DNA of 64,000 nt from Prevotella sp. (GTDB lineage Bacteria > Bacteroidota > Bacteroidia > Bacteroidales > Bacteroidaceae). Under the pieces are notes generated by a model that saw nothing but the letters and a program-made list of their open reading frames with translations, ran no database searches and was not told the DNA's origin. The stretch covers positions 23,554 to 87,553 of the forward strand of contig JAFTFG010000007.1 in assembly GCA_017449675.1 (NCBI GenBank). The letters run 5' to 3'. Each line of letters opens with the position of its first letter. Position 1 is the stretch's first letter. Shown here piece after piece: positions 1 through 64,000 of this stretch. The position numbers and the translations under genes were made by a program.

Positions 1-891
1 CCTATGGTCATCCTGTTGCTGGGAATGCTGTTTGCCCCCGGCGGTTATCTGTTTGGCTGGGTGGAGAGTCTGGCACAGGCTGTTGGCGGTAGCGGGCTTT
101 CCGTAGAGGCTACCAATGTGTTCAGTTCTCGTGTGGTCTTCTTCTCGTTGTTCGTGGTCGCCTTTATCGCTTGGAACCTGCAGCGCGGGCTTCAGGAGAG
201 TGCGGAGTTTGAGGCTAATAAGTCGAAGCAGGCAGGCCTGATAGACAATATCAAAGTGCTGTTCTCCAACAGTATCGCAGTGAAGACAGTATGTTTCCTT
301 GCCGTGATTTATCTGACATGGAACCTTGTGGCCTCGGTGATGGGTTTCTTCCAACCGCATATCTACGAAACGGCAGGTGGTGTCTCCAACGAGCAGGCGA
401 ACTGGATGAACTGTATCCAATGGGCCATCATTGTGGGTGTGACATTCATCGTCTCTAAACTTATCGACAAGACCAGCCATAAGGCCATCTATACCTTCGG
501 CCTGTTGGTTGCCATCTCGGCATGGCTAGTTATCGTGACCATTGGTGTCAACGGTCCTGCTGGACTATGGGCATTCGCTATCCTATGGGGTGTGCAGGGT
601 GGTTCCTCTCCCCAGATATTCTATGCATTGTGGGGCTCAGAGTTGTTCCCCGCCAAGTTTCGTGCAGGTGCTCAGGGGCTGATGTTCTTCATCGTACGGG
701 GTCTGTCTGCCTTGTGGGGCCTTGTCTTCACCTATATCTATGGGGATAATGGTGAGGGCTTCACGATTGCAGCCTATTGTATGATTGCCCTGCTCGCCAT
801 CTCCCTGGTGGTTGGCTTCATCGGTGTGCCCAACACTCGTGGCCGTGCCTTGGAGGATATCACTAAGGAGCGCTATGGAGAGAATTATTAA
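1..891 (+). CDS. MFS sugar transporter, C-terminal part (5' end outside window)
   Basis: The reading frame is open from the first base, so the gene very probably begins upstream; 296 residues are visible, against about 400-450 for a complete MFS porter. Several hydrophobic membrane segments are seen. The tail ends PNTRGRALEDITKERYG, which resembles the P-E-T-K/R-G-R-x-L-E-E signature at the end of sugar-porter-type MFS proteins. rhaD starts 49 bp downstream on the same strand, so uptake of rhamnose or a related deoxysugar at the inner membrane is likely. The substrate is inferred from context only. The gap to rhaD holds a CGATAT octamer array. Confidence 0.8.
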   Translation, partial: PMVILLLGMLFAPGGYLFGWVESLAQAVGGSGLSVEATNVFSSRVVFFSLFVVAFIAWNLQRGLQESAEFEANKSKQAGLIDNIKVLFSNSIAVKTVCFLAVIYLTWNLVASVMGFFQPHIYETAGGVSNEQANWMNCIQWAIIVGVTFIVSKLIDKTSHKAIYTFGLLVAISAWLVIVTIGVNGPAGLWAFAILWGVQGGSSPQIFYALWGSELFPAKFRAGAQGLMFFIVRGLSALWGLVFTYIYGDNGEGFTIAAYCMIALLAISLVVGFIGVPNTRGRALEDITKERYGENY

Positions 892-899
892 TGAATAGT

Positions 900-931
900 C
901 GATATGTCGAGATCTCGATATATCGAAAAAA
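900..931. repeat. CGATATNN octamer array (4 units) in the rhaD leader
   Basis: Four 8-bp units, each beginning CGA, fill most of the gap between the transporter and rhaD: CGATATGT, CGAGATCT, CGATATAT and CGAAAAAA. The array ends 9 bp before the rhaD ATG. The same period-8 motif recurs at 8536-8567 and 41278-41343, also just upstream of start codons. Confidence 0.75.
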
Positions 932-940
932 ACAAGAACT

Positions 941-1762
941 ATGAAAAGTATATTAGAAGGCCGCCCCGCATTGAAGGCCGTGATTGATCAGATAGCAGAG
1001 GTAACGGGCTACCTCTGGCAGAAAGGATGGGCGGAGCGTAACGGTGGTAATATCACTGTCAACGTCACCGAGTTTATGGATGAAGAGTGCAAAGCACTGT
1101 CTGCCATCAGTGAAGTGAAGCAGATTGGTCTGATACTGCCCCAGTTGAAAGGAAAGTATTTCTATTGCAAGGGAACGGGTAAGCGCATGCGTGATCTCGC
1201 CAAGGAACCGATGCAGAACGGTAGTATTATCCGTATCTGTGACGACTGTGCCAGTTATGTAGTGATTGCCGATGTGAACGTCGTTCCTACCTCAGAGTTG
1301 CCTACCCACCTTGCATTGCAGAACTACCTCTTGGAGACGGGCTCATGTTATAAGGCAACCCTGCACACACACCCCATCGAACTGGTGGCAATGAGCCATA
1401 TCCAGCGTTTCCTCAAGGGTGACGAGATGACCCGTGTGCTGTGGTCGATGATTCCTGAGACACTCGCTTTTGCTCCTCTGGGTATTGGTATCGTACCTTA
1501 TGCTTTACCTTCCTCTGTAGCCCTTGCCGAGGCAACGTTGGAGCAGATCAAGACGCATGATGTCGTTATGTGGGAGAAGCACGGTACGGTGGCCGTTGGT
1601 CAGGATATCATGGATGCCTTCGACCAGACGGACGTGCTCTGTAAGGCAGCCAATATCTATATGTGTGCCCGTAGTATGGGGTCTGAGCCCGATGGTATGA
1701 CGGAGGCGCAGATGAAAGAGGTGCAGGATGTCTTCAACCTGCCGAAGAAACGTCCTTGCTGA
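941..1762 (+). CDS. rhaD: Rhamnulose-1-phosphate aldolase
   Basis: A 273-residue class II aldolase, almost the same length as E. coli RhaD (274). It cleaves L-rhamnulose 1-phosphate to dihydroxyacetone phosphate and L-lactaldehyde in the cytoplasm. Visible signatures are ERNGGNITVN near residue 33, the zinc-binding HTHP with His142 and His144, and the later EKHGTVAVG segment carrying the third zinc-ligand histidine. The transporter upstream fits a rhamnose catabolic operon. The stop codon abuts, with no spacer, the stop codon of the convergent deacetylase gene. Confidence 0.93.
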   Translation: MKSILEGRPALKAVIDQIAEVTGYLWQKGWAERNGGNITVNVTEFMDEECKALSAISEVKQIGLILPQLKGKYFYCKGTGKRMRDLAKEPMQNGSIIRICDDCASYVVIADVNVVPTSELPTHLALQNYLLETGSCYKATLHTHPIELVAMSHIQRFLKGDEMTRVLWSMIPETLAFAPLGIGIVPYALPSSVALAEATLEQIKTHDVVMWEKHGTVAVGQDIMDAFDQTDVLCKAANIYMCARSMGSEPDGMTEAQMKEVQDVFNLPKKRPC

Positions 1763-2374
1763 TTAGTCGAAAACCTTAAAGGCATAGCCCTGCTCCATGA
1801 GCCATTCAATGGCTTGGGGCAGGGCTGTTTTTAGTTTCTCGATACTTTTCAAAGAGTCGTGGAAGGTGATGATAGAGCCGTTGCGGGCGTAGCGCTTCAC
1901 ATTGTTTAGCACATCCTCGGCGGTCATCCATTTAGAATAGTCACGCGTCACAAGGTCCCACATGACAATCCTGTATTTTCGTGATAGCCATGCATACTGA
2001 TCGAGACGCATCCAACCGTGAGGAGGGCGCACCAGGTTGGTATGCAGATAGGCATTGGCTTTCTCCACATTATAACTATAGGTATGAATAGAATGGCGTA
2101 ATCCTCCGATATGATTATGGGTATGGTTGCCGATGCGATGTCCCTCGTCGACCACCCGTTGGTGGAGTTCGGGGTATTTGCGGGCATTATCCCCTACCAT
2201 GAAGAAAGTCGCCTTGATACCATAATGCTTGAGTGTATCGAGGATAAACGGGGTAGCCTCTGGGATAGGCCCGTCGTCGAAGGTTAGGTAGACGGCCTTC
2301 TCGTGACGGTCCATTCGCCATGTTGCCCTGGGGTATAGCCAGCGCAACCATATTGCTGGTTGCTCGATAATCAT
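1763..2374 (-). CDS. Polysaccharide deacetylase (NodB homology domain)
   Basis: A 203-residue carbohydrate esterase 4-type domain with no obvious signal peptide. The family motifs are present in order: TFDDGP (metal-binding Asp pair, about residue 31), HTHNH (zinc histidines), RPPHG, a D-x-x-x-W region and TFHDS near the C terminus. Such enzymes de-N-acetylate or de-O-acetylate cell-wall or exopolysaccharide sugars; the substrate here is unknown. It lies 19 bp downstream of the DUF2723 gene, so the two are probably co-transcribed. Its stop codon touches the rhaD stop, leaving no room for an intergenic terminator. Confidence 0.88.
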   Translation of the reverse strand: MIIEQPAIWLRWLYPRATWRMDRHEKAVYLTFDDGPIPEATPFILDTLKHYGIKATFFMVGDNARKYPELHQRVVDEGHRIGNHTHNHIGGLRHSIHTYSYNVEKANAYLHTNLVRPPHGWMRLDQYAWLSRKYRIVMWDLVTRDYSKWMTAEDVLNNVKRYARNGSIITFHDSLKSIEKLKTALPQAIEWLMEQGYAFKVFD

Positions 2375-2393
2375 AAGTTGTAATTATTACAGA

Positions 2394-5300
2394 TTAGGAA
2401 CCCAGATTACCTCCTCTTTGTTGGAATGCATCCAGTATCTTACTGAGGATCTCTTCATGACGATCACCCCATTTCTCATCTATCGTACTTCCCAACTGAA
2501 AGAGTTGGTTCAGGATGTAGATGTGCATATAGCAACTGTCTTCCGAGAGATTAAACTGTTGGTCGTCGAGGTTCATATACCATGCCGCATACTGGGTGGA
2601 GTTCTTCCATAACTGATTGATCAGTTTCATGGCTTCCTCTTGATTACCCATGGCAGCCCAGGCACGGGCCATATCCAGTGAACCGGAGGAATAGTTATGA
2701 GGTATGTTATAGGCGGGTAATACCTTCTCGCAATATCTCAAGACCTCGGCAGCCTCTTTGTCCTTGCCCTCACCTACGAGTTGGACAGCCAGTCGGGCCA
2801 TGATACGACGGTGGGTATAACACATGCGCATGACTGTCTCATCAAGATAAACACCCTTTGTGGCGGCTCCACCGAACTTGAAGCGGTGCATCACATTATC
2901 ATAAGTACGTTTCGTATCGAAGTTCTTGGCACCTTCCTGATTGGTGGTAAAGGGGGTGATACGATAAGCCAGTCCTTCCGTGATGGTATTGTCGCCAAGG
3001 TTGATGTAGTTCTCGTCACCCACAGAGACAGCGACATAGATAGGACGTGTCCAGTTACACTGAGCCAGCATCTCCAGAATCATCAGGTCACCTTTGTAAA
3101 GGGCCGTCTTTCCCTTGAGTGAGATAGTCATACGATCGGGAATAGAGTCGGTGGCCATCATCATACCGCTCTTACGAACGGCCTCCTTGTCGATGGTCAT
3201 ATAGAGTGTGTCTGTAGGGATAATATGGAAGTCTTTTACCTTAGAACGCACCCAGTATTTCAGGACGTTCTTCAGTTCGAAGGGATCCTCACCAAACTGT
3301 TCCTTGGCCTCTTCAGGATGTTCTTGGTAGAATTCGAGGATGGCCTCTTTCATATCCGGTTCAATAGCCACATACTCATTAGTTCCGGAACAATACTCCA
3401 GTCGGCTCCAGGTGATAGGTACTGACGGAGAGTCGTAGGCAGGACGACACATCTGGTCAATATACCAATCGGTCTGTAGGTAAGAGAGGTTGCAGACGCG
3501 GGCATCGGTACGTACTCCCTCTACATCCTGATTATACCAAAGCGGGAAGGTGTCGTTATCCCCATTGGTGAAGATGATGGGATTACCCTCATTCTGTAGG
3601 GACATCAGGTAGTTCTGTCCGAAGTCACGACAGGTATAGCGTCCGCTACGGTCGTGGTCGTCCCAAGTCTGGGAAGCCATCTGGATGGGGACGAGGATAG
3701 TAACTATAGTGACTATCGTGCCTATAGCGATAGGGTTGATCTTCAATTTTCGCTGAATCAGGTCAATCAGGGCAGCCACACCCATACCACACCAGATGGC
3801 GAAGGCATAGAATGAGCCGGCATAGGCATAGTCACGCTCACGGGGCTGCATTGGTGTCTGGTTGAGGTAGATGACGATAGCCAGACCTGTCATAAAGAAA
3901 AGGAAGAAAACCACCCAGAACTGGCGGATACCCGAAGGCTCTATCTCTATCTTCTCTTTTCCGTCTGCCATGATACGGTTTTTGCGGGTATACCATGACT
4001 GCCAGAAGAGTCCGATGAGTCCTAACAGTAATGGCAGACAGTAGAAGACGTTATGTCCTTTGTTGTTCTTGAGTTCATCGGGTAGGGTGCTCTGGTCACC
4101 TAAGCGCATGTTATCAAACCAGTCGAAACCGCTGAGCCAGTTGCCGTGCTCCAGTTCTCCGTTACCCTGTATGTCATTCTGGCGACCTGCGAAGTTCCAC
4201 ATGAAATAACGCCAGTACATGAAGTTACACTGATAGGAGAGGAAGAAACGGATGTTCTCCAGTTGATTGGGTACTTTCACACTGATTGTCTCCCCGCATC
4301 GGTCGTACATCTCCTCATGACCGTCGATACTGCCACCCATCCAACTCTCATAGGCGGCACGGTGAGCAGAACTGTACATACGTGGGAAGAACATGTTTTG
4401 TGCATACTGGTATTCATCTTTATTGCGTACGATGAAGTATTCATCCTTCTCATCGGCAGAGGCTTTCTCCTTACGTTGCCATACGGGGGCCCCTTTCTTC
4501 ATGACGGGTTTACAGTATTCTCCGTCTTTCTCCAATGCCACTTGAGAAGTGTATGCCTGTCCATAGAACAACGGGCGCTGACCATACTGTTCACGACCGA
4601 GATATTCACCCAGCGTGAAGATGTCCTCCGGAGAGTTCTGATCCATGGGCGGATTGGCAGAGGAGCGGATGACAATCAAGGCATAACTGGAATAGCCGAT
4701 CATCAGCATCAGCATACAGAGCAGTGAGGTATTCTTGATACGCGCTGTGACGAGGGCTTTGGGCTTTTGCCCTTTGGCAGTTATCTTATATTGTAGGACA
4801 AACCACAGGCCTACTAAAACCACAATACCGATGATGACAGCCGACCAACCATGTCCGTAGAAAGGAATTCCTAACATGGCGACAGACAGGAGGAAGGCAA
4901 TGTTTTGTTTCTTCTCACTGACATCACGGTGAGTCTCATAGATGGCCCAGATGGTGATGGCTATTAACAGGAATATATAGACAATCTCACCAGTGTTGAA
5001 GGGACAGCCCAGTATGTTGACAAACAGCAACTCAAACCATCCGCCTACCTGTACGATACCGGGAACGACACCGTAGAGCACCGCTGCCAGAATAACGATA
5101 GAGATACCCAAGGCTATCAAGGAGCCGTGAAGGTCTTTCTTAGGTTGGCTCTGTGGGAATTTGCGATAGTAATAGACCAATACGATGGCCGGCAGACATA
5201 GTAGGTTGAGCAGGTGAACACCGATGCTCAGTCCTGTCATATACATGATCAATATCAGCCAACGGTCACTATGAGGCTCATCCGCATGGTCTTCCCATTT

Positions 5301-5786
5301 CAGGATTAACCAGAATACCACCGCCGTGAATGCCGAGGAATAGGCATAGACCTCACCCTCTACCGCTGAGAACCAGAAAGTATCACTAAAGGTATAGATC
5401 AGTGCTCCCACCATTGCAGAGCCCTCAATGGCGATCAGTTTCCAAAGTGTCAACTCACTCCAGTCCTTGATCAGCAGTCGGCGCACCAGATGGGAAATCG
5501 TCCAAAACAGGAATAGAATGGTGGCTGCCGATAGCAGGGCACTCATCATATTCACCATTCGTGCTACCTGAGTGGGATCACTGGTAAACTGTGAGAACAG
5601 ATTGGCGGTGAGCATAAAGAACGGAGCACCGGGTGGGTGTCCTATTTCCAGTTTGTAACCTGTGGAGATAAATTCCGGACAGTCCCAGAAAGAGGCTGTC
5701 GGTTCAATCGTAGAGCAATAGACGAAGGCTGCAATCAGAAAACTGACCCATCCCAAGATATTGTCTACCAATCTAAATTGTTTCAT
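2394..5786 (-). CDS. DUF2723 multi-pass membrane protein, glycosyltransferase-like
   Basis: A 1130-residue protein with an N-terminal multi-pass membrane region and a long soluble C-terminal part. The N terminus (FWDCPEFISTGYKLEIGHPPGAPFF) is the hallmark of DUF2723 proteins of Bacteroidetes. These are distantly related to protein O-mannosyltransferase-type, lipid-linked-sugar-dependent glycosyltransferases: an acidic pair follows the first membrane helix, and a second loop has an RDYAYAGSFYAFAIW motif. I chose the ATG at 5786. A longer frame from a TTG at 5813 exists, but the promoter at 5818-5825 would place the transcript start inside that extension. The deacetylase follows immediately. 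Biochemical function is inferred, not shown. Confidence 0.85.
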   Translation of the reverse strand: MKQFRLVDNILGWVSFLIAAFVYCSTIEPTASFWDCPEFISTGYKLEIGHPPGAPFFMLTANLFSQFTSDPTQVARMVNMMSALLSAATILFLFWTISHLVRRLLIKDWSELTLWKLIAIEGSAMVGALIYTFSDTFWFSAVEGEVYAYSSAFTAVVFWLILKWEDHADEPHSDRWLILIMYMTGLSIGVHLLNLLCLPAIVLVYYYRKFPQSQPKKDLHGSLIALGISIVILAAVLYGVVPGIVQVGGWFELLFVNILGCPFNTGEIVYIFLLIAITIWAIYETHRDVSEKKQNIAFLLSVAMLGIPFYGHGWSAVIIGIVVLVGLWFVLQYKITAKGQKPKALVTARIKNTSLLCMLMLMIGYSSYALIVIRSSANPPMDQNSPEDIFTLGEYLGREQYGQRPLFYGQAYTSQVALEKDGEYCKPVMKKGAPVWQRKEKASADEKDEYFIVRNKDEYQYAQNMFFPRMYSSAHRAAYESWMGGSIDGHEEMYDRCGETISVKVPNQLENIRFFLSYQCNFMYWRYFMWNFAGRQNDIQGNGELEHGNWLSGFDWFDNMRLGDQSTLPDELKNNKGHNVFYCLPLLLGLIGLFWQSWYTRKNRIMADGKEKIEIEPSGIRQFWVVFFLFFMTGLAIVIYLNQTPMQPRERDYAYAGSFYAFAIWCGMGVAALIDLIQRKLKINPIAIGTIVTIVTILVPIQMASQTWDDHDRSGRYTCRDFGQNYLMSLQNEGNPIIFTNGDNDTFPLWYNQDVEGVRTDARVCNLSYLQTDWYIDQMCRPAYDSPSVPITWSRLEYCSGTNEYVAIEPDMKEAILEFYQEHPEEAKEQFGEDPFELKNVLKYWVRSKVKDFHIIPTDTLYMTIDKEAVRKSGMMMATDSIPDRMTISLKGKTALYKGDLMILEMLAQCNWTRPIYVAVSVGDENYINLGDNTITEGLAYRITPFTTNQEGAKNFDTKRTYDNVMHRFKFGGAATKGVYLDETVMRMCYTHRRIMARLAVQLVGEGKDKEAAEVLRYCEKVLPAYNIPHNYSSGSLDMARAWAAMGNQEEAMKLINQLWKNSTQYAAWYMNLDDQQFNLSEDSCYMHIYILNQLFQLGSTIDEKWGDRHEEILSKILDAFQQRGGNLGS

Positions 5787-5817
5787 TATTCTAGTTCTAA
5801 TTTTATTATCCAATCTG

Positions 5818-5825
5818 CAAAGGTA
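5818..5825 (-). promoter_or_regulatory. Bacteroidetes -7 element for the DUF2723 gene
   Basis: TACCTTTG on the minus strand matches TAnnTTTG and lies 31 bp before the chosen ATG. No good TTTG -33 element is seen at 19-20 bp spacing. It decides between the TTG and ATG starts of the downstream gene. Confidence 0.55.
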
Positions 5826-5870
5826 ATATAAATCACCCTAAGCACGGCATGTTTCAGTATTTTTAACTAC

Positions 5871-6323
5871 CTATAGGAAGAGTTGTGTGCCATAGATAAG
5901 CAGGACGTAACGCAGGAATTTCCCGATGGTGATACTGATGACTGATATAGGAATGTTGGCGCGCATCAGTCCTAATACGATGGTGATGGCACTTCCCAGA
6001 ATAGGAACGAAGGCAAAAAATCCCATCCATGCCCCTCGCCCTCCCATAAAACGGGTGGCCTGGTCAAGTTTCTCTTTGCTGACATGCAGATATTTCTCAA
6101 TCCATTCCAGTTTTCCCATCCGTCCTATGGTGAAGTTGAACATCCCTCCCATCACATTACCGATGGTCCCATAGATAATCAGTCCCCAGGGATCCAGTCC
6201 TGCAGCCAGTAGTCCCATCATGACAGCCTCGCTGGAGAATGGGAAGAACGAGCCGGCTATGAAAGCAGTGATTAGCATTCCCCAATAGCCGTAACTGATG
6301 AGTAGAGATATGATTACATCCAT
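5871..6323 (-). CDS. YqaA-type VTT/DedA-like membrane protein
   Basis: A 150-residue inner-membrane protein with about four hydrophobic segments. The early stretch GSFFPFSSEAVMMGL and the G-N-x-x-G-G-x-x-N-F-x-I-G-R segment are typical of YqaA, the short branch of the VTT (SNARE-associated Golgi/DedA) family. Family members are linked to membrane lipid handling, but the exact role is unknown. Its start overlaps the end of the upstream membrane protein gene by 10 bp, indicating translational coupling. Confidence 0.8.
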   Translation of the reverse strand: MDVIISLLISYGYWGMLITAFIAGSFFPFSSEAVMMGLLAAGLDPWGLIIYGTIGNVMGGMFNFTIGRMGKLEWIEKYLHVSKEKLDQATRFMGGRGAWMGFFAFVPILGSAITIVLGLMRANIPISVISITIGKFLRYVLLIYGTQLFL

Positions 6324-7234
6324 AGGTTATATACGGTCAAGGCTATCGTTGCAACTGTCATTACGCTGAATAGTATATTGGTCATCCGTGTATGTGTCAG
6401 TGCGATATAATGTGCTACCAACGGTGCCGTGTTAATCACCATTAGGAAAGTCAGTGTACTACCTAGTTGAGGTTGTATACAGAAGAAAAGGAAGGTCAGG
6501 AGGTCCATCCTGATCAAGAAACTGAAGAGTTGCCTAGTGCGGAATTTATCGAGATAGGCGGTATGCCAGAAGTGAATCATACTCAGGAGAGTAATGACAA
6601 ACAGAAAGGCGACAGTAATAATCTGATGTACTCCGATATCGGTAAAGTCAAAGGGTAGTTGGAAATCCCATAATGGCGTGAAGTGCTGGGCCAGTCGGAT
6701 GATGTCCTCTTGATAGATCAACCAACTCCCATAAAACCAATAGGGGGTTATCACACCCATCAGTGACGCAAAGAAAGTGCGCCACGAGAAGGTATGTAGG
6801 TTTGTGAGCATCAGGATCCACAGGAACGGGAGGTAATAGAGAATATGTACGAAAACAATGCTAGTCATCCCAAAGAACAAGAATCCGTAGTAGGTCAATC
6901 CCGGTGACTGTTCATCTTGGTAGGTGTGAAACAGAATCAGATAGGTGCCTAGCAGAAACAGTTGGGTGAGTCCTCCCTCAAGTGCATGAAACATAAAACA
7001 GACAATTCCAGAGAGTGCCAAGAAAGAACAAGACACCATACGGGTGTGAATCCGGATGAGTGCATTGTTGTTATTCAACTCTTCCAGAAGGAAGGCGGAT
7101 AGCATCATACAGCCTAACTGGAGCCACCACCCTTCCCGTATCAGTCCGGCCGCCAACCAGATGACGATAGTATAGATGACGGTAACGGGTAGTGCCAGAG
7201 AACTCTCAGAAACTTTGTTTTGCAGTCGTTTCAT
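6314..7234 (-). CDS. Unrecognised multi-pass membrane protein
   Basis: A 306-residue, very hydrophobic protein with roughly eight or nine membrane-spanning segments and no signal peptide. I do not recognise a named family; Bacteroidetes genomes carry similar polytopic proteins without assigned function. It starts 6 bp after the purD stop and overlaps the YqaA-like gene, so purD, this gene and the YqaA gene form a tight minus-strand unit. Confidence 0.7.
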   Translation of the reverse strand: MKRLQNKVSESSLALPVTVIYTIVIWLAAGLIREGWWLQLGCMMLSAFLLEELNNNNALIRIHTRMVSCSFLALSGIVCFMFHALEGGLTQLFLLGTYLILFHTYQDEQSPGLTYYGFLFFGMTSIVFVHILYYLPFLWILMLTNLHTFSWRTFFASLMGVITPYWFYGSWLIYQEDIIRLAQHFTPLWDFQLPFDFTDIGVHQIITVAFLFVITLLSMIHFWHTAYLDKFRTRQLFSFLIRMDLLTFLFFCIQPQLGSTLTFLMVINTAPLVAHYIALTHTRMTNILFSVMTVATIALTVYNLWM

Positions 7235-7240
7235 GAATAC

Positions 7241-8527
7241 TTACAGGTCTGCTCCGATATCACGACGGAAGTACTTGTCGGTAAATTGGATCTTCTGGGC
7301 TTCCTCGAATGACTTTTGAAGTGCCTCGGCCTTGTCCTTACCATAGGAGGAGACAGCGATGACACGTCCTCCGTTGGTTATCACCTGGCCGTCTTTCAGT
7401 GCCGTACCGCTATGAAAGACGATGCTGCCCTCCACTTTCTCAATGCCACTGATGGAATAGCCCTTCTTGTATTCCTGAGGATAACCTCCCGATACCAGTA
7501 TCACACAGACGGCAGCACGCTCGTCGAACACGACAGTTCGTTGGTCTAGATCACCCTCGGCGACACCCTCGAAGAGGTCTACGAGGTCGCTCTTCAGACG
7601 CAGCATCACACTTTCTGTCTCAGGATCACCCATTCGACAGTTATACTCAATGACGTAGGGCTCGGGCTCACCAGTCGGCGTGTTGGTGCGGTTGATAAGT
7701 CCGAAGAAAATAAAGCCTTTATAGTCGATGCCGTCGGCAGCCAGACCTTCTACGGTAGGACGGATGATACGGTTCTCCACCTTCTGCATCCATTCCTTGG
7801 TGGCGAAAGGTACGGGTGTTACACTTCCCATACCACCGGTATTCAGACCAGTATCGTGCTCGCCGATACGTTTGTAGTCTTTGGCCTCAGGTAATATCTG
7901 ATAATGCAGACCATCGGTGAGTACGAAGACGCTGCACTCGATACCGCTCATAAACTCCTCGATGACCACTCGGCTGGAGGCGTTGCCGAACATACCACAC
8001 AGCATCTCTTTCAACTCTTTCTTTGCCTCATCAAGGGTAGGGAGAATCAGAACTCCCTTGCCGGCACAGAGTCCGTCAGCCTTGAGGACGTAGGGGGCTT
8101 CTAACGTCTCCAGGAAATTCAGTCCATCCTCCAGATGCTCGCCGTCAAAGGTCTGATAGCGTGCTGTCGGGATGTTATGACGCTGCATGAAAGCCTTGGC
8201 AAAGTCCTTGGAGCCTTCGAGAACAGCACCAGCCTTTGAGGGACCGATGACGGGAACACTTTTTGTGCGCTCGTCAGCCTTCAGGTTGTCATAGATGCCT
8301 TTTACCAACGGGTCTTCTGGACCTACCACTACCATATTAATCTGTTTGTCTACGCAAAACTGTTTGATGGCATCGAAGTCATCGGCCTTCATAGCCACGT
8401 TCTCGCCACAATTTGAGGTTCCTGCATTGCCAGGGGCAATATACAGTTTCTCACATTTCTCACTTTGAGCGATTTTCCAGGCGAGTGCATGCTCACGTCC
8501 GCCACTGCCTAACAATAGTATTTTCAT
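7241..8527 (-). CDS. purD: Phosphoribosylamine-glycine ligase
   Basis: A 428-residue ATP-grasp ligase of full family length. It joins 5-phosphoribosylamine and glycine with ATP hydrolysis, the second step of de novo purine synthesis. Seen directly: the N-terminal nucleotide fold [18 protein letters not shown], the [23 protein letters not shown]-grasp entry, the [12 protein letters not shown] segment, and [10 protein letters not shown] carrying the metal-binding Glu/Asn pair. An array of CGATAT octamers lies 8 bp upstream of the ATG, in the short gap from serB. Confidence 0.97.
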
Positions 8528-8535
8528 TTTCTTTT

Positions 8536-8567
8536 CGATATTACGATATTTTGATATTACGATAGTC
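8536..8567. repeat. CGATATNN octamer array (4 units) between serB and purD
   Basis: Four period-8 units (CGATATTA, CGATATTT, TGATATTA, CGATAGTC) fill almost the whole 39-bp gap between serB and the purD start, 8 bp before the ATG on the minus strand. It is the same motif family as 900-931 and 41278-41343. Confidence 0.75.
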
Positions 8568-9796
8568 TATAGTTTTCCTTGTTCTCCGAGGTAGGAGTCC
8601 TTGAAGCCAAGGAAATAGAGGACACCGTCCAGTCCGATGGTGTTGATGCTCTGTTTGGCATTGGCCACTACACGAGGTTTGGCGTGGAAAGCAATACCCA
8701 GTCCAGCCTCCGAGATCATCGGCAGGTCGTTAGCACCGTCGCCGACGGCAATAGTCTGGGCAAGGTTCACCTTCTCCACTTGGGCTATAAGTTTCAATAA
8801 CTCTGCCTTGCGATGTCCATCGACAATCTCTCCCACATAGCGCCCCGTCAGTTTCCCGTCCTCACCGATCTCCAGTTCGTTGGCATAAACATAATCGATG
8901 CCGTACCGCCGTTGCAGGTATTCGCCGAAAAAGGTGAAACCGCCACTGAGAATCGCAATCTTATAGCCACAGGTCTTAAGGATATTCATGAGGCGGTCAA
9001 CACCCTCTGTGATGGGCAGGTGTTCGGCAATATCCCGCATGACACTCACATCGAGTCCTTTGAGTAGGCTGACACGACGAGTGAAACTCTCCTTGAAATC
9101 AATCTCGCCACGCATGGCACTCTCCGTGATGGCACGAACCTCTGCTCCTACACCGTTCCGCTCCGCCAGTTCATCAATGCACTCCGTCTGGATAAGTGTT
9201 GAGTCCATATCGAAACAGATCAGTCGGCGCATACGACGGAACATATCATCACGCTGGAAAGAGAAGTCTATCTCCATCTCCTGGGACAGACGCATGAGTT
9301 TCGACTGCATCTCCTGGCGGTCGCGCGGTTCTCCACGCAGTGAGAACTCGATACAGGCACGGACATGTTTGCCGGGGTTCTTGATACTCTTACGTCCTGT
9401 GAGACGCAGAATAGAGTCGATATTCAGTCCTTGGTCTGCGATGATACGGGTGGCAGCCTCTATCTGGCGCGCCTCCAACTGTCGCCCCATGACCATGAGG
9501 ATATAACGGTTCTTACCTTGATGACCTACCCAATCCTCATATTCGTCGTCAGAGATGGGCGAGAAACCGATGTTGACCCCCAACTCTGTGGCTTTGAACA
9601 GCAGTTCCTTCATGGCCAATCCGGAATTCATTTCATCCATGCGGATGAGAATACCCAGAGAAAGGGTAGAATGGATATCCGCCTGTCCGATGTCTAATAT
9701 CTGAGCATCGAACTTGGCAAGGATATTCATGACACTTGCAGTGAGTCCGGGACGGTCTTGACCCGTGATGCTGACTAGGATTTGCTCTTCTTTCAT
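8567..9796 (-). CDS. serB: Phosphoserine phosphatase with N-terminal ACT-like domains
   Basis: A 409-residue protein. Residues 1 to about 180 form two ACT-like regulatory segments (VSITGQDRPGLTASV at the start). The C-terminal half is a HAD-type phosphatase. The catalytic motif CFDMDSTLIQTECIDELA carries the nucleophile and acid Asp pair, ILSGGFTFF holds motif II, and AVGDGANDLPM holds motif III. It dephosphorylates O-phosphoserine in the last step of serine biosynthesis. The ACT region suggests amino-acid feedback. Its stop lies 39 bp before the purD ATG. Confidence 0.95.
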   Translation of the reverse strand: MKEEQILVSITGQDRPGLTASVMNILAKFDAQILDIGQADIHSTLSLGILIRMDEMNSGLAMKELLFKATELGVNIGFSPISDDEYEDWVGHQGKNRYILMVMGRQLEARQIEAATRIIADQGLNIDSILRLTGRKSIKNPGKHVRACIEFSLRGEPRDRQEMQSKLMRLSQEMEIDFSFQRDDMFRRMRRLICFDMDSTLIQTECIDELAERNGVGAEVRAITESAMRGEIDFKESFTRRVSLLKGLDVSVMRDIAEHLPITEGVDRLMNILKTCGYKIAILSGGFTFFGEYLQRRYGIDYVYANELEIGEDGKLTGRYVGEIVDGHRKAELLKLIAQVEKVNLAQTIAVGDGANDLPMISEAGLGIAFHAKPRVVANAKQSINTIGLDGVLYFLGFKDSYLGEQGKL

Positions 9797-9838
9797 ACTT
9801 TTTTCTGGTCTTTCTCGTTGTTCTAGTGAAACTAGTAA

Positions 9839-11983
9839 CTACTTTAGGTAGTCTTCAAAATATTGCGTGATACGCTCGTGAAGATGTACACTGGCATGCC
9901 CTCGCATGTTATGTAACTCACCGGGATAGGCAAAAAAGTCCGGTTGGGTGCCGGCTTTGACACAGGCATCAAGGAAAGATAAACAATGTTGAGGCACCAC
10001 TGTATTGTCGTTATATCCCGTGATAATCTGTAATTTCCCTTTTAGGTCCTTCGCCTTAGAGAGTAAGGAGGTCTTGGCATAGCCTTCAGGATTTGTCTGG
10101 GGCGTGTCCATATAACGTTCGCCATACATCACCTCATACCATTTCCAGTCTATGACAGGACCACCGGCCACACCAACCTTGAAGACATCGGGGTAGTTGG
10201 TCATCAGGGAGATCGTCATGAATCCCCCGAACGACCAGCCATGTACTCCCAGGCGGTCTATGTCGACATAAGGGAGGGTGCGCAGATAGTCTACTCCCTT
10301 CATCTGGTCTTGCATCTCTATCTGTCCCAGTTGACGGAAGGTGGCTTGCTCAAAGGCCAGTCCACGGTTTTCAGAACCTCGGTTGTCGAGGATGAAGATG
10401 ATATAGCCTTTTTGTGCCATATATGTCTCCCACGAACGGCTATACCAGTGCCATGCAGCCTCGACGTTATGAGCATGTGGCCCGCCATAGACATAAATCA
10501 CAGTGGGGTATTTCTTCGTAGCATCGAAGTCGTATGGTTTCACCATTCGGTAATACAAGTCCGTCACACCGTCAGCCGCTTTGATCGTACCATTCTCGAA
10601 GATAGGTTGACGATAGCCTTTCCAAGGGTCTTTAGCAGTCAGCAGCCGTTGTGTTTTGGCAGTCTTGACATTGACTAAGTCAATGTTACGGGGGACATCA
10701 GGTTCCGTATATTTATCGTAGAACCATGTACCATTCTCCGAGAGTACCGCATGATGGGAGCCGTGACCATTATCCAATAAGGTGCGTTTGCCTGTTCTGG
10801 TATCAAGGCTATAGATATTGCGTTGTAGGGGGTGTCTCTCATTGGAAGCGATGATAATGCTTTTCTGTTGCTCATTGAAGCCCAAGACCTCCTGTATGAC
10901 AAAATGGCCGCTGGTAAGTTGTCTGATCAACTGTCCCTCTTTGCTATATAAATAGAGGTGGTTGTAACCATCGCGCTGACTCTGCATCAAAAACGTATTG
11001 CAGTCCCAAGGTAGGAAACAGATGGGATGCAGGGGTTCTACATATTTGTCGCTGGTCTCCCGATAGAGTGTTGCCGTCTGTTCACCTGTTGTGACATCAT
11101 AACTGACGAGACGGCAGTCGTTTTGATCACGGTTCAGTTCAAACAGGTAGATGGTCTTGGAGTCTGGACTCCAGGAAATATTAGTGAGGTAGGGGACTGC
11201 GGCGGATACACTGTCGCCACACACGGATCCTAATGGAGTTTTGAGGTAGATGGTCTTTCTTGACGGTAAGTCATAGATGCCTATCGTTACTATATGGGTT
11301 GTCTCACCGGCCATTGGGTATTTGTCGGGCTCATGAGAGGCAATACGTGAAAAGATATCTACCTGTGGATAATCTGTAACCATCGATTGGTCCATCCGAT
11401 AGAATGCCAGTCGTTGACCGTCAGGACTCCAGAAGGTACCTTTTTCAATACCGAACTCATTGCGATGGACGCTCTGACCGTAGACAATCTCACGACAACC
11501 GTCTGTTGTCAGTTGGCTTTCCTTATTGTTTGCATCACGAATGTATAATTGGTGGTCCTTGACGTAGGCCACTGCTCTGGATGACTTGTTCCAGTCAGCA
11601 TTTGTCTCTCCCTCACATGTCTGAGTCCATGTGATCTGTTTTTTCTTCCAGTCATAGAGAATCCGTCGCTTGCTATTCTTCAGAAGTACGAGTGTCTCGT
11701 TGGCATAGGGATATTGGGCGGCATACGCAGAATGGAAGTCCTTGCCGATATCCTGGAGGGTGAATACCATCTGCTTTGTTCCTTTCGCATCATAGGTACC
11801 TCCCTCTTCCGCCTCTTGGTACATCAACCGATCGCCCCACCATGTTAACCACAGGTTCTCGGGTTGCAGGTTACGGTAGTTTGTGCCACCAAAGTTAAGG
11901 TCTTCTAGCGTAAACAGTTTGTCTTGGGCCATCACGGAGAGGGTTAGGGATAACAACAGGAGAATGCCTTTAGTCTTCGTCAT
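9839..11983 (-). CDS. Secreted dipeptidyl-peptidase IV-type S9 serine peptidase
   Basis: A 714-residue protein with a signal peptide (MTKTKGILLLLSLTLSVMAQ). An N-terminal beta-propeller (DPPIV_N) is followed by the alpha/beta-hydrolase catalytic domain. The nucleophile motif is GWSFGG, the catalytic Asp lies in GYNDNTVVP and the His in PGELHNM. Such enzymes release X-Pro or X-Ala dipeptides and, in oral and rumen Bacteroidetes, act in the periplasm in peptide use. The C-terminal HWYSRSWETY and DNRGSENRG stretches agree with the S9B subfamily. The start overlaps the end of the upstream methyltransferase gene by 14 bp. Confidence 0.93.
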   Translation of the reverse strand: MTKTKGILLLLSLTLSVMAQDKLFTLEDLNFGGTNYRNLQPENLWLTWWGDRLMYQEAEEGGTYDAKGTKQMVFTLQDIGKDFHSAYAAQYPYANETLVLLKNSKRRILYDWKKKQITWTQTCEGETNADWNKSSRAVAYVKDHQLYIRDANNKESQLTTDGCREIVYGQSVHRNEFGIEKGTFWSPDGQRLAFYRMDQSMVTDYPQVDIFSRIASHEPDKYPMAGETTHIVTIGIYDLPSRKTIYLKTPLGSVCGDSVSAAVPYLTNISWSPDSKTIYLFELNRDQNDCRLVSYDVTTGEQTATLYRETSDKYVEPLHPICFLPWDCNTFLMQSQRDGYNHLYLYSKEGQLIRQLTSGHFVIQEVLGFNEQQKSIIIASNERHPLQRNIYSLDTRTGKRTLLDNGHGSHHAVLSENGTWFYDKYTEPDVPRNIDLVNVKTAKTQRLLTAKDPWKGYRQPIFENGTIKAADGVTDLYYRMVKPYDFDATKKYPTVIYVYGGPHAHNVEAAWHWYSRSWETYMAQKGYIIFILDNRGSENRGLAFEQATFRQLGQIEMQDQMKGVDYLRTLPYVDIDRLGVHGWSFGGFMTISLMTNYPDVFKVGVAGGPVIDWKWYEVMYGERYMDTPQTNPEGYAKTSLLSKAKDLKGKLQIITGYNDNTVVPQHCLSFLDACVKAGTQPDFFAYPGELHNMRGHASVHLHERITQYFEDYLK

Positions 11984-13409
11984 GATTGAACCTCCTTTTC
12001 TTATCGAAATTGCGTCCGTTCTTAAAAGGTTTTCTGGAATCCTTGGATAGTCTGGAGTCTCTAGGATATCTCGTCTCCCTAGTTTCTCTAGGCTTTCTAG
12101 GTTCTTTCTTTTCTAAAGAACGGAACTTAAAGGAACGGATATCGGCCTCTTCGTTCTCTTCTTGCTCTTCCAACCGTTTCTTAAACTCACGCTCTCTCTT
12201 AAAGCGATGCTTTTCTGCCATCTGGCGCTTTTCCTCTTCCGTCTTGACACTACCTCCTTCCTCCCGGAAGATACGCATTTTACCATCAAACATCTGGTAT
12301 TTGCGGAATTCGCATTCCAGACTTCCATTATATAAAGGAATCTTGATAGAGGGTTTCAGACCTATCTGATCAAAGCACTCCTCGCGGTAAGAGAGTATCC
12401 AGGCATCATTACCGATAAACTGGTGCTTCAGTCGCTCACCAATCATTTTATAGGTTCCCAAAAGGTCAGGTGTGGAGATTCGCTCTCCATAGGGCGGATT
12501 GGTGACCATGATGCTTTTTTCCTTGGGTTGCGTGAAATCCTTGAAGTCACGTTGTTCCACCGTGATGTCACTCGTTAAACCGGCTGCACGGGTATTCAGG
12601 CGGGCTGTGTTGACTGCCTTGATGTCAATGTCATAGCCATAGATATGGTGCTTGAAGTCCCGTTCCTGTGAGTCGTCATTGTATATCTTGTCAAATAACT
12701 CAGCATCAAAGTCCTTCCATTTTTCAAAAGCGAATTCCTTACGGAACAGACCTGGAGCCATGTTGCGGGCAATAAGGGCGGCCTCAATCAATAGCGTACC
12801 ACTACCGCACATCGGGTCAATGAAGTCTGATTCTCCATGCCATCCTGTCATTAAAATCATGCCAGCCGCTAAAACTTCATTCAGAGGGGCTTCTACTGAC
12901 TCCTGTCGATAGCCACGACGATGTAATGACTCTCCGCTAGAGTCTAATGATAGGGTGCAGCGGTCTTCTGCAATATGGATATTCAGGCGGATGTCCGGAT
13001 TCGTGACAGAGATATTTGGACGCTTACCCGTCTTTTCACGAAATTGGTCGACGATGGCATCCTTTACTTTATAAGCGACAAACTTTGAGTGGCGGAACTC
13101 TTCTGAGAAGACTACGGCATCTACGGCAAAAGTGGTGTCCAGTTCCAGATATTGTGTCCAGTCTACAGCCTTAACACCTTCGTAAACGTCATCTGCCGAG
13201 AGTGCCTTGAAATGCTTGATAGGTTTTAATATGCGAATAGCGGTATGCAACTGGAAGTTGGCACGGTACATCATTTCTTTGTCTCCGCTGAAGGAAACCA
13301 TGCGGCGTCCTATCTGTACATTTTCCGCACCCAGTTGTGTCAGTTCTTTCGCTAAGACAGGCTCCAGACCCATGAAAGTCTTGGCGATGATTTCAAAATC
13401 TTGTGTCAT
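11970..13409 (-). CDS. THUMP-domain RNA methyltransferase (RlmL/YpsC-like)
   Basis: A 479-residue SAM-dependent methyltransferase. An N-terminal THUMP RNA-binding region is followed by the catalytic domain with DPMCGSGTLLIEAA (SAM motif I) and NPPYGER (motif IV), as in enzymes making m2G in 23S rRNA. The C-terminal 90 residues or so are unusual: charged, rich in Arg/Lys/Glu, with imperfect R-x-x-R-x-S/T-R repeats, probably a disordered RNA-binding tail. I start at the ATG at 13409; the longer frame to 13460 would run through the promoter at 13433-13440. Known RlmL relatives guide the call, but the exact target base is not certain. Confidence 0.88.
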   Translation of the reverse strand: MTQDFEIIAKTFMGLEPVLAKELTQLGAENVQIGRRMVSFSGDKEMMYRANFQLHTAIRILKPIKHFKALSADDVYEGVKAVDWTQYLELDTTFAVDAVVFSEEFRHSKFVAYKVKDAIVDQFREKTGKRPNISVTNPDIRLNIHIAEDRCTLSLDSSGESLHRRGYRQESVEAPLNEVLAAGMILMTGWHGESDFIDPMCGSGTLLIEAALIARNMAPGLFRKEFAFEKWKDFDAELFDKIYNDDSQERDFKHHIYGYDIDIKAVNTARLNTRAAGLTSDITVEQRDFKDFTQPKEKSIMVTNPPYGERISTPDLLGTYKMIGERLKHQFIGNDAWILSYREECFDQIGLKPSIKIPLYNGSLECEFRKYQMFDGKMRIFREEGGSVKTEEEKRQMAEKHRFKREREFKKRLEEQEENEEADIRSFKFRSLEKKEPRKPRETRETRYPRDSRLSKDSRKPFKNGRNFDKKRRFNHDED

Positions 13410-13432
13410 GATGTCTTTATTAAAATATGTTG

Positions 13433-13440
13433 CAAAAGTA
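13433..13440 (-). promoter_or_regulatory. Bacteroidetes -7 element for the methyltransferase gene
   Basis: TACTTTTG on the minus strand, 24 bp before the ATG at 13409. It supports that start and forms a divergent promoter pair with 13503-13510. Confidence 0.6.
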
Positions 13441-13502
13441 CGAATAAATGAGCAAAGCACAAAATAAATTCAGATTTATTTCATTATTCTGAATCTTTTG
13501 TG

Positions 13503-13510
13503 TAATTTTG
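13503..13510 (+). promoter_or_regulatory. Bacteroidetes -7 element for the inositol cluster
   Basis: TAATTTTG, 30 bp before the histidine kinase ATG at 13541. It is the only good promoter match seen upstream of the run 13541-20156, so it probably drives all five genes. Confidence 0.55.
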
Positions 13511-13540
13511 CCACCAAACAATTAAAACAAACGAATTACA

Positions 13541-14800
13541 ATGACAGGTTGGACGTGTTTACTCTTGGTGGATGGCAGTACTTTGATGAGGCTTGACATT
13601 CTGGCTTGGGTAGTGGGTATCCCTATCGTTGTAGCACTGCTTGTTCTGCTGGTCTACCAGTTCCGACAGTATTGTCTGTTGAAAGAAGAATTGGCTCAGT
13701 TGGGCAAGATGAAACGACATAATATCGAGTATGAACTGGTATTGAAAGCCATGAAGTTGTCAACTTGGCGTGTCGATGTCCCAATGGAGGTGATTACTTT
13801 TGAGAGTGACTATCGGGATAAGACAGATAATTTTGTTCCTCCGCCTGGTTCACCGATAGACATTATGTATAATTTGGTGCATGCCGATGACAGGGAGCGT
13901 GTTAAAAGAGAAATGTCAGCCTTGATGGTTGGTAAGGCGGAAGATTTCCATCAGCAATATCAGATGCAAGTACCTCAATCCTCCAAAACATATTGGATAG
14001 AGACCTTTGCGACAATTGATAAGCGTGGTATAGATGGTAAACCTTTGACCATTGTGGGGACTACTATGCGTATTGATGATCAGAAAGAAATAGAACGTGC
14101 CTTGATAGAAGCCCGTAACCATGCGGAGGAGAGTGACCGCCTTAAATCTGCTTTCTTGGCTAATATCACCCATGAGGTACGTACTCCTCTGAATGCCATA
14201 GTAGGCTTTAGCCAGGTCTTGCCGATGGCTCAAAGTGAAGAAGAACGGAATCAGTTGATTAAGTTGATCAACCAGAATAATGCCCATCTACTCAGATTAT
14301 TTGATGATATGATGAACATCTCCAGATTGGAGGCGGGTAATGGTGGCGAGATTGTTAAAGAAGATTTTGACGTATTACCGTTGTTGCGTGAACTGATGGA
14401 TAAATATCTGTCAGTATGTATGGATAAGGGCGTGACCGTTGCTGTCGATGACGCTGCTGAGGACAGGATGATTCGGACGGATCGTGACCGTTTGAAAGAA
14501 ATTCTGAACCAGTATATGAATAATGCGGTTAAGTTCACGGAATCAGGTAGTATTACGATTGGTTATGACAAAAATCCGGCAAGTATCAGATTGTGGGTTC
14601 GTGATACAGGAAAGGGCATCCCTGCTGACAAGTGTAACGAGCATCTGTTTGAGCGGTTTGTGAAAGTAGATGACTTTGTTGCAGGAACAGGTCTTGGTCT
14701 GAGTATCTGTCGGAGTCTTGCTGATTCTTTGGGAGGAACAGTCGGAGTGGAGTCTGTATTCGAGCAAGGATCCACTTTCTGGGTCGAACTTCCATCCTAA
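13541..14800 (+). CDS. PAS-domain membrane sensor histidine kinase
   Basis: A 419-residue protein. A single N-terminal membrane helix (LDILAWVVGIPIVVALLVLLVY) is followed by a PAS-like domain (about residues 65-190), a HisKA domain with the H-box FLANITHEVRTPLNAIVGF, and a HATPase_c domain with N-box NNAVKFT, G1 DTGKGIP and G2 GTGLGLSI. It should autophosphorylate on the H-box histidine. No response regulator is adjacent; the LuxR-type regulator at 21890-22531, at the far end of the same cluster, is a candidate partner. A second ATG at 13586 also gives an acceptable start. Confidence 0.9.
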   Translation: MTGWTCLLLVDGSTLMRLDILAWVVGIPIVVALLVLLVYQFRQYCLLKEELAQLGKMKRHNIEYELVLKAMKLSTWRVDVPMEVITFESDYRDKTDNFVPPPGSPIDIMYNLVHADDRERVKREMSALMVGKAEDFHQQYQMQVPQSSKTYWIETFATIDKRGIDGKPLTIVGTTMRIDDQKEIERALIEARNHAEESDRLKSAFLANITHEVRTPLNAIVGFSQVLPMAQSEEERNQLIKLINQNNAHLLRLFDDMMNISRLEAGNGGEIVKEDFDVLPLLRELMDKYLSVCMDKGVTVAVDDAAEDRMIRTDRDRLKEILNQYMNNAVKFTESGSITIGYDKNPASIRLWVRDTGKGIPADKCNEHLFERFVKVDDFVAGTGLGLSICRSLADSLGGTVGVESVFEQGSTFWVELPS

Positions 14801-14815
14801 GGTGTTGTGAGAACT

Positions 14816-15628
14816 ATGTATAAGATGACCATTGGCTTGATTCAGCGTGCTGCCGTTTTTTCTCCGAATAATGTTGAGAATGATCGGGCGATATTGGAAT
14901 GCGTGTCTCGTGAACTGAAAGGGGAGGACTATCGTATTCTTCAAATGTCGGAAGAAGAACTGGAAATCGCTTTTGAGGCAGATGTCTATGTGTCGATGGG
15001 TCGTGATGAGCATACGTTGCTTTTTCTTGCTGATCAAAAGGCAAAGCGGAAACTAGTGGTCAATACACCAGAAGGGGTTGACCTTTGTAATCATCGAGCC
15101 TCACAGATGCAACTCTTAGAATATCATGGCTTTCCTGTCGCTCCGTTAGAGGGTACAGAGGGCTATTGGGTTAAACGGGGCGATGGCCCTTCTGAACTCA
15201 AGGAGGATGTCGCTTTCGCTGCGACTAAGGCTGAGGCAGTTACTCTGCAAGAGAAAATGTCACTGAGGGGTATTTCTGCCTTTGATGTGAGGGCTCATGT
15301 GACAGGCGATCTGGTGAAGTTCTATGGTGTGTGTGGTACGACATTCTTTCGTTATTATTATCCCAGTGCCGATGGGCATACGAAATTTGGTCATGAAACA
15401 AGAAACGGGCATCCTGCTCATTATTCTTTTGATGAGGATATGTTCCGTGAGACCGTTACTCATGCTGCTGCTCTTCTACAGATTGAAGTGTATGGTGGAG
15501 ATGCTGTCGTCCGCCCGGACGGAAGTTTCGTCTTAATCGATGTAAACGATTGGCCAAGTTTCTCCAGATGTCGGGACGAGGCTGCACAGGCTATTGTTGA
15601 ACGACTGGATCAGTTAATGAAGCATTAA
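14816..15628 (+). CDS. ATP-grasp-like protein of the inositol cluster
   Basis: A 270-residue protein. The C-terminal stretch GGDAVVRPDGSFVLIDVNDWPSF matches the metal-binding end of ATP-grasp enzymes (D...V...G...ID-x-N-x-x-P). The order of elements, including SAFDVRAHVTGDLVKFYG, recalls RimK-type ligases and the ATP-grasp inositol-phosphate kinases (ITPK type). It sits 15 bp after the kinase gene and 2 bp before the HAD phosphatase, next to inositol-phosphate synthase, so a role in phosphorylating or conjugating an inositol compound is an attractive inference. I start at the ATG at 14816, because AAGGTG lies about 11 bp upstream; a GTG at 14807 is too close to it. Confidence 0.6.
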   Translation: MYKMTIGLIQRAAVFSPNNVENDRAILECVSRELKGEDYRILQMSEEELEIAFEADVYVSMGRDEHTLLFLADQKAKRKLVVNTPEGVDLCNHRASQMQLLEYHGFPVAPLEGTEGYWVKRGDGPSELKEDVAFAATKAEAVTLQEKMSLRGISAFDVRAHVTGDLVKFYGVCGTTFFRYYYPSADGHTKFGHETRNGHPAHYSFDEDMFRETVTHAAALLQIEVYGGDAVVRPDGSFVLIDVNDWPSFSRCRDEAAQAIVERLDQLMKH

Positions 15629-15630
15629 TA

Positions 15631-16338
15631 ATGATGGGATATACAAATATCAAAGGCACAAAGGCCTTTATCTTTGATTATGGTGGTACGCTGGATTCTG
15701 GAGGCAACCACTGGGGGAAGGTCCTTTGGCATTCCTATGTCGCTATGGGCGTACCTGTCACGGAAGAGCGTTTTAGGGATGCTTATGTGTATACGGAGCG
15801 TATGTTGGACAAACAACAGATTATTGGGCGAGACTTTACGTTCTATCAGACATTAGATGCTAAGATACGGATAGAACTTGAATATCTCGGAATGACATCC
15901 TATCATTCGCAGTTGCTGGAAAACGTATACCGGCAAGTAGTGAGAAATACTGATCAGAGTAGGCAGGTGCTACACCAACTGAAGAAATATTATCCTATTG
16001 TTTTAGTAAGTAATTTCTATGGCAACCTTATGACCGTCACAGAGGAGTTCGGCTTGTCTGACTGTTTTGATGCTGTCATAGACTCTGCCGTAGTGGGGGT
16101 GCGAAAGCCCGATCCTCAGATTTTCTCCTTGGGAGTGGAGGCTTTAGGTCTGGCTGCTCATGAGATAACTGTCGTAGGCGACAGTATTAAGAAGGATATT
16201 CTGCCCGCTCAGCAGGTGGGGTGCCATACGATATGGATTCGAGGAGAACAATGGTTAGACCTTCCTGTTGATGAGACGATACCGGATGTAATCATTCATA
16301 ATATAAAACAATTAGAACAACTATATGAGACAAATTAA
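15631..16338 (+). CDS. HAD-superfamily hydrolase, likely inositol-phosphate or phospholipid phosphatase
   Basis: A 235-residue HAD hydrolase. Motif I is FDYGGTLDSGG: the nucleophile Asp is present, but the usual second Asp (D-x-D) is Gly. Motif II is VLVSNFYGN, followed by VGVRKPDPQIF and the acidic motif IV VVGDSIKKDI. Inositol-lipid clusters of Bacteroides encode a phosphatase that removes phosphate from phosphatidylinositol phosphate, and this gene sits in the matching place beside the inositol-phosphate synthase, whose start overlaps it by 14 bp. The substrate is inferred. The missing general-acid Asp could mean altered or slow catalysis. Confidence 0.75.
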   Translation: MMGYTNIKGTKAFIFDYGGTLDSGGNHWGKVLWHSYVAMGVPVTEERFRDAYVYTERMLDKQQIIGRDFTFYQTLDAKIRIELEYLGMTSYHSQLLENVYRQVVRNTDQSRQVLHQLKKYYPIVLVSNFYGNLMTVTEEFGLSDCFDAVIDSAVVGVRKPDPQIFSLGVEALGLAAHEITVVGDSIKKDILPAQQVGCHTIWIRGEQWLDLPVDETIPDVIIHNIKQLEQLYETN

Positions 16339-17632
16339 TGTTAAACCAACTGACGATAAACTGGGAATCATGATTGTCGGATGTGGTGCTGTTGCCACGA
16401 CATTCATGACAGGGGTGCTGATGGCTCGGCAGGGTCTAGCCAAACCGATTGGCGCATTTACTCAATATGGTAAGATACGAGTGGGAAGGGGGGCGGAGAA
16501 ACGCTATCTTCCGGTTTCAGAGATTGTACCAATAGCATCTTTGGACGATATTGTGTTCGGCACTTGGGATGTCTATCCACAGAATGCCTATCAGGCAACT
16601 ATGTATGCTGCAGTATTGCAAGAAAAGGATATTGCCCCTGTTCGGAAGGAACTGGAAAAAATAGTACCTATGAAGGCGGCTTTCGATAAGAATTACGCCA
16701 AACGGTTGGCTGGTGATCATGTCAAGGATTGTAAGACTCGCTGGGAGATGGTGGAACGGTTGCGTGAGGATATCCGTCGTTTTAAGGAAGAGAAGAAATG
16801 CCGCCGTGTCGTCGTCTTATGGGCGGCTTCCACAGAAATTTATGTTCCTGTGGACGAGAAGGTTCATGGTCGTTTGGAAACATTGGAACGAGCCATGAAG
16901 ATGGATGATCGGGAGCATATCGCACCTTCTATGTGTTATGCCTATGCTGCTCTCGTGGAAGGATGTCCTTTCATCATGGGTGCTCCTAATACAACAGTTG
17001 ATATTCCAGCGATGTGGGAACTGGCTGAGAAAATGAAAATGCCGATTGCCGGTAAGGATTTTAAGACAGGACAGACTTTGGTGAAATCTGGTTTTGCCCC
17101 CATTATTGGAGTACGTAATCTGGGATTGAGCGGTTGGTTCTCTACCAATATCCTGGGTAACCGTGACGGTCTGGTGCTGGATGAGCCGGCAAACTTCCAT
17201 ACAAAGGAGGTATCGAAACTGTCTACCCTGGAAACGATTCTCAAGGCAGATGATCAGCCAGAACTGTATCAGGATTATTATCATAAGGTACGTATCAATT
17301 ACTATCCTCCTCGTAATGACAATAAGGAGAGTTGGGACAATGTGGATATCTTCGGATGGATGAATTATCCCATGCAGATTAAGATTAACTTTCTCTGTAG
17401 AGACTCCATCCTAGCCGCTCCGGTATGTCTGGATTTATGCTTGTTGTGTGATTTGGCTGCGCGTGCAGGGCGATATGGCATACAACGATTCCTGAGTTTT
17501 TTCCTCAAGAGCCCGATGCATGACTATACGCAAGGTGAAGAGCCTGTCAATAATCTCTACCAACAATACACCATCTTGAAGAATGCCATCCGGGAGATGG
17601 GTGGATACGAGGCTGATGAAGAGATTGACTAG
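16325..17632 (+). CDS. ino1: Myo-inositol-1-phosphate synthase
   Basis: A 435-residue NAD-dependent isomerase that converts glucose 6-phosphate to 1D-myo-inositol 3-phosphate (L-myo-inositol 1-phosphate), the committed step to inositol lipids. Seen: the Rossmann loop GIMIVGCGAVATTFMTGV, the VLWAASTEIYV region, the catalytic GKDFKTGQT segment with the conserved lysines, and GWFSTNILGNRDGLVLDEP followed by KVRINYYPPRNDNKESWD. Length and motifs match the bacterial branch found in Bacteroides inositol-lipid clusters. It overlaps both neighbours, indicating coupled translation. Confidence 0.95.
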   Translation: MRQINVKPTDDKLGIMIVGCGAVATTFMTGVLMARQGLAKPIGAFTQYGKIRVGRGAEKRYLPVSEIVPIASLDDIVFGTWDVYPQNAYQATMYAAVLQEKDIAPVRKELEKIVPMKAAFDKNYAKRLAGDHVKDCKTRWEMVERLREDIRRFKEEKKCRRVVVLWAASTEIYVPVDEKVHGRLETLERAMKMDDREHIAPSMCYAYAALVEGCPFIMGAPNTTVDIPAMWELAEKMKMPIAGKDFKTGQTLVKSGFAPIIGVRNLGLSGWFSTNILGNRDGLVLDEPANFHTKEVSKLSTLETILKADDQPELYQDYYHKVRINYYPPRNDNKESWDNVDIFGWMNYPMQIKINFLCRDSILAAPVCLDLCLLCDLAARAGRYGIQRFLSFFLKSPMHDYTQGEEPVNNLYQQYTILKNAIREMGGYEADEEID

Positions 17633-20156
17633 GTTTTATACCCTCTGGCTTTTGTGGTTGTTATGTCTTTCTGCTCAGGCTCAAGGACTGATATCCGGTG
17701 TGATTACGAATGCCGAAACGAAGGAACCAATACCTTCGGTAACCGTGTCATATAGGGGATATCGTGTCGCTGTGGCCTCTGGTCTCGACGGTCGTTACGT
17801 GATTAAGAAGATGGTGGAACTGCCCCTTACCTTCAGTGCCGTGGGGTATGTTCCTCAGACAATCTTTATTCAGGATAGAACCTCCATCCATATAGATGTC
17901 CAATTGCAACCGGATACGAAAGAGTTGCAAAACGTCATTGTCAAGGCAAAGCCCCAACGTTATAGTCGTAAGAATAATCCTGCTGTAGAGTTGATGCGCA
18001 AGGTGATAGAACATAAACGGCTTACCAACTTGTCGAACAAGGATTATTATCAATATACCAAGTATCAGAAATTGACATTAGCGGGTAATGAGATTACGCA
18101 GGAGAAGTTACAGAATGCCGCTTTGCGGAAAAAGAAATGGATTTACGACCAGATAGAAGCGTGTCCCTATAACAACAAACTTATCCTTCCGATATCTGTT
18201 GACGAGACAGTAACTCAGAAATTCTACCGCCGTCATCCTCATGATGAGAAGAGTATTATTTTGGGGCAGAATTCTACCGGTATCGGAGATTTGTTTCAGA
18301 CGGGGGATATCATGAATACGATGCTGAAGGACATTTTCACGGATGTCAATATCTATGATGATCAGGTGAGACTGTTGCGTCGCCCGTTTACTTCTCCGAT
18401 TGGAAAAGATGCGATAGGGTTCTACCGATATTATATAGAAGATACTGTTCAGGTGGATCGTGACAGTTGTATTCATCTGCATTTCCTGCCTAATAATATG
18501 CAGGATTTCGGATTCAGGGGAGATCTTTATATCCTAAAAGATTCCAGTTATCAAGTGAAGCGGTGTGATTTGTCTATTCCCCGTCAGAGTGATGTCAATT
18601 TTGTGGAGAACTTGCGAGTCAATCAGGAATTCACCATGTTACCTACAGGGGAGTGGGTGTTGTCTGTTGATGATATGGTCGTAGAGATGCAGATACTGAG
18701 TTTCTTGCAGAAAGGTATTGTAATCAGAAATACACGATTGACAGACTATGCCTTTGATGCTCTTCCACCTCAGTTGTTTAGAGGAAAGAAAGAGGTTAAG
18801 GAAGCGGATGCTATGATGCGTGGTGACCTGTTTTGGGAGCGGTATCGACAGGTGGGCCTTACCAAGAGTGAGGTGTCTATGAAGAATTTCGTCAAGGGCT
18901 TTGAGAAGATGAAGGGCTATAAGTATATCATGTTCGGTTTGAAAGCCTTTATCGAGAATTTTGTCGAAACAGGAAAGCCTTCCAAGGTGGATATAGGTCC
19001 GGTTAACAGTATGTTGTCTCATAACTATGTGGATGGCTTTCGAACCCGTGTAGGGATTCAGACGACTGCCAATCTGCATTCCCATTGGTTCTTTAAAGGT
19101 TTTGTGGCTCGTGGTTGGAAATCGCATAAGAACTATTATCGCGGGGATATCACCTACTCCTTCAATGCCAAAGAGTATTTACCTCAGGAATTCCCGAAAC
19201 GAACGTTGACGTTTACATCGACTTATGATGTGTGTGCATCGTCTGACAAGTTCATGACTAATGACAAAGACAATATGTTTACCTCCTTTAAATGGAAAGG
19301 GGTGGAGAATATGATGTTCTATAACCGTCAACAACTTACTTTTGAACGGGAGGAGGATGTAGGTGTCAAAACTATTGTCAGTCTGAAAACAGAGGAGAAC
19401 GAGGCATGTGGCACACTCCGTTTTGTACCTCTTACCGCAATGGAGTCTATTAAGTTCCGTACTACGGAGTTGCGGGCTGCGGTGGAGTTTTGTCCTGGTG
19501 CCACCTATATTAATACGAAACAGCGTCGTCGTAAGATTAATCTGGAGGCCCCGGTGTTCACCTTTAGTCATGCGATTGGTATGAAGGGCTTCTTGGGAGG
19601 TGATTACCGTTATCACTATAGTGAAGCCAGTGTCGCTCAGCGGTTCTGGCTCAACAGTTGGGGAAAAGTGGACCTCTATGTCAAGGGTGGTATCCAATGG
19701 AGTAAAGTCCCGTTCCCTTTACTTTGTATGCCAGAGGCTAACATGTCGTATATCCTTCAGCGTAATATGTTCAGTCTGATTGATAATATGGAATTTTTAA
19801 ATGACCGCTTTATTACAGCAACCCTCAACTGGGACCTTAACGGTAAACTCTTTAACCGTATCCCGCTTTTGAAGAGACTAAAATGGCGTGAGTCTGTGGG
19901 GGTAAAGGTGCTCTGGGGTGGTTTGTCCGACAAGAATAATCCCACTTTGGCACAAAACACAGATGATCCGGTCCTGATGGCTTTTCCGGCGGGATCCTAT
20001 ATTATGAATCCGCGGACTCCCTACGTGGAGGTTTCTGTGGGTATTCACAATATCTTCCGCTTCTTCCATGTAGAGTATGTACGCCGACTGAATTATAATC
20101 ACCTGTCGACGGCTAATAAACGTGGACTTCGTTTTGCCGTACACTTCACCTTCTGA
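17616..20156 (+). CDS. DUF5686 outer-membrane protein with carboxypeptidase-regulatory-like domain
   Basis: An 846-residue protein with a signal peptide (about residues 1-23, ending SAQAQG). A CarboxypepD_reg-like beta-sandwich (SGVITNAETKEPIPSVTVSYRGY) is followed by a long region of beta-strand character ending in an aromatic-terminated strand (RFAVHFTF), as in outer-membrane barrels. This is the DUF5686 architecture of Bacteroidetes, whose function is unknown. I start at 17616, where the signal peptide begins (MKRLTRFYTLW), overlapping the end of the inositol-phosphate synthase gene by 17 bp. Location in the inositol operon suggests a link to the outer-membrane lipid product. Confidence 0.8.
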   Translation: MKRLTRFYTLWLLWLLCLSAQAQGLISGVITNAETKEPIPSVTVSYRGYRVAVASGLDGRYVIKKMVELPLTFSAVGYVPQTIFIQDRTSIHIDVQLQPDTKELQNVIVKAKPQRYSRKNNPAVELMRKVIEHKRLTNLSNKDYYQYTKYQKLTLAGNEITQEKLQNAALRKKKWIYDQIEACPYNNKLILPISVDETVTQKFYRRHPHDEKSIILGQNSTGIGDLFQTGDIMNTMLKDIFTDVNIYDDQVRLLRRPFTSPIGKDAIGFYRYYIEDTVQVDRDSCIHLHFLPNNMQDFGFRGDLYILKDSSYQVKRCDLSIPRQSDVNFVENLRVNQEFTMLPTGEWVLSVDDMVVEMQILSFLQKGIVIRNTRLTDYAFDALPPQLFRGKKEVKEADAMMRGDLFWERYRQVGLTKSEVSMKNFVKGFEKMKGYKYIMFGLKAFIENFVETGKPSKVDIGPVNSMLSHNYVDGFRTRVGIQTTANLHSHWFFKGFVARGWKSHKNYYRGDITYSFNAKEYLPQEFPKRTLTFTSTYDVCASSDKFMTNDKDNMFTSFKWKGVENMMFYNRQQLTFEREEDVGVKTIVSLKTEENEACGTLRFVPLTAMESIKFRTTELRAAVEFCPGATYINTKQRRRKINLEAPVFTFSHAIGMKGFLGGDYRYHYSEASVAQRFWLNSWGKVDLYVKGGIQWSKVPFPLLCMPEANMSYILQRNMFSLIDNMEFLNDRFITATLNWDLNGKLFNRIPLLKRLKWRESVGVKVLWGGLSDKNNPTLAQNTDDPVLMAFPAGSYIMNPRTPYVEVSVGIHNIFRFFHVEYVRRLNYNHLSTANKRGLRFAVHFTF

Positions 20157-20195
20157 TTTTTTTCCGAAAATCATGATAGTTTCAAATATTATTCG

Positions 20196-20203
20196 TATCT
20201 TTG
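20196..20203 (+). promoter_or_regulatory. Bacteroidetes -7 element for the cytidylyltransferase-like gene
   Basis: TATCTTTG, 26 bp before the ATG at 20230. It indicates a second transcription unit for 20230-22531. No clear -33 TTTG is seen. Confidence 0.55.
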
Positions 20204-20229
20204 CACACATTAAACGAGATGTATAGTTC

Positions 20230-20952
20230 ATGAAATTTGCAGTCATTGCAGCGGGAGAGGGCAGCCGTTTGGCTGCGGAAGGAGTGCATGAACCCAAACC
20301 GTTGGTGTGTGTGGGGCATGAACGACTTATAGACCGCCTTATTCGTATATTCATGGTCAATAATGCGGAAGAAATTGTTGTTATTTGTAATGACAAGACT
20401 GCGATGGTCGCTCGACATCTGGTGGAACTACAGCGCAATGGATTGAAAGGATGTCCTGTCCCGTTGCGTTTTGTGATTAAAAATACCTCTAGTTCTATGC
20501 ATAGTTTTTTTGAGATATGTAAGTTCTTGCAAGACGGTCCGTTTGTGTTAACGACAGTGGATACTGTTTTCAGGGAGGACGCATTTTCTCGATTTGTCAA
20601 AACATTCAGGCAGACTTCTGTCGATGGGTTGATGGGTGTGACAGACTATGTGGATGACGAGAAACCACTTTATGTGAAGACGGATACTGAGATGAATATC
20701 TTGTCTTTCTTGGATGAAAAGGAAGATTGTCGGTTTGTCAGTGCGGGGGTATACGGACTACGGGATACAGCAATCTATACACTCCATAATTGCATAGCAC
20801 GTGGCGAACAACGGATGCGTAATTTCCAACGGGCACTGATTGCAGAGGGCTGCCAATTGCGTGCCTATCCGCTAGGAAAGGTCTTTGATATTGATCATGC
20901 TGCTGATATCAGCAAAGCCGAGCAGTTCTTAAATATGGAGAATGATGAGTGA
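20230..20952 (+). CDS. Nucleotidyltransferase, likely inositol-phosphate cytidylyltransferase type
   Basis: A 240-residue sugar-nucleotidyltransferase fold. The N terminus MKFAVIAAGEGSRL is the glycine-rich NTP-binding loop with the catalytic Arg, followed by KPLVCVGHERLIDRLI. FVLTTVDTVF carries a metal-ligand Asp in the position of the usual D-x-D/N. It lies next to a CDP-alcohol phosphatidyltransferase, as cytidylyltransferases of CDP-inositol pathways do, and 2.6 kb from inositol-phosphate synthase. CTP plus inositol phosphate to CDP-inositol is the most sensible inference, not proven. It overlaps the next gene by 11 bp. Confidence 0.78.
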   Translation: MKFAVIAAGEGSRLAAEGVHEPKPLVCVGHERLIDRLIRIFMVNNAEEIVVICNDKTAMVARHLVELQRNGLKGCPVPLRFVIKNTSSSMHSFFEICKFLQDGPFVLTTVDTVFREDAFSRFVKTFRQTSVDGLMGVTDYVDDEKPLYVKTDTEMNILSFLDEKEDCRFVSAGVYGLRDTAIYTLHNCIARGEQRMRNFQRALIAEGCQLRAYPLGKVFDIDHAADISKAEQFLNMENDE

Positions 20953-21886
20953 ATCCAGATCTTTCAAGGAACTGTTGCGTGTCTCTTTTAAATCAGAGGA
21001 TACGGAAGAGTGGTTGGATGTGCATTTCACTCGTCCAATCGGGTTGGTCTTTGCGCTGTTCTGGATGAGGTGGAACGTGCATCCCAATGTTATTACGATT
21101 CTCTCTATCATTTTAGGTGCCGTAGGCGGTTGCCTGTTCTTCTTTCCTGATTTATGGCATAACGTGGCAGGTGTCATCTTGTTGATATTTGCTAATTTTT
21201 GTGATTCTACCGACGGTCAGATGGCTCGGTTAACAGGGAAGAAAACGCTGGTGGGAAGGGTTCTTGACGGATTCTCTGAGAATGTGTGGTTCTTTTTTAT
21301 TTATCTTGCGATTATTAAGCGTACTGGTGACTTGTTCTATGATATGGTCGGAGGATGGGCTTACGTCGTCGTATTTGTGGTGTGTTATGTAGCAGGAGCA
21401 ATCTGTCACTCCCGCCAATGCTCTCTGGCTGACTATTATCGCCAGATTCATTTGTATTTCCTGTTGGGAAAGAATGGAAGTGAACTGGATACATATGAGG
21501 AGCAACGGAAGGTCTATGCGTCGTTGCCAGAGAATGACCGTTTTGCCCGTCTGTTTTATTATTGTTATGCTAATTATTGTAAGTCGCAGGAGCAGCGGAC
21601 ACCTGCATTCCAACAATTCTATCATTTGCTACGGGAGAGATATCCCCAAGGTGAAGAACTTCCTGTTGACTTGCGTGATACTTTTCGTAAGGGCTCACTG
21701 CCTTTGATGAAATATACAAATCTGTTGACGTTCAATGCCCGTGCCATTGTATTGTATCTGTCCTGTCTGTTGGATGTGCCTTATGTCTATCCGTTGGCAG
21801 AACTGACCGTCTTCGCAGTGATGTACTATTATATGCACCAAAAGCATGAGACTTTATGCCGGAAAATGATTAAACGACTATTATAA
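20942..21886 (+). CDS. CDP-alcohol phosphatidyltransferase with D-to-E change in the signature
   Basis: A 314-residue membrane enzyme. The signature D-x2-D-G-x2-A-R-x8-G-x3-D-x3-D is present at residues 88-113, with D88, D91, G92, A95, R96, G105 and D109 intact. The last Asp, normally the catalytic base, is Glu113. Several membrane helices surround it and a soluble insert runs from about residue 165 to 245. Such enzymes displace CMP from a CDP-activated lipid or alcohol. Together with inositol-phosphate synthase and the nucleotidyltransferase it probably makes an inositol phospholipid. Confidence 0.85.
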   Translation: MMSESRSFKELLRVSFKSEDTEEWLDVHFTRPIGLVFALFWMRWNVHPNVITILSIILGAVGGCLFFFPDLWHNVAGVILLIFANFCDSTDGQMARLTGKKTLVGRVLDGFSENVWFFFIYLAIIKRTGDLFYDMVGGWAYVVVFVVCYVAGAICHSRQCSLADYYRQIHLYFLLGKNGSELDTYEEQRKVYASLPENDRFARLFYYCYANYCKSQEQRTPAFQQFYHLLRERYPQGEELPVDLRDTFRKGSLPLMKYTNLLTFNARAIVLYLSCLLDVPYVYPLAELTVFAVMYYYMHQKHETLCRKMIKRLL

Positions 21887-21889
21887 ATT

Positions 21890-22531
21890 ATGTATGTAGC
21901 ATTAGCAGACAATCAAGATATTACAAGGGCAGGTATGATGTATATCTGTCAGGAAATGGAAGGGGTGGAGATGCATCGTGCTGAAGATAAAGCAGAGATG
22001 ATAGAGCAACTCAAGAGCCATCCAGACACCATCGTGATATTGGATTATACACTCTTTGATATCAATGATGTGGAAGAGTTGGAGATATTGCATCAGCGCT
22101 TTCCGCTGGTACAGTGGATTCTTTTCAGTGTCGATTTGTCGGGTGATTTCGTTCGTCGTTTGATTGCCATTGCACCACGTTTCAGTATTCTTTTGAAAGA
22201 ATCCCCTATTCAGGAGATCCGTGAATGCCTGTTGTTCGCGCAGCGCCATCAGCGGTATATCTGTCAACGAATGGCGGAGATATTGCTGGCACCTACAATA
22301 TCCCATACGGAGGAGGATGTGAAATTGACCCCTACGGAAACAGAGATTTTAAAGGATATTGCCCTGGGGCTGACAACGAAAGAAATTGCCGAACGTCGTT
22401 TCTCCAGTTTTCATACAGTGAATACCCACCGTAAGAATATTTTTAGGAAATTAGGAGTCAATAATGTACATGAAGCGACGAAATATGCGTTGAGAGCAGG
22501 GCTTGTCGACTCAGCGGAATATTATATTTGA
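21890..22531 (+). CDS. NarL/FixJ-type response regulator
   Basis: A 213-residue protein with an N-terminal receiver domain (phospho-acceptor Asp in VILDYTLF) and a C-terminal LuxR-type helix-turn-helix (LTPTETEILKDIALGLTTKEIAERRFSSFHTVNTH). It lies 3 bp after the phosphatidyltransferase gene, as the last gene of the unit. It may regulate the inositol cluster, possibly with the kinase at 13541. The pairing is an inference, since classical HisKA kinases often use OmpR-type regulators. Confidence 0.92.
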   Translation: MYVALADNQDITRAGMMYICQEMEGVEMHRAEDKAEMIEQLKSHPDTIVILDYTLFDINDVEELEILHQRFPLVQWILFSVDLSGDFVRRLIAIAPRFSILLKESPIQEIRECLLFAQRHQRYICQRMAEILLAPTISHTEEDVKLTPTETEILKDIALGLTTKEIAERRFSSFHTVNTHRKNIFRKLGVNNVHEATKYALRAGLVDSAEYYI

Positions 22532-22550
22532 TATATAGGAAACAAAAAAA

Positions 22551-22584
22551 GTAGGAATTGTCTCACGACAACTCCTACCCCTGT
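22551..22584 (+). terminator. Intrinsic terminator after the LuxR regulator gene
   Basis: A 12-bp stem with one mismatch (GTAGGAATTGTC and GACAACTCCTAC), four-base loop TCAC, then CCCTGTTTT. A run of seven A precedes it, so it may work in both directions. Confidence 0.7.
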
Positions 22585-22685
22585 TTTCTAACTAACTTAT
22601 TATCAACTATTCATTACTCATTCTGAAATCTGTTGCAAAGATAAGCATTTTTTTATGAAAGATGTATCAAAATAAAGAAAAAAGT

Positions 22686-22727
22686 TCCGTAAACGTTTGC
22701 GTATCTCCGTATTTTTTTCTACTTTTG
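22686..22727 (+). promoter_or_regulatory. lacI-GH5 promoter with overlapping LacI-type operator
   Basis: TTTG (22696-22699), 20-bp spacer, TACTTTTG (22720-22727) is a full Bacteroidetes promoter. The -33 element lies inside the near-palindrome TCCGTAAACGTTTGC (22686-22700), with the central AAACGTTT typical of LacI-family operators. This predicts autorepression by the regulator encoded directly downstream. The same 15 bases occur, reverse-complemented, at 46754-46769. Confidence 0.8.
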
Positions 22728-22733
22728 CACTTG

Positions 22734-23765
22734 ATGAGCAATACAAAGCAACATAGAACTTCTTTGAAGGACTTGGCAAAAGAACTGAATGTCAGTATTG
22801 CCACAGTCAGCCGTGCACTGCGTAATTCCTCTGAGATTGGCGAGGAGATGCAGCGTCGTGTCAAGGAGTTGGCAAAAAAGATGAATTATCGTCCTAATCC
22901 TTTTGCGCAGAGTCTTCGCAAGGAGTCGCCCAAGATGATTGGTGTCGTAGTTCCTAATCTGGTTACCCATTATTATGCCGCCGTATTGGATGGTATCGAG
23001 GATGAGGCACGCAGAGCAGGGTATAGTGTCATCAGTGCCAACAGTCATGAGAGTTTTGAGGATGAGGCGCATGCTGTTGATAACTTTATAAGTCTTCATG
23101 TAGAGGGTATCATCGCTTGCCTGGCTCAGACTACGACCGATTATAGCCATTACGAGGAAATCGCAGAGATGGGAATCCCTCTGGTCTTTTTCGGACGAAC
23201 CTGTCTTTCAGATCAGTTTTCCTGTGTGACGGCCAATGGCGATGAAGCGGCCCAGATGGCTACTCAACACCTGATAGATACGGGAAGTCGTCGTATCGCT
23301 TTTATAGGTGGTCCTAACCATCTGGATATGGTCCAGCGCCGTAAGCATGGCTACCTAGAAGCCTTGCGTGAGAACCGAATACCTATCAATCGCGATTTGG
23401 TCGTTTGTGATAAGATTGACTATCAGGTTGCCTTACGGGAAACGGCTCGGTTGCTTCAGTCGTCGAATCGTCCCGATGCAATATTGGCTTTCAATGATAT
23501 CATTACCTTTGCTGCTTTTACGGCTATTAAGCAACAAAGCTTGCGTATTCCGGAAGATGTCGCCTTGATAGGATTCACGGACGATGCTCATGCGGCGTAT
23601 GTGACTCCTCGTCTTTCGGCTATAGAGGACCAGTCTCATCTTATGGGTGTTACGGCCTGTAAGATGCTGTTGGGGCATATACAGGGTGACACCAAAGTCT
23701 ATAAGAAGATTGTTCCTCAACAATTGGTGATTCGAGATACATCTGCTAAAAAACAAAAACTATGA
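22734..23765 (+). CDS. LacI-family transcriptional regulator
   Basis: A 343-residue regulator. The N-terminal helix-turn-helix is SLKDLAKELNVSIATVSRALRN, the hinge helix follows in NYRPNPFAQSLRK, and the rest is a periplasmic-binding-protein-like sugar sensor domain. I chose the ATG at 22734: the longer frame from 22662 crosses the promoter. The -7 element ends only 6 bp before this ATG, so the mRNA is probably leaderless. The stop overlaps the GH5 start (ATGA), so the two are one operon. It likely senses a product of xyloglucan or another plant glycan. Confidence 0.92.
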   Translation: MSNTKQHRTSLKDLAKELNVSIATVSRALRNSSEIGEEMQRRVKELAKKMNYRPNPFAQSLRKESPKMIGVVVPNLVTHYYAAVLDGIEDEARRAGYSVISANSHESFEDEAHAVDNFISLHVEGIIACLAQTTTDYSHYEEIAEMGIPLVFFGRTCLSDQFSCVTANGDEAAQMATQHLIDTGSRRIAFIGGPNHLDMVQRRKHGYLEALRENRIPINRDLVVCDKIDYQVALRETARLLQSSNRPDAILAFNDIITFAAFTAIKQQSLRIPEDVALIGFTDDAHAAYVTPRLSAIEDQSHLMGVTACKMLLGHIQGDTKVYKKIVPQQLVIRDTSAKKQKL

Positions 23766-24985
23766 CCCTATCAAAAATCCTCCTTTCCGTATTATGCGTC
23801 TGTCTGTCGATGACTGTTGAAGGACAAGTAAAATGTAACGAAAATTGCAACCCGGCAAAGATGCATGCCTCTCGGATGTATCCGGGTTGGAACCTGGGTA
23901 ATACTTTGGAGGCTATCGGGGAGGGACTTGCTGCTGAGACTTCCTGGCAAAATACGAGGACCACAAGGGACATCATTGGTTTTGTCAAGCGTCAGGGTTT
24001 TCAATCTGTCCGTATTCCATGTTCCTGGGACATTCATTCGGATGCGCAGGGAAAAATCGATGAGGAATGGTTGGCTCGTGTAAAAGAAATTGTCGATGAT
24101 TGTATTCGTGAAGGGCTCTATGTCGTATTAAACGATCATTGGGATAACGGTTGGATAGAAGTGAAGGGATTCAGTAAGAACGACCAGTCGTTCGAAAAGG
24201 TGGATGAGCAGATTATCCAAGCGAAGATCGCCCGCCTAAAGGATTTGTGGATGCAACTGGCCACAGCCTTCAAGGGCTATGATGAACAATTGCTTTTTGC
24301 CGGCCTCAATGAGCCCTTCCAGCAGTATAACCTGTTTCATGATAAGCATCAGGAGTTGACACCAATACTCCTACGCTATAATCAGGCTTTTGTGGATGCC
24401 GTTCGTGCTGCGGGTGGTAAGAACAAAAACCGGATACTGGTAGTTCAGGCTCCTAGTGTCAATATCTCCTCTGCTGTCAGTGAGGAGGTGGGCTTCTCTA
24501 TGCCTGTCGACCCGGTTGGCAAAGGACGCTTAATGGTGGAAGTGCATTATTACGAGCCTTGGGATTTCTGTGGACAGGAAGAGGGTGGTAAATGGTTCTG
24601 GGGTCATGGTAACCATGTACCAGGGGATACTCATAATTGTGAATGGGGTGAAGAAAACTGGTCAGCCAGTCTGTTTGCCGCTATGAAGAAGAAATTCTAT
24701 GATCAGGGTTTCCCTGTTATCATGGGTGAGTATGGTGCTAATTGGCGGGAGGTAGGGCCTCTTCAGATGGCTCACGATACCTCTATTAAGGCTTGGTTCA
24801 AGGATATTACCGGTAAGGCCGTGTCTAATGGTTGTGTTCCAATGCTGTGGGATATCAATTTCACCAATCGTAATGGTGAGAAGGGGACAATGACCGTTAT
24901 TGACCGTGCTGACCTGAAAGTGTTCAGTCCTGTTGTGATGGACGGTATTACCGAGGGTGTCCGTTCTGTCAGTTGGCCTGATTGA
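23762..24985 (+). CDS. GH5 endoglucanase/xyloglucanase-type glycosidase
   Basis: A 407-residue protein with an N-terminal signal sequence (about residues 1-21). The GH5 fold begins at GWNLGNTLEA (about residue 42). The acid/base is Glu184 in AGLNEP, HYYEPWDF carries the conserved His/Tyr pair, and the nucleophile is Glu323 in VIMGEYGA. The sequence style resembles subfamily 4, which holds endo-xyloglucanases and endoglucanases. With the downstream alpha-xylosidase-type GH31 and GH2 genes, a backbone-cutting endo-xyloglucanase is the best guess. A cellulase or mannanase cannot be excluded. Confidence 0.9.
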   Translation: MTLSKILLSVLCVCLSMTVEGQVKCNENCNPAKMHASRMYPGWNLGNTLEAIGEGLAAETSWQNTRTTRDIIGFVKRQGFQSVRIPCSWDIHSDAQGKIDEEWLARVKEIVDDCIREGLYVVLNDHWDNGWIEVKGFSKNDQSFEKVDEQIIQAKIARLKDLWMQLATAFKGYDEQLLFAGLNEPFQQYNLFHDKHQELTPILLRYNQAFVDAVRAAGGKNKNRILVVQAPSVNISSAVSEEVGFSMPVDPVGKGRLMVEVHYYEPWDFCGQEEGGKWFWGHGNHVPGDTHNCEWGEENWSASLFAAMKKKFYDQGFPVIMGEYGANWREVGPLQMAHDTSIKAWFKDITGKAVSNGCVPMLWDINFTNRNGEKGTMTVIDRADLKVFSPVVMDGITEGVRSVSWPD

Positions 24986-25012
24986 CTTTTTTCTGAAAAA
25001 ACAGGCGTTTTG

Positions 25013-25044
25013 TTTGGTGGAATGCTGGAAAAAGCGTATTTTTG
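25013..25044 (+). promoter_or_regulatory. Promoter of the sensor-GH31-GH2-GH31 operon
   Basis: TTTG (25013-25016), 20-bp spacer, TATTTTTG (25037-25044): a full match to the Bacteroidetes consensus. It lies 15 bp before the ATG at 25060. Confidence 0.75.
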
Positions 25045-25059
25045 CAGATACTAACTGAA

Positions 25060-28000
25060 ATGAAACGTTTGCCAATGATTAAAAAACTTTTTTGTTCAAC
25101 TATACTTTTACTTGTCATGCCAATCGTTGCTGTGGCAGCGATTGATGATATGAAGTTCAGTCGTCTGGATACGCGCGACGGCTTGAGTAATTCCCAATTG
25201 TTGTATATCCTCCGTGACTCGAAAGGTGTGATGTGGTTTGGAACCCCTTATGGTCTTAACCGTTATGATGGCTATCGTTTCAAAACCTATTACTCGTATG
25301 CCAAAGACACAACCACGTTGCGTAATAATTACGTGGATGAGGTCTATGAGGCCTATGACGGTAAGTTGTGGCTGAGACAAGGTATGAACTATACCATCTT
25401 TAACCCGGAGACAGAAAAGTTTGACCGTCATCCGGAAATATGGTTGCATGAGCATGGTGTCAAGGGTGGTATAGAACGGCTCTTCATAGACTCTCACAAA
25501 GACTTCTGGGTGAAGACTTTCGATGAGGGCTTCTGGCATTACAGTCCTCGCAAGGGTACTCTCAAACAGTATCGTTTCGGCTATGGCCGTCAGGAGTTCA
25601 ATAATGACTTTGGCGTTTCCGGTTTTACGGAATATGGTAAGAGTGTGTTGATCTCCTCCAGTAATGGTGAGATATTCTGTTTCAATAGGGAGAAGGACTG
25701 GATTAGTTGGAAAAATAACTACCTGCGTCGTACAGGACGGATTAGTAATCAGGACTGTAAACTCAGGGTTGACTGCGAAGGGAATATCTATGCCATTAGC
25801 ACAAACAATTGCTTTGTTAGGATTAATCGGACGGGACGATGGTACCATTCTATGGCAGACTTCGTGCACAGTTGGGGTGTTGAGGACGTATCGGAAGTGA
25901 CAAGTATCTGGGATGTCGCCCTTGATAAGAAAGGCCGTTACTGGTTAGCCACCGACCATCATGGACTGATTGTCGTAGACAAGAAAACACGGGAACTTCG
26001 TCAGTTCTTGAATGACAAACACGACGAGTCGTCTATTAGTGATAATACGCTTCGTATGATCTATCGTGACCAGTTGGGTCGCATGTGGATAGGTACTTAT
26101 ATGAATGGCTTGAACCTTTATTCTGAGGGATTGTCTAATTTCCGCAATATCGAGTTGGGAAATATCAATACTATCTGTGTTGATACAGCCGGTTACTATT
26201 GGTTGGGAACGAATGATAAAGGTATCATTTGTTTTGATCCCCGTACCGAGGAGCAGGTTATCTACGACAAAGAGCATCATGGTATTGGATCCAATACGAT
26301 GGTAGGTTCACTGGCAGCCCGTGACGGTTCTGTATGGTTCGGTACTTATGAAGGCGGACTTATTCATATCAAGAACGGACAGGTGACCAACTTTCGCGCT
26401 ACGGGTAAGCCGACCGACCTTTCCAATAATAATGTATGGACGGTCTATGAAGACCAGTGGGGGTATATCTGGATCGGTACGTTGGGCAATGGTGTCCAGC
26501 GCATCAATCCCCGAACAGGTAAGATGGATGTTCCGATCTCTTTGAATAATTCCATCCTCCCCAGCGACTATATTTCCACCATTACAAAGACCAAGAAAGG
26601 CTGGCTGATGGTGAGTCATTCGAAGTACTACTCAATCATCAACCCGAAGACACGGAAAGTCATCAACCGTAATGTGTCCGATAATAAGAATGACGTAAGT
26701 ATTACGGAGACTTCTATCTGTGGCTTCCAGGATAGTCGGGGACTCTCTTGGCAGGGTTCGGTGTCTGGTGCTACCATCTGGGACCCCAAGACCAATGATG
26801 TCTACCTGTTGGATATGCGTTCCGGTTTGTTTGGCTCTACGGTCAATGGTATCACGGAAGACCAGCATCATACCATCTGGTTGTCGACGGATCATGGTGT
26901 GACGAATATCGTTCCTGAGCAATATCCCAATGGGAAATGGCACTTTCTGGTACGTTCGTTTAATAACAGGGACGGACTACAGAATGGTCCATATAACCAG
27001 CGGTCTATCTGTATGACTCCCGACGGGAAGGTACTCATTGGTGGACAAGGTGGCCTTGATATCATAGACCTCAACAGGATGGTCAAGGGACGTTTTGTCG
27101 AGAAACCTGAGTTCAGTGGACTGAAGATATTCGGACGTGACGTGTCCGTCGGTGAGAAAGTCGGTGGACGTGTGGTGTTGGAAAAGGCCCTGAACGTCTG
27201 TCGTGAGATTAGTCTGCGTTATGACGACCAGTTTACGGTACAGTTAGCCACGAACAGCGGTGAGATTCATAACCGTTCTCGTTTTGCCTATAAGATGGCC
27301 GGTTATAATGAAGAATGGATTCGAACAGAGGAGGTGAACCCGAATGTCACGTACTCCAGTCTTCGTCCCGGCTTCTATCTGTTATGTGTCCGTATTTTAA
27401 ATGATAACGGCTCGTTCAGTGACGAGGAGAGTCGTATTGCCATCACCATCCGTCCCCCTTTATGGCGCACTCGTTGGATGGTCCTGCTCTATATGATTCT
27501 TATTGCCATTGCCGCCTGGTTCTGGCGTAAGTGGTATATGAAACGTCAGGAAAGGCGTATGAAGGCAGAGAATGTGCGTCGTGAGTTGGAGAAGCAGCAA
27601 TGGATGAATGAGATGCGTATGCAGTTGGTGAATGAGCATGTCCAGGACAAGACACCTTATACACCACAAGAGGAAGAGGTGACGATTCATAAGCGTACGA
27701 TTGATCTCGTAGCGTTCACCCGTCAGTATTGTAAGGAGTACGAGACACCGGTAGAGGATACGAATGTGAAGGTGAACTTCCTGTCGTCCGTTCCCGAATT
27801 GGATGTTGATTTCGATAGTGAACAGATGGAGGAGATATTCAATATCACTTTCCGTAATGCGGCTATCTTTACTCCCAATGACTGTCGGATTAGTGTGGGC
27901 GTAGCCCGTACCCAGGACGGAAAGGCCCAGATACAGATTGCCGATAACGGCATTGGTATTAAGGATGAGTTCAAGGAGCATGCCTTTGACCCGATAGTCA

Positions 28001-28155
28001 ATGGCGACGGTTCAAACCTGCATAAGGTCAAGGCTATCGTGGATGCCCATGAGGGTGAGGTACATATAGAGGACAATCCTGGAGGAGGTACCATTATTGT
28101 GGTTACATTACCTCTTGGCGAGGTCATCGAAGAGGCGGAAATCATAGAAGAATAG
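25060..28155 (+). CDS. Two-component-like periplasmic sensor with degenerate kinase (truncated HTCS)
   Basis: A 1031-residue protein with a signal peptide (a start at ATG 25075 is also possible). A long beta-propeller of Reg_prop repeats (SRLDTRDGLSNSQLLYI, then W-F/I-G-T motifs) is followed by a Y_Y_Y domain (RFAYKMAGYNEEWI), a membrane helix near WMVLLYMILIAIAAWFW, and a HATPase_c domain with N-box FRNAAIFTP and G1 DNGIGI. I find no HisKA H-box and no receiver or AraC domain, although hybrid sensors of this kind usually carry all of these. The G2 box is degenerate (GDGSNLHK). It probably binds an oligosaccharide in the periplasm; how it signals is unclear. Confidence 0.85.
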   Translation: MKRLPMIKKLFCSTILLLVMPIVAVAAIDDMKFSRLDTRDGLSNSQLLYILRDSKGVMWFGTPYGLNRYDGYRFKTYYSYAKDTTTLRNNYVDEVYEAYDGKLWLRQGMNYTIFNPETEKFDRHPEIWLHEHGVKGGIERLFIDSHKDFWVKTFDEGFWHYSPRKGTLKQYRFGYGRQEFNNDFGVSGFTEYGKSVLISSSNGEIFCFNREKDWISWKNNYLRRTGRISNQDCKLRVDCEGNIYAISTNNCFVRINRTGRWYHSMADFVHSWGVEDVSEVTSIWDVALDKKGRYWLATDHHGLIVVDKKTRELRQFLNDKHDESSISDNTLRMIYRDQLGRMWIGTYMNGLNLYSEGLSNFRNIELGNINTICVDTAGYYWLGTNDKGIICFDPRTEEQVIYDKEHHGIGSNTMVGSLAARDGSVWFGTYEGGLIHIKNGQVTNFRATGKPTDLSNNNVWTVYEDQWGYIWIGTLGNGVQRINPRTGKMDVPISLNNSILPSDYISTITKTKKGWLMVSHSKYYSIINPKTRKVINRNVSDNKNDVSITETSICGFQDSRGLSWQGSVSGATIWDPKTNDVYLLDMRSGLFGSTVNGITEDQHHTIWLSTDHGVTNIVPEQYPNGKWHFLVRSFNNRDGLQNGPYNQRSICMTPDGKVLIGGQGGLDIIDLNRMVKGRFVEKPEFSGLKIFGRDVSVGEKVGGRVVLEKALNVCREISLRYDDQFTVQLATNSGEIHNRSRFAYKMAGYNEEWIRTEEVNPNVTYSSLRPGFYLLCVRILNDNGSFSDEESRIAITIRPPLWRTRWMVLLYMILIAIAAWFWRKWYMKRQERRMKAENVRRELEKQQWMNEMRMQLVNEHVQDKTPYTPQEEEVTIHKRTIDLVAFTRQYCKEYETPVEDTNVKVNFLSSVPELDVDFDSEQMEEIFNITFRNAAIFTPNDCRISVGVARTQDGKAQIQIADNGIGIKDEFKEHAFDPIVNGDGSNLHKVKAIVDAHEGEVHIEDNPGGGTIIVVTLPLGEVIEEAEIIEE

Positions 28156-28181
28156 ATTAGCATAATAACAATAAAAGATTC

Positions 28182-31175
28182 ATGAAGAAATTTAGAACGC
28201 TCGTTACGAGTGTGTTGACGGTAGTATCGGTAGCAGTCTCTGCTGCCGACTATACCGTTCAAGGACAGTTCGTGACGATTCCTGTGAAGGAGGTAAAGGC
28301 AGGTGGTGCCAAGGTCGTCCGCCTGCAAGTAGTTAACGACAACATTATTCGTGTACAGGCAACTTCGGAAAGTGCGCTGCCCAAGAAGAAAAGTCTTATG
28401 GTGGTGGAGCAGACGGCTCAGCCGAAGTTCGACACCTATGCGGTAGATGGCCATTGTGTCATTGTGAAGGCCGCTAATGTGATGGCTAATGTTGATATCA
28501 ATACCGGTCAGGTGACCTTTTATGATGGTCAAGAGAAATTATTGCTCAAGGAGTCAAAGGATGGTAAGCAGTTCAAGAACTTCACGGTTCCAGAGCGTGA
28601 GTATGGTCTGAAGGGTGGCCCTGCCATTACAGAGGCAATGAAGCACGGTCTCACATGGCAGATGAAGTTCGACTCTCCCGCTGATGAGTCGTTCTATGGT
28701 CTTGGTCAGCACCAGTCGGAGGAGTTTAATATGAAGGGAAAGAACGAGGACTTGTTCCAGTATAATACGAAGGTCAGCATCCCGTTTGTCCTCTCTAATA
28801 AGAACTATGGTATCCTGTGGGACTCCTATAGTTATTGCCGCTTCGGTAATCCAAACGACTACCTGCAACTCAATCGTGCCTTCAAACTCTATGACAAGAG
28901 GGGTAGGGAAGGTCATCTGACAGGAACCTATATAGATAAAGATGGAAAGAAACTGGTGCGTGACGAGGATTCCATCTATTATGAGTATGCCTATCCGGCT
29001 ACCTCGGTGATAGCCAATAAGACAGACAATGGAGGGTTGAAAAACCTGCCGCAGGGTTTTAACCTGCAAGGGGCTAATGTGGTGTATGAGGGTTTCCTCG
29101 AATCCGAATGCTGCGGTAAATGTACGGGCAAGTCTGTCGACTATCAGTTTATCCTCTACTATTCCGGATATGTGAAAGTGTATATCGATGGTAAAGAGGT
29201 CGTGCCTGAGCGTTGGCGTACGGCATGGAATCCGAATACGTATAAGTTTAATGCCAAGGTACGCAAAGGGGTGAAGAACCAGTTGCGCATTGAGTGGCAA
29301 CCCGACGGAGGAGAGGCCTATTGTGGTCTGCGTGTCTCTGAGCCCCGTAGTGAGGAGGAGCGTGGAAAACTGAGCATCTGGAGCGAGATGGCGAAAGACA
29401 TGGATTATTACTTCATAGCCGGTCAGAACTTCGATGAGGTGATCAGTGGCTATCGTACCCTGACGGGTAAGGCATCCCTGTATCCGAAATGGGTGTTGGG
29501 CTTCTGGCAGAGTCGTGAGCGTTATCAGAGTTCTGAGGATATAGAGACCAACCTCGCTGAGTTCCGCAAGCGTCATATCCCTATTGATAATATCGTACAG
29601 GACTGGAACTACTGGAAACTCGACTCCTGGGGGGATCACACCTTTGAGTCTTCTCGTTATCCGAATCCGCAGGCTATGCTGGATAGTGTCCATGCGATGC
29701 ATGGCCGTTTCATGATCTCCGTATGGCCGAAGTTCTATGATACCGTCAAGAACTATAAGGAGTTGGATGGTAAGGGATGGATGTACCACCAGGCCATCAA
29801 GGATGATATCCACGACTGGTTGGGCTTCCGCGGCTCGTTCTATGATGCCTATGATGCAGGAGCACGTAAGATGTTCTGGCGACAGATGGACGAGAATCTC
29901 TATAGCAAATATAACCATGATGGTGTTGCCGGTATTGATGCCTGGTGGATGGATGCCTCAGAGCCCAATGTACGTGACTGTACGCCGATGTGGTATCGCA
30001 AGGCCCTCTGTGGACCTACGGCATTAGGTACCTCAACGGAGTATTTTAACGCTTATAGTACGGTCAATGCAGATGCGATTTATAATGGTCAGCGCAGTGT
30101 CTATAAAGGTAAGGATAATGAGCCTCGTGTCTTCCTGCTGACACGTAGCGGTTTTGCTGGTGAACAGCGTTTCTCCACTGCTACATGGAGTGGTGATATC
30201 GGTACTCGCTGGGAGGATATGCGTGCCCAGATGACGGCAGGCTTGAACTACTCGATGTCGGGTATTCCTTTCTGGGGTATGGACCAAGGCGGCTTTTGCG
30301 TGGAGAACCGTTATGTGGCAGCCCAGCAGAACTATAATAAGACAGGAGTAGAGAATGAGGATTTGAAGGAGTGGCGTGAACTACAGACCCGTTGGAGTCA
30401 GTTTGGTGCTTTCATTCCTTTGTTCCGTGTTCATGGTCAGTGGCCTACTCGTGAGATCTGGAACATCGCTCCAGAGGATCATCCCTGCTATCAGTCGTTT
30501 GTGTATTATGACAAACTGCGCTATCGCCTGATGCCTTACATGTACAGTCTTGCTGGTTGGGCTCATTTCAAGGACTATACCCTGATGCGTGCCCTTGTGA
30601 TGGACTTCAATGGTGATAAGGAAGTAGAGAATATCGGTAACCAGTGGATGTTCGGTCCTGCCTTGATGGCTTGTCCGGTAGGCTATTACAAGGCCCGCAA
30701 CCGTAGTGTCTATTTCCCCAAGCAGTGTGGTTGGTATAACCTCTATACCAATGAGTATGTGGAGGGTGGTCAGTCACTCGTCGTCGATGCTCCTTATGAG
30801 CAGATTCCCGTCTTTGTCCGTGAGGGAGCCATCATTCCTTTCGGTCCTGAGATGGAGTGGTGTGACGAGAAACCCGCAGAACTTATTAACCTCTACGTAT
30901 ATGCCGGTCAGAACGGTACGTTCCAACTTTATGAGGATGAGGGCGTGAACTATAATTATGAGAAGGGCAAGTATGCTACCATCGATATTACTTATGATGA
31001 TGCCGCGAAGACGGTGACGTTCGGAGCCCGCAAGGGTCAGTTCAACGGTATGTTACAGAACCGTCGCTTCAATGTCGTCCTCATCACCAAGGAAGCGTCA
31101 CAACCTCTCAATCTTGATAATCCTAAGGGTAAGTTGGTGAATTATAATGGTAAAGCCGTAAGCGTTCAGTTATGA
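28182..31175 (+). CDS. GH31 alpha-xylosidase-type glycosidase with PA14 insert
   Basis: A 997-residue secreted or periplasmic enzyme (signal peptide about residues 1-22, ending VSAAD). A GH31 N-terminal beta-sandwich is interrupted at about residues 280-395 by a PA14-like domain (GANVVYEGFLESE ... YSGYVKVYIDGKEV). The catalytic barrel has the nucleophile in DAWWMDASEPN and the acid/base in TWSGDIGTRWEDM. GH31 with this insert is the layout of the Cellvibrio and Bacteroides ovatus xyloglucan alpha-xylosidases. It would remove non-reducing-end xylose from xylogluco-oligosaccharides. It shares an ATGA overlap with the GH2 gene. Confidence 0.92.
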   Translation: MKKFRTLVTSVLTVVSVAVSAADYTVQGQFVTIPVKEVKAGGAKVVRLQVVNDNIIRVQATSESALPKKKSLMVVEQTAQPKFDTYAVDGHCVIVKAANVMANVDINTGQVTFYDGQEKLLLKESKDGKQFKNFTVPEREYGLKGGPAITEAMKHGLTWQMKFDSPADESFYGLGQHQSEEFNMKGKNEDLFQYNTKVSIPFVLSNKNYGILWDSYSYCRFGNPNDYLQLNRAFKLYDKRGREGHLTGTYIDKDGKKLVRDEDSIYYEYAYPATSVIANKTDNGGLKNLPQGFNLQGANVVYEGFLESECCGKCTGKSVDYQFILYYSGYVKVYIDGKEVVPERWRTAWNPNTYKFNAKVRKGVKNQLRIEWQPDGGEAYCGLRVSEPRSEEERGKLSIWSEMAKDMDYYFIAGQNFDEVISGYRTLTGKASLYPKWVLGFWQSRERYQSSEDIETNLAEFRKRHIPIDNIVQDWNYWKLDSWGDHTFESSRYPNPQAMLDSVHAMHGRFMISVWPKFYDTVKNYKELDGKGWMYHQAIKDDIHDWLGFRGSFYDAYDAGARKMFWRQMDENLYSKYNHDGVAGIDAWWMDASEPNVRDCTPMWYRKALCGPTALGTSTEYFNAYSTVNADAIYNGQRSVYKGKDNEPRVFLLTRSGFAGEQRFSTATWSGDIGTRWEDMRAQMTAGLNYSMSGIPFWGMDQGGFCVENRYVAAQQNYNKTGVENEDLKEWRELQTRWSQFGAFIPLFRVHGQWPTREIWNIAPEDHPCYQSFVYYDKLRYRLMPYMYSLAGWAHFKDYTLMRALVMDFNGDKEVENIGNQWMFGPALMACPVGYYKARNRSVYFPKQCGWYNLYTNEYVEGGQSLVVDAPYEQIPVFVREGAIIPFGPEMEWCDEKPAELINLYVYAGQNGTFQLYEDEGVNYNYEKGKYATIDITYDDAAKTVTFGARKGQFNGMLQNRRFNVVLITKEASQPLNLDNPKGKLVNYNGKAVSVQL

Positions 31176-33571
31176 AAAGATTCTTTTGTCTCGTCTGTGT
31201 CCTTTGTGGACTGACAACGATACAAGCCCGTCAGCGTCAAAATTTTGACGCTGATTGGCATTTCATACTGGCTGACTCAGTACAGATGGCTACCTATGCG
31301 TATGATGACAGTCATTGGCGGACGCTCAACCTGCCGCACGACTGGGCGATAGAGGGTGACTTCCTGGCTTCCAACCCCTCAGGGGCGAGTGGGGGAGCCT
31401 TGCCTGGGGGTGTTGGTTGGTATCGCAAGCGTTTCATACTAGGTTGTGATGCCCTGCCCTCCGATCGCTACTTCATCGAGTTCGACGGGGTCTATATGAA
31501 CTCCACCGTCTACGTCAACGGACAACAGGTGGGCCATCGTCCCTATGGCTATAGTTCCTTCGAGTATGAGATTACGAAATACCTCCGTCAAGGCGAGAAT
31601 GTCATCGCCGTACGGGTGGACAATAGTGACCAGCCCAACTCCCGTTGGTATAGTGGGTGTGGTATCTATCGGCATGTGTGGCTCACCCAGACACACCCTG
31701 TCCATGTGAAGCATTGGGGGGTTCATGTCGTGACGGATGCCAAGACTGGACAGGTGAAGGTGGATGTTGACGTGGAAGGCTCTGGTTATAAAGTAAAGAA
31801 TACCATGTTCGATGCTACTGGCAAAGAGGTCGGACTGAATGTCAGGAAGCCCCGTCTGTGGTCCACTACCGATCCTTATATCTATAAGGTACGCACGCAA
31901 GTGCTGGTGGCGGGGAAGGTGGTCGATGAGGTATGGACCAATACTGCTTTCCGTGCTTTCCGCTTCGATGTACGGACGGGTTTTTGGCTTAACGGCAGGA
32001 ACATGAAACTCAATGGTGTCTGTGAGCATCATGACTTCGGTTGTCTGGGTGCTGTCATTAATGAGGATGCGATGCACCGTAAACTGTCACGGCTAAAAGC
32101 GATGGGAGTCAATGCCATCCGTTCGTCGCATAATCCACCGGCCCCTGAGTTGCTGAATATGTGTGACACGATGGGACTGATCGTGATGGATGAGTCGTTT
32201 GATATGTGGTGTCGTCGTAAGTCGGCAGGTGACTATGCGCGTTTCTTTGATGAGTGGCATGAGCGTGACCTGACCGATCTGGTGCTGCGTGACCGTAACC
32301 ACCCCTGTATCCTGATGTGGTCGATTGGTAATGAGGTACTGGAACAGTGGTCGTCGGCTGAGGCTGATACACTGACACTGGAGCAAGCCAACCTGATTCT
32401 CAATGCGGGGCATGATGCCTCAACACTGGCCAAGGAGGGGGAGATCAGTGTGAATACTCTTCTGGCCGACCATCTGGCGGACATCGTGCGCCGTTATGAC
32501 ACGACGCGTCCCATCACGGCCGGCTGTAATGAGCCCTCGCCCTCCAACCATCTGTTTAAGGGGAAGGCGATAGATATCATCGGCTTCAACTATCATCATC
32601 AGTGGATTAAGGATGTCCCCAGGAATTTCCCTGACCGACCGTTTATTATGACGGAGAGTGTGTCGGCCCTCCAGACTAACGGATTCTATATGATGCCGTC
32701 CGACTCGGTCTATGTGGCTCCTAAGGAGTGGTGGCTACCGTATACCGATCCTACCTATATGTGCTCGGCCTATGATAATATGCATGCGTCGTGGAGTTCG
32801 ACTCATGAGGAGACGTGGGACGTGGTGAAACACACCCCATATGTGGGTGGGCAGTTTATCTGGACGGGTTTCGACTATATCGGAGAACCGACTCCCTATT
32901 CTTTCCCTGCCCGCAGCAGTTATTTCGGAATCATTGATTTGGCGGGGCAGCCGAAGGATGTGTATTACATGTATCAGAGTGAGTGGACCGACGAACCCGT
33001 GCTGCATCTCTTCCCCCACTGGAACTGGCTTGACGGACAGGAACTGGATATGTGGTGCTACTATAGTCAGGCCGATGAGGTGGAACTTTTTATCAATGGT
33101 AAGAGTCAAGGTGTAAAGAGAAAGTCAGAAGGAAGAAGTCAGATGTTGGAGGGGAGTGCTTTATGCACGGAATATCATGTCGGCTGGCATGTGACCTATG
33201 AGCCTGGTGAAGTGAAAGTGGTGGCCCGTAAGGAAGGGCGACAGGTGGCTGAACAGGTGATCCGTACAGCCGGCCAGCCCCATCATATCCAACTCGCGGT
33301 CGACTATGCGGGCAAGAATACGACCTTCGTGCAGGCTGTGGTGGTCGATAAGGACGGCAACCGTTGTCCGTGGGCAGAAGACCAACTGGTGTTCTCGGCT
33401 GCCGACGGAGCCAAGGTCATCGCAACCGACAATGGTTGTCAGACCTCTATGGAACGTTTCCAGGAACCTCGTCGTAAGGCCTTCTTTGGCCGTTGTATCG
33501 CTGTCGTCAATGGGCATGGCACGCTGACGGCTAAAGCCATTGGATTGAAATCAAATACCATCAAACTATGA
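31172..33571 (+). CDS. GH2 beta-galactosidase-type glycosidase
   Basis: A 799-residue protein with a signal peptide (MKRFFCLVCVLCGLTTIQA). The order is GH2 sugar-binding domain (DWHFILADS, LNLPHDWAIEGDF), immunoglobulin-like domain, barrel, then C-terminal beta domains. The acid/base Glu lies in MWSIGNEVLE and the nucleophile Glu in FIMTESVSA. In xyloglucan loci a GH2 enzyme removes the beta-galactosyl cap from side chains, which fits the GH31-GH2-GH31 order here. It overlaps both neighbours by 4 bp. Confidence 0.92.
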   Translation: MKRFFCLVCVLCGLTTIQARQRQNFDADWHFILADSVQMATYAYDDSHWRTLNLPHDWAIEGDFLASNPSGASGGALPGGVGWYRKRFILGCDALPSDRYFIEFDGVYMNSTVYVNGQQVGHRPYGYSSFEYEITKYLRQGENVIAVRVDNSDQPNSRWYSGCGIYRHVWLTQTHPVHVKHWGVHVVTDAKTGQVKVDVDVEGSGYKVKNTMFDATGKEVGLNVRKPRLWSTTDPYIYKVRTQVLVAGKVVDEVWTNTAFRAFRFDVRTGFWLNGRNMKLNGVCEHHDFGCLGAVINEDAMHRKLSRLKAMGVNAIRSSHNPPAPELLNMCDTMGLIVMDESFDMWCRRKSAGDYARFFDEWHERDLTDLVLRDRNHPCILMWSIGNEVLEQWSSAEADTLTLEQANLILNAGHDASTLAKEGEISVNTLLADHLADIVRRYDTTRPITAGCNEPSPSNHLFKGKAIDIIGFNYHHQWIKDVPRNFPDRPFIMTESVSALQTNGFYMMPSDSVYVAPKEWWLPYTDPTYMCSAYDNMHASWSSTHEETWDVVKHTPYVGGQFIWTGFDYIGEPTPYSFPARSSYFGIIDLAGQPKDVYYMYQSEWTDEPVLHLFPHWNWLDGQELDMWCYYSQADEVELFINGKSQGVKRKSEGRSQMLEGSALCTEYHVGWHVTYEPGEVKVVARKEGRQVAEQVIRTAGQPHHIQLAVDYAGKNTTFVQAVVVDKDGNRCPWAEDQLVFSAADGAKVIATDNGCQTSMERFQEPRRKAFFGRCIAVVNGHGTLTAKAIGLKSNTIKL

Positions 33572-35883
33572 AGAAGATAATCAGTATAATGTGCCTGCTG
33601 GGTGCGTCATGGACTACAGAGGCCCAGATCCAGACCTCGGCAGGGGTGCAGTACCTGCAATGTATGCCGAAAGACCAGTCGGGTGACTTCAATGACTTGA
33701 GTAATACGTATTTCCTGGCCGACTCGCTGGCTTCGTTTGATGTGGCGAAAGGGGAGGGACTGGTGAATTGGAAACGTTATAGGCTGTCACCCCGTCAGGC
33801 TTTCAACCTCAATGGCTACTGGCCCGTGCGGATGCGGATGCTCGACTTCCCAGACACCCAGTATGACAATGACCCTAACCTGCAGTTGAAGATTGATTTC
33901 GTCAGTCCTCGTTGTGTACGAGTCAGGATGATGACCTCACCCATCGACAGGCCCCGTCAGGATGGAGAGAGCGTGATGCTGGCAGGGACAGTACCCTCCT
34001 CTTCGGCATGGCGGTCTTTTAGCGATGACAAGGTCATCGCATACCAGACCGACTATGGGACTATTGAGATACAGAAATACCCTTGGCGTCTCGTGCTGAG
34101 GGATAGGAACGGACGGGTGATGACACAGACCCGTCATCTCATTGACAATGACTCCTCACAGGTGAAACTGTTGCCTTTCTCCTTTATCAAAAGGGGTGCG
34201 GACAACTCTCGCAGCATCAATCCCGTGTGGACGATAGCACCAGGGGAGCGTATCTACGGTTGTGGAGAGTCCTTTGGTGCCTTGAATAAGGTAGGTCAGA
34301 AGGTGCAACTGAGTGTTACGGATCCGCAAGGTCCTGAGACGGACGGTCAGTATAAGCCTGTTCCTTTCTTCTTCTCGAATCGTGGCTATGGTATCTTCAT
34401 GCATACCTCTGCCCCTGTGACGGCAGATTTCGGTGCCTCGTATATCGGTGCCGACCGTCTCTTCATGGCTGATGAGCAACTCGACTTGTTTGTGTTCTTC
34501 GGAGAACCCAAGGACATCCTTGATGAGTATACCAATATCACGGGTAAGTCACCGATGCTTCCCCTGTGGTCGTTTGGTACGTGGATGAGTCGTATCACCT
34601 ATTTCTCTCAGGACGAGGGACTGGATATTGCCAAGAAACTGCGTCAGTACCGGATTCCCGCTGATGTCATCCATTTCGATACGGGGTGGTTTGGCGTTGA
34701 CTGGCAGTGTGACTATGAGTTCGCCAAGGATCGTTTCAAAGACCCGGTGGGCATGCTGCGACAACTGAAGCAGGACGGTTTTCATACCTGTCTGTGGCAG
34801 TTACCGTACTTCACCCCCAAGAACCGCTTCTTCCGCGAGATTGTCGACCGTCAGATGCATGTGCGGAATGCCGCTGGGGGAATGCCTTATGAGGATGCTG
34901 TCCTTGACTTCACGAATCCTGAGACCGTCCAGTGGTATCAGTCGAAGATAGCAGGACTCCTAAGACAAGGGGTCTCCACCATTAAGTGTGACTTCGGTGA
35001 GGCTGCTCCCTATGATGGTTTCTATCATAACGGACGAGGAGGTAAATACGAGCATAACCTCTACCCCGTGCGTTATAACAAAGCCCTGTGGGAAGCCGTG
35101 GAACGCCAGTATCCGGGAGAGGGTATCATCTGGGCACGCTCCGCATGGGCCGGTAGCCAGCGCTATGCCCTCCATTGGGGTGGCGATGCCGCTACCACGA
35201 ATACGGGAATGCTCGGTGACCTGCGGGGCGGTCTGTCGTTCGGACTCTCCGGCTTCTCGTTCTGGAGCCATGATATGGGTGGCTTTGTCACTGCCTCTCC
35301 CGAGGATATCTACCGTCGATGGCTCCCCTTCGGTTTCCTGTCGAGTCATACCCGTGCTCATGGAGCACCTCCTACAGAGCCGTGGCTGATCAGTGAGAGT
35401 TTCACGAAGGCTTTCCGTCAGTCGGCGGAGATGAAATACAAACTCATGCCGTATGTCTACGCTCAGGCTAAGGATTGCTCGGAGCGAGGACTACCGATGG
35501 TACGTGCACTCTTGGTGGAATTCCCTGACGATCCAGGGGCCTGGCTCGTGGAGGATGAGTATATGTTCGGTTCCCAGATACTCGTTGCTCCGCTGTTGGA
35601 GAGTGGTACCGACCGTACGGTATACCTACCTCGCGGCAAGTGGATTGACTATCAGAGCGGTCAAGTATATGACGGAGGTTACCAGACCATCGAGACGGGT
35701 GAGATACCATGTGTCATACTGGTGCGTGACGGTTCGTTGATACCCCATGCGCCCCTTGCCCAGCGTACCGACCAGATACAGTGGGACAAGGTGGAACTAA
35801 AGGCTTATAAGGCGGCTGCCACAAAGTGCACAGGTCTTCTCTTCAAGCCAGGCGATGCAGCCATTCAGCAAATAGAGCAATAA
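33568..35883 (+). CDS. GH31 alpha-xylosidase (YicI-like)
   Basis: A 771-residue protein with a short signal sequence (MKKIISIMCLLGASWTTEAQ). It is a different GH31 branch from the gene at 28182. The nucleophile segment is STIKCDFGEAAPYDG, matching the T/C-D-F-G-E of YicI-type alpha-xylosidases, with the acid/base in WGGDAATTNTGM. It has no PA14 insert. It probably acts on smaller products such as isoprimeverose-type ends, complementing the first GH31. It is the last hydrolase of the operon; a histidine kinase gene follows 7 bp later. Confidence 0.9.
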   Translation: MKKIISIMCLLGASWTTEAQIQTSAGVQYLQCMPKDQSGDFNDLSNTYFLADSLASFDVAKGEGLVNWKRYRLSPRQAFNLNGYWPVRMRMLDFPDTQYDNDPNLQLKIDFVSPRCVRVRMMTSPIDRPRQDGESVMLAGTVPSSSAWRSFSDDKVIAYQTDYGTIEIQKYPWRLVLRDRNGRVMTQTRHLIDNDSSQVKLLPFSFIKRGADNSRSINPVWTIAPGERIYGCGESFGALNKVGQKVQLSVTDPQGPETDGQYKPVPFFFSNRGYGIFMHTSAPVTADFGASYIGADRLFMADEQLDLFVFFGEPKDILDEYTNITGKSPMLPLWSFGTWMSRITYFSQDEGLDIAKKLRQYRIPADVIHFDTGWFGVDWQCDYEFAKDRFKDPVGMLRQLKQDGFHTCLWQLPYFTPKNRFFREIVDRQMHVRNAAGGMPYEDAVLDFTNPETVQWYQSKIAGLLRQGVSTIKCDFGEAAPYDGFYHNGRGGKYEHNLYPVRYNKALWEAVERQYPGEGIIWARSAWAGSQRYALHWGGDAATTNTGMLGDLRGGLSFGLSGFSFWSHDMGGFVTASPEDIYRRWLPFGFLSSHTRAHGAPPTEPWLISESFTKAFRQSAEMKYKLMPYVYAQAKDCSERGLPMVRALLVEFPDDPGAWLVEDEYMFGSQILVAPLLESGTDRTVYLPRGKWIDYQSGQVYDGGYQTIETGEIPCVILVRDGSLIPHAPLAQRTDQIQWDKVELKAYKAAATKCTGLLFKPGDAAIQQIEQ

Positions 35884-35890
35884 ATTATAT

Positions 35891-37780
35891 ATGCAAAGAA
35901 TACTGACCATAATTCTTGTCCTGTTGGTGACGGCTCCTGCTGTTGCTATTGAAAGTGATGGGGGAATAGATCCTGCATTGAAGGCAGAAAGCAAGCGTCG
36001 TGTAGACCATATCCGCGACCTTTATAACTATGATAAGAACGACTCGTTGATCATACAGGCACACGAAGACTTGAAATTCCACAGCCAGCATGGATTGTGG
36101 GAAAACTATTACGACACATGGTTGCATCTGGTGAATACCTATGTGTTCAGTGGAAAGGTAAATACGGGTTTGCAGGAAGTCAAGCAGATGCATAAGGACG
36201 CTGCCGAGCGGAACGACAAATATGGACTTGCCCTTGCCAACTATGCGATGGGTAATGCCTATATCAATATGGGGTACACCGATGAGGCGCTCCAATGTTA
36301 CAGGAAGGGCTTGGGGCATATTCATTCGTTAGAGAAAGTTCCTCATGTTGTTAATGATGTCTATTCCTATTATTGTGATGCCCTTAATGAGCAGAAAAAT
36401 TATGGAGAGATGAAAAAAGTCACTGCCCAATGGAGAAAGTTTCTGGAGCAGCAGACTTCTGATGGTAATAAACTCAACAGGGTTAGTTATGACGTATGGT
36501 GGGCGTACTATTACATCGCCTGTGCTCAATGTGATCTGGGGCTCGGTCTGCTTGATGATGCGGAGAAAGATCTTGATGAGACAGACAAACGTTCGGAAGG
36601 CAGTGGAGAGTTTATTCCAATGAGTGTGTTGTATTATCGTGCTCAACTCTATCTTCAGCGGAAGGATTACCAAAAAGCCATTGATTTTAATGACCGTCGC
36701 TACCAAAAGAGCAAGGGCTATGACGATAAGTCGTCCATGGTACTGATCTACAAGCAGCGTGCAGAGATACTCGATGGACTTGGACGTTATCAGGAGGCTG
36801 TACAGATGTATAGGAACCTGCATGAGTTGAAGGACTCCATCTACAAGCGGGATGCTCGTACGCAGATCAATGAGTTGAGTGCTCTCTTCCATGTCAATGA
36901 GTTAGAGATGGAACAACGACTTACCCGTAGCAGGAACATGATGAATACGGCGGTTGTCATTGCCATTGCTCTGGCACTGCTGGTTGGCTACTGGTATTGG
37001 ATGAACCGCAGGTTGAAGAGAAAGAATGCGGAACTTGCCGAGATGAGTCGCCAATTAACCGAGAAGAACGAGGAACTGACTATTGCCCTCGACCATGCGG
37101 GAGAGTCAGACCGCATGAAGACCAATTTCATCAAGAATGTCTCTCATGAGATACGGACACCGTTGAATATCCTCTCGGGCTTCTCTCAGATGTTGGCGAT
37201 GCCAGATGCCGACCTTCCTGTAGAGGTACGGCAGGAGGCGAGTCTGAAGATACAGGAGAATACCAACCGTATCACGACACTCATCAACCAGTTGCTTGCT
37301 CTTTCGGAAACCAACAGCCGTACCCATATCGAGCGTTCTGATTCTCTGAGTGTCAGTATGCTGTGTGCTAATGCGATAACGATGAGCGGTGTCGCTGATA
37401 AACCGGACTATCATTTTGATTTTGTCATGGAATCTGTTGATGACCTGGTCATCCAGACCTCAGCGCATTATGCGACATCGGCTCTTGCCCATCTGTTGGG
37501 GAATGCGTTGAAGTTCACCCCCTCGGGTGGCACGGTTCGCCTGCATTGTACGTTAGAGGACGGCTTTGTCAAGATGACGGTGGAGGATACCGGCTGTGGT
37601 GTTCCTGCGGACAAGGCGGAGGATATTTTCAGGGAGTTCGTCCAACTTGACGAGTTTAAGGACGGCGTGGGTATCGGACTTCCTTTGAGCCGTAATGTGG
37701 CACGTCGCCTTGGCGGTGATGTCGTCCTTGACACCAGTTATACCGGGGGAGCGAGATTTATCCTCACATTGCCAGTATAA
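35891..37780 (+). CDS. TPR-repeat membrane sensor histidine kinase
   Basis: A 629-residue protein: signal peptide, periplasmic TPR repeats (about residues 30-330, e.g. ANYAMGNAYINMGYTDEALQCY), a membrane helix (NTAVVIAIALALLVGYWYW), a short coiled coil, HisKA with H-box FIKNVSHEIRTPLNILSGF, and HATPase_c with NALKFTP, DTGCGVP and GVGIGLPL. No receiver domain and no adjacent response regulator. It is placed 7 bp after the last glycosidase gene, so it is probably co-transcribed with the sugar locus. Confidence 0.92.
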   Translation: MQRILTIILVLLVTAPAVAIESDGGIDPALKAESKRRVDHIRDLYNYDKNDSLIIQAHEDLKFHSQHGLWENYYDTWLHLVNTYVFSGKVNTGLQEVKQMHKDAAERNDKYGLALANYAMGNAYINMGYTDEALQCYRKGLGHIHSLEKVPHVVNDVYSYYCDALNEQKNYGEMKKVTAQWRKFLEQQTSDGNKLNRVSYDVWWAYYYIACAQCDLGLGLLDDAEKDLDETDKRSEGSGEFIPMSVLYYRAQLYLQRKDYQKAIDFNDRRYQKSKGYDDKSSMVLIYKQRAEILDGLGRYQEAVQMYRNLHELKDSIYKRDARTQINELSALFHVNELEMEQRLTRSRNMMNTAVVIAIALALLVGYWYWMNRRLKRKNAELAEMSRQLTEKNEELTIALDHAGESDRMKTNFIKNVSHEIRTPLNILSGFSQMLAMPDADLPVEVRQEASLKIQENTNRITTLINQLLALSETNSRTHIERSDSLSVSMLCANAITMSGVADKPDYHFDFVMESVDDLVIQTSAHYATSALAHLLGNALKFTPSGGTVRLHCTLEDGFVKMTVEDTGCGVPADKAEDIFREFVQLDEFKDGVGIGLPLSRNVARRLGGDVVLDTSYTGGARFILTLPV

Positions 37781-37812
37781 GAAGGATGTGATACAACACA
37801 TTCTTCTTTTTG
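37779..37812. terminator. Bidirectional terminator between histidine kinase and HU-like gene
   Basis: A 12-bp stem with one mismatch (37779-37790 with 37797-37808), six-base loop ATACAA, then TTTT. It lies between convergent genes and overlaps the kinase stop codon. Confidence 0.75.
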
Positions 37813-37831
37813 TTTCAGAATGAAAAGAGAA

Positions 37832-38218
37832 CTATCCTTTCTCTTTCTCAAATTTCAGATCTTGGTAGAGTTCTGGACTGCCTCCACTGCTCTCTGGCAG
37901 GAAGTGGAGGCGGACACCACGGATGTGCTTCTTCGCCTTGAAATCCTTGGGGTCATCCACTTTCTCACTCTCTATCTCCAACTTCATCGTTCCCCAGGTA
38001 TATAATTTCACCTTGTCCCCCTGTCTGAGATGATAGTTAATGACATGGGAGAGTCCCATCATAATGGTGGTGACGGCACCCTCGTCAATGCCGTCACGTA
38101 AGGCTACTTCCCTGATAATCTCGTCGCTGCTGACTGTCCTGTGATGGATAGTCTTTGCCTTATACTTGCCGAAGGTAGGTAGTTTCGGCTTGGTCTCTTT
38201 CACTAATTTGTATTTCAT
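37832..38218 (-). CDS. HU-like DNA-binding protein
   Basis: A 128-residue protein with the helix and beta-arm pattern of HU-family proteins (TVSSDEIIREVALRDGIDEGAVTTIMMGLSHVINYHLRQGDKV, then LYTWGTMKLEIESEKVDDP). It is the Bacteroidetes HU-like (HU-HIG) form, with a basic N-terminal extension. It is probably a nucleoid-associated protein. The gene is alone, and its upstream region holds the palindromic repeats at 38343-38466. Confidence 0.85.
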   Translation of the reverse strand: MKYKLVKETKPKLPTFGKYKAKTIHHRTVSSDEIIREVALRDGIDEGAVTTIMMGLSHVINYHLRQGDKVKLYTWGTMKLEIESEKVDDPKDFKAKKHIRGVRLHFLPESSGGSPELYQDLKFEKEKG

Positions 38219-38342
38219 ATCTTCTTCTGCTTATGGCGGTAGAGGTAACTCATACGAAATTGCATCATAATAGTTCGTTTGGTAGGTTAAACAATGAAGG
38301 TTACTCCTATCTGACAGCAAATAACGTGCCAACTTTTTATCA

Positions 38343-38466
38343 AATTCTCTAGAGAATTGACCCGAAAAAGAGGCACTTTCCAGCCCGTTAGGTGCCTGCA
38401 AACGCTCCAATTCTCTAGAGAATTCAATCACCATCTAGGCACTTCCACCTGGTTCCCTCTAGGGAA
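38343..38466. repeat. Palindrome cluster upstream of the HU-like gene
   Basis: The perfect 16-bp palindrome AATTCTCTAGAGAATT occurs twice (38343-38358 and 38409-38424), 66 bp apart. A related inverted repeat TTCCCT-CT-AGGGAA lies at 38453-38466. Between them, GGCAC and GTGCC words recur. All lie in the gene-free stretch 38219-38575. A 67-codon frame spans the first two palindromes, but I do not count it as a gene. This may be a REP-type repeat or a cluster of operators. Apart from this and the hairpin at 38541-38571 I see nothing in the gap. Confidence 0.75.
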
Positions 38467-38540
38467 GCACGGCATCACAACCTTATGACGACCTTGAAAA
38501 GGTTGCATATGCGGTGGCTATCGGTGTTTTTGCTTTCACT

Positions 38541-38572
38541 AAGAAGCCTGAGCATATCGCCCAGGCTTCTTT
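38541..38572 (-). terminator. Terminator after the symporter gene
   Basis: A 10-bp perfect stem (AAGAAGCCTG and CAGGCTTCTT) directly behind the symporter stop, read on the minus strand. The U-tract is weak. Confidence 0.6.
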
Positions 38573-38575
38573 AAG

Positions 38576-40099
38576 TTATTTGTAGCATTCGAAAATCTTG
38601 TCGACTGTCTCACGGTTCATCTTGGGAGACAGCAGACTGACAATCCACACCACAGGGAAACCGCCTACCATAGCGATGGCTCCGCAGTTGATGGGGTTGA
38701 TGGGATTACCGATGAGCATGTTGACAACGGTGATGCCTACGCCCCAGATGAAGCAGGCCCATACACTGGCAGTCGTCACTCCACGCCAGTAGAGCCCCAA
38801 CATAAACGGTGCGAGGAAGGCACCGGCCAGTGCACCCCATGAGATACCCATCAGTTGGGCGATGAAGGTGGGCGGATTGAGGGCGATGAGCAGGGAGATG
38901 GCGATGAAGAACATGATGAGTACACGCATCACTACCACCTTACGACGCTCAATCTTCTCTGCAACGGTATCGTCAATGGTGCCTTCCTCTACCTCACCAG
39001 GCAGTGATTTCTTGTCACGATAGATCAGGTCGAGGGTCATCGTACTACTAGAGGTAAGTACCAGTGATGCCAGTGTTGACATCGAGGCAGAGAGAACCAA
39101 GAGGACAACGAGGGCAATCAGGATGTCGGGTAGGGTGACGAGCATGGAGGGTACGATACTGTCGAAGGCCAGTTTACCGTTAGGCAGTACGGGGGGCATC
39201 CCAAACAGTCGTCCGAATCCTCCGAGGAAATAACAGCCGCCAGCCACGATGAAGGCAAAAACGGTAGAAATGATGGTACCGCGACGGATGGCACTCTCAT
39301 CGGTGATGGAATAGAACTTACCCACCATCTGTGGCAGTCCCCATGTACCTAAGGAGGTCAGTATGACGACACCTAACAGTCCCCAGGGGTCCGGCCCGAA
39401 CCAGGTTGCGAAACTGCCATTCACGGCAGGATTGGTATCAGAGGGGAGTGCCGCCATCTTCTCTACAGCTTGGAAGAGACCACCTTGTACGTTGAGGACG
39501 GCGATGATGACAGCCACAATACCGAAGAGCATGATGATACCCTGTATGAAGTCATTCATGGCTGTCGCTTTATAACCGCCGAGGATCACATAGACAGCGG
39601 TGAGGATGGCCATGATCACCACGCAATACTCATAGGGAACACCGAATCCCATCTCGAAGAGCGTGGAGATACCTTTATACACTCCTGCGGTATAGGGTAT
39701 TAAGAAGACAAAGGCGATGATGGAGGCTGCCACACGCAGACCCTGATCACTGAAACGCGTTCCGAAGAAATCAGGCATGGTACGCGACTCGATATGCTGG
39801 GTCATCAACTTGGTACGGCGGCCTAGGATCATCCAGGCGAGAAGGGAGCCGATGACGGCATTACCCACACCGATCCAGGTACTGGAGAGTCCGTATTTCC
39901 ATCCGAACTGTCCGGCATAGCCTACGAAGACAACAGCCGAGAAATAGGAGGTGCCGTAGGCGAAGGCTGTCAGCCAAGGACCAACGGAGCGTCCACCCAA
40001 TACGAAACCGTCAACACTACTGGCCTGTTTGCGGGAGTAGAGTCCCACACCTACCATCACGACCAGGAAGATGATGGTCAGGAGTACTTTGATAAACAT
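38576..40099 (-). CDS. Sodium:solute symporter (SSS family)
   Basis: A 507-residue inner-membrane transporter with about 13 membrane helices, typical of the SSS family (PutP, PanF and sugar carriers). Seen: an early GVGLYSRKQASSVDGFVLGGRSVGPW segment, then the conserved FAYGTSYFSAVVFVGYAGQ and YVILGGYKATAMNDFIQGIIM stretches. Substrate is not evident. It is last in the minus-strand run metallo-hydrolase, porin, symporter, with a 19-bp gap from the porin, so the two could move the same compound across outer and inner membranes. Confidence 0.9.
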   Translation of the reverse strand: MFIKVLLTIIFLVVMVGVGLYSRKQASSVDGFVLGGRSVGPWLTAFAYGTSYFSAVVFVGYAGQFGWKYGLSSTWIGVGNAVIGSLLAWMILGRRTKLMTQHIESRTMPDFFGTRFSDQGLRVAASIIAFVFLIPYTAGVYKGISTLFEMGFGVPYEYCVVIMAILTAVYVILGGYKATAMNDFIQGIIMLFGIVAVIIAVLNVQGGLFQAVEKMAALPSDTNPAVNGSFATWFGPDPWGLLGVVILTSLGTWGLPQMVGKFYSITDESAIRRGTIISTVFAFIVAGGCYFLGGFGRLFGMPPVLPNGKLAFDSIVPSMLVTLPDILIALVVLLVLSASMSTLASLVLTSSSTMTLDLIYRDKKSLPGEVEEGTIDDTVAEKIERRKVVVMRVLIMFFIAISLLIALNPPTFIAQLMGISWGALAGAFLAPFMLGLYWRGVTTASVWACFIWGVGITVVNMLIGNPINPINCGAIAMVGGFPVVWIVSLLSPKMNRETVDKIFECYK

Positions 40100-40118
40100 G
40101 GTGTTGTTATTTAGTTTT

Positions 40119-41240
40119 TTAATGTTTGATCTTCTTACCTGTATAGTCGAGGCGAATCTGCATCTGGGCCATCACGGCGTGGTTGGCACCGTGTGTGAAG
40201 ACTCCATTGGCGAGGTAGGCACTCTTATAAACATACTGTACCTGTATACGGCACTTACGGAAGAACCAGTATTGTAGACCTGCGATCGCCTTGTGCTGAT
40301 CCATGCCCAGGGAGGTGTTGAAGTTGAAAAAATCATAGGATCCTACAAACTCCAGTCGTTTCCACAGGGGGATGGCACCTGTCAGATAGGCACCGCGACT
40401 GGTGGCATTACCGTCCTTACCCTCCAGATATTCGCCATGTAGGTTGAAGTCCTTTGACTTATAGTCGAAACCTATCGTCCAGCGATTACGCTTGTAATCA
40501 TCACCCACCTCGATCTCTGGATTATACGGGGATGTGGCAATGGCGTGTCCGCGTCCGATCTGTCCTGTGGCCACAAGGTTCAGTCCCTTCACGGGTCGAT
40601 ACTCCAGTCGTCCGATGAAGTCTTTCTCCTTGTTGCCGTCTTTCTTGTTGATACCCTGTCCGTTCATCACCTGTGCTTCGTAGCGCAACTTACCGTCATT
40701 GGTCTCACCGAAGATGGCGAGTCCGAGGTCACGGCCATACTGTACACCCATCAGAGGGTCACTGCCACAGCCCGTCAGATAGGTCACACCTTCTGAATAG
40801 ACATCAATAGCCTCCATAGCGGTAGGGGATAGGGGATTTTCTAGAGAAACGCCGTTCTTGAACTGTCCCAGGCGAACGGTGAAGGCCTTGTTGTTAGAAA
40901 AGCGGTAGTCGGTATAGAACTCTTGTACTACGCTTGAGAAGTCGTGCATAAACAGGAACGACCATCTGTCTGTGATTTGGGCGTTAGCCCAGAAGAGAAT
41001 ACGCTTGAGTTCGAAGGTTCCTTTGTCTTCTCCCCCTTGGTGCGTGTAGTTGAAACCTCCTTGTGCGTATCCATGTAGTTCGATACGGTCGGAAATGTCT
41101 TTCAACCACTCTAGTTCTGTTTTCTTCCCCTGTTCCTCATCAGGTGTGACAGAGGATGTCGATTGTCCCATGGCTGCAGTGCTGCTGAATACAGCAAGGG
41201 CGACGGCTAATAAAGCCTCTTTGAAAAATTGTTTTCTCAT
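40119..41240 (-). CDS. Outer-membrane porin (phosphate-selective porin O/P-like)
   Basis: A 373-residue protein with a signal peptide (ends AAMGQ, about residue 26) and alternating beta-strand character throughout, as in a 16-stranded porin. The segments IELHGYAQGGFNYTHQ and FLFMHDFSSVVQEFYTDYRFS agree with the porin O/P-type family of Bacteroidetes. Despite the family name, phosphate need not be the substrate. The CGATAT array lies 37 bp upstream of its start; no TAnnTTTG promoter is seen there, so it is probably read through from the metallo-hydrolase gene. Confidence 0.85.
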   Translation of the reverse strand: MRKQFFKEALLAVALAVFSSTAAMGQSTSSVTPDEEQGKKTELEWLKDISDRIELHGYAQGGFNYTHQGGEDKGTFELKRILFWANAQITDRWSFLFMHDFSSVVQEFYTDYRFSNNKAFTVRLGQFKNGVSLENPLSPTAMEAIDVYSEGVTYLTGCGSDPLMGVQYGRDLGLAIFGETNDGKLRYEAQVMNGQGINKKDGNKEKDFIGRLEYRPVKGLNLVATGQIGRGHAIATSPYNPEIEVGDDYKRNRWTIGFDYKSKDFNLHGEYLEGKDGNATSRGAYLTGAIPLWKRLEFVGSYDFFNFNTSLGMDQHKAIAGLQYWFFRKCRIQVQYVYKSAYLANGVFTHGANHAVMAQMQIRLDYTGKKIKH

Positions 41241-41277
41241 CTTGATTTAATGTTTATATTGGTTTAAATTGTTATTT

Positions 41278-41343
41278 CGATATATCGATATTGCGATATA
41301 CCGATATACCGATATACCGATATTGCGATATGCCGATATTGCG
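41278..41343. repeat. CGATATNN octamer array (8 units)
   Basis: Eight tandem 8-bp units, each CGATAT plus a variable dinucleotide (AT, TG, AC, AC, AC, TG, GC, TG), followed by CG. It fills most of the gap between the metallo-hydrolase stop and the porin start. It is the longest of three such arrays in the window. Confidence 0.95.
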
Positions 41344-41346
41344 AGA

Positions 41347-42078
41347 CTATTTATATTGGCGGATTCTTACGTCGATGCCACTGCCTGCCAATAGCATGGT
41401 GACCTTGCGGATAGGCGTGTCGCTATAGTGGTAGGGAAACAATACTTTGGGCTTGATGGTCTTGGCAGCCTTGACCAGTTGATCAGGTGTCATGGTATAC
41501 GGCTGATTACAGGGCAGGAAAGCAATGTCAATGTCTTTGATATCGGCCATCTCGGGGATGTCCTCCGTGTCACCGGCCACATAGATGCGCAGGTCCTCTA
41601 TCGTCAGGATATATCCGTTGTCACGTCCTTTGGGGTGATACTTCTCATGTCCGGGGGTTGTGTTATAGGCGGGTACTGCCTCCACTGTGACATTGTCACA
41701 TACCTCAGTCTGGTCACCATTGGCCATCATATAACCGCTACCCCACTGCGAATATACATTATTGTTGCAGTAGACCACCGTGTAGTTACGGCGTAGCATG
41801 GTGAGGGCCATCGAGTCGAAGTGGTCGAAATGCTCGTGGGTCACGAAGATAAAGTTGGCCTTGGGCCATGAGGAGAAGTCTGTATGGGGTTCTACACGGG
41901 TCACAGGATCGAAGTAGAAAACCTTACCGTCATACTCCATCATGATACTGGCATGCTTGATGCATGTGATCTTTACCGACTTGCCGGATGCTGTCTTAAA
42001 TACATCTGTCTCCTGACGTTGCGCCATACCTGTCAGTGCCAGGCATAGGGCCATGATTACAAAACTCAGTCTTTTCAT
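41347..42078 (-). CDS. Secreted MBL-fold metallo-hydrolase
   Basis: A 243-residue protein with a signal peptide (MKRLSFVIMALCLALTGMAQ). The metal-binding motif THEHFDHFDS (H-x-H-x-D-H), a later AVPAYNTTPGHEKYHP region, and YVAGDTEDIPEM giving the Asp ligand match the UlaG-like branch of the metallo-beta-lactamase fold. Substrate unknown; UlaG relatives act on lactones or phosphodiesters. First gene of the minus-strand run into the porin and symporter. Confidence 0.87.
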   Translation of the reverse strand: MKRLSFVIMALCLALTGMAQRQETDVFKTASGKSVKITCIKHASIMMEYDGKVFYFDPVTRVEPHTDFSSWPKANFIFVTHEHFDHFDSMALTMLRRNYTVVYCNNNVYSQWGSGYMMANGDQTEVCDNVTVEAVPAYNTTPGHEKYHPKGRDNGYILTIEDLRIYVAGDTEDIPEMADIKDIDIAFLPCNQPYTMTPDQLVKAAKTIKPKVLFPYHYSDTPIRKVTMLLAGSGIDVRIRQYK

Positions 42079-42107
42079 TTTGTCATACTGTTTTGGTTAA
42101 TTGGCGA

Positions 42108-42115
42108 CAAAATTA
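42108..42115 (-). promoter_or_regulatory. -7 element for the metallo-hydrolase gene
   Basis: TAATTTTG on the minus strand, 30 bp before the ATG. The -33 element is not clear. Confidence 0.5.
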
Positions 42116-42209
42116 CAGAATTTAAAGCAAACAACCAAGTATTTCCTGTTACTAAATCGTTTACGAAGTGATTTTCGCAAAATTGTATGGGAGTATAAAT
42201 ACTTTTTCT

Positions 42210-42217
42210 TACTTTTG
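42210..42217 (+). promoter_or_regulatory. -7 element for the pectate lyase gene
   Basis: TACTTTTG, 31 bp before the ATG at 42249. About 40 bp further up, AAATCGTTTACGAA (near 42156-42171) shares CGTTTACG with the LacI-type operators at 22686 and 46754, but it breaks the palindrome by one extra base and is only a weak operator candidate. Confidence 0.6.
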
Positions 42218-42248
42218 CAGCAACAAAAACGACTAAAAACAAATACGA

Positions 42249-45200
42249 ATGAAGAAACTATTACTTTTTTGTTGGATGGTGATGCTGTGTGCAGTATCAT
42301 CCCAAGCAGCGATTACGATTACAGAGCAAGGCGGTTGGTTTGAGGCCGGCTATGTGACATGGACCGGTGACAATCAAGACTATACTGTGTACATCCGTCC
42401 GGAAGGTGGCTCCTATACGGCTATTGACAAGGAACTGGTGCGTAAGTATGCCGACTATTATCGTGCTGACATGGTAGGCTTGAAGGCTGGTAACTATCAG
42501 TTCAAGATTGAAGGAAAGAGTAATCATGATGTGGTAGAGTCCGACGTGTTCTATGCTACACCACATGATCGCTCCGGTTTTGCCCATGTTGGTATGCCGG
42601 GTGGTATCGGTGCCTATAAGAACGATGGAACGCTGAAGGACAATGCCCGTGTTATTTATGTGACAGCCAATACTGCTAAAACGGTAAAATGTAACGTCTC
42701 AGACGGGAAGACGGATACAGAGTACACTGGTCTGCAGGCTATCATTGCTGCCTTTGAGAAAGGTAAAGAGACCCGTCCGTTGGCTATTCGTATTGTCGGT
42801 ACTGTCAAGAAAGCCGATTGCGATTCCTTTGGTTCTAGTGCAGAGGGTATTCAGGTAAAGGGTAAGAGTGGCTCTGTCGATATGAATATCACGATAGAGG
42901 GTATCGGAAATGACGCTACCACGCATGGTTTCGGATTCCTTATCCGTAATGCATGTAGCATCGAACTTCGTAACTTTGCCAATATGATTTGTATGGACGA
43001 CTGTGTGTCTCTCGATACGGATAACCATCATGTGTGGGTTCATAATATGGACTTCTTCTATGGTGGTACAGGAGGTGACTCTGACCAGGCAAAGGGTGAT
43101 GGTACTGTGGATATCAAGGGTAAGTCAAGTCATATCACCGTATCCTACAACCACTTCTATGATTCTGGTAAGTGCTCACTAGGTGGTATGAAGAGCGAGA
43201 CGGAGGCTTGTTGGATGACCTATCACCACAACTGGTTCGACCACTCCGACTCTCGTCATCCTCGTATCCGTACAGCCTTTTATCACTGCTACAATAACTA
43301 TTACGACGGTAACTCTAAGTATGGTGTCGGTGTGACATGTGGCGGTTCTTCCTTCGTAGAGGCCAACTATTTCCGTAACTGTAAGTATCCGATGCTGATC
43401 TCCAAGCAGGGTACTGATGCTGAGGGCTCCGGTACATTCTCCGGTGAGAATGGTGGTGTCAATAAGGCTTACAATAACGTGATTATCAACCCTCGCAAGG
43501 TGCAATACTATGATGGTAGCCAGACTGATGGTAAATGGGATGCCGTACTTGTTGACAATCGTGACGACGAAGTGACAGCCAAGGCATTCACCGGTGGTAC
43601 TTCATATAATAGTGCGGCAGATGTAGCAGCACGTACTACTTATATTGAGAATAAGATGGACAATCCAGAGGATATCCCAGAGATCGTACGTGGCACACTG
43701 GGTGCAGGCCGCCTGCAACATGGTGACTTCAAGTGGGTGTTCAACAACTCCCTACAGGACGAGAACTATGATGTGATTGGTGAGTTGAAGACGGCATTGG
43801 TTAATTATGAGTCTACAGTAATCAGTTTTGCTGACGGAACAGCACTGAGTAGTCGTACTCCCGCCACATCAACAGTTGATGGCGGTGACGGTAAGGGTAT
43901 TGACCAGGAGACCAATGATGCCTATGTGCCCTCATGGGCTGGTGGCGGTGGTTCTATCGCTTCAGGTAAACAGGTGATTGGTGAGGATGGACAGTATTTC
44001 TGGTTTAATGCGGCTAATGCGACACAGGTAAACACCTATCTCACTGATGGTGGCGAGAATGGTGTCAGTACGATTTCCACGACAGGTGAGTTTAAACCTA
44101 GCCGTGAGATCACCAATTCAAAGGTCGGCTCATGCTCTGACTATATCGGTTCGATCCTCATTCCCAGCAAGGGACACCTTACATTATATAATGCCGCAGG
44201 CATCTCTTCTGCCGCATTCTATGTCTCCAGTGGCGGTGAGCAGACCTGGCAAATCTCTGTCAGCACTGACGGTAACTCATTTACTAACATGGGTAGTGCT
44301 ATTTCCGGTAAGACGGCTGAGCATCCGACAGCGGCTTTTACCGATGCAGCAGGTACTTATAAATATGTACGTATCACCAATACCAATAGTAGTGCCCGTG
44401 ACGTACAGGGTATCAAGGTGTATGTCCCTCTTGGCGCTTCTGATCTGACGGCTCTGACAACTTCCACTATTGAGATCAATGAAAGTCAGACCTATACGCT
44501 GACTAAAGGTACCGACTATAGTACATCCTGTACTGGTGCTATTACCTACAAGTCCAGTTCTACGAAGGTAGCCACGATCGATGAGAATGGTAAGATTACC
44601 CCATTGTCACAGGGTAAGACAACTATTACCTTGACACAGGCAAATGATGAACTTCTGAATGGTGGTACGCTAACCTTCAAGGTGGAAGTGACTGACAACC
44701 GTGCGGCATCAGACTTGACATTGGCAACAGAAGCAGAGGTTACGGTAAATAAGGGTAATACCTTGCAGATTAGTGCTACCTGTTCGAATGCCCTGACATA
44801 TACCTCAGGGGCTCCCTCTATCGCTACCGTAAGTAATACGGGCTTGATCACTGCTGTCGCATTTGGTACGGCTACTATTACTGTCAGTGATCCGGGAAGC
44901 GCCACCCACAGACCGGGGCAGAAGACCATTGTGGTGACGGTTCCAGATAACCGTGCTGTTTCCGCATTAGCCGTTACACCTGACGAGATTACTGTCAACC
45001 GTAATGCGACCACAGATATCTCTACAACCGTTTCTAATGCCAAGGGTGCCGTGTCCTATCGTTCTACTGACGAGGAGATTGCTACCGTAAATGCTGCGGG
45101 TGTTGTAACGGGTATCCTTTCTGGTGAAGCAGTTATTGTTGTGTCTGACCAAGGCGACGATACTACAAAACCGGGTACTGTCAATGTGACTGTCAAGGTG

Positions 45201-46742
45201 AACGATCCACGTGCTGCCTCTTTGTTTGAGGTCACTTCCAATAAGGACGTTACGATTGATCTGGCAGCGGCCGTTACCTCTAATATTACTACCAGTGGTG
45301 CCGCAGGTGCAGTCACTTACGAGTCTTCTGACGAGACGGTAGTCTCAGTCAGCGCAGAGGGTGTGATGACTGGTAAGAAGGCCGGTACAGCCGTTGTTAC
45401 TGTCAAAGATGCCGGTAATGACAGTTATCTTCCTAAGTCTGTTGATATCAATGTTACTGTATTGGCTGTTCCCACTTCCGACCCTGTCACATGGGCTGTT
45501 AGTGAATCCTCCACGTTGAAGAGCGGAACATCTATATCTAATGGTGGCACAGCCATATTCATCAGTACCGACGGCTCTGCCTCAGAACTGCAATATATCG
45601 GTGGCTCTAACTGTAAGATTGAGGTGAGCAAGGGCGTAGGTACCTTCAAGATGGGTGGTGCTACACAATATTCTAGTAATGTACTCAGCACTCGCTACTT
45701 TGTCTTGCCGGCCTTGTCCGGATCGGGTACACTGAGTGTGACCTACGGATCCAGCAACCAGAGCAATCTGACCATCAAGAAGACGACAGGAAAGAATGAT
45801 GAGGCACTGGCTACTATTACCAAGACGGCGACAAGTGTGGAACTGACCGACCTGGATAATACAGTGCTTTATATCTCCGCAGCAAGCAAGGCTTATCTCA
45901 GTGCTATCTCTTGGACTCCCAGTGCTCCTGATGCTCGTGCAGCCTCCACATTCGCACTGACTTCAACAAACACGGTACAGGTGGACGTAGATGCTACAAG
46001 TGCCATTACCTATACGAATGCCGCAGGTGCTGTGACCTTTGAGTCGGATAACACTTCTGTAGCCACGGTGGATGCAGAAGGTGTGATCAAAGGTGTTGCC
46101 GCAGGAACTGCTACGATTACGGTGAAGGATGCCGGTTCTGCTGAGGTGAAGGGTGCCACGCTCACCATCGTAGTCACTGTAGGCTCTGGTTCCACACCGG
46201 GAACGGAAGTCGTTATCTATGACTTTAACAGTGGAGTAGGTACGACAACGGCAGGGACAGGGGATGCTGCTCCGGCTGCCTATACTGCCCCCACATCATT
46301 TAAACTTGGTGCTAATGCACAGTATATTGTCATCAAACCCAAGGATGGAGAGGTCTTTAAGAGTGGTGATAAAGTGTCGATCGTAGGACAGGTGGGAGGC
46401 GATAATAAGACCGTTGGACTCTGCCTCTGCCCCACAGCAGTACGTTCTACCGATTTCGGGGTCTATGCAAGTTCCAGTTCTGCCAAGAATACAGATACGG
46501 AAGTCTCTGGTACGTTGACACTGACAACTGATGCAACGGAACTCTATCTTTTCAGATATGACACTTCGGCAACAACGATCAAGAGCCTGAAGATTACCCG
46601 TTCGTCATCTACAGGGATTCAGCATATTGATATTCCCAAGGAGTTCAATGGGGCTGTCTATGACCTGATGGGCCGTAAGGTACAGACTCCGAAGAAAGGA
46701 CAGGTCTATATCATCAATGGGCGTAAGGTTCTCTTTAAGTGA
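42249..46742 (+). CDS. Secreted multidomain pectate lyase (PL1-type)
   Basis: A 1497-residue protein with a signal peptide (about residues 1-20). After a short Ig-like region the PL1 parallel beta-helix spans about residues 120-450, with DGTVDIKGKSSHITVSYN and the catalytic-region motif HHNWFDHSDSRHPRIR. It is followed by a discoidin-like stretch (about 600-730), then several Big2-type immunoglobulin-like repeats (each ending in a G-x-A-x-I/V-T-V-x-D signature), a further beta domain, and a tail VYDLMGRKVQTPKKGQVYIINGRKVLFK. That tail resembles the C-terminal signal of type IX-secreted Prevotella proteins. It cleaves polygalacturonate by beta-elimination. Secretion by type IX is inferred. Confidence 0.9.
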   Translation: MKKLLLFCWMVMLCAVSSQAAITITEQGGWFEAGYVTWTGDNQDYTVYIRPEGGSYTAIDKELVRKYADYYRADMVGLKAGNYQFKIEGKSNHDVVESDVFYATPHDRSGFAHVGMPGGIGAYKNDGTLKDNARVIYVTANTAKTVKCNVSDGKTDTEYTGLQAIIAAFEKGKETRPLAIRIVGTVKKADCDSFGSSAEGIQVKGKSGSVDMNITIEGIGNDATTHGFGFLIRNACSIELRNFANMICMDDCVSLDTDNHHVWVHNMDFFYGGTGGDSDQAKGDGTVDIKGKSSHITVSYNHFYDSGKCSLGGMKSETEACWMTYHHNWFDHSDSRHPRIRTAFYHCYNNYYDGNSKYGVGVTCGGSSFVEANYFRNCKYPMLISKQGTDAEGSGTFSGENGGVNKAYNNVIINPRKVQYYDGSQTDGKWDAVLVDNRDDEVTAKAFTGGTSYNSAADVAARTTYIENKMDNPEDIPEIVRGTLGAGRLQHGDFKWVFNNSLQDENYDVIGELKTALVNYESTVISFADGTALSSRTPATSTVDGGDGKGIDQETNDAYVPSWAGGGGSIASGKQVIGEDGQYFWFNAANATQVNTYLTDGGENGVSTISTTGEFKPSREITNSKVGSCSDYIGSILIPSKGHLTLYNAAGISSAAFYVSSGGEQTWQISVSTDGNSFTNMGSAISGKTAEHPTAAFTDAAGTYKYVRITNTNSSARDVQGIKVYVPLGASDLTALTTSTIEINESQTYTLTKGTDYSTSCTGAITYKSSSTKVATIDENGKITPLSQGKTTITLTQANDELLNGGTLTFKVEVTDNRAASDLTLATEAEVTVNKGNTLQISATCSNALTYTSGAPSIATVSNTGLITAVAFGTATITVSDPGSATHRPGQKTIVVTVPDNRAVSALAVTPDEITVNRNATTDISTTVSNAKGAVSYRSTDEEIATVNAAGVVTGILSGEAVIVVSDQGDDTTKPGTVNVTVKVNDPRAASLFEVTSNKDVTIDLAAAVTSNITTSGAAGAVTYESSDETVVSVSAEGVMTGKKAGTAVVTVKDAGNDSYLPKSVDINVTVLAVPTSDPVTWAVSESSTLKSGTSISNGGTAIFISTDGSASELQYIGGSNCKIEVSKGVGTFKMGGATQYSSNVLSTRYFVLPALSGSGTLSVTYGSSNQSNLTIKKTTGKNDEALATITKTATSVELTDLDNTVLYISAASKAYLSAISWTPSAPDARAASTFALTSTNTVQVDVDATSAITYTNAAGAVTFESDNTSVATVDAEGVIKGVAAGTATITVKDAGSAEVKGATLTIVVTVGSGSTPGTEVVIYDFNSGVGTTTAGTGDAAPAAYTAPTSFKLGANAQYIVIKPKDGEVFKSGDKVSIVGQVGGDNKTVGLCLCPTAVRSTDFGVYASSSSAKNTDTEVSGTLTLTTDATELYLFRYDTSATTIKSLKITRSSSTGIQHIDIPKEFNGAVYDLMGRKVQTPKKGQVYIINGRKVLFK

Positions 46743-46753
46743 TAGAACCCCAG

Positions 46754-46769
46754 TGCAAACGTTTACGGA
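46754..46769 (+). promoter_or_regulatory. LacI-type operator copy behind the pectate lyase gene
   Basis: TGCAAACGTTTACGGA, 11 bp after the pectate lyase stop. Its reverse complement shares 15 consecutive bases with the operator in the lacI promoter (22686-22700). It lies about 58 bp upstream of the -7 element at 46812-46819. Confidence 0.6.
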
Positions 46770-46825
46770 GAATATTTCGTGGAAAAGTGAGTGTAAATAG
46801 AATGTTTTTCGTACTTTTGCAAACA

Positions 46826-46936
46826 GAAAAGTGTTTTAGACATTATTTGAATAAAAAATATTACGCTGAAAGACTTTACAACTACTAATTCAAATCAGCA
46901 TACGGGCGGGATGTGAATCCCGCCCGTACTGTTTTT
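46826..46936 (+). ncRNA. Candidate small RNA (about 110 nt) or 3'UTR-derived RNA
   Basis: A TACTTTTG -7 element at 46812-46819 predicts a start near 46826, and a strong terminator ends at 46936. The approximately 110 nt between hold no open reading frame of note. The -33 element is missing, so this could equally be the 3'UTR of the pectate lyase mRNA. No known RNA family is recognised. Between the terminator and the promoter at 47024 the sequence is AT-rich with nothing further seen. Confidence 0.4.
46901..46936 (+). terminator. Strong intrinsic terminator
   Basis: A 12-bp perfect GC-rich stem (46901-46912 with 46917-46928), loop GTGA, then CTGTTTTT. It ends the pectate lyase transcript and/or the candidate small RNA. 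Confidence 0.9.
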
Positions 46937-47023
46937 ATAGATGTTGTTTGTTAATAAATGCAAAGCAATGTTATAAAAATATTTAAATTGGTCAGAATAA
47001 AGGGAGGAAGACTAATAAATTGC

Positions 47024-47031
47024 TATCTTTG
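47024..47031 (+). promoter_or_regulatory. -7 element for the FHA-kinase operon
   Basis: TATCTTTG, 40 bp before the first ATG (47072). It is the only promoter match found upstream of the run 47072-55808. No -33 match. Confidence 0.5.
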
Positions 47032-47071
47032 TGGAAAGATATAGATTAAAGAGTAACCAAAACTGATAAAT

Positions 47072-47776
47072 ATGAAACAAGACGAAACTTTTGTAAAGGG
47101 TGGTAACAACAATCCTTACGCACGTTCCAATGGTGGTCAACGTACAGGTAGTGAGACTTATATCCCAGGTATGAATGACTATACGCCAGGAAGTGCTCCG
47201 GTAGCAGGGCCTGCTATGCAGAAGAAACCCAACACCCCGGTGGTAGGTTTCTTGTATTCCATCTCTCGTAAGGGTATTGGTGAGTATTGGCCCCTCCATC
47301 TAGGTACCAATACTATCGGTAGGGCAGATGATAACGATATCTGCCTGAAGGAAATGTCTGTATCAGGCAAACACGCAACCCTGAGTATTAAGCAGATGAA
47401 GAGTACACACAAACTGATTGCCAGTATCCGTGATACGGGCTCCAAGACGGGTATGTATCTGAATGACGAGGAATTGGACTATGAGAATCATTCCTGTAAG
47501 TCAAACGATATTATTACTATCGGTGCTAACTACAAGTTGTTGCTACTCCTGATTGATGCGGAGGAATACGGTCTTACAGTTGCTGAAGGTTTTGTTGAGG
47601 ATAAGGAAGTAGGTAATGACTTCCCTTATCAGACACAGGGGCAGGGTGGCTATATTGATGATGCGACACAGAGCAAGTTCCGTCCTTATAGTTCAGACAA
47701 CCGTAATGTGGACACAGGTACGGTGGATCTGAGTGGTCCCAGCTTTGATGAGCCTGGCGGAACAGAATTGATGTAA
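47072..47776 (+). CDS. Soluble FHA-domain protein
   Basis: A 234-residue cytoplasmic protein. A polar N-terminal stretch of 50 residues is followed by an FHA domain: Gly-Arg at 83-84 (TIGRADDNDI), S-x-K-H at 98-101, and SKTGMYLN at 124-131 in the place of the usual N-G-T-x-V-N. FHA domains bind phosphothreonine peptides. The Thr/Ser-rich N-terminal and C-terminal tails (VDTGTVDLSGP) could be phosphorylation targets. First gene of the seven-gene operon; the kinase gene starts 21 bp after it. Confidence 0.85.
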   Translation: MKQDETFVKGGNNNPYARSNGGQRTGSETYIPGMNDYTPGSAPVAGPAMQKKPNTPVVGFLYSISRKGIGEYWPLHLGTNTIGRADDNDICLKEMSVSGKHATLSIKQMKSTHKLIASIRDTGSKTGMYLNDEELDYENHSCKSNDIITIGANYKLLLLLIDAEEYGLTVAEGFVEDKEVGNDFPYQTQGQGGYIDDATQSKFRPYSSDNRNVDTGTVDLSGPSFDEPGGTELM

Positions 47777-47797
47777 TACCAGTAGAAAATCATAACG

Positions 47798-49423
47798 ATG
47801 CCTTTAATATATATACAAGGAGAGGAAGAAAAAAGGAAACGCATACACTATGAGGTTGATCCGGAACTACCTTCATTGGGAGAAGGTGGTATGGGACAAG
47901 TACTGAAAGGTGTCAGAGTTGATGAGACGAGTGGTGTCCGTATGGATGTGGCTATCAAGTTCTTGTTTGAGGACTTACCTGCACATGCTATTGAACGGGC
48001 TCGCCGTGAGGCCTCTATCCAGATACACAATGAGAATCTGGTGGAGATGTTCGGCTTCATTGAAGTTGTGGAGAACCCTGAGAGTTCTCGTCCGGTCAAG
48101 CGCTACCATGTGGTCAGTGAACTCTTACAGGGTGTGATGCTCTTCGACTTGCTGAATGGTAAGACGACGGATAAGAACGGTCATGAGATTCCGTTCGCTC
48201 AGGAACTATATACGAAATACCAGAATGATCGTTTCGGCTTTGCCGTCTTCATCGTGAAGAATATCCTGTCCGGTCTGATGGCCTTGCATGACAAGGGCTA
48301 TATCCATCGTGACCTGGATCCGAGTAATATTATGATTACAACGGACCGTAAGGTGAAGATTATTGACTTTGGTATCGCCAAGCAGTTGGAAAACCTGAAT
48401 ACACAGGATCAACAACTGACGAGTACCGGACAGTTTATCGGAAAGGCAGCCTATGCCGCTCCGGAACTGGTGTTGGGTGACGTACATAATCAGGACAAGA
48501 CGACGGATATCTATGCGGTGGGCATTATGCTCTTCCAGTTTATCACGGGTAGCATGCCTTTCGAGGGGACCATGGCGGAACTGATCAAGAAACAGTTGAA
48601 CGAGAAGATTCCTCTCAAACTGATTCCCTATAAAGCCGTACGGAATATCGTAGCCAAGGCGACAGCCAAGAAACAGGCAGACCGCTATCAGTCGGCTACG
48701 GAGATGCGCGTTGATCTGGAACATCTGTCGAAGAATGATGCAGTACCTTCTGCCACCAGTGCAGGACAGATGGTGGCCGGTATCACTGACGTGAAAGGAA
48801 ATAAGAATAAACTTATCGGTATTGTTGCTGCTGTCGTTGTTGTGGTAGGTGCTGTCATCGGTGTTGCCACGATGGGCTCTGGTTCTTCGGAAGAGTCTCA
48901 GCCGGAAGCGACACAGGTTACTGCGCAGCAAACGCCGACTCCTCAGCAGGATATTAGTACGTTGGTGGCTGATGCCATGAACCAGATGGACAATCCTTCA
49001 ACTGTCAAGGAGGGTGTTAAGCAGTTGACAGAGGTGGTGACCAGAAACGGTGACAACAAGGACGTTGCTGACGGTATGGCCTTATTGGCTGCCCTGACGC
49101 AACCAGAGGATGTCACCTATTGTTCCGATGAGATCAAGGCACTGAGGACTGCTACGGCTGACTATATCACGAGGGATGCGGGCAAGGCACATGCCTATGC
49201 GGAACAAGCCGTCAAGTGTAACCCTGAGAGTTATAAGGCGATATTTGAATTGGCTACAGACTATCTGGCTGGTGAGCCTCGTATGAATAAGGAGCAGAAC
49301 CTGCAGAAGGCATTGGAACTGTTTACGAAAGGACAGAAATATGCTACTGCCAAAGACGACAAAGAGTATATCGCCCTCTTTAATACTCGTCTGGATCAAG
49401 TGAATGGTCTGTTGGCTCAATAA
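47798..49423 (+). CDS. Transmembrane Ser/Thr protein kinase with C-terminal repeat domain
   Basis: A 541-residue protein. The kinase domain (about residues 20-310) has a glycine loop GEGGMGQV (28-35), Lys54 in VAIK, catalytic loop HRDLDPSN (170-177), DFG at 190-192 and the APE-like AAPEL. The catalytic-loop Lys of the usual HRDLKPxN is Asp174. A membrane helix follows (about 339-359), then a Gln/Pro linker and helical, TPR-like repeats outside the membrane (about 385-541). It should phosphorylate FHA-binding partners in the operon. The loop substitution is unusual and its effect is unknown. Confidence 0.9.
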   Translation: MPLIYIQGEEEKRKRIHYEVDPELPSLGEGGMGQVLKGVRVDETSGVRMDVAIKFLFEDLPAHAIERARREASIQIHNENLVEMFGFIEVVENPESSRPVKRYHVVSELLQGVMLFDLLNGKTTDKNGHEIPFAQELYTKYQNDRFGFAVFIVKNILSGLMALHDKGYIHRDLDPSNIMITTDRKVKIIDFGIAKQLENLNTQDQQLTSTGQFIGKAAYAAPELVLGDVHNQDKTTDIYAVGIMLFQFITGSMPFEGTMAELIKKQLNEKIPLKLIPYKAVRNIVAKATAKKQADRYQSATEMRVDLEHLSKNDAVPSATSAGQMVAGITDVKGNKNKLIGIVAAVVVVVGAVIGVATMGSGSSEESQPEATQVTAQQTPTPQQDISTLVADAMNQMDNPSTVKEGVKQLTEVVTRNGDNKDVADGMALLAALTQPEDVTYCSDEIKALRTATADYITRDAGKAHAYAEQAVKCNPESYKAIFELATDYLAGEPRMNKEQNLQKALELFTKGQKYATAKDDKEYIALFNTRLDQVNGLLAQ

Positions 49424-49444
49424 ACAAGGAAAGAGGAAAACGAC

Positions 49445-50395
49445 ATGCCTGGACAGGTAACAAAGAAAGGGAATATAATCTATCTGAATGCCTATGGACA
49501 ATGGTATCAGTATGATGAGACGAGAGCCCCTCTGGGTGCTGGCGCTATGGGTGTCGTATATGTCGGGAAAAACTGTCAGACGAACGAGCCGGTGGCAGTG
49601 AAAAGAGTCGTCGACCGTTATGCCAATAATCCTGAGATACGCAGAAGAGCCCATCAAGAGGCTGATTTGATGTTCAGTCATCCCAATCTGGTGGAGATGC
49701 TGGGTTGTTGTGAGGTGGCTCCCGGTCAGGGACCGATCTTTATTATCAGCCGCTACGTGAAGGGCGAGAACATCGATAAGTTCATCAATGCCCATGTACG
49801 TTCTCTTCCTAATGCCGAACATCGCATTTGTGAACTGTTTCTCCCTGTGCTTGACGCATTGGCCTATATCCATACGAAAGGAATTATCCATATGGATATC
49901 AAACCGTCGAATATCATGATGGAGCAGGGACGGAATGTGAGATTGATGGACCTGGGTATTGCTGATGTGTCAGATACGGTTAACAGTTCTACATCGGGTA
50001 TGATGGGAACTCCTAAATACGCGGCTCCTGAGCAGTTCTCTGATATTGAGCATAAACCGCAACTGACTTCCGCAACGGATATCTATGAGGCAGGAATCAC
50101 CCTGTTTGAACTGATTACCAAGCAGAATCCCTTCTCAGCGACAACAGTGGCTGAGTCAAAGGCACTGCACCATGGAATGGTACTCCCTAAAGTATCTGGA
50201 ATCTCTGACTCTGTCTTTGAGGTGACACGCAAGGCGACAGCGATTCATCCGGACGACCGCTATCAGAGTGCGAATGCGATGAAAGCGGCCTTGAAGGATG
50301 CACTGCCCCCTCGTAATTATTCTAAATTCGACAGGTTCATCAAGAAGGTGCAAGATAGTGGAGTTCCTGTCATAGGAGAGTTTTTTAAGAAATAA
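49445..50395 (+). CDS. Soluble Ser/Thr protein kinase
   Basis: A 316-residue kinase with no membrane segment. Glycine loop GAGAMGVV (31-38), Lys53 in VAVK, catalytic loop HMDIKPSN (149-156) and DLG at 169-171 instead of DFG. The Arg of the HRD motif is Met, so it is a non-RD kinase, unlike its neighbour. AAPEQF follows. The short C-terminal tail is basic. It lies between the transmembrane kinase and the PP2C gene (6-bp gap), so the two kinases and the phosphatase are made together. Confidence 0.92.
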   Translation: MPGQVTKKGNIIYLNAYGQWYQYDETRAPLGAGAMGVVYVGKNCQTNEPVAVKRVVDRYANNPEIRRRAHQEADLMFSHPNLVEMLGCCEVAPGQGPIFIISRYVKGENIDKFINAHVRSLPNAEHRICELFLPVLDALAYIHTKGIIHMDIKPSNIMMEQGRNVRLMDLGIADVSDTVNSSTSGMMGTPKYAAPEQFSDIEHKPQLTSATDIYEAGITLFELITKQNPFSATTVAESKALHHGMVLPKVSGISDSVFEVTRKATAIHPDDRYQSANAMKAALKDALPPRNYSKFDRFIKKVQDSGVPVIGEFFKK

Positions 50396-50401
50396 GACAA
50401 T

Positions 50402-51802
50402 ATGAACGCAATAAAGACATCTTTGCCTTTTGCAGGCTATTGGGATACTCGACAGGGAGGCCGTCCGGAGAATCAGGATTCCTGTGGCTTCCTGGATACT
50501 GACAAGGGCCTGATTGCCGTAGTCTGCGATGGTATGGGAGGAGGCCCCGGCGGACAATTGGCTTCTACGATAGCCGTACAGAAAATCGTGGAGTATGTAG
50601 TGGGGGCACCCCAAGAGATGCCTCGTACGGAGATGGTTGCCAATGCCATAGAATATGCTCATCAGGCTATTCTTTCCAAAACGGTTGAGGTCCCGGCCTT
50701 GCGAGGCATGGGCTCAACTGCTACAGTAGTGCTTATCAACGAACAGTCGGCAGTCTTGGCACATGTGGGTGACAGTCGTATCTACCAGTTCCGTCGCGGA
50801 AGGAAAATATTTCGTACGGCCGACCATTCAATGGTGGGTGAACTGGTGCGCAATGGTACACTGACTGAGGAACAGGCAAGACTGTCTTCACAGTCGAATA
50901 TCATCTCCAAGGCTTTGGGGAGTAAGTTGACAAATCTGGCGGAGGTCACGGAACGTCCCTATGAGAAGGGTGACCGTTTCATGCTTTGTACGGATGGTAT
51001 CTGGGGGGCTATGCCTGAACCGGAACTCATAAAACTGGTGGCTAAGACCTCCTCATTATCAGGTGCCGTCGATGCCGCTGTGTTAGACGTGGATGAGATT
51101 GGTCGCAACAATGGCAATAATCATGATAATCTGACGATTGCCTTATTAGAAACGAAACAAGATTCAAAATTGAAAGAGAAAATGAGTAAGAAGACATTAC
51201 GGTTATTGATAGGACTGGCAGTCATCTGTCTGCTGAGTCTGATTTTGAATTTTGCTCTTATCTTCCAGAGCAAGCCAAACAAGCATGATGCCGAGAAAGA
51301 GGAGATGGTGAAGGAACTGGAGACGAGAGGGCAACGCATTAGAACTCTTGAAGACAGTATCAATGTCCTGTTGGGGGATGTCGCCAATACAAAGCAGGAA
51401 GTGGCTAATGCGACTTTGCAGGTTGCCAAGGAGAAGGAGAGTGCGGCAGAAAAAGCGAAGACAGAGGCAGAACAGAAAGCGAAAGAGGCTCAGGCTGCCG
51501 CTGATAAGGCACAAGCAGCCGCCGACCAGGCCCAGGCCGCTGCTGATGCTGTCAAAAAATCACGTAACGGTATTATTGCCCAACTCTCCAAGATCAAAGA
51601 CATGCAGGAGAACCCCCAACGTCAGCAACTGCGTAAGACGGTGGCAGAACAGTTGAAGACCCTTGCCGACAAGGATTCCAAGAACAAGGCTACCTACGAC
51701 TATGTGAGAGCAAGGTTGGCAGATAAGATTGCAACGGACAATCCTGCCAATAGTAAAAGCCACTATAATATTTTAATCGGAAAACTACAATCTATTAAAT
51801 AG
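50402..51802 (+). CDS. Membrane-anchored PP2C-type phosphatase with coiled coil
   Basis: A 466-residue protein. The PP2C domain (about 1-250) has all metal motifs: NQD (Asp26), DGMGGG (Asp43), GSTATVV, HVGDSRIY, DGIW (Asp198) and HDNLT (Asp242). A membrane helix follows at about 266-288, then a coiled coil of about 100 residues rich in Ala, Glu, Lys and Gln (297-395) and a short C-terminal helical region. It would remove phosphate from targets of the two kinases. The coiled coil lies on the outer side of the membrane and may serve as a sensor or scaffold. Confidence 0.93.
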   Translation: MNAIKTSLPFAGYWDTRQGGRPENQDSCGFLDTDKGLIAVVCDGMGGGPGGQLASTIAVQKIVEYVVGAPQEMPRTEMVANAIEYAHQAILSKTVEVPALRGMGSTATVVLINEQSAVLAHVGDSRIYQFRRGRKIFRTADHSMVGELVRNGTLTEEQARLSSQSNIISKALGSKLTNLAEVTERPYEKGDRFMLCTDGIWGAMPEPELIKLVAKTSSLSGAVDAAVLDVDEIGRNNGNNHDNLTIALLETKQDSKLKEKMSKKTLRLLIGLAVICLLSLILNFALIFQSKPNKHDAEKEEMVKELETRGQRIRTLEDSINVLLGDVANTKQEVANATLQVAKEKESAAEKAKTEAEQKAKEAQAAADKAQAAADQAQAAADAVKKSRNGIIAQLSKIKDMQENPQRQQLRKTVAEQLKTLADKDSKNKATYDYVRARLADKIATDNPANSKSHYNILIGKLQSIK

Positions 51803-51811
51803 CGGTAGCCT

Positions 51812-52684
51812 ATGAAGACGATAACGATTGGTAGAGGAGAGGGCTGTCATATTCTCATCGATGATGAGATGATGAGCCGTCGTCATGCTATTATCAAGAT
51901 TCCTACCTTCGGGCGGATGGAGATTGTTGATATGAGCAAGAATGGTACTTTTGTCAATGGAGTCCGTCTGCGTCCTAACGTTCCATTTCCTGTAACTCGC
52001 AAGGATGTTGTTAATTTTGCGGATGTGCAACAGTTGGACTGGTCAAAGATCCCTGATCCCTTGAAATATTATAAATTAGGTGCACTGATTGCTGCTGGAC
52101 TTATTGTCCTCTTGTTGCTCATCGCTCTCGTAAAAGGCTGTGTCAGCAGTTCTTCGGAACCTTCCAGTCAATCTGCGACCGAACAAGTGAGAAAATCAAT
52201 GCAGCCTATAGAACAACAGGAAGGACCTCTGACGGGAAGTGACCAGGAGGGTGGTCAGGATGCTACGTCTACGGAGAATGCGGAAGAAGAGTCATCAGAT
52301 CCTATTAAGAACTTCTATCAGTCTGTTCATACCAACAAAGAGCAGATAGAGGCTGCGGAACGGGCTCGTCAGCAAAAAGCGAAAGACGCTCAGAAGGCGA
52401 AGGATGCTCAGAAGGCTGAGGAAAATGCGAAACCCAAGGAGCCCCAGAAACCTCAGGAGACTGCCAAGCCTCAAGAGACGAAGAAACCTCAGGAGACTGC
52501 CAAGCCTCAAGAGACGAAGAAACCTCAAGAGACTGCCAAGCCTCAGGAGACAAAGAAACCTCAAGAGACAGCCAAGTCCCCAACGACTAAGAAACCTCAA
52601 CAGAGCCAGATGTCCCAAGGGGTACAGTCTCCACAGACCACTCAGAAACCTACACAAGCAGGGGTATCAGCGGCAAAGAAATAG
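51812..52684 (+). CDS. Membrane FHA-domain protein with repetitive tail
   Basis: A 290-residue protein. An N-terminal FHA domain (Gly-Arg at 7-8, SRRH at 22-25, SKNGTFVNG at 42-50) is followed by a membrane helix (about 89-108), an acidic linker, and a tail containing a 12-residue tandem repeat of Lys-Pro-Gln-Glu-Thr words (about residues 205-260). The repeat is visible in DNA as near-identical 36-bp units around 52455-52575. The tail should cross the periplasm, perhaps reaching the cell wall. It lies 9 bp after the phosphatase gene. Confidence 0.88.
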   Translation: MKTITIGRGEGCHILIDDEMMSRRHAIIKIPTFGRMEIVDMSKNGTFVNGVRLRPNVPFPVTRKDVVNFADVQQLDWSKIPDPLKYYKLGALIAAGLIVLLLLIALVKGCVSSSSEPSSQSATEQVRKSMQPIEQQEGPLTGSDQEGGQDATSTENAEEESSDPIKNFYQSVHTNKEQIEAAERARQQKAKDAQKAKDAQKAEENAKPKEPQKPQETAKPQETKKPQETAKPQETKKPQETAKPQETKKPQETAKSPTTKKPQQSQMSQGVQSPQTTQKPTQAGVSAAKK

Positions 52685-52716
52685 AATACATATCATCATT
52701 AAAAACCAATAAAACT

Positions 52717-54381
52717 ATGAAGATTATTAAAATTGGTAGTTCGCAGTCTTGCGACCTCGTATTGAACAGCCAATACGTCAGCAGTTTACATGCAGAGATG
52801 ACTATTCTTGATGACGGACAAATCATTCTGGAGGATAAGAATAGTAAAAACGGTACTACAGTAGGTAACAAGAAACTGGAGCCGGGAAGAGAGGTGACAG
52901 TACAGCGCGGCGACCGGATCAGTTTTGCCGATGTCCCCTTGGTATGGGCCAAAGTACCGGTAGGCGAGAAACTCACCAACTATAAGAGTGTCTATAATAT
53001 CGGTTCTAACTACCGTAATGAGATCATTCTTAATAGTCAGACCGTGAGCCGTTACCATGCCTCTGTCCGAGTTGGTAAGGACGGTAAGGTGTATATCCAT
53101 GACAATGGCAGCCGTAACGGTACGATGGTGAATGGGGTGAAGATTGCCGCCAACAAGGACGTGCGTATCAAGAAGGGTGATAATATCGTTTGTGGTACAG
53201 AGGATGTCACCGACCAGGTGATGGCTTTGATGCCTAAGGTTAATAAGGGCTTGATTTATGGTATTGCAGGTGCTGTTGGGGTTCTCGCCCTGATTGGTAT
53301 ACTCTTCGCCCTGTGGCCTAAAGGAGAGGCTGAGCCTGTAGCAGCACTGACCAGTGACGGTGACACTACTTACGTCGCTCCTTCTACCCCTTCCAGTGTA
53401 TCTCCTGAAAAATATCGTAATACGGTGGTGTATGTAGGTGCTCAATACCATTTCACTGCTGAGTTTGAAGATAACCCCATGCCTGATACCTGGAATGGTA
53501 TTATTGATGATATCGCTTCTAAGCAGCCTTATTGTGCTACCGCTTTCTTCCTTGACCGTAAGGGTTATATGGGTACCAACCGCCATGTGGCAGTACCTTG
53601 GGATTATCGTACGAAAGAGGAGGACAACTGGATTCGTGAGGCTATTGAGTATCGTATCGAACTGATGCGCCGTACCTGTATGTTCATGCAGTCAGGAGGT
53701 GATACCCGCTATACTGTCAGCGACAAGATGGGTAGAGATTTCTCGGAGGCAACGATGAGGGCTTTCGTACAGACAAAACTGGGTGATGCTATCATCAAGC
53801 ATATCTCAAAATATGGCACTGCATGGCGTGCGGAGTTGACGAAGATTGCTGACCGCATGATGCGCTCTCGTTATGACGTGGCTGGTGAGATGGAATATAT
53901 CACGGTAGGTTATGCTGGTCGTAACTATACGCACCTTGATGAGTTCCAGCGTTGTGATGTTGTTGCTGATTCCAAAGACAAGGATATCGATGTTGCTCTC
54001 TTACAGTTGAATGACAAGAAGACTCCTCAGGAGGTTGAATTACTTTTCAACCCAGATGATTTCTGCACAGAGCGTCTGGTACCCTTGAAGGATAAACTCT
54101 TTACCATTGGCTATCCCGCAGGTCTGAACTGGGCACTTGACAGAAAGACGAAGTCGTTGGAGCCTAGTATCAAGGAGACTAAGTGTAGTAAGGAACCCAG
54201 TAAATATGACTTTGAGTTCCAGGAGCAGTCGGTTGGCGGCAGCAGTGGCTCTCCCGTCTTTAACGAGGCTGGTCAGTTGGTTGGTGTCCTCTGGGGAGGT
54301 ACTAGTGTGGCCGGTGGTTATACCAAGGCGGTGCAGGCTAAGTTCTTGAAGAAGATTTATGACGAAGAAGTTGGCCAATGA
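52717..54381 (+). CDS. Double-FHA transmembrane trypsin-like protease
   Basis: A 554-residue protein. Two FHA domains: residues 1-78 (S-x-x-H at 22-25, NSKNGTTVG at 42-50) and 91-165 (SRYH at 111-114, GSRNGTMVNG at 131-140). Then a membrane helix (about 179-200) and a trypsin-like peptidase domain: His290 in MGTNRHVA, Asp425 in DIDVALLQL and Ser510 in VGGSSGSPVF. The order gives cytoplasmic phospho-binding modules and an outward-facing protease. This suggests phosphorylation inside controls proteolysis outside. It shares an ATGA overlap with the next gene. Confidence 0.9.
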   Translation: MKIIKIGSSQSCDLVLNSQYVSSLHAEMTILDDGQIILEDKNSKNGTTVGNKKLEPGREVTVQRGDRISFADVPLVWAKVPVGEKLTNYKSVYNIGSNYRNEIILNSQTVSRYHASVRVGKDGKVYIHDNGSRNGTMVNGVKIAANKDVRIKKGDNIVCGTEDVTDQVMALMPKVNKGLIYGIAGAVGVLALIGILFALWPKGEAEPVAALTSDGDTTYVAPSTPSSVSPEKYRNTVVYVGAQYHFTAEFEDNPMPDTWNGIIDDIASKQPYCATAFFLDRKGYMGTNRHVAVPWDYRTKEEDNWIREAIEYRIELMRRTCMFMQSGGDTRYTVSDKMGRDFSEATMRAFVQTKLGDAIIKHISKYGTAWRAELTKIADRMMRSRYDVAGEMEYITVGYAGRNYTHLDEFQRCDVVADSKDKDIDVALLQLNDKKTPQEVELLFNPDDFCTERLVPLKDKLFTIGYPAGLNWALDRKTKSLEPSIKETKCSKEPSKYDFEFQEQSVGGSSGSPVFNEAGQLVGVLWGGTSVAGGYTKAVQAKFLKKIYDEEVGQ

Positions 54382-55808
54382 TGTTCTTGAAGAAGATTTT
54401 TGTAATACTATCCCTGTGTCTTGCCCTGCCTATGGTGGGGCAAGCACAGTCTGCTCATTGGGCTGTCTCCCCGAGTTATCAGTCGATAACCCGTTTCTCT
54501 GATAATCTGTTTAAAGTAAAGACTTCTGCCAGTACGGGCATTTGTGACGAGAATGAGAAATGGGTGGTCTCTCTGGCGATGGACTCCATTACCAATCTTA
54601 CTAATGGTTTCGCCCTTGCAATGACGAAGAAAAAGGACTTGTACAAGATTGAATATATCATTAGAGAGAATGGTACACGTGAGACGGTGAAAGAGGATGT
54701 TTATGCTGGTGATTATCCCTATTTTGTGGAAGACCGCTGTGTCGTGATGAACAAGAAAGGGAAATATGGTTATTTGGATCCCTCAGGAAAGTTGGCAGTC
54801 CCCTGCACCTATACAGCAGTCCTGCCCTTCCATAATGGGGTGGCTCATGTGTCAAAGGCGAAAGGTGGCTTTAGCGGTTTATTGGATAAACTGAAAAGCG
54901 GCAGCAGGAAATCCGGTACCCTCTATGAGGTGGGTAAAGACGGTAAGATTGTCAAGGGAAGTAAGGATGGTACTTATCTGGAAATCGACAAGACTGGTAA
55001 GGTCCTCCGTTCTGTGGAGACGGTGCAAGGAAAGATTGATACGAAGAATATTAACCAGCCATATAAGAGTACTCCGGATCCTTCCTATACCCGTTTTACG
55101 GAGAATAAACTCTATGGTTACAAGAAAGGCGGTTCTGTGGCTCTTCCGGCTCAGTTTGAGGAAGGCGAACGAGTCTCTGATGGCTATGCCATTGTGATGG
55201 TTGACCATCTGTTTGGTGTCGTCAAATTCAATACCGCCTCCGTAGGATGTAAGGTCAGTGAGACTGGTGGGAAGATGAAGGCGGAGGCTACGATTCCTTC
55301 TGTATGGGAGAACAAAGCGGCTTCAATCATTCGTGTGGTGAATGATGCCTCTAGGAAGACCTATGAGATGCAGGGTACGGATACGCAGCGTACACTCGTT
55401 GCTGATGTCTCGAATGAGAAAGGAAAGAAGGTCTATGAACTGGCTTGTGAGAAACTCATCCTTTGGCGTAGTTACACCAAGAGTACGAAATCGGAAGATG
55501 TAGGTGATGCAGGCAAGGCATCGGCCGGTGGAGGTATCACCGTCAGCGCACCCTCTACTGTCTCTGCCAATGCCAAGAATATCTGTGCGGTGAATATCCA
55601 TGTGGTCAACCGTGGTAATACGACTCGTACGATTTCACTCTCACTCAGTACCGGACAGAGCAGTTCTATCAAACTGGCTGCCGGTAAGTCGGGGAATGTG
55701 ACGGTCAATGTCCCTGTGACCAAAGATACTAAATGCAAAATTACTGCTAGTGGCGGTGGGGCTACCAGTTCCTGTTCTACAACGCTGAAAGCAAAATTTG
55801 TATTATAA
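54378..55808 (+). CDS. Secreted WG-repeat-like protein of the FHA-kinase operon
   Basis: A 476-residue protein with a signal peptide (about residues 1-24). The middle part contains WG-repeat-like units (KYGYLDPSGKLAVPCTYTAVLPFHNGVAHVSK and GKDGKIVKGSKDGTYLEIDKTGKVL). The C-terminal 110 residues look like a beta-sandwich (SAPSTVSANAKNICAVNIHVVN). The start overlaps the protease stop by 4 bp, so translation is coupled. A secreted substrate or partner of the membrane protease is a reasonable inference; the function is not known. Confidence 0.7.
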   Translation: MMFLKKIFVILSLCLALPMVGQAQSAHWAVSPSYQSITRFSDNLFKVKTSASTGICDENEKWVVSLAMDSITNLTNGFALAMTKKKDLYKIEYIIRENGTRETVKEDVYAGDYPYFVEDRCVVMNKKGKYGYLDPSGKLAVPCTYTAVLPFHNGVAHVSKAKGGFSGLLDKLKSGSRKSGTLYEVGKDGKIVKGSKDGTYLEIDKTGKVLRSVETVQGKIDTKNINQPYKSTPDPSYTRFTENKLYGYKKGGSVALPAQFEEGERVSDGYAIVMVDHLFGVVKFNTASVGCKVSETGGKMKAEATIPSVWENKAASIIRVVNDASRKTYEMQGTDTQRTLVADVSNEKGKKVYELACEKLILWRSYTKSTKSEDVGDAGKASAGGGITVSAPSTVSANAKNICAVNIHVVNRGNTTRTISLSLSTGQSSSIKLAAGKSGNVTVNVPVTKDTKCKITASGGGATSSCSTTLKAKFVL

Positions 55809-55819
55809 AGCGGTAAGAC

Positions 55820-56482
55820 GTGAGAATAGAACCTATTGCCTATTTCCATAGTCCTCTGACTTCGAAGTTTGGGATTCCCAGACAAAGCGGTCTTGTGACA
55901 TCGTTAAAAGGAACCATCGTCCTGACTAAGGAATATGCGCGGGCTGAAGCCTTGCGGGGATTAGAGGATTATGACTTCTTATGGCTGATATGGGGATTCT
56001 CAGGAAATGAGGCAGCGGAGAAACATACAACGGTGAGGCCACCGCTGCTAGGAGGTAACGAACGGATGGGCGTGTGGGCTACACGCTCATCGTTTCGTCC
56101 TAATAACCTGGGACTTTCATCTGTCCGTATCCTTCATGTCTATCCTGAGACAACATGTATTGAGGTGCTAGGGGCGGACCTGATGGATGGGACACCTATT
56201 TATGATATCAAACCTTATCTTGCCTATGTGGACAGTCATCCGGGAGCAAGAGGCGGGTTTACGGACCGTCATCAGTGGCAGCACCTGCGTATAGAAGTCC
56301 CACCCTCTCTTCGTCCGTGTTTTGACGAGGAAAAGTGGGCTGTTATCGAGGATATCCTCTCTCTTGATCCTCGCCCGCATTATCATGATGATACGGATCG
56401 CATCTATGGCATGCCTTTTGAGGACAAGGATATCCGTTTTGTCGTCTCTGACGGCTTGTTAAAGGTCAAGGATATCGTATAA
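55820..56482 (+). CDS. trmO: tRNA (N6-threonylcarbamoyladenosine37-N6)-methyltransferase
   Basis: A 220-residue protein of the YaeB/TrmO family: IEPIAYFHSPLTSKFGIPRQSGLV at the start, then RPPLLGGNERMGVWATRSSFRPNNLGLSSVR. It uses SAM to methylate t6A37 in some threonine tRNAs. The start is GTG at 55820, 11 bp after the WG-repeat gene, so it may be carried on the same transcript although its role is unrelated. Confidence 0.92.
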   Translation: MRIEPIAYFHSPLTSKFGIPRQSGLVTSLKGTIVLTKEYARAEALRGLEDYDFLWLIWGFSGNEAAEKHTTVRPPLLGGNERMGVWATRSSFRPNNLGLSSVRILHVYPETTCIEVLGADLMDGTPIYDIKPYLAYVDSHPGARGGFTDRHQWQHLRIEVPPSLRPCFDEEKWAVIEDILSLDPRPHYHDDTDRIYGMPFEDKDIRFVVSDGLLKVKDIV

Positions 56483-56506
56483 ATCCATCAAAAATTGTCC
56501 AAAAGA

Positions 56507-56538
56507 TTTGGATTGTCAAGGAATAATCCATATATTTG
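56507..56538 (+). promoter_or_regulatory. Promoter of the 56566 histidine kinase gene
   Basis: TTTG (56507-56510), 20-bp spacer, TATATTTG (56531-56538), 27 bp before the ATG at 56566. Confidence 0.75.
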
Positions 56539-56565
56539 CAATCCGAAAATTAAAGCAGATGCACT

Positions 56566-57357
56566 ATGATGTGGATGGTTATATTAGTCATTATATTGGT
56601 ATTGGCATTATTGGCCTGCTTGGTTTATGTCAATGCGGTATCCTGTAAGATGAAAGCCATACGAAAGGCTGATCGCATGAAGCAAGCCTTTCTATTGAAT
56701 ATCAATCATGAGATACGTACTCCGTTGAAGTCACTGGCGGGACTCTCTGACATGGTATCAAAGGAAGATTTATATCTCTCTAAAAACGATAAGCGTAATA
56801 TTGCCGATCAAATGAGGTACAGTGCCAATCTGATAGGAACGCTCATCGATGAGGTGATGATGTTCTCTGACTGTAGCCAACAGGGACATACATTGACATT
56901 TGAGTCTTTCAGTCCGAATGCATTGTGTCGTCGTTGCTTGGAGGGTAACATGAACAGTATTTACCATCGGCAGGCTGTACAGTTGAATTTCAAGCGTGAA
57001 CTGAGTGATGAGTATTTCGTTAGGAATGATCGTCATCTGGTAGAACTGATTATCAATAAGTTGGTCTTGAATGCTTGTCGTTTCACGGAGGAAGGTGAGG
57101 TATTAGTGGGATGCAATACCAGTGAGCAGATCGGTCGTCTGACTATTTTTGTGGAGGATACTGGAGAGGGTGTTCCCGAACATCGTCTGAATAATCTGTT
57201 CTCGTGGTTTGAGGAACCTGATGATATGAATGACGAGGCAGAATTGGATTTGAGTATCTGTCATCGGGTAGCGGAACAGATAGGTGGTACGTTATATATG
57301 GATAGTCATTATCAGCGTCGTGGTACCCGTATGGTACTCACCCTTCCCATCCGCTGA
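56566..57357 (+). CDS. Short membrane-anchored histidine kinase
   Basis: A 263-residue protein: one N-terminal membrane helix, H-box FLLNINHEIRTPLKSLAGL, and HATPase_c with N-box NKLVLNACRFT and G1 DTGEGVP. The G2 segment (DEAELDLSICHRVAEQIGG) lacks the usual G-x-G-L-G-L. It has no sensor domain and no partner regulator nearby. It is close in style to the kinases at 13541 and 35891. A substrate-less or accessory kinase is possible. Confidence 0.88.
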   Translation: MMWMVILVIILVLALLACLVYVNAVSCKMKAIRKADRMKQAFLLNINHEIRTPLKSLAGLSDMVSKEDLYLSKNDKRNIADQMRYSANLIGTLIDEVMMFSDCSQQGHTLTFESFSPNALCRRCLEGNMNSIYHRQAVQLNFKRELSDEYFVRNDRHLVELIINKLVLNACRFTEEGEVLVGCNTSEQIGRLTIFVEDTGEGVPEHRLNNLFSWFEEPDDMNDEAELDLSICHRVAEQIGGTLYMDSHYQRRGTRMVLTLPIR

Positions 57358-57375
57358 ATAGTGCTTCTTATCTTT

Positions 57376-57981
57376 TCAGGGATGGCTTTCCTGAAAATTA
57401 ATCTTGATTTCCTTGAAGCCCATCCCGCGTAAAACCTGACGAACCTGTTCCTGTCCGTTCTGTTCTGCCAGTTGCAGGTTCTGGGCGGTCAATCCCCGTT
57501 GCAGCATTCTGTGATAGGCACGCTTTAGCATCGCCTCACGGTCTTTGGGAGTCCAACTGCCACTCTCATAGAAACTCTTGGTACGTGCCTCGTCAATGAA
57601 GTCCCGATCCAAGAGTCCTATCTTGGGTAGTGTGACCTCAATGGTATCACCTCGTGCCACAATCCATCCGGACTCTACCTCCTTGAGGTTGATTCCCAGG
57701 CGTAGTGTTCCGTAATAGATTCTGGCCAGATGGTCGTCATTCAAGATACCACGACGTACGGTGTCCACCATCTCTTCATCACTGATAGCCAGAAATTCCC
57801 ATTCGCCAATCGCTTTGATACTTTGAATCTGCTGGGGTGTGATGTCTATCGACTGGTCGGCTCCCAGGTTTACTTGACTGGAACGGAGATCGTGGTAGAT
57901 CCATCCGATAAGAAGGATCAGCAGGAGAACGGCAATCCCCCAGACTCCTATGGTGAGTATTCCTTTATTCTTGATGCGCAT
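57376..57981 (-). CDS. DUF4230-like membrane-anchored protein
   Basis: A 201-residue protein with one N-terminal membrane helix (GVWGIAVLLLILLIGWIY). The body (LGINLKEVESGWIVARGDTIEVTLPKIGLLD) follows the DUF4230 pattern. Function unknown. It overlaps the end of the neighbouring DUF4230 gene by 17 bp and is probably co-translated with it. Confidence 0.75.
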   Translation of the reverse strand: MRIKNKGILTIGVWGIAVLLLILLIGWIYHDLRSSQVNLGADQSIDITPQQIQSIKAIGEWEFLAISDEEMVDTVRRGILNDDHLARIYYGTLRLGINLKEVESGWIVARGDTIEVTLPKIGLLDRDFIDEARTKSFYESGSWTPKDREAMLKRAYHRMLQRGLTAQNLQLAEQNGQEQVRQVLRGMGFKEIKINFQESHP

Positions 57982-58648
57982 GTTCGATATTCCTATTGAT
58001 AAGTGACTGGATATCCTTTAATCCGAACTCCTTGCGGAACTGGATGATAATATCCTCTTCCTGATATCCCATCTGGGTAATGAGTGGCACCAAGACACGG
58101 GCGGCATTCTCCTGAGCGGTATGGATGATACCCAGTTGTGGAATACTGGCGAGGATTGCGGCCCGCCCTTGTTGCTCGTAGTCCGTCATCTCCTTGTCAG
58201 TGAAATGCGAGCGTACCAGTCCTACGTACTCCTTGATGTTCTTCTGGTCAATCTTCGAACTGGTCAGGGTTACCTGTGGGTCGGGGAGGGTGATGATGAT
58301 CTTTCCACCTGTCCGCTCCACGTTACGCTCAGAGAAATCGCTCATGTCTATATAGGCCTTCAAGGTCGCATCCATGGGAATGGCTATCTTACGGTCACCT
58401 AACGGCATCCTGATATTAAAGTCCTGTGAGAGAAATGTTCCCTTGAGGCGTATGACATCATCGTGGGTGATGATCTTATGAATCTTGTATTCTGTGGTAT
58501 AGATGCGAGAACTGCCTCGTATCTGGGTGATGAGGAAGGGCAGGGAGTCGACAGCCTCCTTGACCGTTTCCTCACGCTCCGATTGTCGCACTTGCTTCGT
58601 GCAAGCGACGCAACACCCTATCAGCAGAATCCATATATATCTTCTCAT
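57965..58648 (-). CDS. DUF4230-like lipoprotein
   Basis: A 227-residue protein with a probable lipoprotein signal (MRRYIWILLIGCCVACTKQ, Cys at residue 17). The DUF4230 pattern is in AIPMDATLKAYIDMSDF and GGKIIITLPDPQVTLTSSK. It is paralogous to the gene at 57376. A full promoter lies at 58654-58684, ending only 5 bp before this ATG, so the mRNA is probably leaderless. Confidence 0.78.
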   Translation of the reverse strand: MRRYIWILLIGCCVACTKQVRQSEREETVKEAVDSLPFLITQIRGSSRIYTTEYKIHKIITHDDVIRLKGTFLSQDFNIRMPLGDRKIAIPMDATLKAYIDMSDFSERNVERTGGKIIITLPDPQVTLTSSKIDQKNIKEYVGLVRSHFTDKEMTDYEQQGRAAILASIPQLGIIHTAQENAARVLVPLITQMGYQEEDIIIQFRKEFGLKDIQSLINRNIEHAHQE

Positions 58649-58875
58649 AATTGCAAAGGTACTCTACCTGGCTTTTGGCACAAAGTTATACATTTTTCTT
58701 TAATTGGGGGTGAGTTACGGCATACTTTCTTCTCAGAATTAAGCCTGTTTAACTTATGTACCTCTTCCAATGACCTTAAAGTTATCTCCCCTGTCTCTTT
58801 GTCTGTAATCACTATCATTCCATCGCTTAGTGACAGGTCCTTTGCTGATTCAAATACTAAAGTTTGTTTTGCCAT
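58645..58875 (-). CDS. Small hypothetical protein
   Basis: A 76-residue frame whose first 45 residues (MAKQTLVFESAKDLSLSDGM...) look protein-like, with alternating charge. The last 30 residues overlap the promoter of the DUF4230 gene and are Cys/Pro-rich, less convincing. The stop overlaps the DUF4230 ATG by 4 bp. A weak -7 element TATCTTCG lies at 58885-58892. I do not recognise the family. Confidence 0.4.
   Translation of the reverse strand: MAKQTLVFESAKDLSLSDGMIVITDKETGEITLRSLEEVHKLNRLNSEKKVCRNSPPIKEKCITLCQKPGRVPLQL
58654..58684 (-). promoter_or_regulatory. Promoter of the DUF4230 pair
   Basis: On the minus strand TTTG (58681-58684), 19-bp spacer, TACCTTTG (58654-58661). The downstream ATG begins 6 bp after the last promoter base. 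Confidence 0.75.
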
Positions 58876-58941
58876 TTTTCTTGCGAAGATATAAAAAAAA
58901 AGAGCAAAAAGTGGCTTTTTCGAAAAAATACTTTGATTATT

Positions 58942-58972
58942 TTTGCATTCTTACATATTTTAACTACCTTTG
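58942..58972 (+). promoter_or_regulatory. Promoter in front of the repeat and truncated rmlA
   Basis: TTTG (58942-58945), 19-bp spacer, TACCTTTG (58965-58972). The transcript would start near 58979, run through the 35-bp repeat, and then into the truncated rmlA, ketoisomerase and acyltransferase genes. Confidence 0.75.
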
Positions 58973-58995
58973 CACCAGCCCCTTACCAAATACAG

Positions 58996-59030
58996 GTTTT
59001 GAATGGCTATTATGCAAAATAAGTTAAAAC
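58996..59030. repeat. 35-bp repeat, copy 1
   Basis: Begins GTTTTGAATGGC and ends AAGTTAAAAC; identical over 35 bases to 62759-62793. The ends GTTTT and AAAAC are inverted. The rmlA-homologous sequence starts at the very next base. Confidence 0.9.
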
Positions 59031-59855
59031 GATAAACCGATGGTTTATTATCCCATCAGTGCATTGATGCTGGCGGGTATTCGGGATATTCTCATTATCT
59101 CTACCCCATACGACCTGCCAGGATTTAAACGCCTTCTGGGCGATGGCTCTGATTATGGTGTTCACTTTGAATATGCAGAACAGTCCTCACCTGATGGACT
59201 TGCACAAGCATTCATCATTGGCGAGAAGTTTATAGGTGATGATTCTGCTTGCTTGGTACTTGGTGATAATATCTTCTATGGTTCTGGTTTCACAGGGCTT
59301 TTACGAGCTGCCGTTAAAGATGCTGAAGAGAATAAGGAAGCTACTGTGTTTGGCTACTGGGTTAGCGATCCTGAACGCTATGGCGTCGCAGAATTTGATA
59401 AGCAGGGCAACTGCCTATCAATTGAAGAGAAACCCAAAGAGCCTAAGAGTAACTATGCGGTTGTTGGACTCTACTTCTACCCGAATAAGGTGGTAGATGT
59501 AGCTAAACATATCAAACCATCAGCTCGTGGTGAACTGGAGATTACAACGGTGAACCAAGAGTTTTTGAAAGATGGTGAATTGAAAGTACAGGTCTTTGGT
59601 CGTGGATTCGCTTGGTTGGATACCGGCACTCACGATTCACTGGCAGAAGCTTCCACATTTGTAGAGGTCATAGAGAAACGCCAGGGCCTTAAAGTCGCTT
59701 GCTTGGAAGGAATCGCATACCGCAATGGCTGGATCTCAGAAGAGAAGATGCGCGAATTGGCCAAGCCTATGCTGAAGAATCAGTACGGCCAATACTTGCT
59801 TAAAGTGATAGACGAGATGAAAGAAGAGATTAATTCACGAACATTAGCGAAATAA
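59031..59855 (+). pseudogene. rmlA: Glucose-1-phosphate thymidylyltransferase, 5'-truncated at a repeat
   Basis: Homology to RmlA begins with codons for Asp-Lys-Pro-Met-Val-Tyr-Tyr-Pro directly after repeat copy 1. The first 30 or so residues of the family (the G-G-x-G-T-R nucleotide-binding loop and its arginine) are missing, and an in-frame stop lies inside the repeat at 59025-59027. From the ATG at 59040 the remaining 271 codons are intact, including [17 protein letters not shown] and [19 protein letters not shown]. Full-length RmlA makes dTDP-glucose from dTTP and glucose 1-phosphate; this form lacks the catalytic loop and is probably inactive. Intactness of the rest suggests a recent event. 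Confidence 0.9.
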
Positions 59856-59856
59856 A

Positions 59857-60258
59857 ATGGAACAACCTAGGATTATACAGTTGCCAAAGATAACAGATCC
59901 AAGAGGTAATCTTTCAGTAATAGAGGAGTTAAAGGATATTCCTTTCAAAATTGAGAGGACGTATTGGATTTATGATGTCCCCGGTGGTGAAACACGTGGT
60001 GGGCATGCTTATAAAGAGAATCAGGAGTTTATCGTGGCTCTAAGCGGCAGTTTCGATGTTGTGCTCGATGATGGAAAAGAGAAGAAAACATTCTCGCTCA
60101 ATCGTTCCTACAATGGACTATATGTACCTAAAGGTATGTGGCGTGAGATGGAGAACTTCTCAACTAATTCTCTTGCTCTGGTTCTGTCATCCACAAAATA
60201 CGACAAGGATGACTATATTAGAGATTATCAAGGATTCCTCCAATACGCGAATCAATGA
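59857..60258 (+). CDS. dTDP-4-oxo-6-deoxyhexose 3,4-ketoisomerase-like cupin (FdtA/WxcM type)
   Basis: A 133-residue cupin: LPKITDPRGNLSVIEEL at the start, then GGETRGGHAYKENQEFIVALSGSFDVVLDDG with the conserved histidine, and SYNGLYVPKGMWREMENF. It acts on dTDP-4-oxo-6-deoxyglucose, made from the RmlA/RmlB product, toward amino-deoxysugars of surface polysaccharide. It fits the neighbouring rmlA remnant and the acyltransferase. No aminotransferase or rmlB is present in the window. Confidence 0.9.
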   Translation: MEQPRIIQLPKITDPRGNLSVIEELKDIPFKIERTYWIYDVPGGETRGGHAYKENQEFIVALSGSFDVVLDDGKEKKTFSLNRSYNGLYVPKGMWREMENFSTNSLALVLSSTKYDKDDYIRDYQGFLQYANQ

Positions 60259-61265
60259 TTAGAAGTTTGACATCACTAAGAGGTATCTTTATACTGTTCA
60301 TATTCTTCCATCATCTGCATTTATATGACGGTGGAGGAACAATGGCTGTGGCATTCTTCTTTGTGCTTGGCGGTTTTAGTATGACATTGGGGTATAAGGA
60401 GCGGATTCTGAAATCAGACTTCTCTTTCCGAGATTACATCACCAAAAGATGTGTCAAGTTCTATCCATTGCATTGGCTGACCTTATTAGTGGCTGTACCT
60501 TTAGTCCTGTTGTCGTTTAACTGGAAGCAGATACCTGTTTTCTTTATGAACGCCTCTTTGTTGCAGACTATGATACCAATGCCCCATGTCTATTTCTCTT
60601 ATAACGGGGTAAGCTGGTATTTGGCAGATACAATGTTTTTCGCATTTGTGTTTCCATTTCTACTGAAATGGATAGTCAATGCCTCGTCAAAGGGAAAGAT
60701 TTTGATAGCAACATTTTTTGCCGTGATATATGCTGCTGGTGCAATTATCATTCCTACAAATATGCATCATGCCATCCTCTATATCAGTCCATATATGCGA
60801 CTGACAGACTTTGTCTTTGGAATCTATCTTGCTCTTGGATACTTGAAATTAAAGGAGAAACCGATAAACTTTTATAGCAATAACTTACTTACACAGGTGT
60901 CGGTTTTTGTTTTGATAGCACTGCTTGTTGTGGAGTCTTGTGTACTTTCAGAAGATGCAGTTTTGTTTGCACCTGTTTATTGGCCTTTGGTGGCTCTATT
61001 GATAGTTCTTGTCTCCTTGTCCGAAGTCACTGGGGGGTACAAATGGCTTCAAAACAAATACCTCCAGCGTCTTGGTGAGTTTAGTTTCACGATATTCCTT
61101 ACCCATCAGCTGATAATACGTTATACTAGACTGATATTAGGGAAGATACTTCATTTTGAGAATGATATTGTTTTCGTAATCTTGACACTGAGTCTTACGA
61201 TAGTTGTAAGCATCGTGGTTGAGAAATACATATTAAAACCCATTACAGTTTTGAATGACAATTAA
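60255..61265 (+). CDS. Acyltransferase 3 family (OafA/YrhL-like) membrane protein
   Basis: A 336-residue polytopic membrane protein. The N terminus MIRSLTSLRGIFILFIFFHHL has the family R-G-x-x-x-x-x-V-x-x-x-H-H pattern, and FFVLGGFSMTLGY follows. It probably O-acetylates a surface polysaccharide using acyl-CoA. ATGA overlap with the ketoisomerase gene. Its last codons and stop lie inside repeat copy 3. Confidence 0.88.
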   Translation: MIRSLTSLRGIFILFIFFHHLHLYDGGGTMAVAFFFVLGGFSMTLGYKERILKSDFSFRDYITKRCVKFYPLHWLTLLVAVPLVLLSFNWKQIPVFFMNASLLQTMIPMPHVYFSYNGVSWYLADTMFFAFVFPFLLKWIVNASSKGKILIATFFAVIYAAGAIIIPTNMHHAILYISPYMRLTDFVFGIYLALGYLKLKEKPINFYSNNLLTQVSVFVLIALLVVESCVLSEDAVLFAPVYWPLVALLIVLVSLSEVTGGYKWLQNKYLQRLGEFSFTIFLTHQLIIRYTRLILGKILHFENDIVFVILTLSLTIVVSIVVEKYILKPITVLNDN

Positions 61266-61282
61266 GCAAAATAAATTAAAAC
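61248..61282. repeat. 35-bp repeat, copy 3 (diverged)
   Basis: Matches copies 1 and 2 at 31 of 35 bases, with the ends GTTTTGAATG and TTAAAAC conserved. It overlaps the acyltransferase stop codon. Confidence 0.8.
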
Positions 61283-61359
61283 AAAAACAGGTGTTCACAA
61301 AATAAAACACCGCCTGAAATGTTAAAAACGCGTTTCATAACAAAATAGTTATGTAATTA

Positions 61360-61391
61360 TTTGGTTATTACGAAAATATTATGTACCTTTG
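61360..61391 (+). promoter_or_regulatory. Promoter of the 55-residue protein and DUF5053 gene
   Basis: TTTG (61360-61363), 20-bp spacer, TACCTTTG (61384-61391), 47 bp before the ATG at 61439. Confidence 0.78.
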
Positions 61392-61438
61392 CGTTGTGAT
61401 AATCAAACAAGTAGTAACAATCAAAATTATTAAAGACA

Positions 61439-61606
61439 ATGGGAAAAGCAGAAATTGAAATGAGAATCAAGACAGTGGAGCAGATGCTGAAGATGTACAC
61501 CTGGCTGTCGGAAGGTTCACCCGCTAACAAGAAACGCTATGAGGCTACCATCGAGAAATTCAGAATTGAACTGGCAAGCCTCTATGCACAAAGAGAAAAG
61601 AAGTAA
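61439..61606 (+). CDS. Small helical protein, 55 residues
   Basis: ATG at 61439, stop at 61604-61606. Highly charged and helical (MGKAEIEMRIKTVEQM ... YEATIEKFRIELASLY), with no signal peptide or membrane segment. It has a full promoter 47 bp upstream and lies 43 bp before the DUF5053 gene, with a UUCG-loop hairpin between. Not recognised. Charge and position suggest a small accessory or mobile-region protein. Confidence 0.65.
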   Translation: MGKAEIEMRIKTVEQMLKMYTWLSEGSPANKKRYEATIEKFRIELASLYAQREKK

Positions 61607-61614
61607 AACATTCA

Positions 61615-61632
61615 CCCTCCCTTCGGGGAGGG
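61615..61632 (+). terminator. UUCG-loop hairpin between two small genes
   Basis: CCCTCCC-TTCG-GGGAGGG, a perfect 7-bp stem with a stable tetraloop. It is followed by CTTAAAAAG, so there is no U-tract; it may be a processing or attenuation site rather than a true terminator. Confidence 0.5.
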
Positions 61633-61649
61633 CTTAAAAAGAGAAGAAT

Positions 61650-62063
61650 ATGAATACTACAGCAAAGGAAGCCGCAAAACTGGCAGAGGAGTTGAAGGGA
61701 CTGATGGGGAATTTTGATTCCGAGAGCGAGAATCGTGTCAAGGAGATCTCCAAGTGGTTCGGTGAGCATCAGGATGAGGAGACGCAGAAGATCTACCATG
61801 AGTTCATGGAGGATGGACTGGCAGAAGTTGGGGTTGAGATAGCGGATATCCGTAAGCAGATCAAGGATGAGGACTACCGCTTGCTCCCAATCTCCCACAT
61901 CGCGCACAAGTACTTCGGAAAGAGTCATGCCTGGCTCTCTCAGCGCATCAATGGTACACCTGTCCGTGGTCATGTCTATACGCTTAGCGCAGAGCAGAAG
62001 CAGGTGTTCAACCACGCAATGGAGGACCTGGCAAAATTCTACGGCTCATTTCGCTTGGCCTAA
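61650..62063 (+). CDS. DUF5053-like small protein
   Basis: A 137-residue soluble helical protein. The motif LPISHIAHKYFGKSHAWLSQRINGTPVRG, shared with the protein at 62264 (ISWGHIARDYFQKSVSWFYQRLNEVDGHG), marks the DUF5053 family of Bacteroidetes mobile regions. The segment has a helix-turn-helix-like look, so DNA binding is possible but unproven. Confidence 0.75.
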   Translation: MNTTAKEAAKLAEELKGLMGNFDSESENRVKEISKWFGEHQDEETQKIYHEFMEDGLAEVGVEIADIRKQIKDEDYRLLPISHIAHKYFGKSHAWLSQRINGTPVRGHVYTLSAEQKQVFNHAMEDLAKFYGSFRLA

Positions 62064-62091
62064 TTGTCAGCGACTTGTTGATTATCACACC

Positions 62092-62125
62092 CAGCCCCGA
62101 CGCATGAGCCTGCGCCGGGGCTTTC
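62092..62125 (+). terminator. Terminator after the DUF5053-like gene
   Basis: GC-rich imperfect hairpin AGCCCCGACGCA ... TGCGCCGGGGCT followed by TTCTC. Confidence 0.6.
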
Positions 62126-62160
62126 TCATGCCCGTGGAGGCGACAGTCTGTGAAAATAAA

Positions 62161-62190
62161 AAAAGGAGACCGAGGCGATGGTCTCCTTTT
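62161..62190. terminator. Bidirectional terminator between convergent DUF5053-like genes
   Basis: 11-bp perfect stem AAAAGGAGACC and GGTCTCCTTTT with an eight-base loop, A-rich before and T-rich after; it works in either direction. Confidence 0.8.
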
Positions 62191-62263
62191 CGTGTCTTGA
62201 GAGATGACAGTGAGTCACATTGCTTAACCCAGGTCCGTGACCTTGAAGCCTTACAAAGTCGCC

Positions 62264-62545
62264 TCAGATTTTCTCGGCCGCACGTCGGATGCGATCCGAA
62301 AGGTCTATGAGCGCTCCGCGGAGTTGCTCTTTTTCCTCTGGGGAGAACTCGCACGGGTTTCCGTGTCCGTCCACCTCGTTGAGCCGCTGGTAGAACCACG
62401 ACACAGACTTCTGGAAATAGTCGCGGGCTATATGCCCCCAACTGATGTTCAGGTCGATGTCACGCAGTGCCGTACGCACCTTTGATTTCTCTGCCTGCTC
62501 GCCATAGCGTTGTGCCCGCTGCAGGACTTCTTCTTGTGTTGCCAT
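62264..62545 (-). CDS. DUF5053-like small protein (second copy)
   Basis: A 93-residue protein convergent with the copy at 61650. It shares the ISWGHIARDYFQKSVSWFYQRLN motif and ends in an amphipathic helix (ALIDLSDRIRRAAEKI). Divergent paralogue, not a recent duplication. Function unknown. Confidence 0.75.
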   Translation of the reverse strand: MATQEEVLQRAQRYGEQAEKSKVRTALRDIDLNISWGHIARDYFQKSVSWFYQRLNEVDGHGNPCEFSPEEKEQLRGALIDLSDRIRRAAEKI

Positions 62546-62620
62546 AATGCAATATATTTTTTATGCCTTGAGGGTCTCGGGGAAATGCCCCACCGCCTCT
62601 AAGCGGCGGGGCTGTCTGTG

Positions 62621-62793
62621 TTAGTGGGTTCCGAAGAGTTGCTCTTCGAAGAGGTCCCTTGCGTAGGCTTCCAGTTCGTATGGGCTTCTGTCCCATGCTT
62701 TCCTGAATGCCCTGATGGCAAGGAGAAGTTCCCACTCGTCGTCCGAGATGTCCTTCTTGTTTTGAATGGCTATTATGCAAAATAAGTTAAAAC
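62621..62793 (-). pseudogene. Remnant of a small gene cut at repeat copy 2
   Basis: On the minus strand an open frame ends in a stop at 62621-62623 and encodes 45 well-formed residues (KKDISDDEWELLLAIRAF ... EEQLFGTH), which reach exactly to the edge of repeat copy 2. The frame continues through the repeat, but there is no ATG, and a stop follows beyond it. Either the 5' end was lost by recombination at the repeat or an unusual start is used. It lies upstream of, and co-directional with, the DUF5053 gene at 62264. A GC-rich hairpin follows at 62587-62612. Confidence 0.55.
62759..62793. repeat. 35-bp repeat, copy 2
   Basis: Identical to copy 1 (58996-59030) over 35 bases, same orientation. 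It separates the remnant gene from the HicAB promoter region. Confidence 0.9.
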
Positions 62794-62830
62794 TTGACAA
62801 ATGCCTTTTTTTCTACTCTAATTGTTAAAT

Positions 62831-62895
62831 AATAGAAAATATGCTATTTTTCTGCTGATTTATTTTTGTAGATAATAGAAATTTTGCTATCTTTG
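62831..62895 (+). promoter_or_regulatory. hicAB promoter with two operator-like inverted repeats
   Basis: Promoter TTTG (62865-62868), 19-bp spacer, TATCTTTG (62888-62895). Inverted repeats AATAG-N8-CTATT (62831-62848) and AATAG-N8-CTATC (62874-62891) lie 43 bp apart. The second overlaps the -7 element, as expected for autoregulation by the HicB DNA-binding domain. Confidence 0.7.
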
Positions 62896-62924
62896 CATTG
62901 TCAAATAACAAACAGAAGCAAAAA

Positions 62925-63104
62925 ATGAAAAGTAAAGAACTACATCGAAGATTTATCAAAGCAGGCTACAAGTTCGACCATGCAGAGGGTAGTCACTACT
63001 TCTACACCAAGGACGGACAACTGACAGAGCCTATCCCGTATCATGGGGCAAAGGAAATGTTCCAACCTCTCGCAAACAAGTTGATTAAAAAGTACGGAGT
63101 GTAA
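62925..63104 (+). CDS. hicA: HicA-type mRNA interferase toxin
   Basis: A 59-residue protein (MKSKELHRRFIKAGYKFDHAEGSHYFY...) of typical HicA length. The catalytic histidine is in GSHYFY and the family end LANKLIKKYGV is present. HicA cleaves mRNA when free of HicB. I chose the ATG at 62925; the longer TTG frame from 62898 begins at the promoter. hicB starts 53 bp downstream. Confidence 0.88.
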   Translation: MKSKELHRRFIKAGYKFDHAEGSHYFYTKDGQLTEPIPYHGAKEMFQPLANKLIKKYGV

Positions 63105-63157
63105 TTGCTCCGTACTTGAAACAAAATAAAGTCAAATCCCAAAAGAACCACAGAGTC

Positions 63158-63556
63158 ATGGAGAAAATTATAATGATAGTAGGAGCGTCCAAGGATATGC
63201 TCAATGCATATTCAGACAATTGTGAAGGTATCTACGCAGGTGGTGATACCATTGAGGAAGTAAAGGCGGACACGGAAGAGGCAATCCGCTTGATCAAGAA
63301 AAATCTGCCTGAGGACAGATGGCCAGAGCAGATCAAGGGTGATTATGAGTTGGAATGGAGATTCGATGTTCCGAGTTTTCTTGAATACTACTCCGGCTTT
63401 ATGTCTCTTGCCGGCATGGAGAAAATGACTGGTATCAATCAGAAGCAACTTTCGAACTACCTCAATCATCGTGCCGTTCCACGTAAGAAACAGGCCGACC
63501 GTATCATTACGGGGATTCACCGCTTTGCACACGAACTTTTAAGCATAACACTCTGA
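63158..63556 (+). CDS. hicB: HicB-type antitoxin with C-terminal DNA-binding domain
   Basis: A 132-residue protein. The N-terminal HicB fold (SDNCEGIYAGGDTIEEVKADTEEAIRLI) is followed by a helix-turn-helix (MEKMTGINQKQLSNYLNHRAVPRKKQADRI). It should neutralise HicA and repress the operon. The ATG at 63158 is preferred over a TTG at 63116. Confidence 0.88.
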   Translation: MEKIIMIVGASKDMLNAYSDNCEGIYAGGDTIEEVKADTEEAIRLIKKNLPEDRWPEQIKGDYELEWRFDVPSFLEYYSGFMSLAGMEKMTGINQKQLSNYLNHRAVPRKKQADRIITGIHRFAHELLSITL

Positions 63557-63586
63557 TTTGTTATTTGACACAAACAATCAGCGTTG

Positions 63587-63613
63587 CCGGAGCAGAAATG
63601 TTCCGGTTTTTTT
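63587..63613 (+). terminator. Terminator after hicB
   Basis: CCGGA stem with TCCGG (63587-63591 and 63602-63606), then a T-run. It also overlaps the region just upstream of the next promoter. Confidence 0.55.
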
Positions 63614-63614
63614 G

Positions 63615-63622
63615 TACCTTTG
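63615..63622 (+). promoter_or_regulatory. -7 element for the 63627 gene
   Basis: TACCTTTG, ending 4 bp before the ATG at 63627. This implies a leaderless transcript, or a start further downstream. Confidence 0.5.
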
Positions 63623-63626
63623 CAGC

Positions 63627-63800
63627 ATGAATGTTAATAGAATAGTGGCGTGTGGCGTATCTGCTGATGAACTGACACGCGCAATGGCAATAATGAATGA
63701 TCTTGCAAAGACAGTAGGACCTTATAGCGAAGAGGAACTACTGGCAAGGGGGATCATCGGCAAAAGAAAGAAAAAATGGAAACGTTACTTGTTTTTGTAA
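63627..63800 (+). CDS. Small basic hypothetical protein
   Basis: A 57-residue protein (MNVNRIVACGVSADELTRAMAIMNDLAKTVG...), with a Lys/Arg-rich C terminus. Not recognised. Overlaps the next small gene by 25 bp. Confidence 0.55.
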   Translation: MNVNRIVACGVSADELTRAMAIMNDLAKTVGPYSEEELLARGIIGKRKKKWKRYLFL

Positions 63801-63949
63801 TTGTGATGTACATCTTTGGCACCATGCTGGTGACCAATGCAGCCAAAGAACATGAGTGTGACATGCTGATGGTGGTGCTTGCATCACTCACGATGTCACC
63901 CATCGGTGGCTTGTTGTACGTCTTATGCTTCCCGTATAAGAGGAGGTAA
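63776..63949 (+). CDS. Small membrane protein
   Basis: A 57-residue frame with two hydrophobic stretches (LLVFVIVMYIFGTMLV and LASLTMSPIGGLLYVLCF) and a basic end (PYKRR). Probably a small membrane protein; its family is not recognised. Confidence 0.5.
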   Translation: METLLVFVIVMYIFGTMLVTNAAKEHECDMLMVVLASLTMSPIGGLLYVLCFPYKRR

Positions 63950-63964
63950 ATAGCCGTTTTTGTT

Positions 63965-63985
63965 CAAAATTCGTGCTGAATTTTG
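63965..63985. terminator. Short inverted repeat after the small membrane protein
   Basis: CAAAATTC-GTGCT-GAATTTTG, a perfect 8-bp stem. It could be a weak terminator or operator; the window ends 15 bp later. Confidence 0.4.
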
Positions 63986-64000
63986 GAAAAATGGTGCTGA

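What the first reader, a model, noticed from the sequence alone, without database searches (positions are those of the whole stretch)
47072..55808. Seven-gene FHA / dual Ser-Thr kinase / PP2C / FHA-protease operon
Seven tightly packed co-directional genes (gaps 6-32 bp, one ATGA overlap) encode a complete phospho-signalling circuit. It has three FHA proteins carrying four FHA domains, two kinases of different types (one transmembrane, one soluble non-RD), one PP2C phosphatase with a membrane helix and coiled coil, a transmembrane protease with two cytoplasmic FHA domains and an outward trypsin-like domain, and a secreted WG-repeat-like protein. The layout suggests that phosphothreonine signals inside the cell gate proteolysis in the periplasm. 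Kinase-phosphatase-FHA sets are known in bacteria (for example in type VI secretion control and TerY-P modules), but no type VI, TerY or defence effector genes are present here. I cannot name this as a described system.
Basis: partly seen in the sequence, partly recalled or inferred. Interest (0 to 1): 0.85.

Follow-up and report, generated by a model that had tools for sequence, protein, structure and literature searches.

The report
Phosphothreonine relay with FHA-anchored protease
Some gut bacteria of the order Bacteroidales carry, side by side as one block, genes for what looks like a phosphorylation switch (two kinases, a phosphatase and phosphate-reading proteins) wired through the cell membrane to a protease and a secreted protein; it recurs in many species and I found no published description of it.

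Summary
The seven genes are real and exactly placed, and not a one-strain accident. A scan with the first FHA protein found 60 loci; of the 53 with at least 8 kb downstream, 49 keep FHA1–K2–PP2C–F5–protease in order, and 18 of the 60 show the window's seven-gene order, including Prevotella, Paraprevotella, Muribaculaceae and Bacteroides records. One same-genus genome has matching flanks without the block.

New points. FHA1's tails carry four threonines invariant in 21 of 21 aligned proteins, so FHA1 looks like the kinases' substrate hub. Only F5's FHA domain keeps the whole phosphothreonine pocket in all 55 copies; the protease's second FHA never has the phosphate-contacting Arg. K1 has Asp where Ser/Thr kinases have Lys in 56 of 57 readable copies. 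The protease fold resembles DegS/HtrA, triad intact. Six other loci have inverted repeats before the operon, five of them around a promoter box.

It fails KKP, T6SS-linked and TerY tests. New variant of a known kind; no function tested.

The parts
47072..47776 (+). FHA1 ('A'), soluble FHA protein with low-complexity N and C tails; probable phosphorylation hub
   Evidence: Pfam FHA 2.6e-13; no TM in 56 of 56 homologues scored
47087..47089 (+). Thr6 codon, tail site 1 (ETFVKG; elsewhere KTVIxG)
   Evidence: invariant in 21 of 21 aligned; loose pattern in 55 of 61
47156..47158 (+). Thr29 codon, tail site 2 (ETYIPGM; elsewhere GTVVPGM)
   Evidence: invariant in 21 of 21 aligned; pattern in 54 of 61
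47720..47722 (+). Thr217 codon, tail site 3 (GTVDL; elsewhere GTVGxDG)
   Evidence: invariant in 21 of 21 aligned; pattern in 52 of 61
47762..47764 (+). Thr231 codon, tail site 4 (GGTE; elsewhere GGT[VI])
   Evidence: invariant in 21 of 21 aligned; any Thr in the last 9 residues in 59 of 61
47798..49423 (+). K1, Hanks-type kinase - TM - C-terminal region predicted periplasmic
   Evidence: Pfam Pkinase 2.5e-35; TM 339-357
48317..48319 (+). K1 Asp174 in HRDLDPSN, in place of the catalytic-loop Lys
   Evidence: Asp in 26 of 26 same-genus copies incl. window and in 56 of 57 named pieces that show the loop, the other (L127) Ser; 7 further pieces lack the loop
49445..50395 (+). K2, Hanks-type kinase, HMDIKPSN/DLG; no TM here, internal TM in 35 of 51 homologues scored
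   Evidence: Pfam Pkinase 6.2e-41
50402..51802 (+). PP2C phosphatase - TM - alanine-rich coiled-coil-like C-terminal part
   Evidence: PP2C_2 1.4e-17; Alanine_zipper 3.4e-4, below its cut-off; TM 269-287
51812..52684 (+). F5: FHA - TM - Lys/Pro/Gln-rich arm, predicted periplasmic; only FHA of the operon with the full R/S/H/N pocket in every copy
   Evidence: Pfam FHA 2e-16; R8 S22 H25 N44 in 55 of 55
52446..52604 (+). tandem repeat (36-bp unit, 4.4 copies) coding KPQET units in the F5 arm
   Evidence: TRF score 239; 7 KPQET copies
52717..54381 (+). FP: FHA-FHA-TM-S1 (HtrA/DegS-like) protease with helical insertion about 294-383
   Evidence: Pfam; AlphaFold2 mean pLDDT 88.9; Deg2/DegP/DegS/HtrA1 folds
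53584..53586 (+). catalytic His290 codon of FP
   Evidence: H in 53 of 56, 3 gaps
53989..53991 (+). catalytic Asp425 codon of FP
   Evidence: D in 53 of 56, 3 gaps
54250..54252 (+). catalytic Ser512 codon of FP
   Evidence: S in 53 of 56, 3 gaps
54378..55808 (+). secreted WG-repeat protein with a C-terminal beta-rich part
   Evidence: WG_beta_rep 2.3e-17; AlphaFold2 pLDDT 84.5, mostly strand
46901..46928 (+). terminator-like hairpin of the upstream gene; left edge of the block
   Evidence: a similar hairpin region stands in the empty site
47024..47031 (+). TATCTTTG, Bacteroidales-type -7 box candidate (consensus recalled, not from a call); no inverted repeat pair around it
55820..56482 (+). 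TrmO, right flank, 11 bp after the block; not part of the module

Best explanation
A self-contained transmembrane phosphothreonine relay of Bacteroidales, gained or lost as one block. K1 (receptor-type kinase with a predicted periplasmic part) and K2 phosphorylate the four conserved threonines in the tails of the soluble hub FHA1; membrane-anchored PP2C removes the phosphates. The phosphorylated hub is read first by the FHA domain of F5, the one reader with an intact pocket in every copy, which gathers F5, the FHA-anchored HtrA/DegS-like protease FP and the enzymes into one inner-membrane assembly. The output acts in the envelope through the F5 arm, the protease and the co-encoded secreted proteins. 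In several other lineages the operon probably sits behind an invertible promoter. Shown by sequence: gene content, order, conserved residues, topology by hydropathy, one empty site, inverted repeats with promoter boxes in other loci. Inferred: which threonines are phosphorylated and by which kinase, who reads them, what the protease cuts, and that the promoter inverts.
For: Core order in 49 of 53 loci; seven-gene order in 18 of 60. Protein distances of A, K2, P, F5 and FP correlate (Mantel r 0.71-0.92, 44 loci, 0 of 999 permutations as high for each of 10 pairs; shared ancestry alone can give this). Four invariant Thr in otherwise variable tails. Motif [KRGEQ]T[VIFYL][VIFYL]x[GR] in 51 of 56 hubs against 2.4 expected from shuffled residues. 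F5 pocket 55 of 55; protease triad 53 of 53 ungapped. First PP2C: CDGMG 55 of 55, GDSR 54 of 55; DN[x][TS] in 76 of 77 PP2C copies. Internal TM by hydropathy: K1 48 of 54, PP2C 54 of 55, F5 49 of 50, FP 49 of 52. Empty site. Inverted repeats (score 15 or more) in 5 of 5 integrase-adjacent loci against 2 of 55 others, Fisher p 3.8e-6; outward -7 box 6-10 nt inside an arm in 5 of 6 (null 2.8%). Some other loci go on with an outer-membrane barrel and an S41 peptidase.
Against: No phosphorylation, binding or proteolysis has been tested. FHA1's own FHA keeps Arg in 27 of 61; FP FHA1 in 36 of 56 (Ser in the window); FP FHA2 in 0 of 55, so FP may not read phosphothreonine itself. K1's Asp (once Ser) at the Lys position could make it a weak or pseudo-kinase. 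Site 3 fails the pattern in 9 of 61 hubs, and the divergent L076 hub, left out of the alignment, lacks the motifs. The module is patchy: FHA1 in 7 of 393 order genomes, FHA-carrying FP in 25 of 398 same-genus genomes (my reading). Loci L105 and L139 lack PP2C, F5 and FP; L138 lacks K2; L140 lacks K2 and F5.
Confidence: 0.55

Rival explanations
1. Anti-phage defence module in the manner of KKP: phosphatase restrains toxic kinases; infection blocks the phosphatase and the kinases (or protease) stop the cell.
For: Two kinases plus PP2C with FHA readers, as in KKP (PMC11341870: abstract, section 8 and passages seen); patchy block with an empty site; both kinases hit PADLOC PD-T4-6 and mad6 models and PP2C hits PDC-M21C; integrase upstream in 5 of 60 loci.
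Against: The PADLOC hits look like general kinase and PP2C similarity. No CSD and no FHA fused to a kinase; no match of FP in the phage collection (the other proteins were not searched there). Flanks in window and relatives are a symporter, a porin, TrmO and the like. Secreted partners and predicted periplasmic parts fit envelope work better.
Confidence: 0.15
2. Outside-in envelope stress sensor: K1 and PP2C sense periplasmic state, and FP acts like DegS in envelope quality control, with the FHA part only tethering it.
For: Deg2/DegP/DegS/HtrA1 are the best folds for FP; both FP FHA domains lack Arg in the window; OMP barrel and S41 peptidase in other loci.
Against: No PDZ domain found in FP; no sigma or anti-sigma gene among the seven; the FP FHA pockets keep S/H/N in 54-56 copies, so some binding role is likely.
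Confidence: 0.22
3. Trans-acting control of a type VI secretion system encoded elsewhere (threonine phosphorylation pathway).
For: PpkA/PppA/Fha logic is the same: kinase, PP2C, FHA (PMC3953482 abstract; PMC5995506 search listing).
Against: TssC (PF17541) found in 5 of 24 carrier genomes, and in 1 of the 10 good-quality ones; the model rang in 0 of 14 control genomes.
Confidence: 0.04

Closest known systems
T6SS threonine phosphorylation pathway (PpkA-PppA-Fha)
   Same: Ser/Thr kinase, PP2C phosphatase, FHA protein; phosphothreonine read by FHA acts at the inner membrane (PMC3953482 abstract)
   Different: no T6SS genes in the block, TssC not found in 19 of 24 carriers; two kinases, three FHA proteins, FHA-anchored protease and secreted protein
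KKP kinase-kinase-phosphatase module (PMC11341870)
   Same: two Hanks kinases and a PP2C encoded together, FHA domains involved
   Different: no CSD or FHA fused to the kinases, membrane anchors, separate FHA proteins, protease and secreted partner; no prophage link found
DegS/HtrA proteases
   Same: S1-family protease fold (TMt up to 0.78 to DegS delta-PDZ among the 50 rows shown), single TM anchor
   Different: two N-terminal FHA domains, no PDZ found, about 90-residue helical insertion between His and Asp
PFNA operon of Bifidobacteria (PMC8430577, abstract and outline seen)
   Same: gut-bacterial operon with a Ser/Thr kinase that has a sensory region, and partners thought to face outward
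   Different: pkb2, fn3, aaa-atp, duf58, tgm; no AAA, DUF58 or transglutaminase hit among the seven here, other phylum
Bacteroides invertible promoters (PMC4747536, search listing only)
   Same: promoter between inverted repeats, switching surface traits
   Different: here in front of a kinase/FHA operon in other loci than the window; inversion itself not observed

Membership tests
KKP module | two kinases plus PP2C encoded together | tested here: met
KKP module | one kinase fused to a cold-shock domain, the other to FHA | tested here: not met
   no CSD or FHA hit in K1 or K2; definition from PMC11341870 section 8
KKP module | usually in prophages or beside mobile genes | tested here: inconclusive
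   no phage match for FP only; integrase upstream in 5 of 60 other loci; the whole window was not scanned for phage genes
T6SS threonine phosphorylation pathway | co-occurrence with a T6SS | tested here: not met
   TssC in 5 of 24 carriers; own genome is only 54% complete
T6SS threonine phosphorylation pathway | FHA protein or partner phosphorylated on Thr and bound through FHA | not testable with these tools
   only conserved Thr motifs and pockets seen
TerY-P / vWA-MoxR conflict systems | vWA (TerY) or MoxR component | tested here: not met
   no such Pfam hit in the seven proteins
S1 HtrA/DegS-type protease | trypsin fold with His-Asp-Ser triad | tested here: met
   53 of 53 ungapped; fold match
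S1 HtrA/DegS-type protease | C-terminal PDZ domain | tested here: not met
   none in the Pfam scan
invertible promoter (inverton) | inverted repeats flanking a promoter, recombinase nearby | tested here: met
   other loci only: repeats in 6, promoter box in 5, integrase beside 5; not in the window
invertible promoter (inverton) | both orientations seen in one strain | not tested
   only across species: toward FHA1 in L128, L138; away in L113, L120, L125

The most novel reading that the evidence does not exclude
A phosphothreonine machine that spans the inner membrane, phase-variable in some lineages: phosphorylation of a multivalent hub (FHA1) gathers FHA-anchored membrane proteins and thereby switches an HtrA-like protease on or off across the membrane, an inside-out counterpart of DegS, driven in part by a kinase class (K1) whose catalytic Lys is replaced by Asp.
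Probability: 0.28. Interest if true: 0.85.

Novelty: new variant of a known kind. Interest (0 to 1): 0.62.

Why it matters
My searches turned up little on Ser/Thr signalling in Bacteroidales. In the five carrier genomes checked, the module supplies 2 of 3, 2 of 6, 2 of 5, 2 of 3 and 2 of 4 of the Pfam protein-kinase matches (some of the others are weak), so it may be a main phosphothreonine circuit of these cells. It is present in named isolates (Prevotella communis E15-14, Bacteroides rodentium JCM 16496; Phocaeicola massiliensis). If the model holds, it links cytoplasmic phosphorylation to proteolysis in the periplasm, and in some lineages to phase variation of gut commensals. Four sites, one reader and one active-site serine give simple mutants to test.

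Tried and rejected
T6SS control: rejected. Phage or plasmid cargo: FP has no match in the phage collection (only FP was searched there); FHA1 matches one 'plasmid' record (OY726067.1, Phocaeicola massiliensis) that holds the whole set, but its neighbours look chromosomal by eye, so I do not count it as plasmid-borne. Invertible promoter in the window: none found. Fold search of the WG protein: only weak matches to beta-rich proteins (best TMq 0.22 among the 50 rows shown), no function drawn. The Thr motif in K1, PP2C and WG: no excess; in F5 and FP nearly all matches are the FHA core itself, and in K2 part are the glycine loop and part an N-terminal TVVQR-like stretch absent from the window's K2. 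Literature searches returned nothing describing the set; most subscription papers are not held.

Dropped rows and limits. The 21 FHA1 proteins are 21 of 23 in hand; I left out L072 (near-copy of L071) and L076 (divergent, without the motifs). Seven of 60 loci (L111, L113, L123, L126, L129, L130, L141) were left out of the order counts because less than 8 kb follows FHA1. My pattern counts (61 proteins) have real and false misses: L118, L128 and L139 show site-1-like motifs but were missed; L132 is cut at a contig end; L101 is out of frame at its end; L105, L138, L140 and L141 are truly different at site 2, and site 3 is not matched in L133, L134, L136 among others. The 60 loci were found through FHA1, so FHA1 is there by construction; the profiles were built from same-genus loci; several named loci are the same contigs as unnamed ones. 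One search missed FHA1 and K1 in L059 because an antisense ORF masked them (present in L083, same contig). The inverted-repeat comparison counts score 15 or more; at 13 or more, 4 of 55 other loci pass, simulated upstreams pass in 11 of 1140, and four of the 55 have less than 320 bp upstream. My first pattern for the last PP2C motif was ill-chosen (1 of 55) and was replaced (76 of 77, L125 missing). Of 64 K1 pieces, 57 show the catalytic loop: 56 Asp, L127 Ser (HRDISSDN); 7 are fragments without it. Protease-only matches in 28 of the 53 same-genus genomes were not counted as the module. L077-L081 were fetched but not examined.
Full report
OBSERVATION. Pfam supports every domain call. I name them FHA1 (A), K1, K2, PP2C (P), F5, FP (FHA-FHA-TM-protease) and WG. 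The window lies in a 1.8 Mb, 54% complete genome of 30 contigs; the nearest named matches of FHA1 are Prevotella records.

CONSERVATION. A search with FP in 119 relatives gave two further full-length copies (G037, G051) with the same seven genes in the same order. In 398 genomes of the same genus 53 had a match to the FP profile, of which 25 carry the FHA part by my reading of the table, one of them divergent (G416), one cut by a contig end (G237) and one split over two contigs (G023). A scan of the named genome collection with FHA1 gave 60 loci. In profile searches of these loci, 53 have at least 8 kb downstream; 49 of 53 keep FHA1-K2-PP2C-F5-FP in order, 48 have K2-PP2C-F5-FP directly in a row, 53 have a K1, and 52 have a WG or an 'LK' protein (no Pfam hit; hydrophobic N-terminus in 31 of 42). 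Exceptions to the core are L105, L138, L139 and L140. The window order is the start of 18 of the 60, including Paraprevotella (L117), Muribaculaceae (L120) and uncultured Bacteroides (L132). A second arrangement is FHA1-[K1]-K2-PP2C-F5-FP-LK-[FHA-TM]-PP2C-K1; 22 of 53 loci have more than one PP2C gene. Phocaeicola massiliensis has the window order plus LK. Sampling the order, 7 of 393 genomes (own included), in 7 of 206 genera, match FHA1; sampling the phylum, 2 of 395, both in the window's family and one being its own genome. At this sensitivity the module is a patchy Bacteroidales trait; one of the 60 loci bears a Bacillota name (L102), which I take for a mislabelled record.

A DISCRETE BLOCK. 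G035 (same genus, 94% complete) was among the relatives searched and is not among the 11 with an FP match. At the corresponding place it has the symporter, porin and metallo-hydrolase (91, 84, 80% identical), then a 954-aa gene matching residues 16-534 of the window's lyase, then TrmO, the histidine kinase and the two small genes (73-79%, 64%), in the window's order, with one extra 451-aa gene between histidine kinase and small genes. Between the 954-aa gene and TrmO lie 132 bp and no module gene. The left junction shares 65 bp at 80% (terminator region), the right 28 bp at 82% (start of TrmO). This is one empty site.

THE HUB. In 21 aligned FHA1 proteins the tail positions T6, T29, T217 and T231 never change (21 of 23 in hand, see dropped rows). 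By loose patterns over 61 proteins, sites 1-4 are found in 55, 54, 52 and 59. The motif is in 51 of 56 hubs against 2.4 expected from shuffled residues. That there are four sites and four FHA domains may be coincidence.

THE READERS. The residues that contact phosphate (Arg, Ser, His, Asn; identities recalled from Rad53 FHA1) were counted across copies, window included. F5: 55 of 55 for all four. FHA1: Arg 27, Ser 60, His 61, Asn 43 of 61 (window R84, T126). FP FHA1: Arg 36 of 56, Ser, His and Asn 56 of 56 (window S8). FP FHA2: Arg 0 of 55.

THE ENZYMES. K1 reads HRD[IL]DP[ST]N in 26 of 26 same-genus copies. Of 64 K1 pieces in the named loci 57 show the loop: 56 have Asp, one (L127) Ser, none Lys. 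Among the five strong protein kinases outside the module in five carrier genomes, four read HxDxK and one HNDIT; two weak matches were not looked at and others show no kinase-like loop. K2 keeps Lys in all 54 readable copies. PP2C motifs are kept. FP's triad is intact in 53 of 53 ungapped copies; its model (mean pLDDT 88.9, pTM 0.59) has two FHA domains, a TM helix 177-198 and an S1 protease with a helical insertion about 294-383; the best folds are Deg2, DegP, DegS and HtrA1, while a sequence-profile search ranks other S1 proteases (exfoliative toxin, V8/Spl) first, then HtrA and FHA chains.

OUTPUT SIDE. By hydropathy K1, PP2C, F5 and FP have one internal TM in most copies scored; K2 has one in 35 of 51. 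WG is predicted secreted and beta-rich. Genes that follow in other loci fall in families: one of 13 ORFs (two of them the same contig, L063 and L104) whose member L117 is an outer-membrane barrel, one of 5 ORFs whose member L140 is an S41 peptidase, and others; only one member of each was given to Pfam.

PHASE VARIATION. Five of 60 loci have a homologous tyrosine integrase just upstream of FHA1 (Pfam for one, L128). All five have an inverted repeat with 15-31 nt arms between integrase and FHA1; at score 15 or more only 2 of 55 other loci do (L120, and an AT-rich one in L089), Fisher p 3.8e-6. In 5 of the 6 good repeats (not L102) a TAnnTTTG box lies 6-10 nt inside an arm and points outward, toward FHA1 in L128 and L138, away in L113, L120 and L125; simulated segments do this in 2.8%. 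The window has no such repeat, only fixed boxes, the nearer at 47024.

COMPARISON. The logic is that of the T6SS threonine phosphorylation pathway (abstract of PMC3953482) without a T6SS: TssC in 5 of 24 carriers. It shares two kinases and a PP2C with KKP (PMC11341870: abstract, section 8 and passages) but fails its domain definition. vWA-MoxR systems (passages of PMC7159879) use trypsin-like and FHA domains, but no vWA or MoxR domain was hit in the seven proteins. I found no description of this set in searches of an open-access library.

VERDICT. A real, conserved module that couples a phosphothreonine circuit to a protease gene, unnamed as far as I can see; mechanism inferred at 0.55, direct protease gating at about 0.28.

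Noticed in passing
L029 (own genome, G000:C11:24000-40000), 7022-15590: A second phospho-locus, read by eye: zinc-ribbon protein, 982-aa kinase with TM segments, 1105-aa protein with several AAA modules, zinc-ribbon-FHA, PP2C. The kinase and zinc-ribbon proteins carry TIRP/TFRP-like motifs in their N-terminal tails.
   Followed up: no
L027 (G081:C133), 8703-17999: Another FHA set, read by eye: ABC transporter with three FHA domains, FHA protein whose tail repeats a KTxxF-like motif, vWA-like-TM-FHA protein, PP2C-TM, kinase, FHA protein with membrane domain; again a Thr-motif tail beside an FHA domain.
   Followed up: no
window 52446-52604: The F5 arm is a tandem repeat (KPQET units); F5 ORF length runs from 191 to 315 aa between named loci, apart from a 137-aa piece in L124.
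   Followed up: partly
protease-only hits, e.g. G231:C1:444124-445146: 28 same-genus genomes have a related trypsin-like protease match without the FHA part; in the three such loci tested (L024, L025, L026) no other module gene was near.
   Followed up: partly
L102 (JAMPAQ010000001.1): A 1.78 Mb contig titled Pseudoflavonifractor (recalled as Bacillota) holds the module in the window's order; the record is probably mislabelled.
   Followed up: no
L101 (Bacteroides rodentium JCM 16496): K1 is split into two ORFs and the FHA1 C-terminus is out of frame: decay or draft-sequence errors.
   Followed up: no
L146 (OY726067.1): A 140 kb 'plasmid' of Phocaeicola massiliensis with the complete module sits among genes that look chromosomal by eye (RND efflux, electron-transfer-flavoprotein-like).
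   Followed up: no
L127, 10748-12298: One K1 reads HRDISSDN, neither the module's Asp nor the usual Lys; a second K1 in that locus has the Asp.
   Followed up: no
window 42249-46742: 1497-aa pectate-lyase-like protein with five Big_2 stretches, directly upstream of the block.
   Followed up: no
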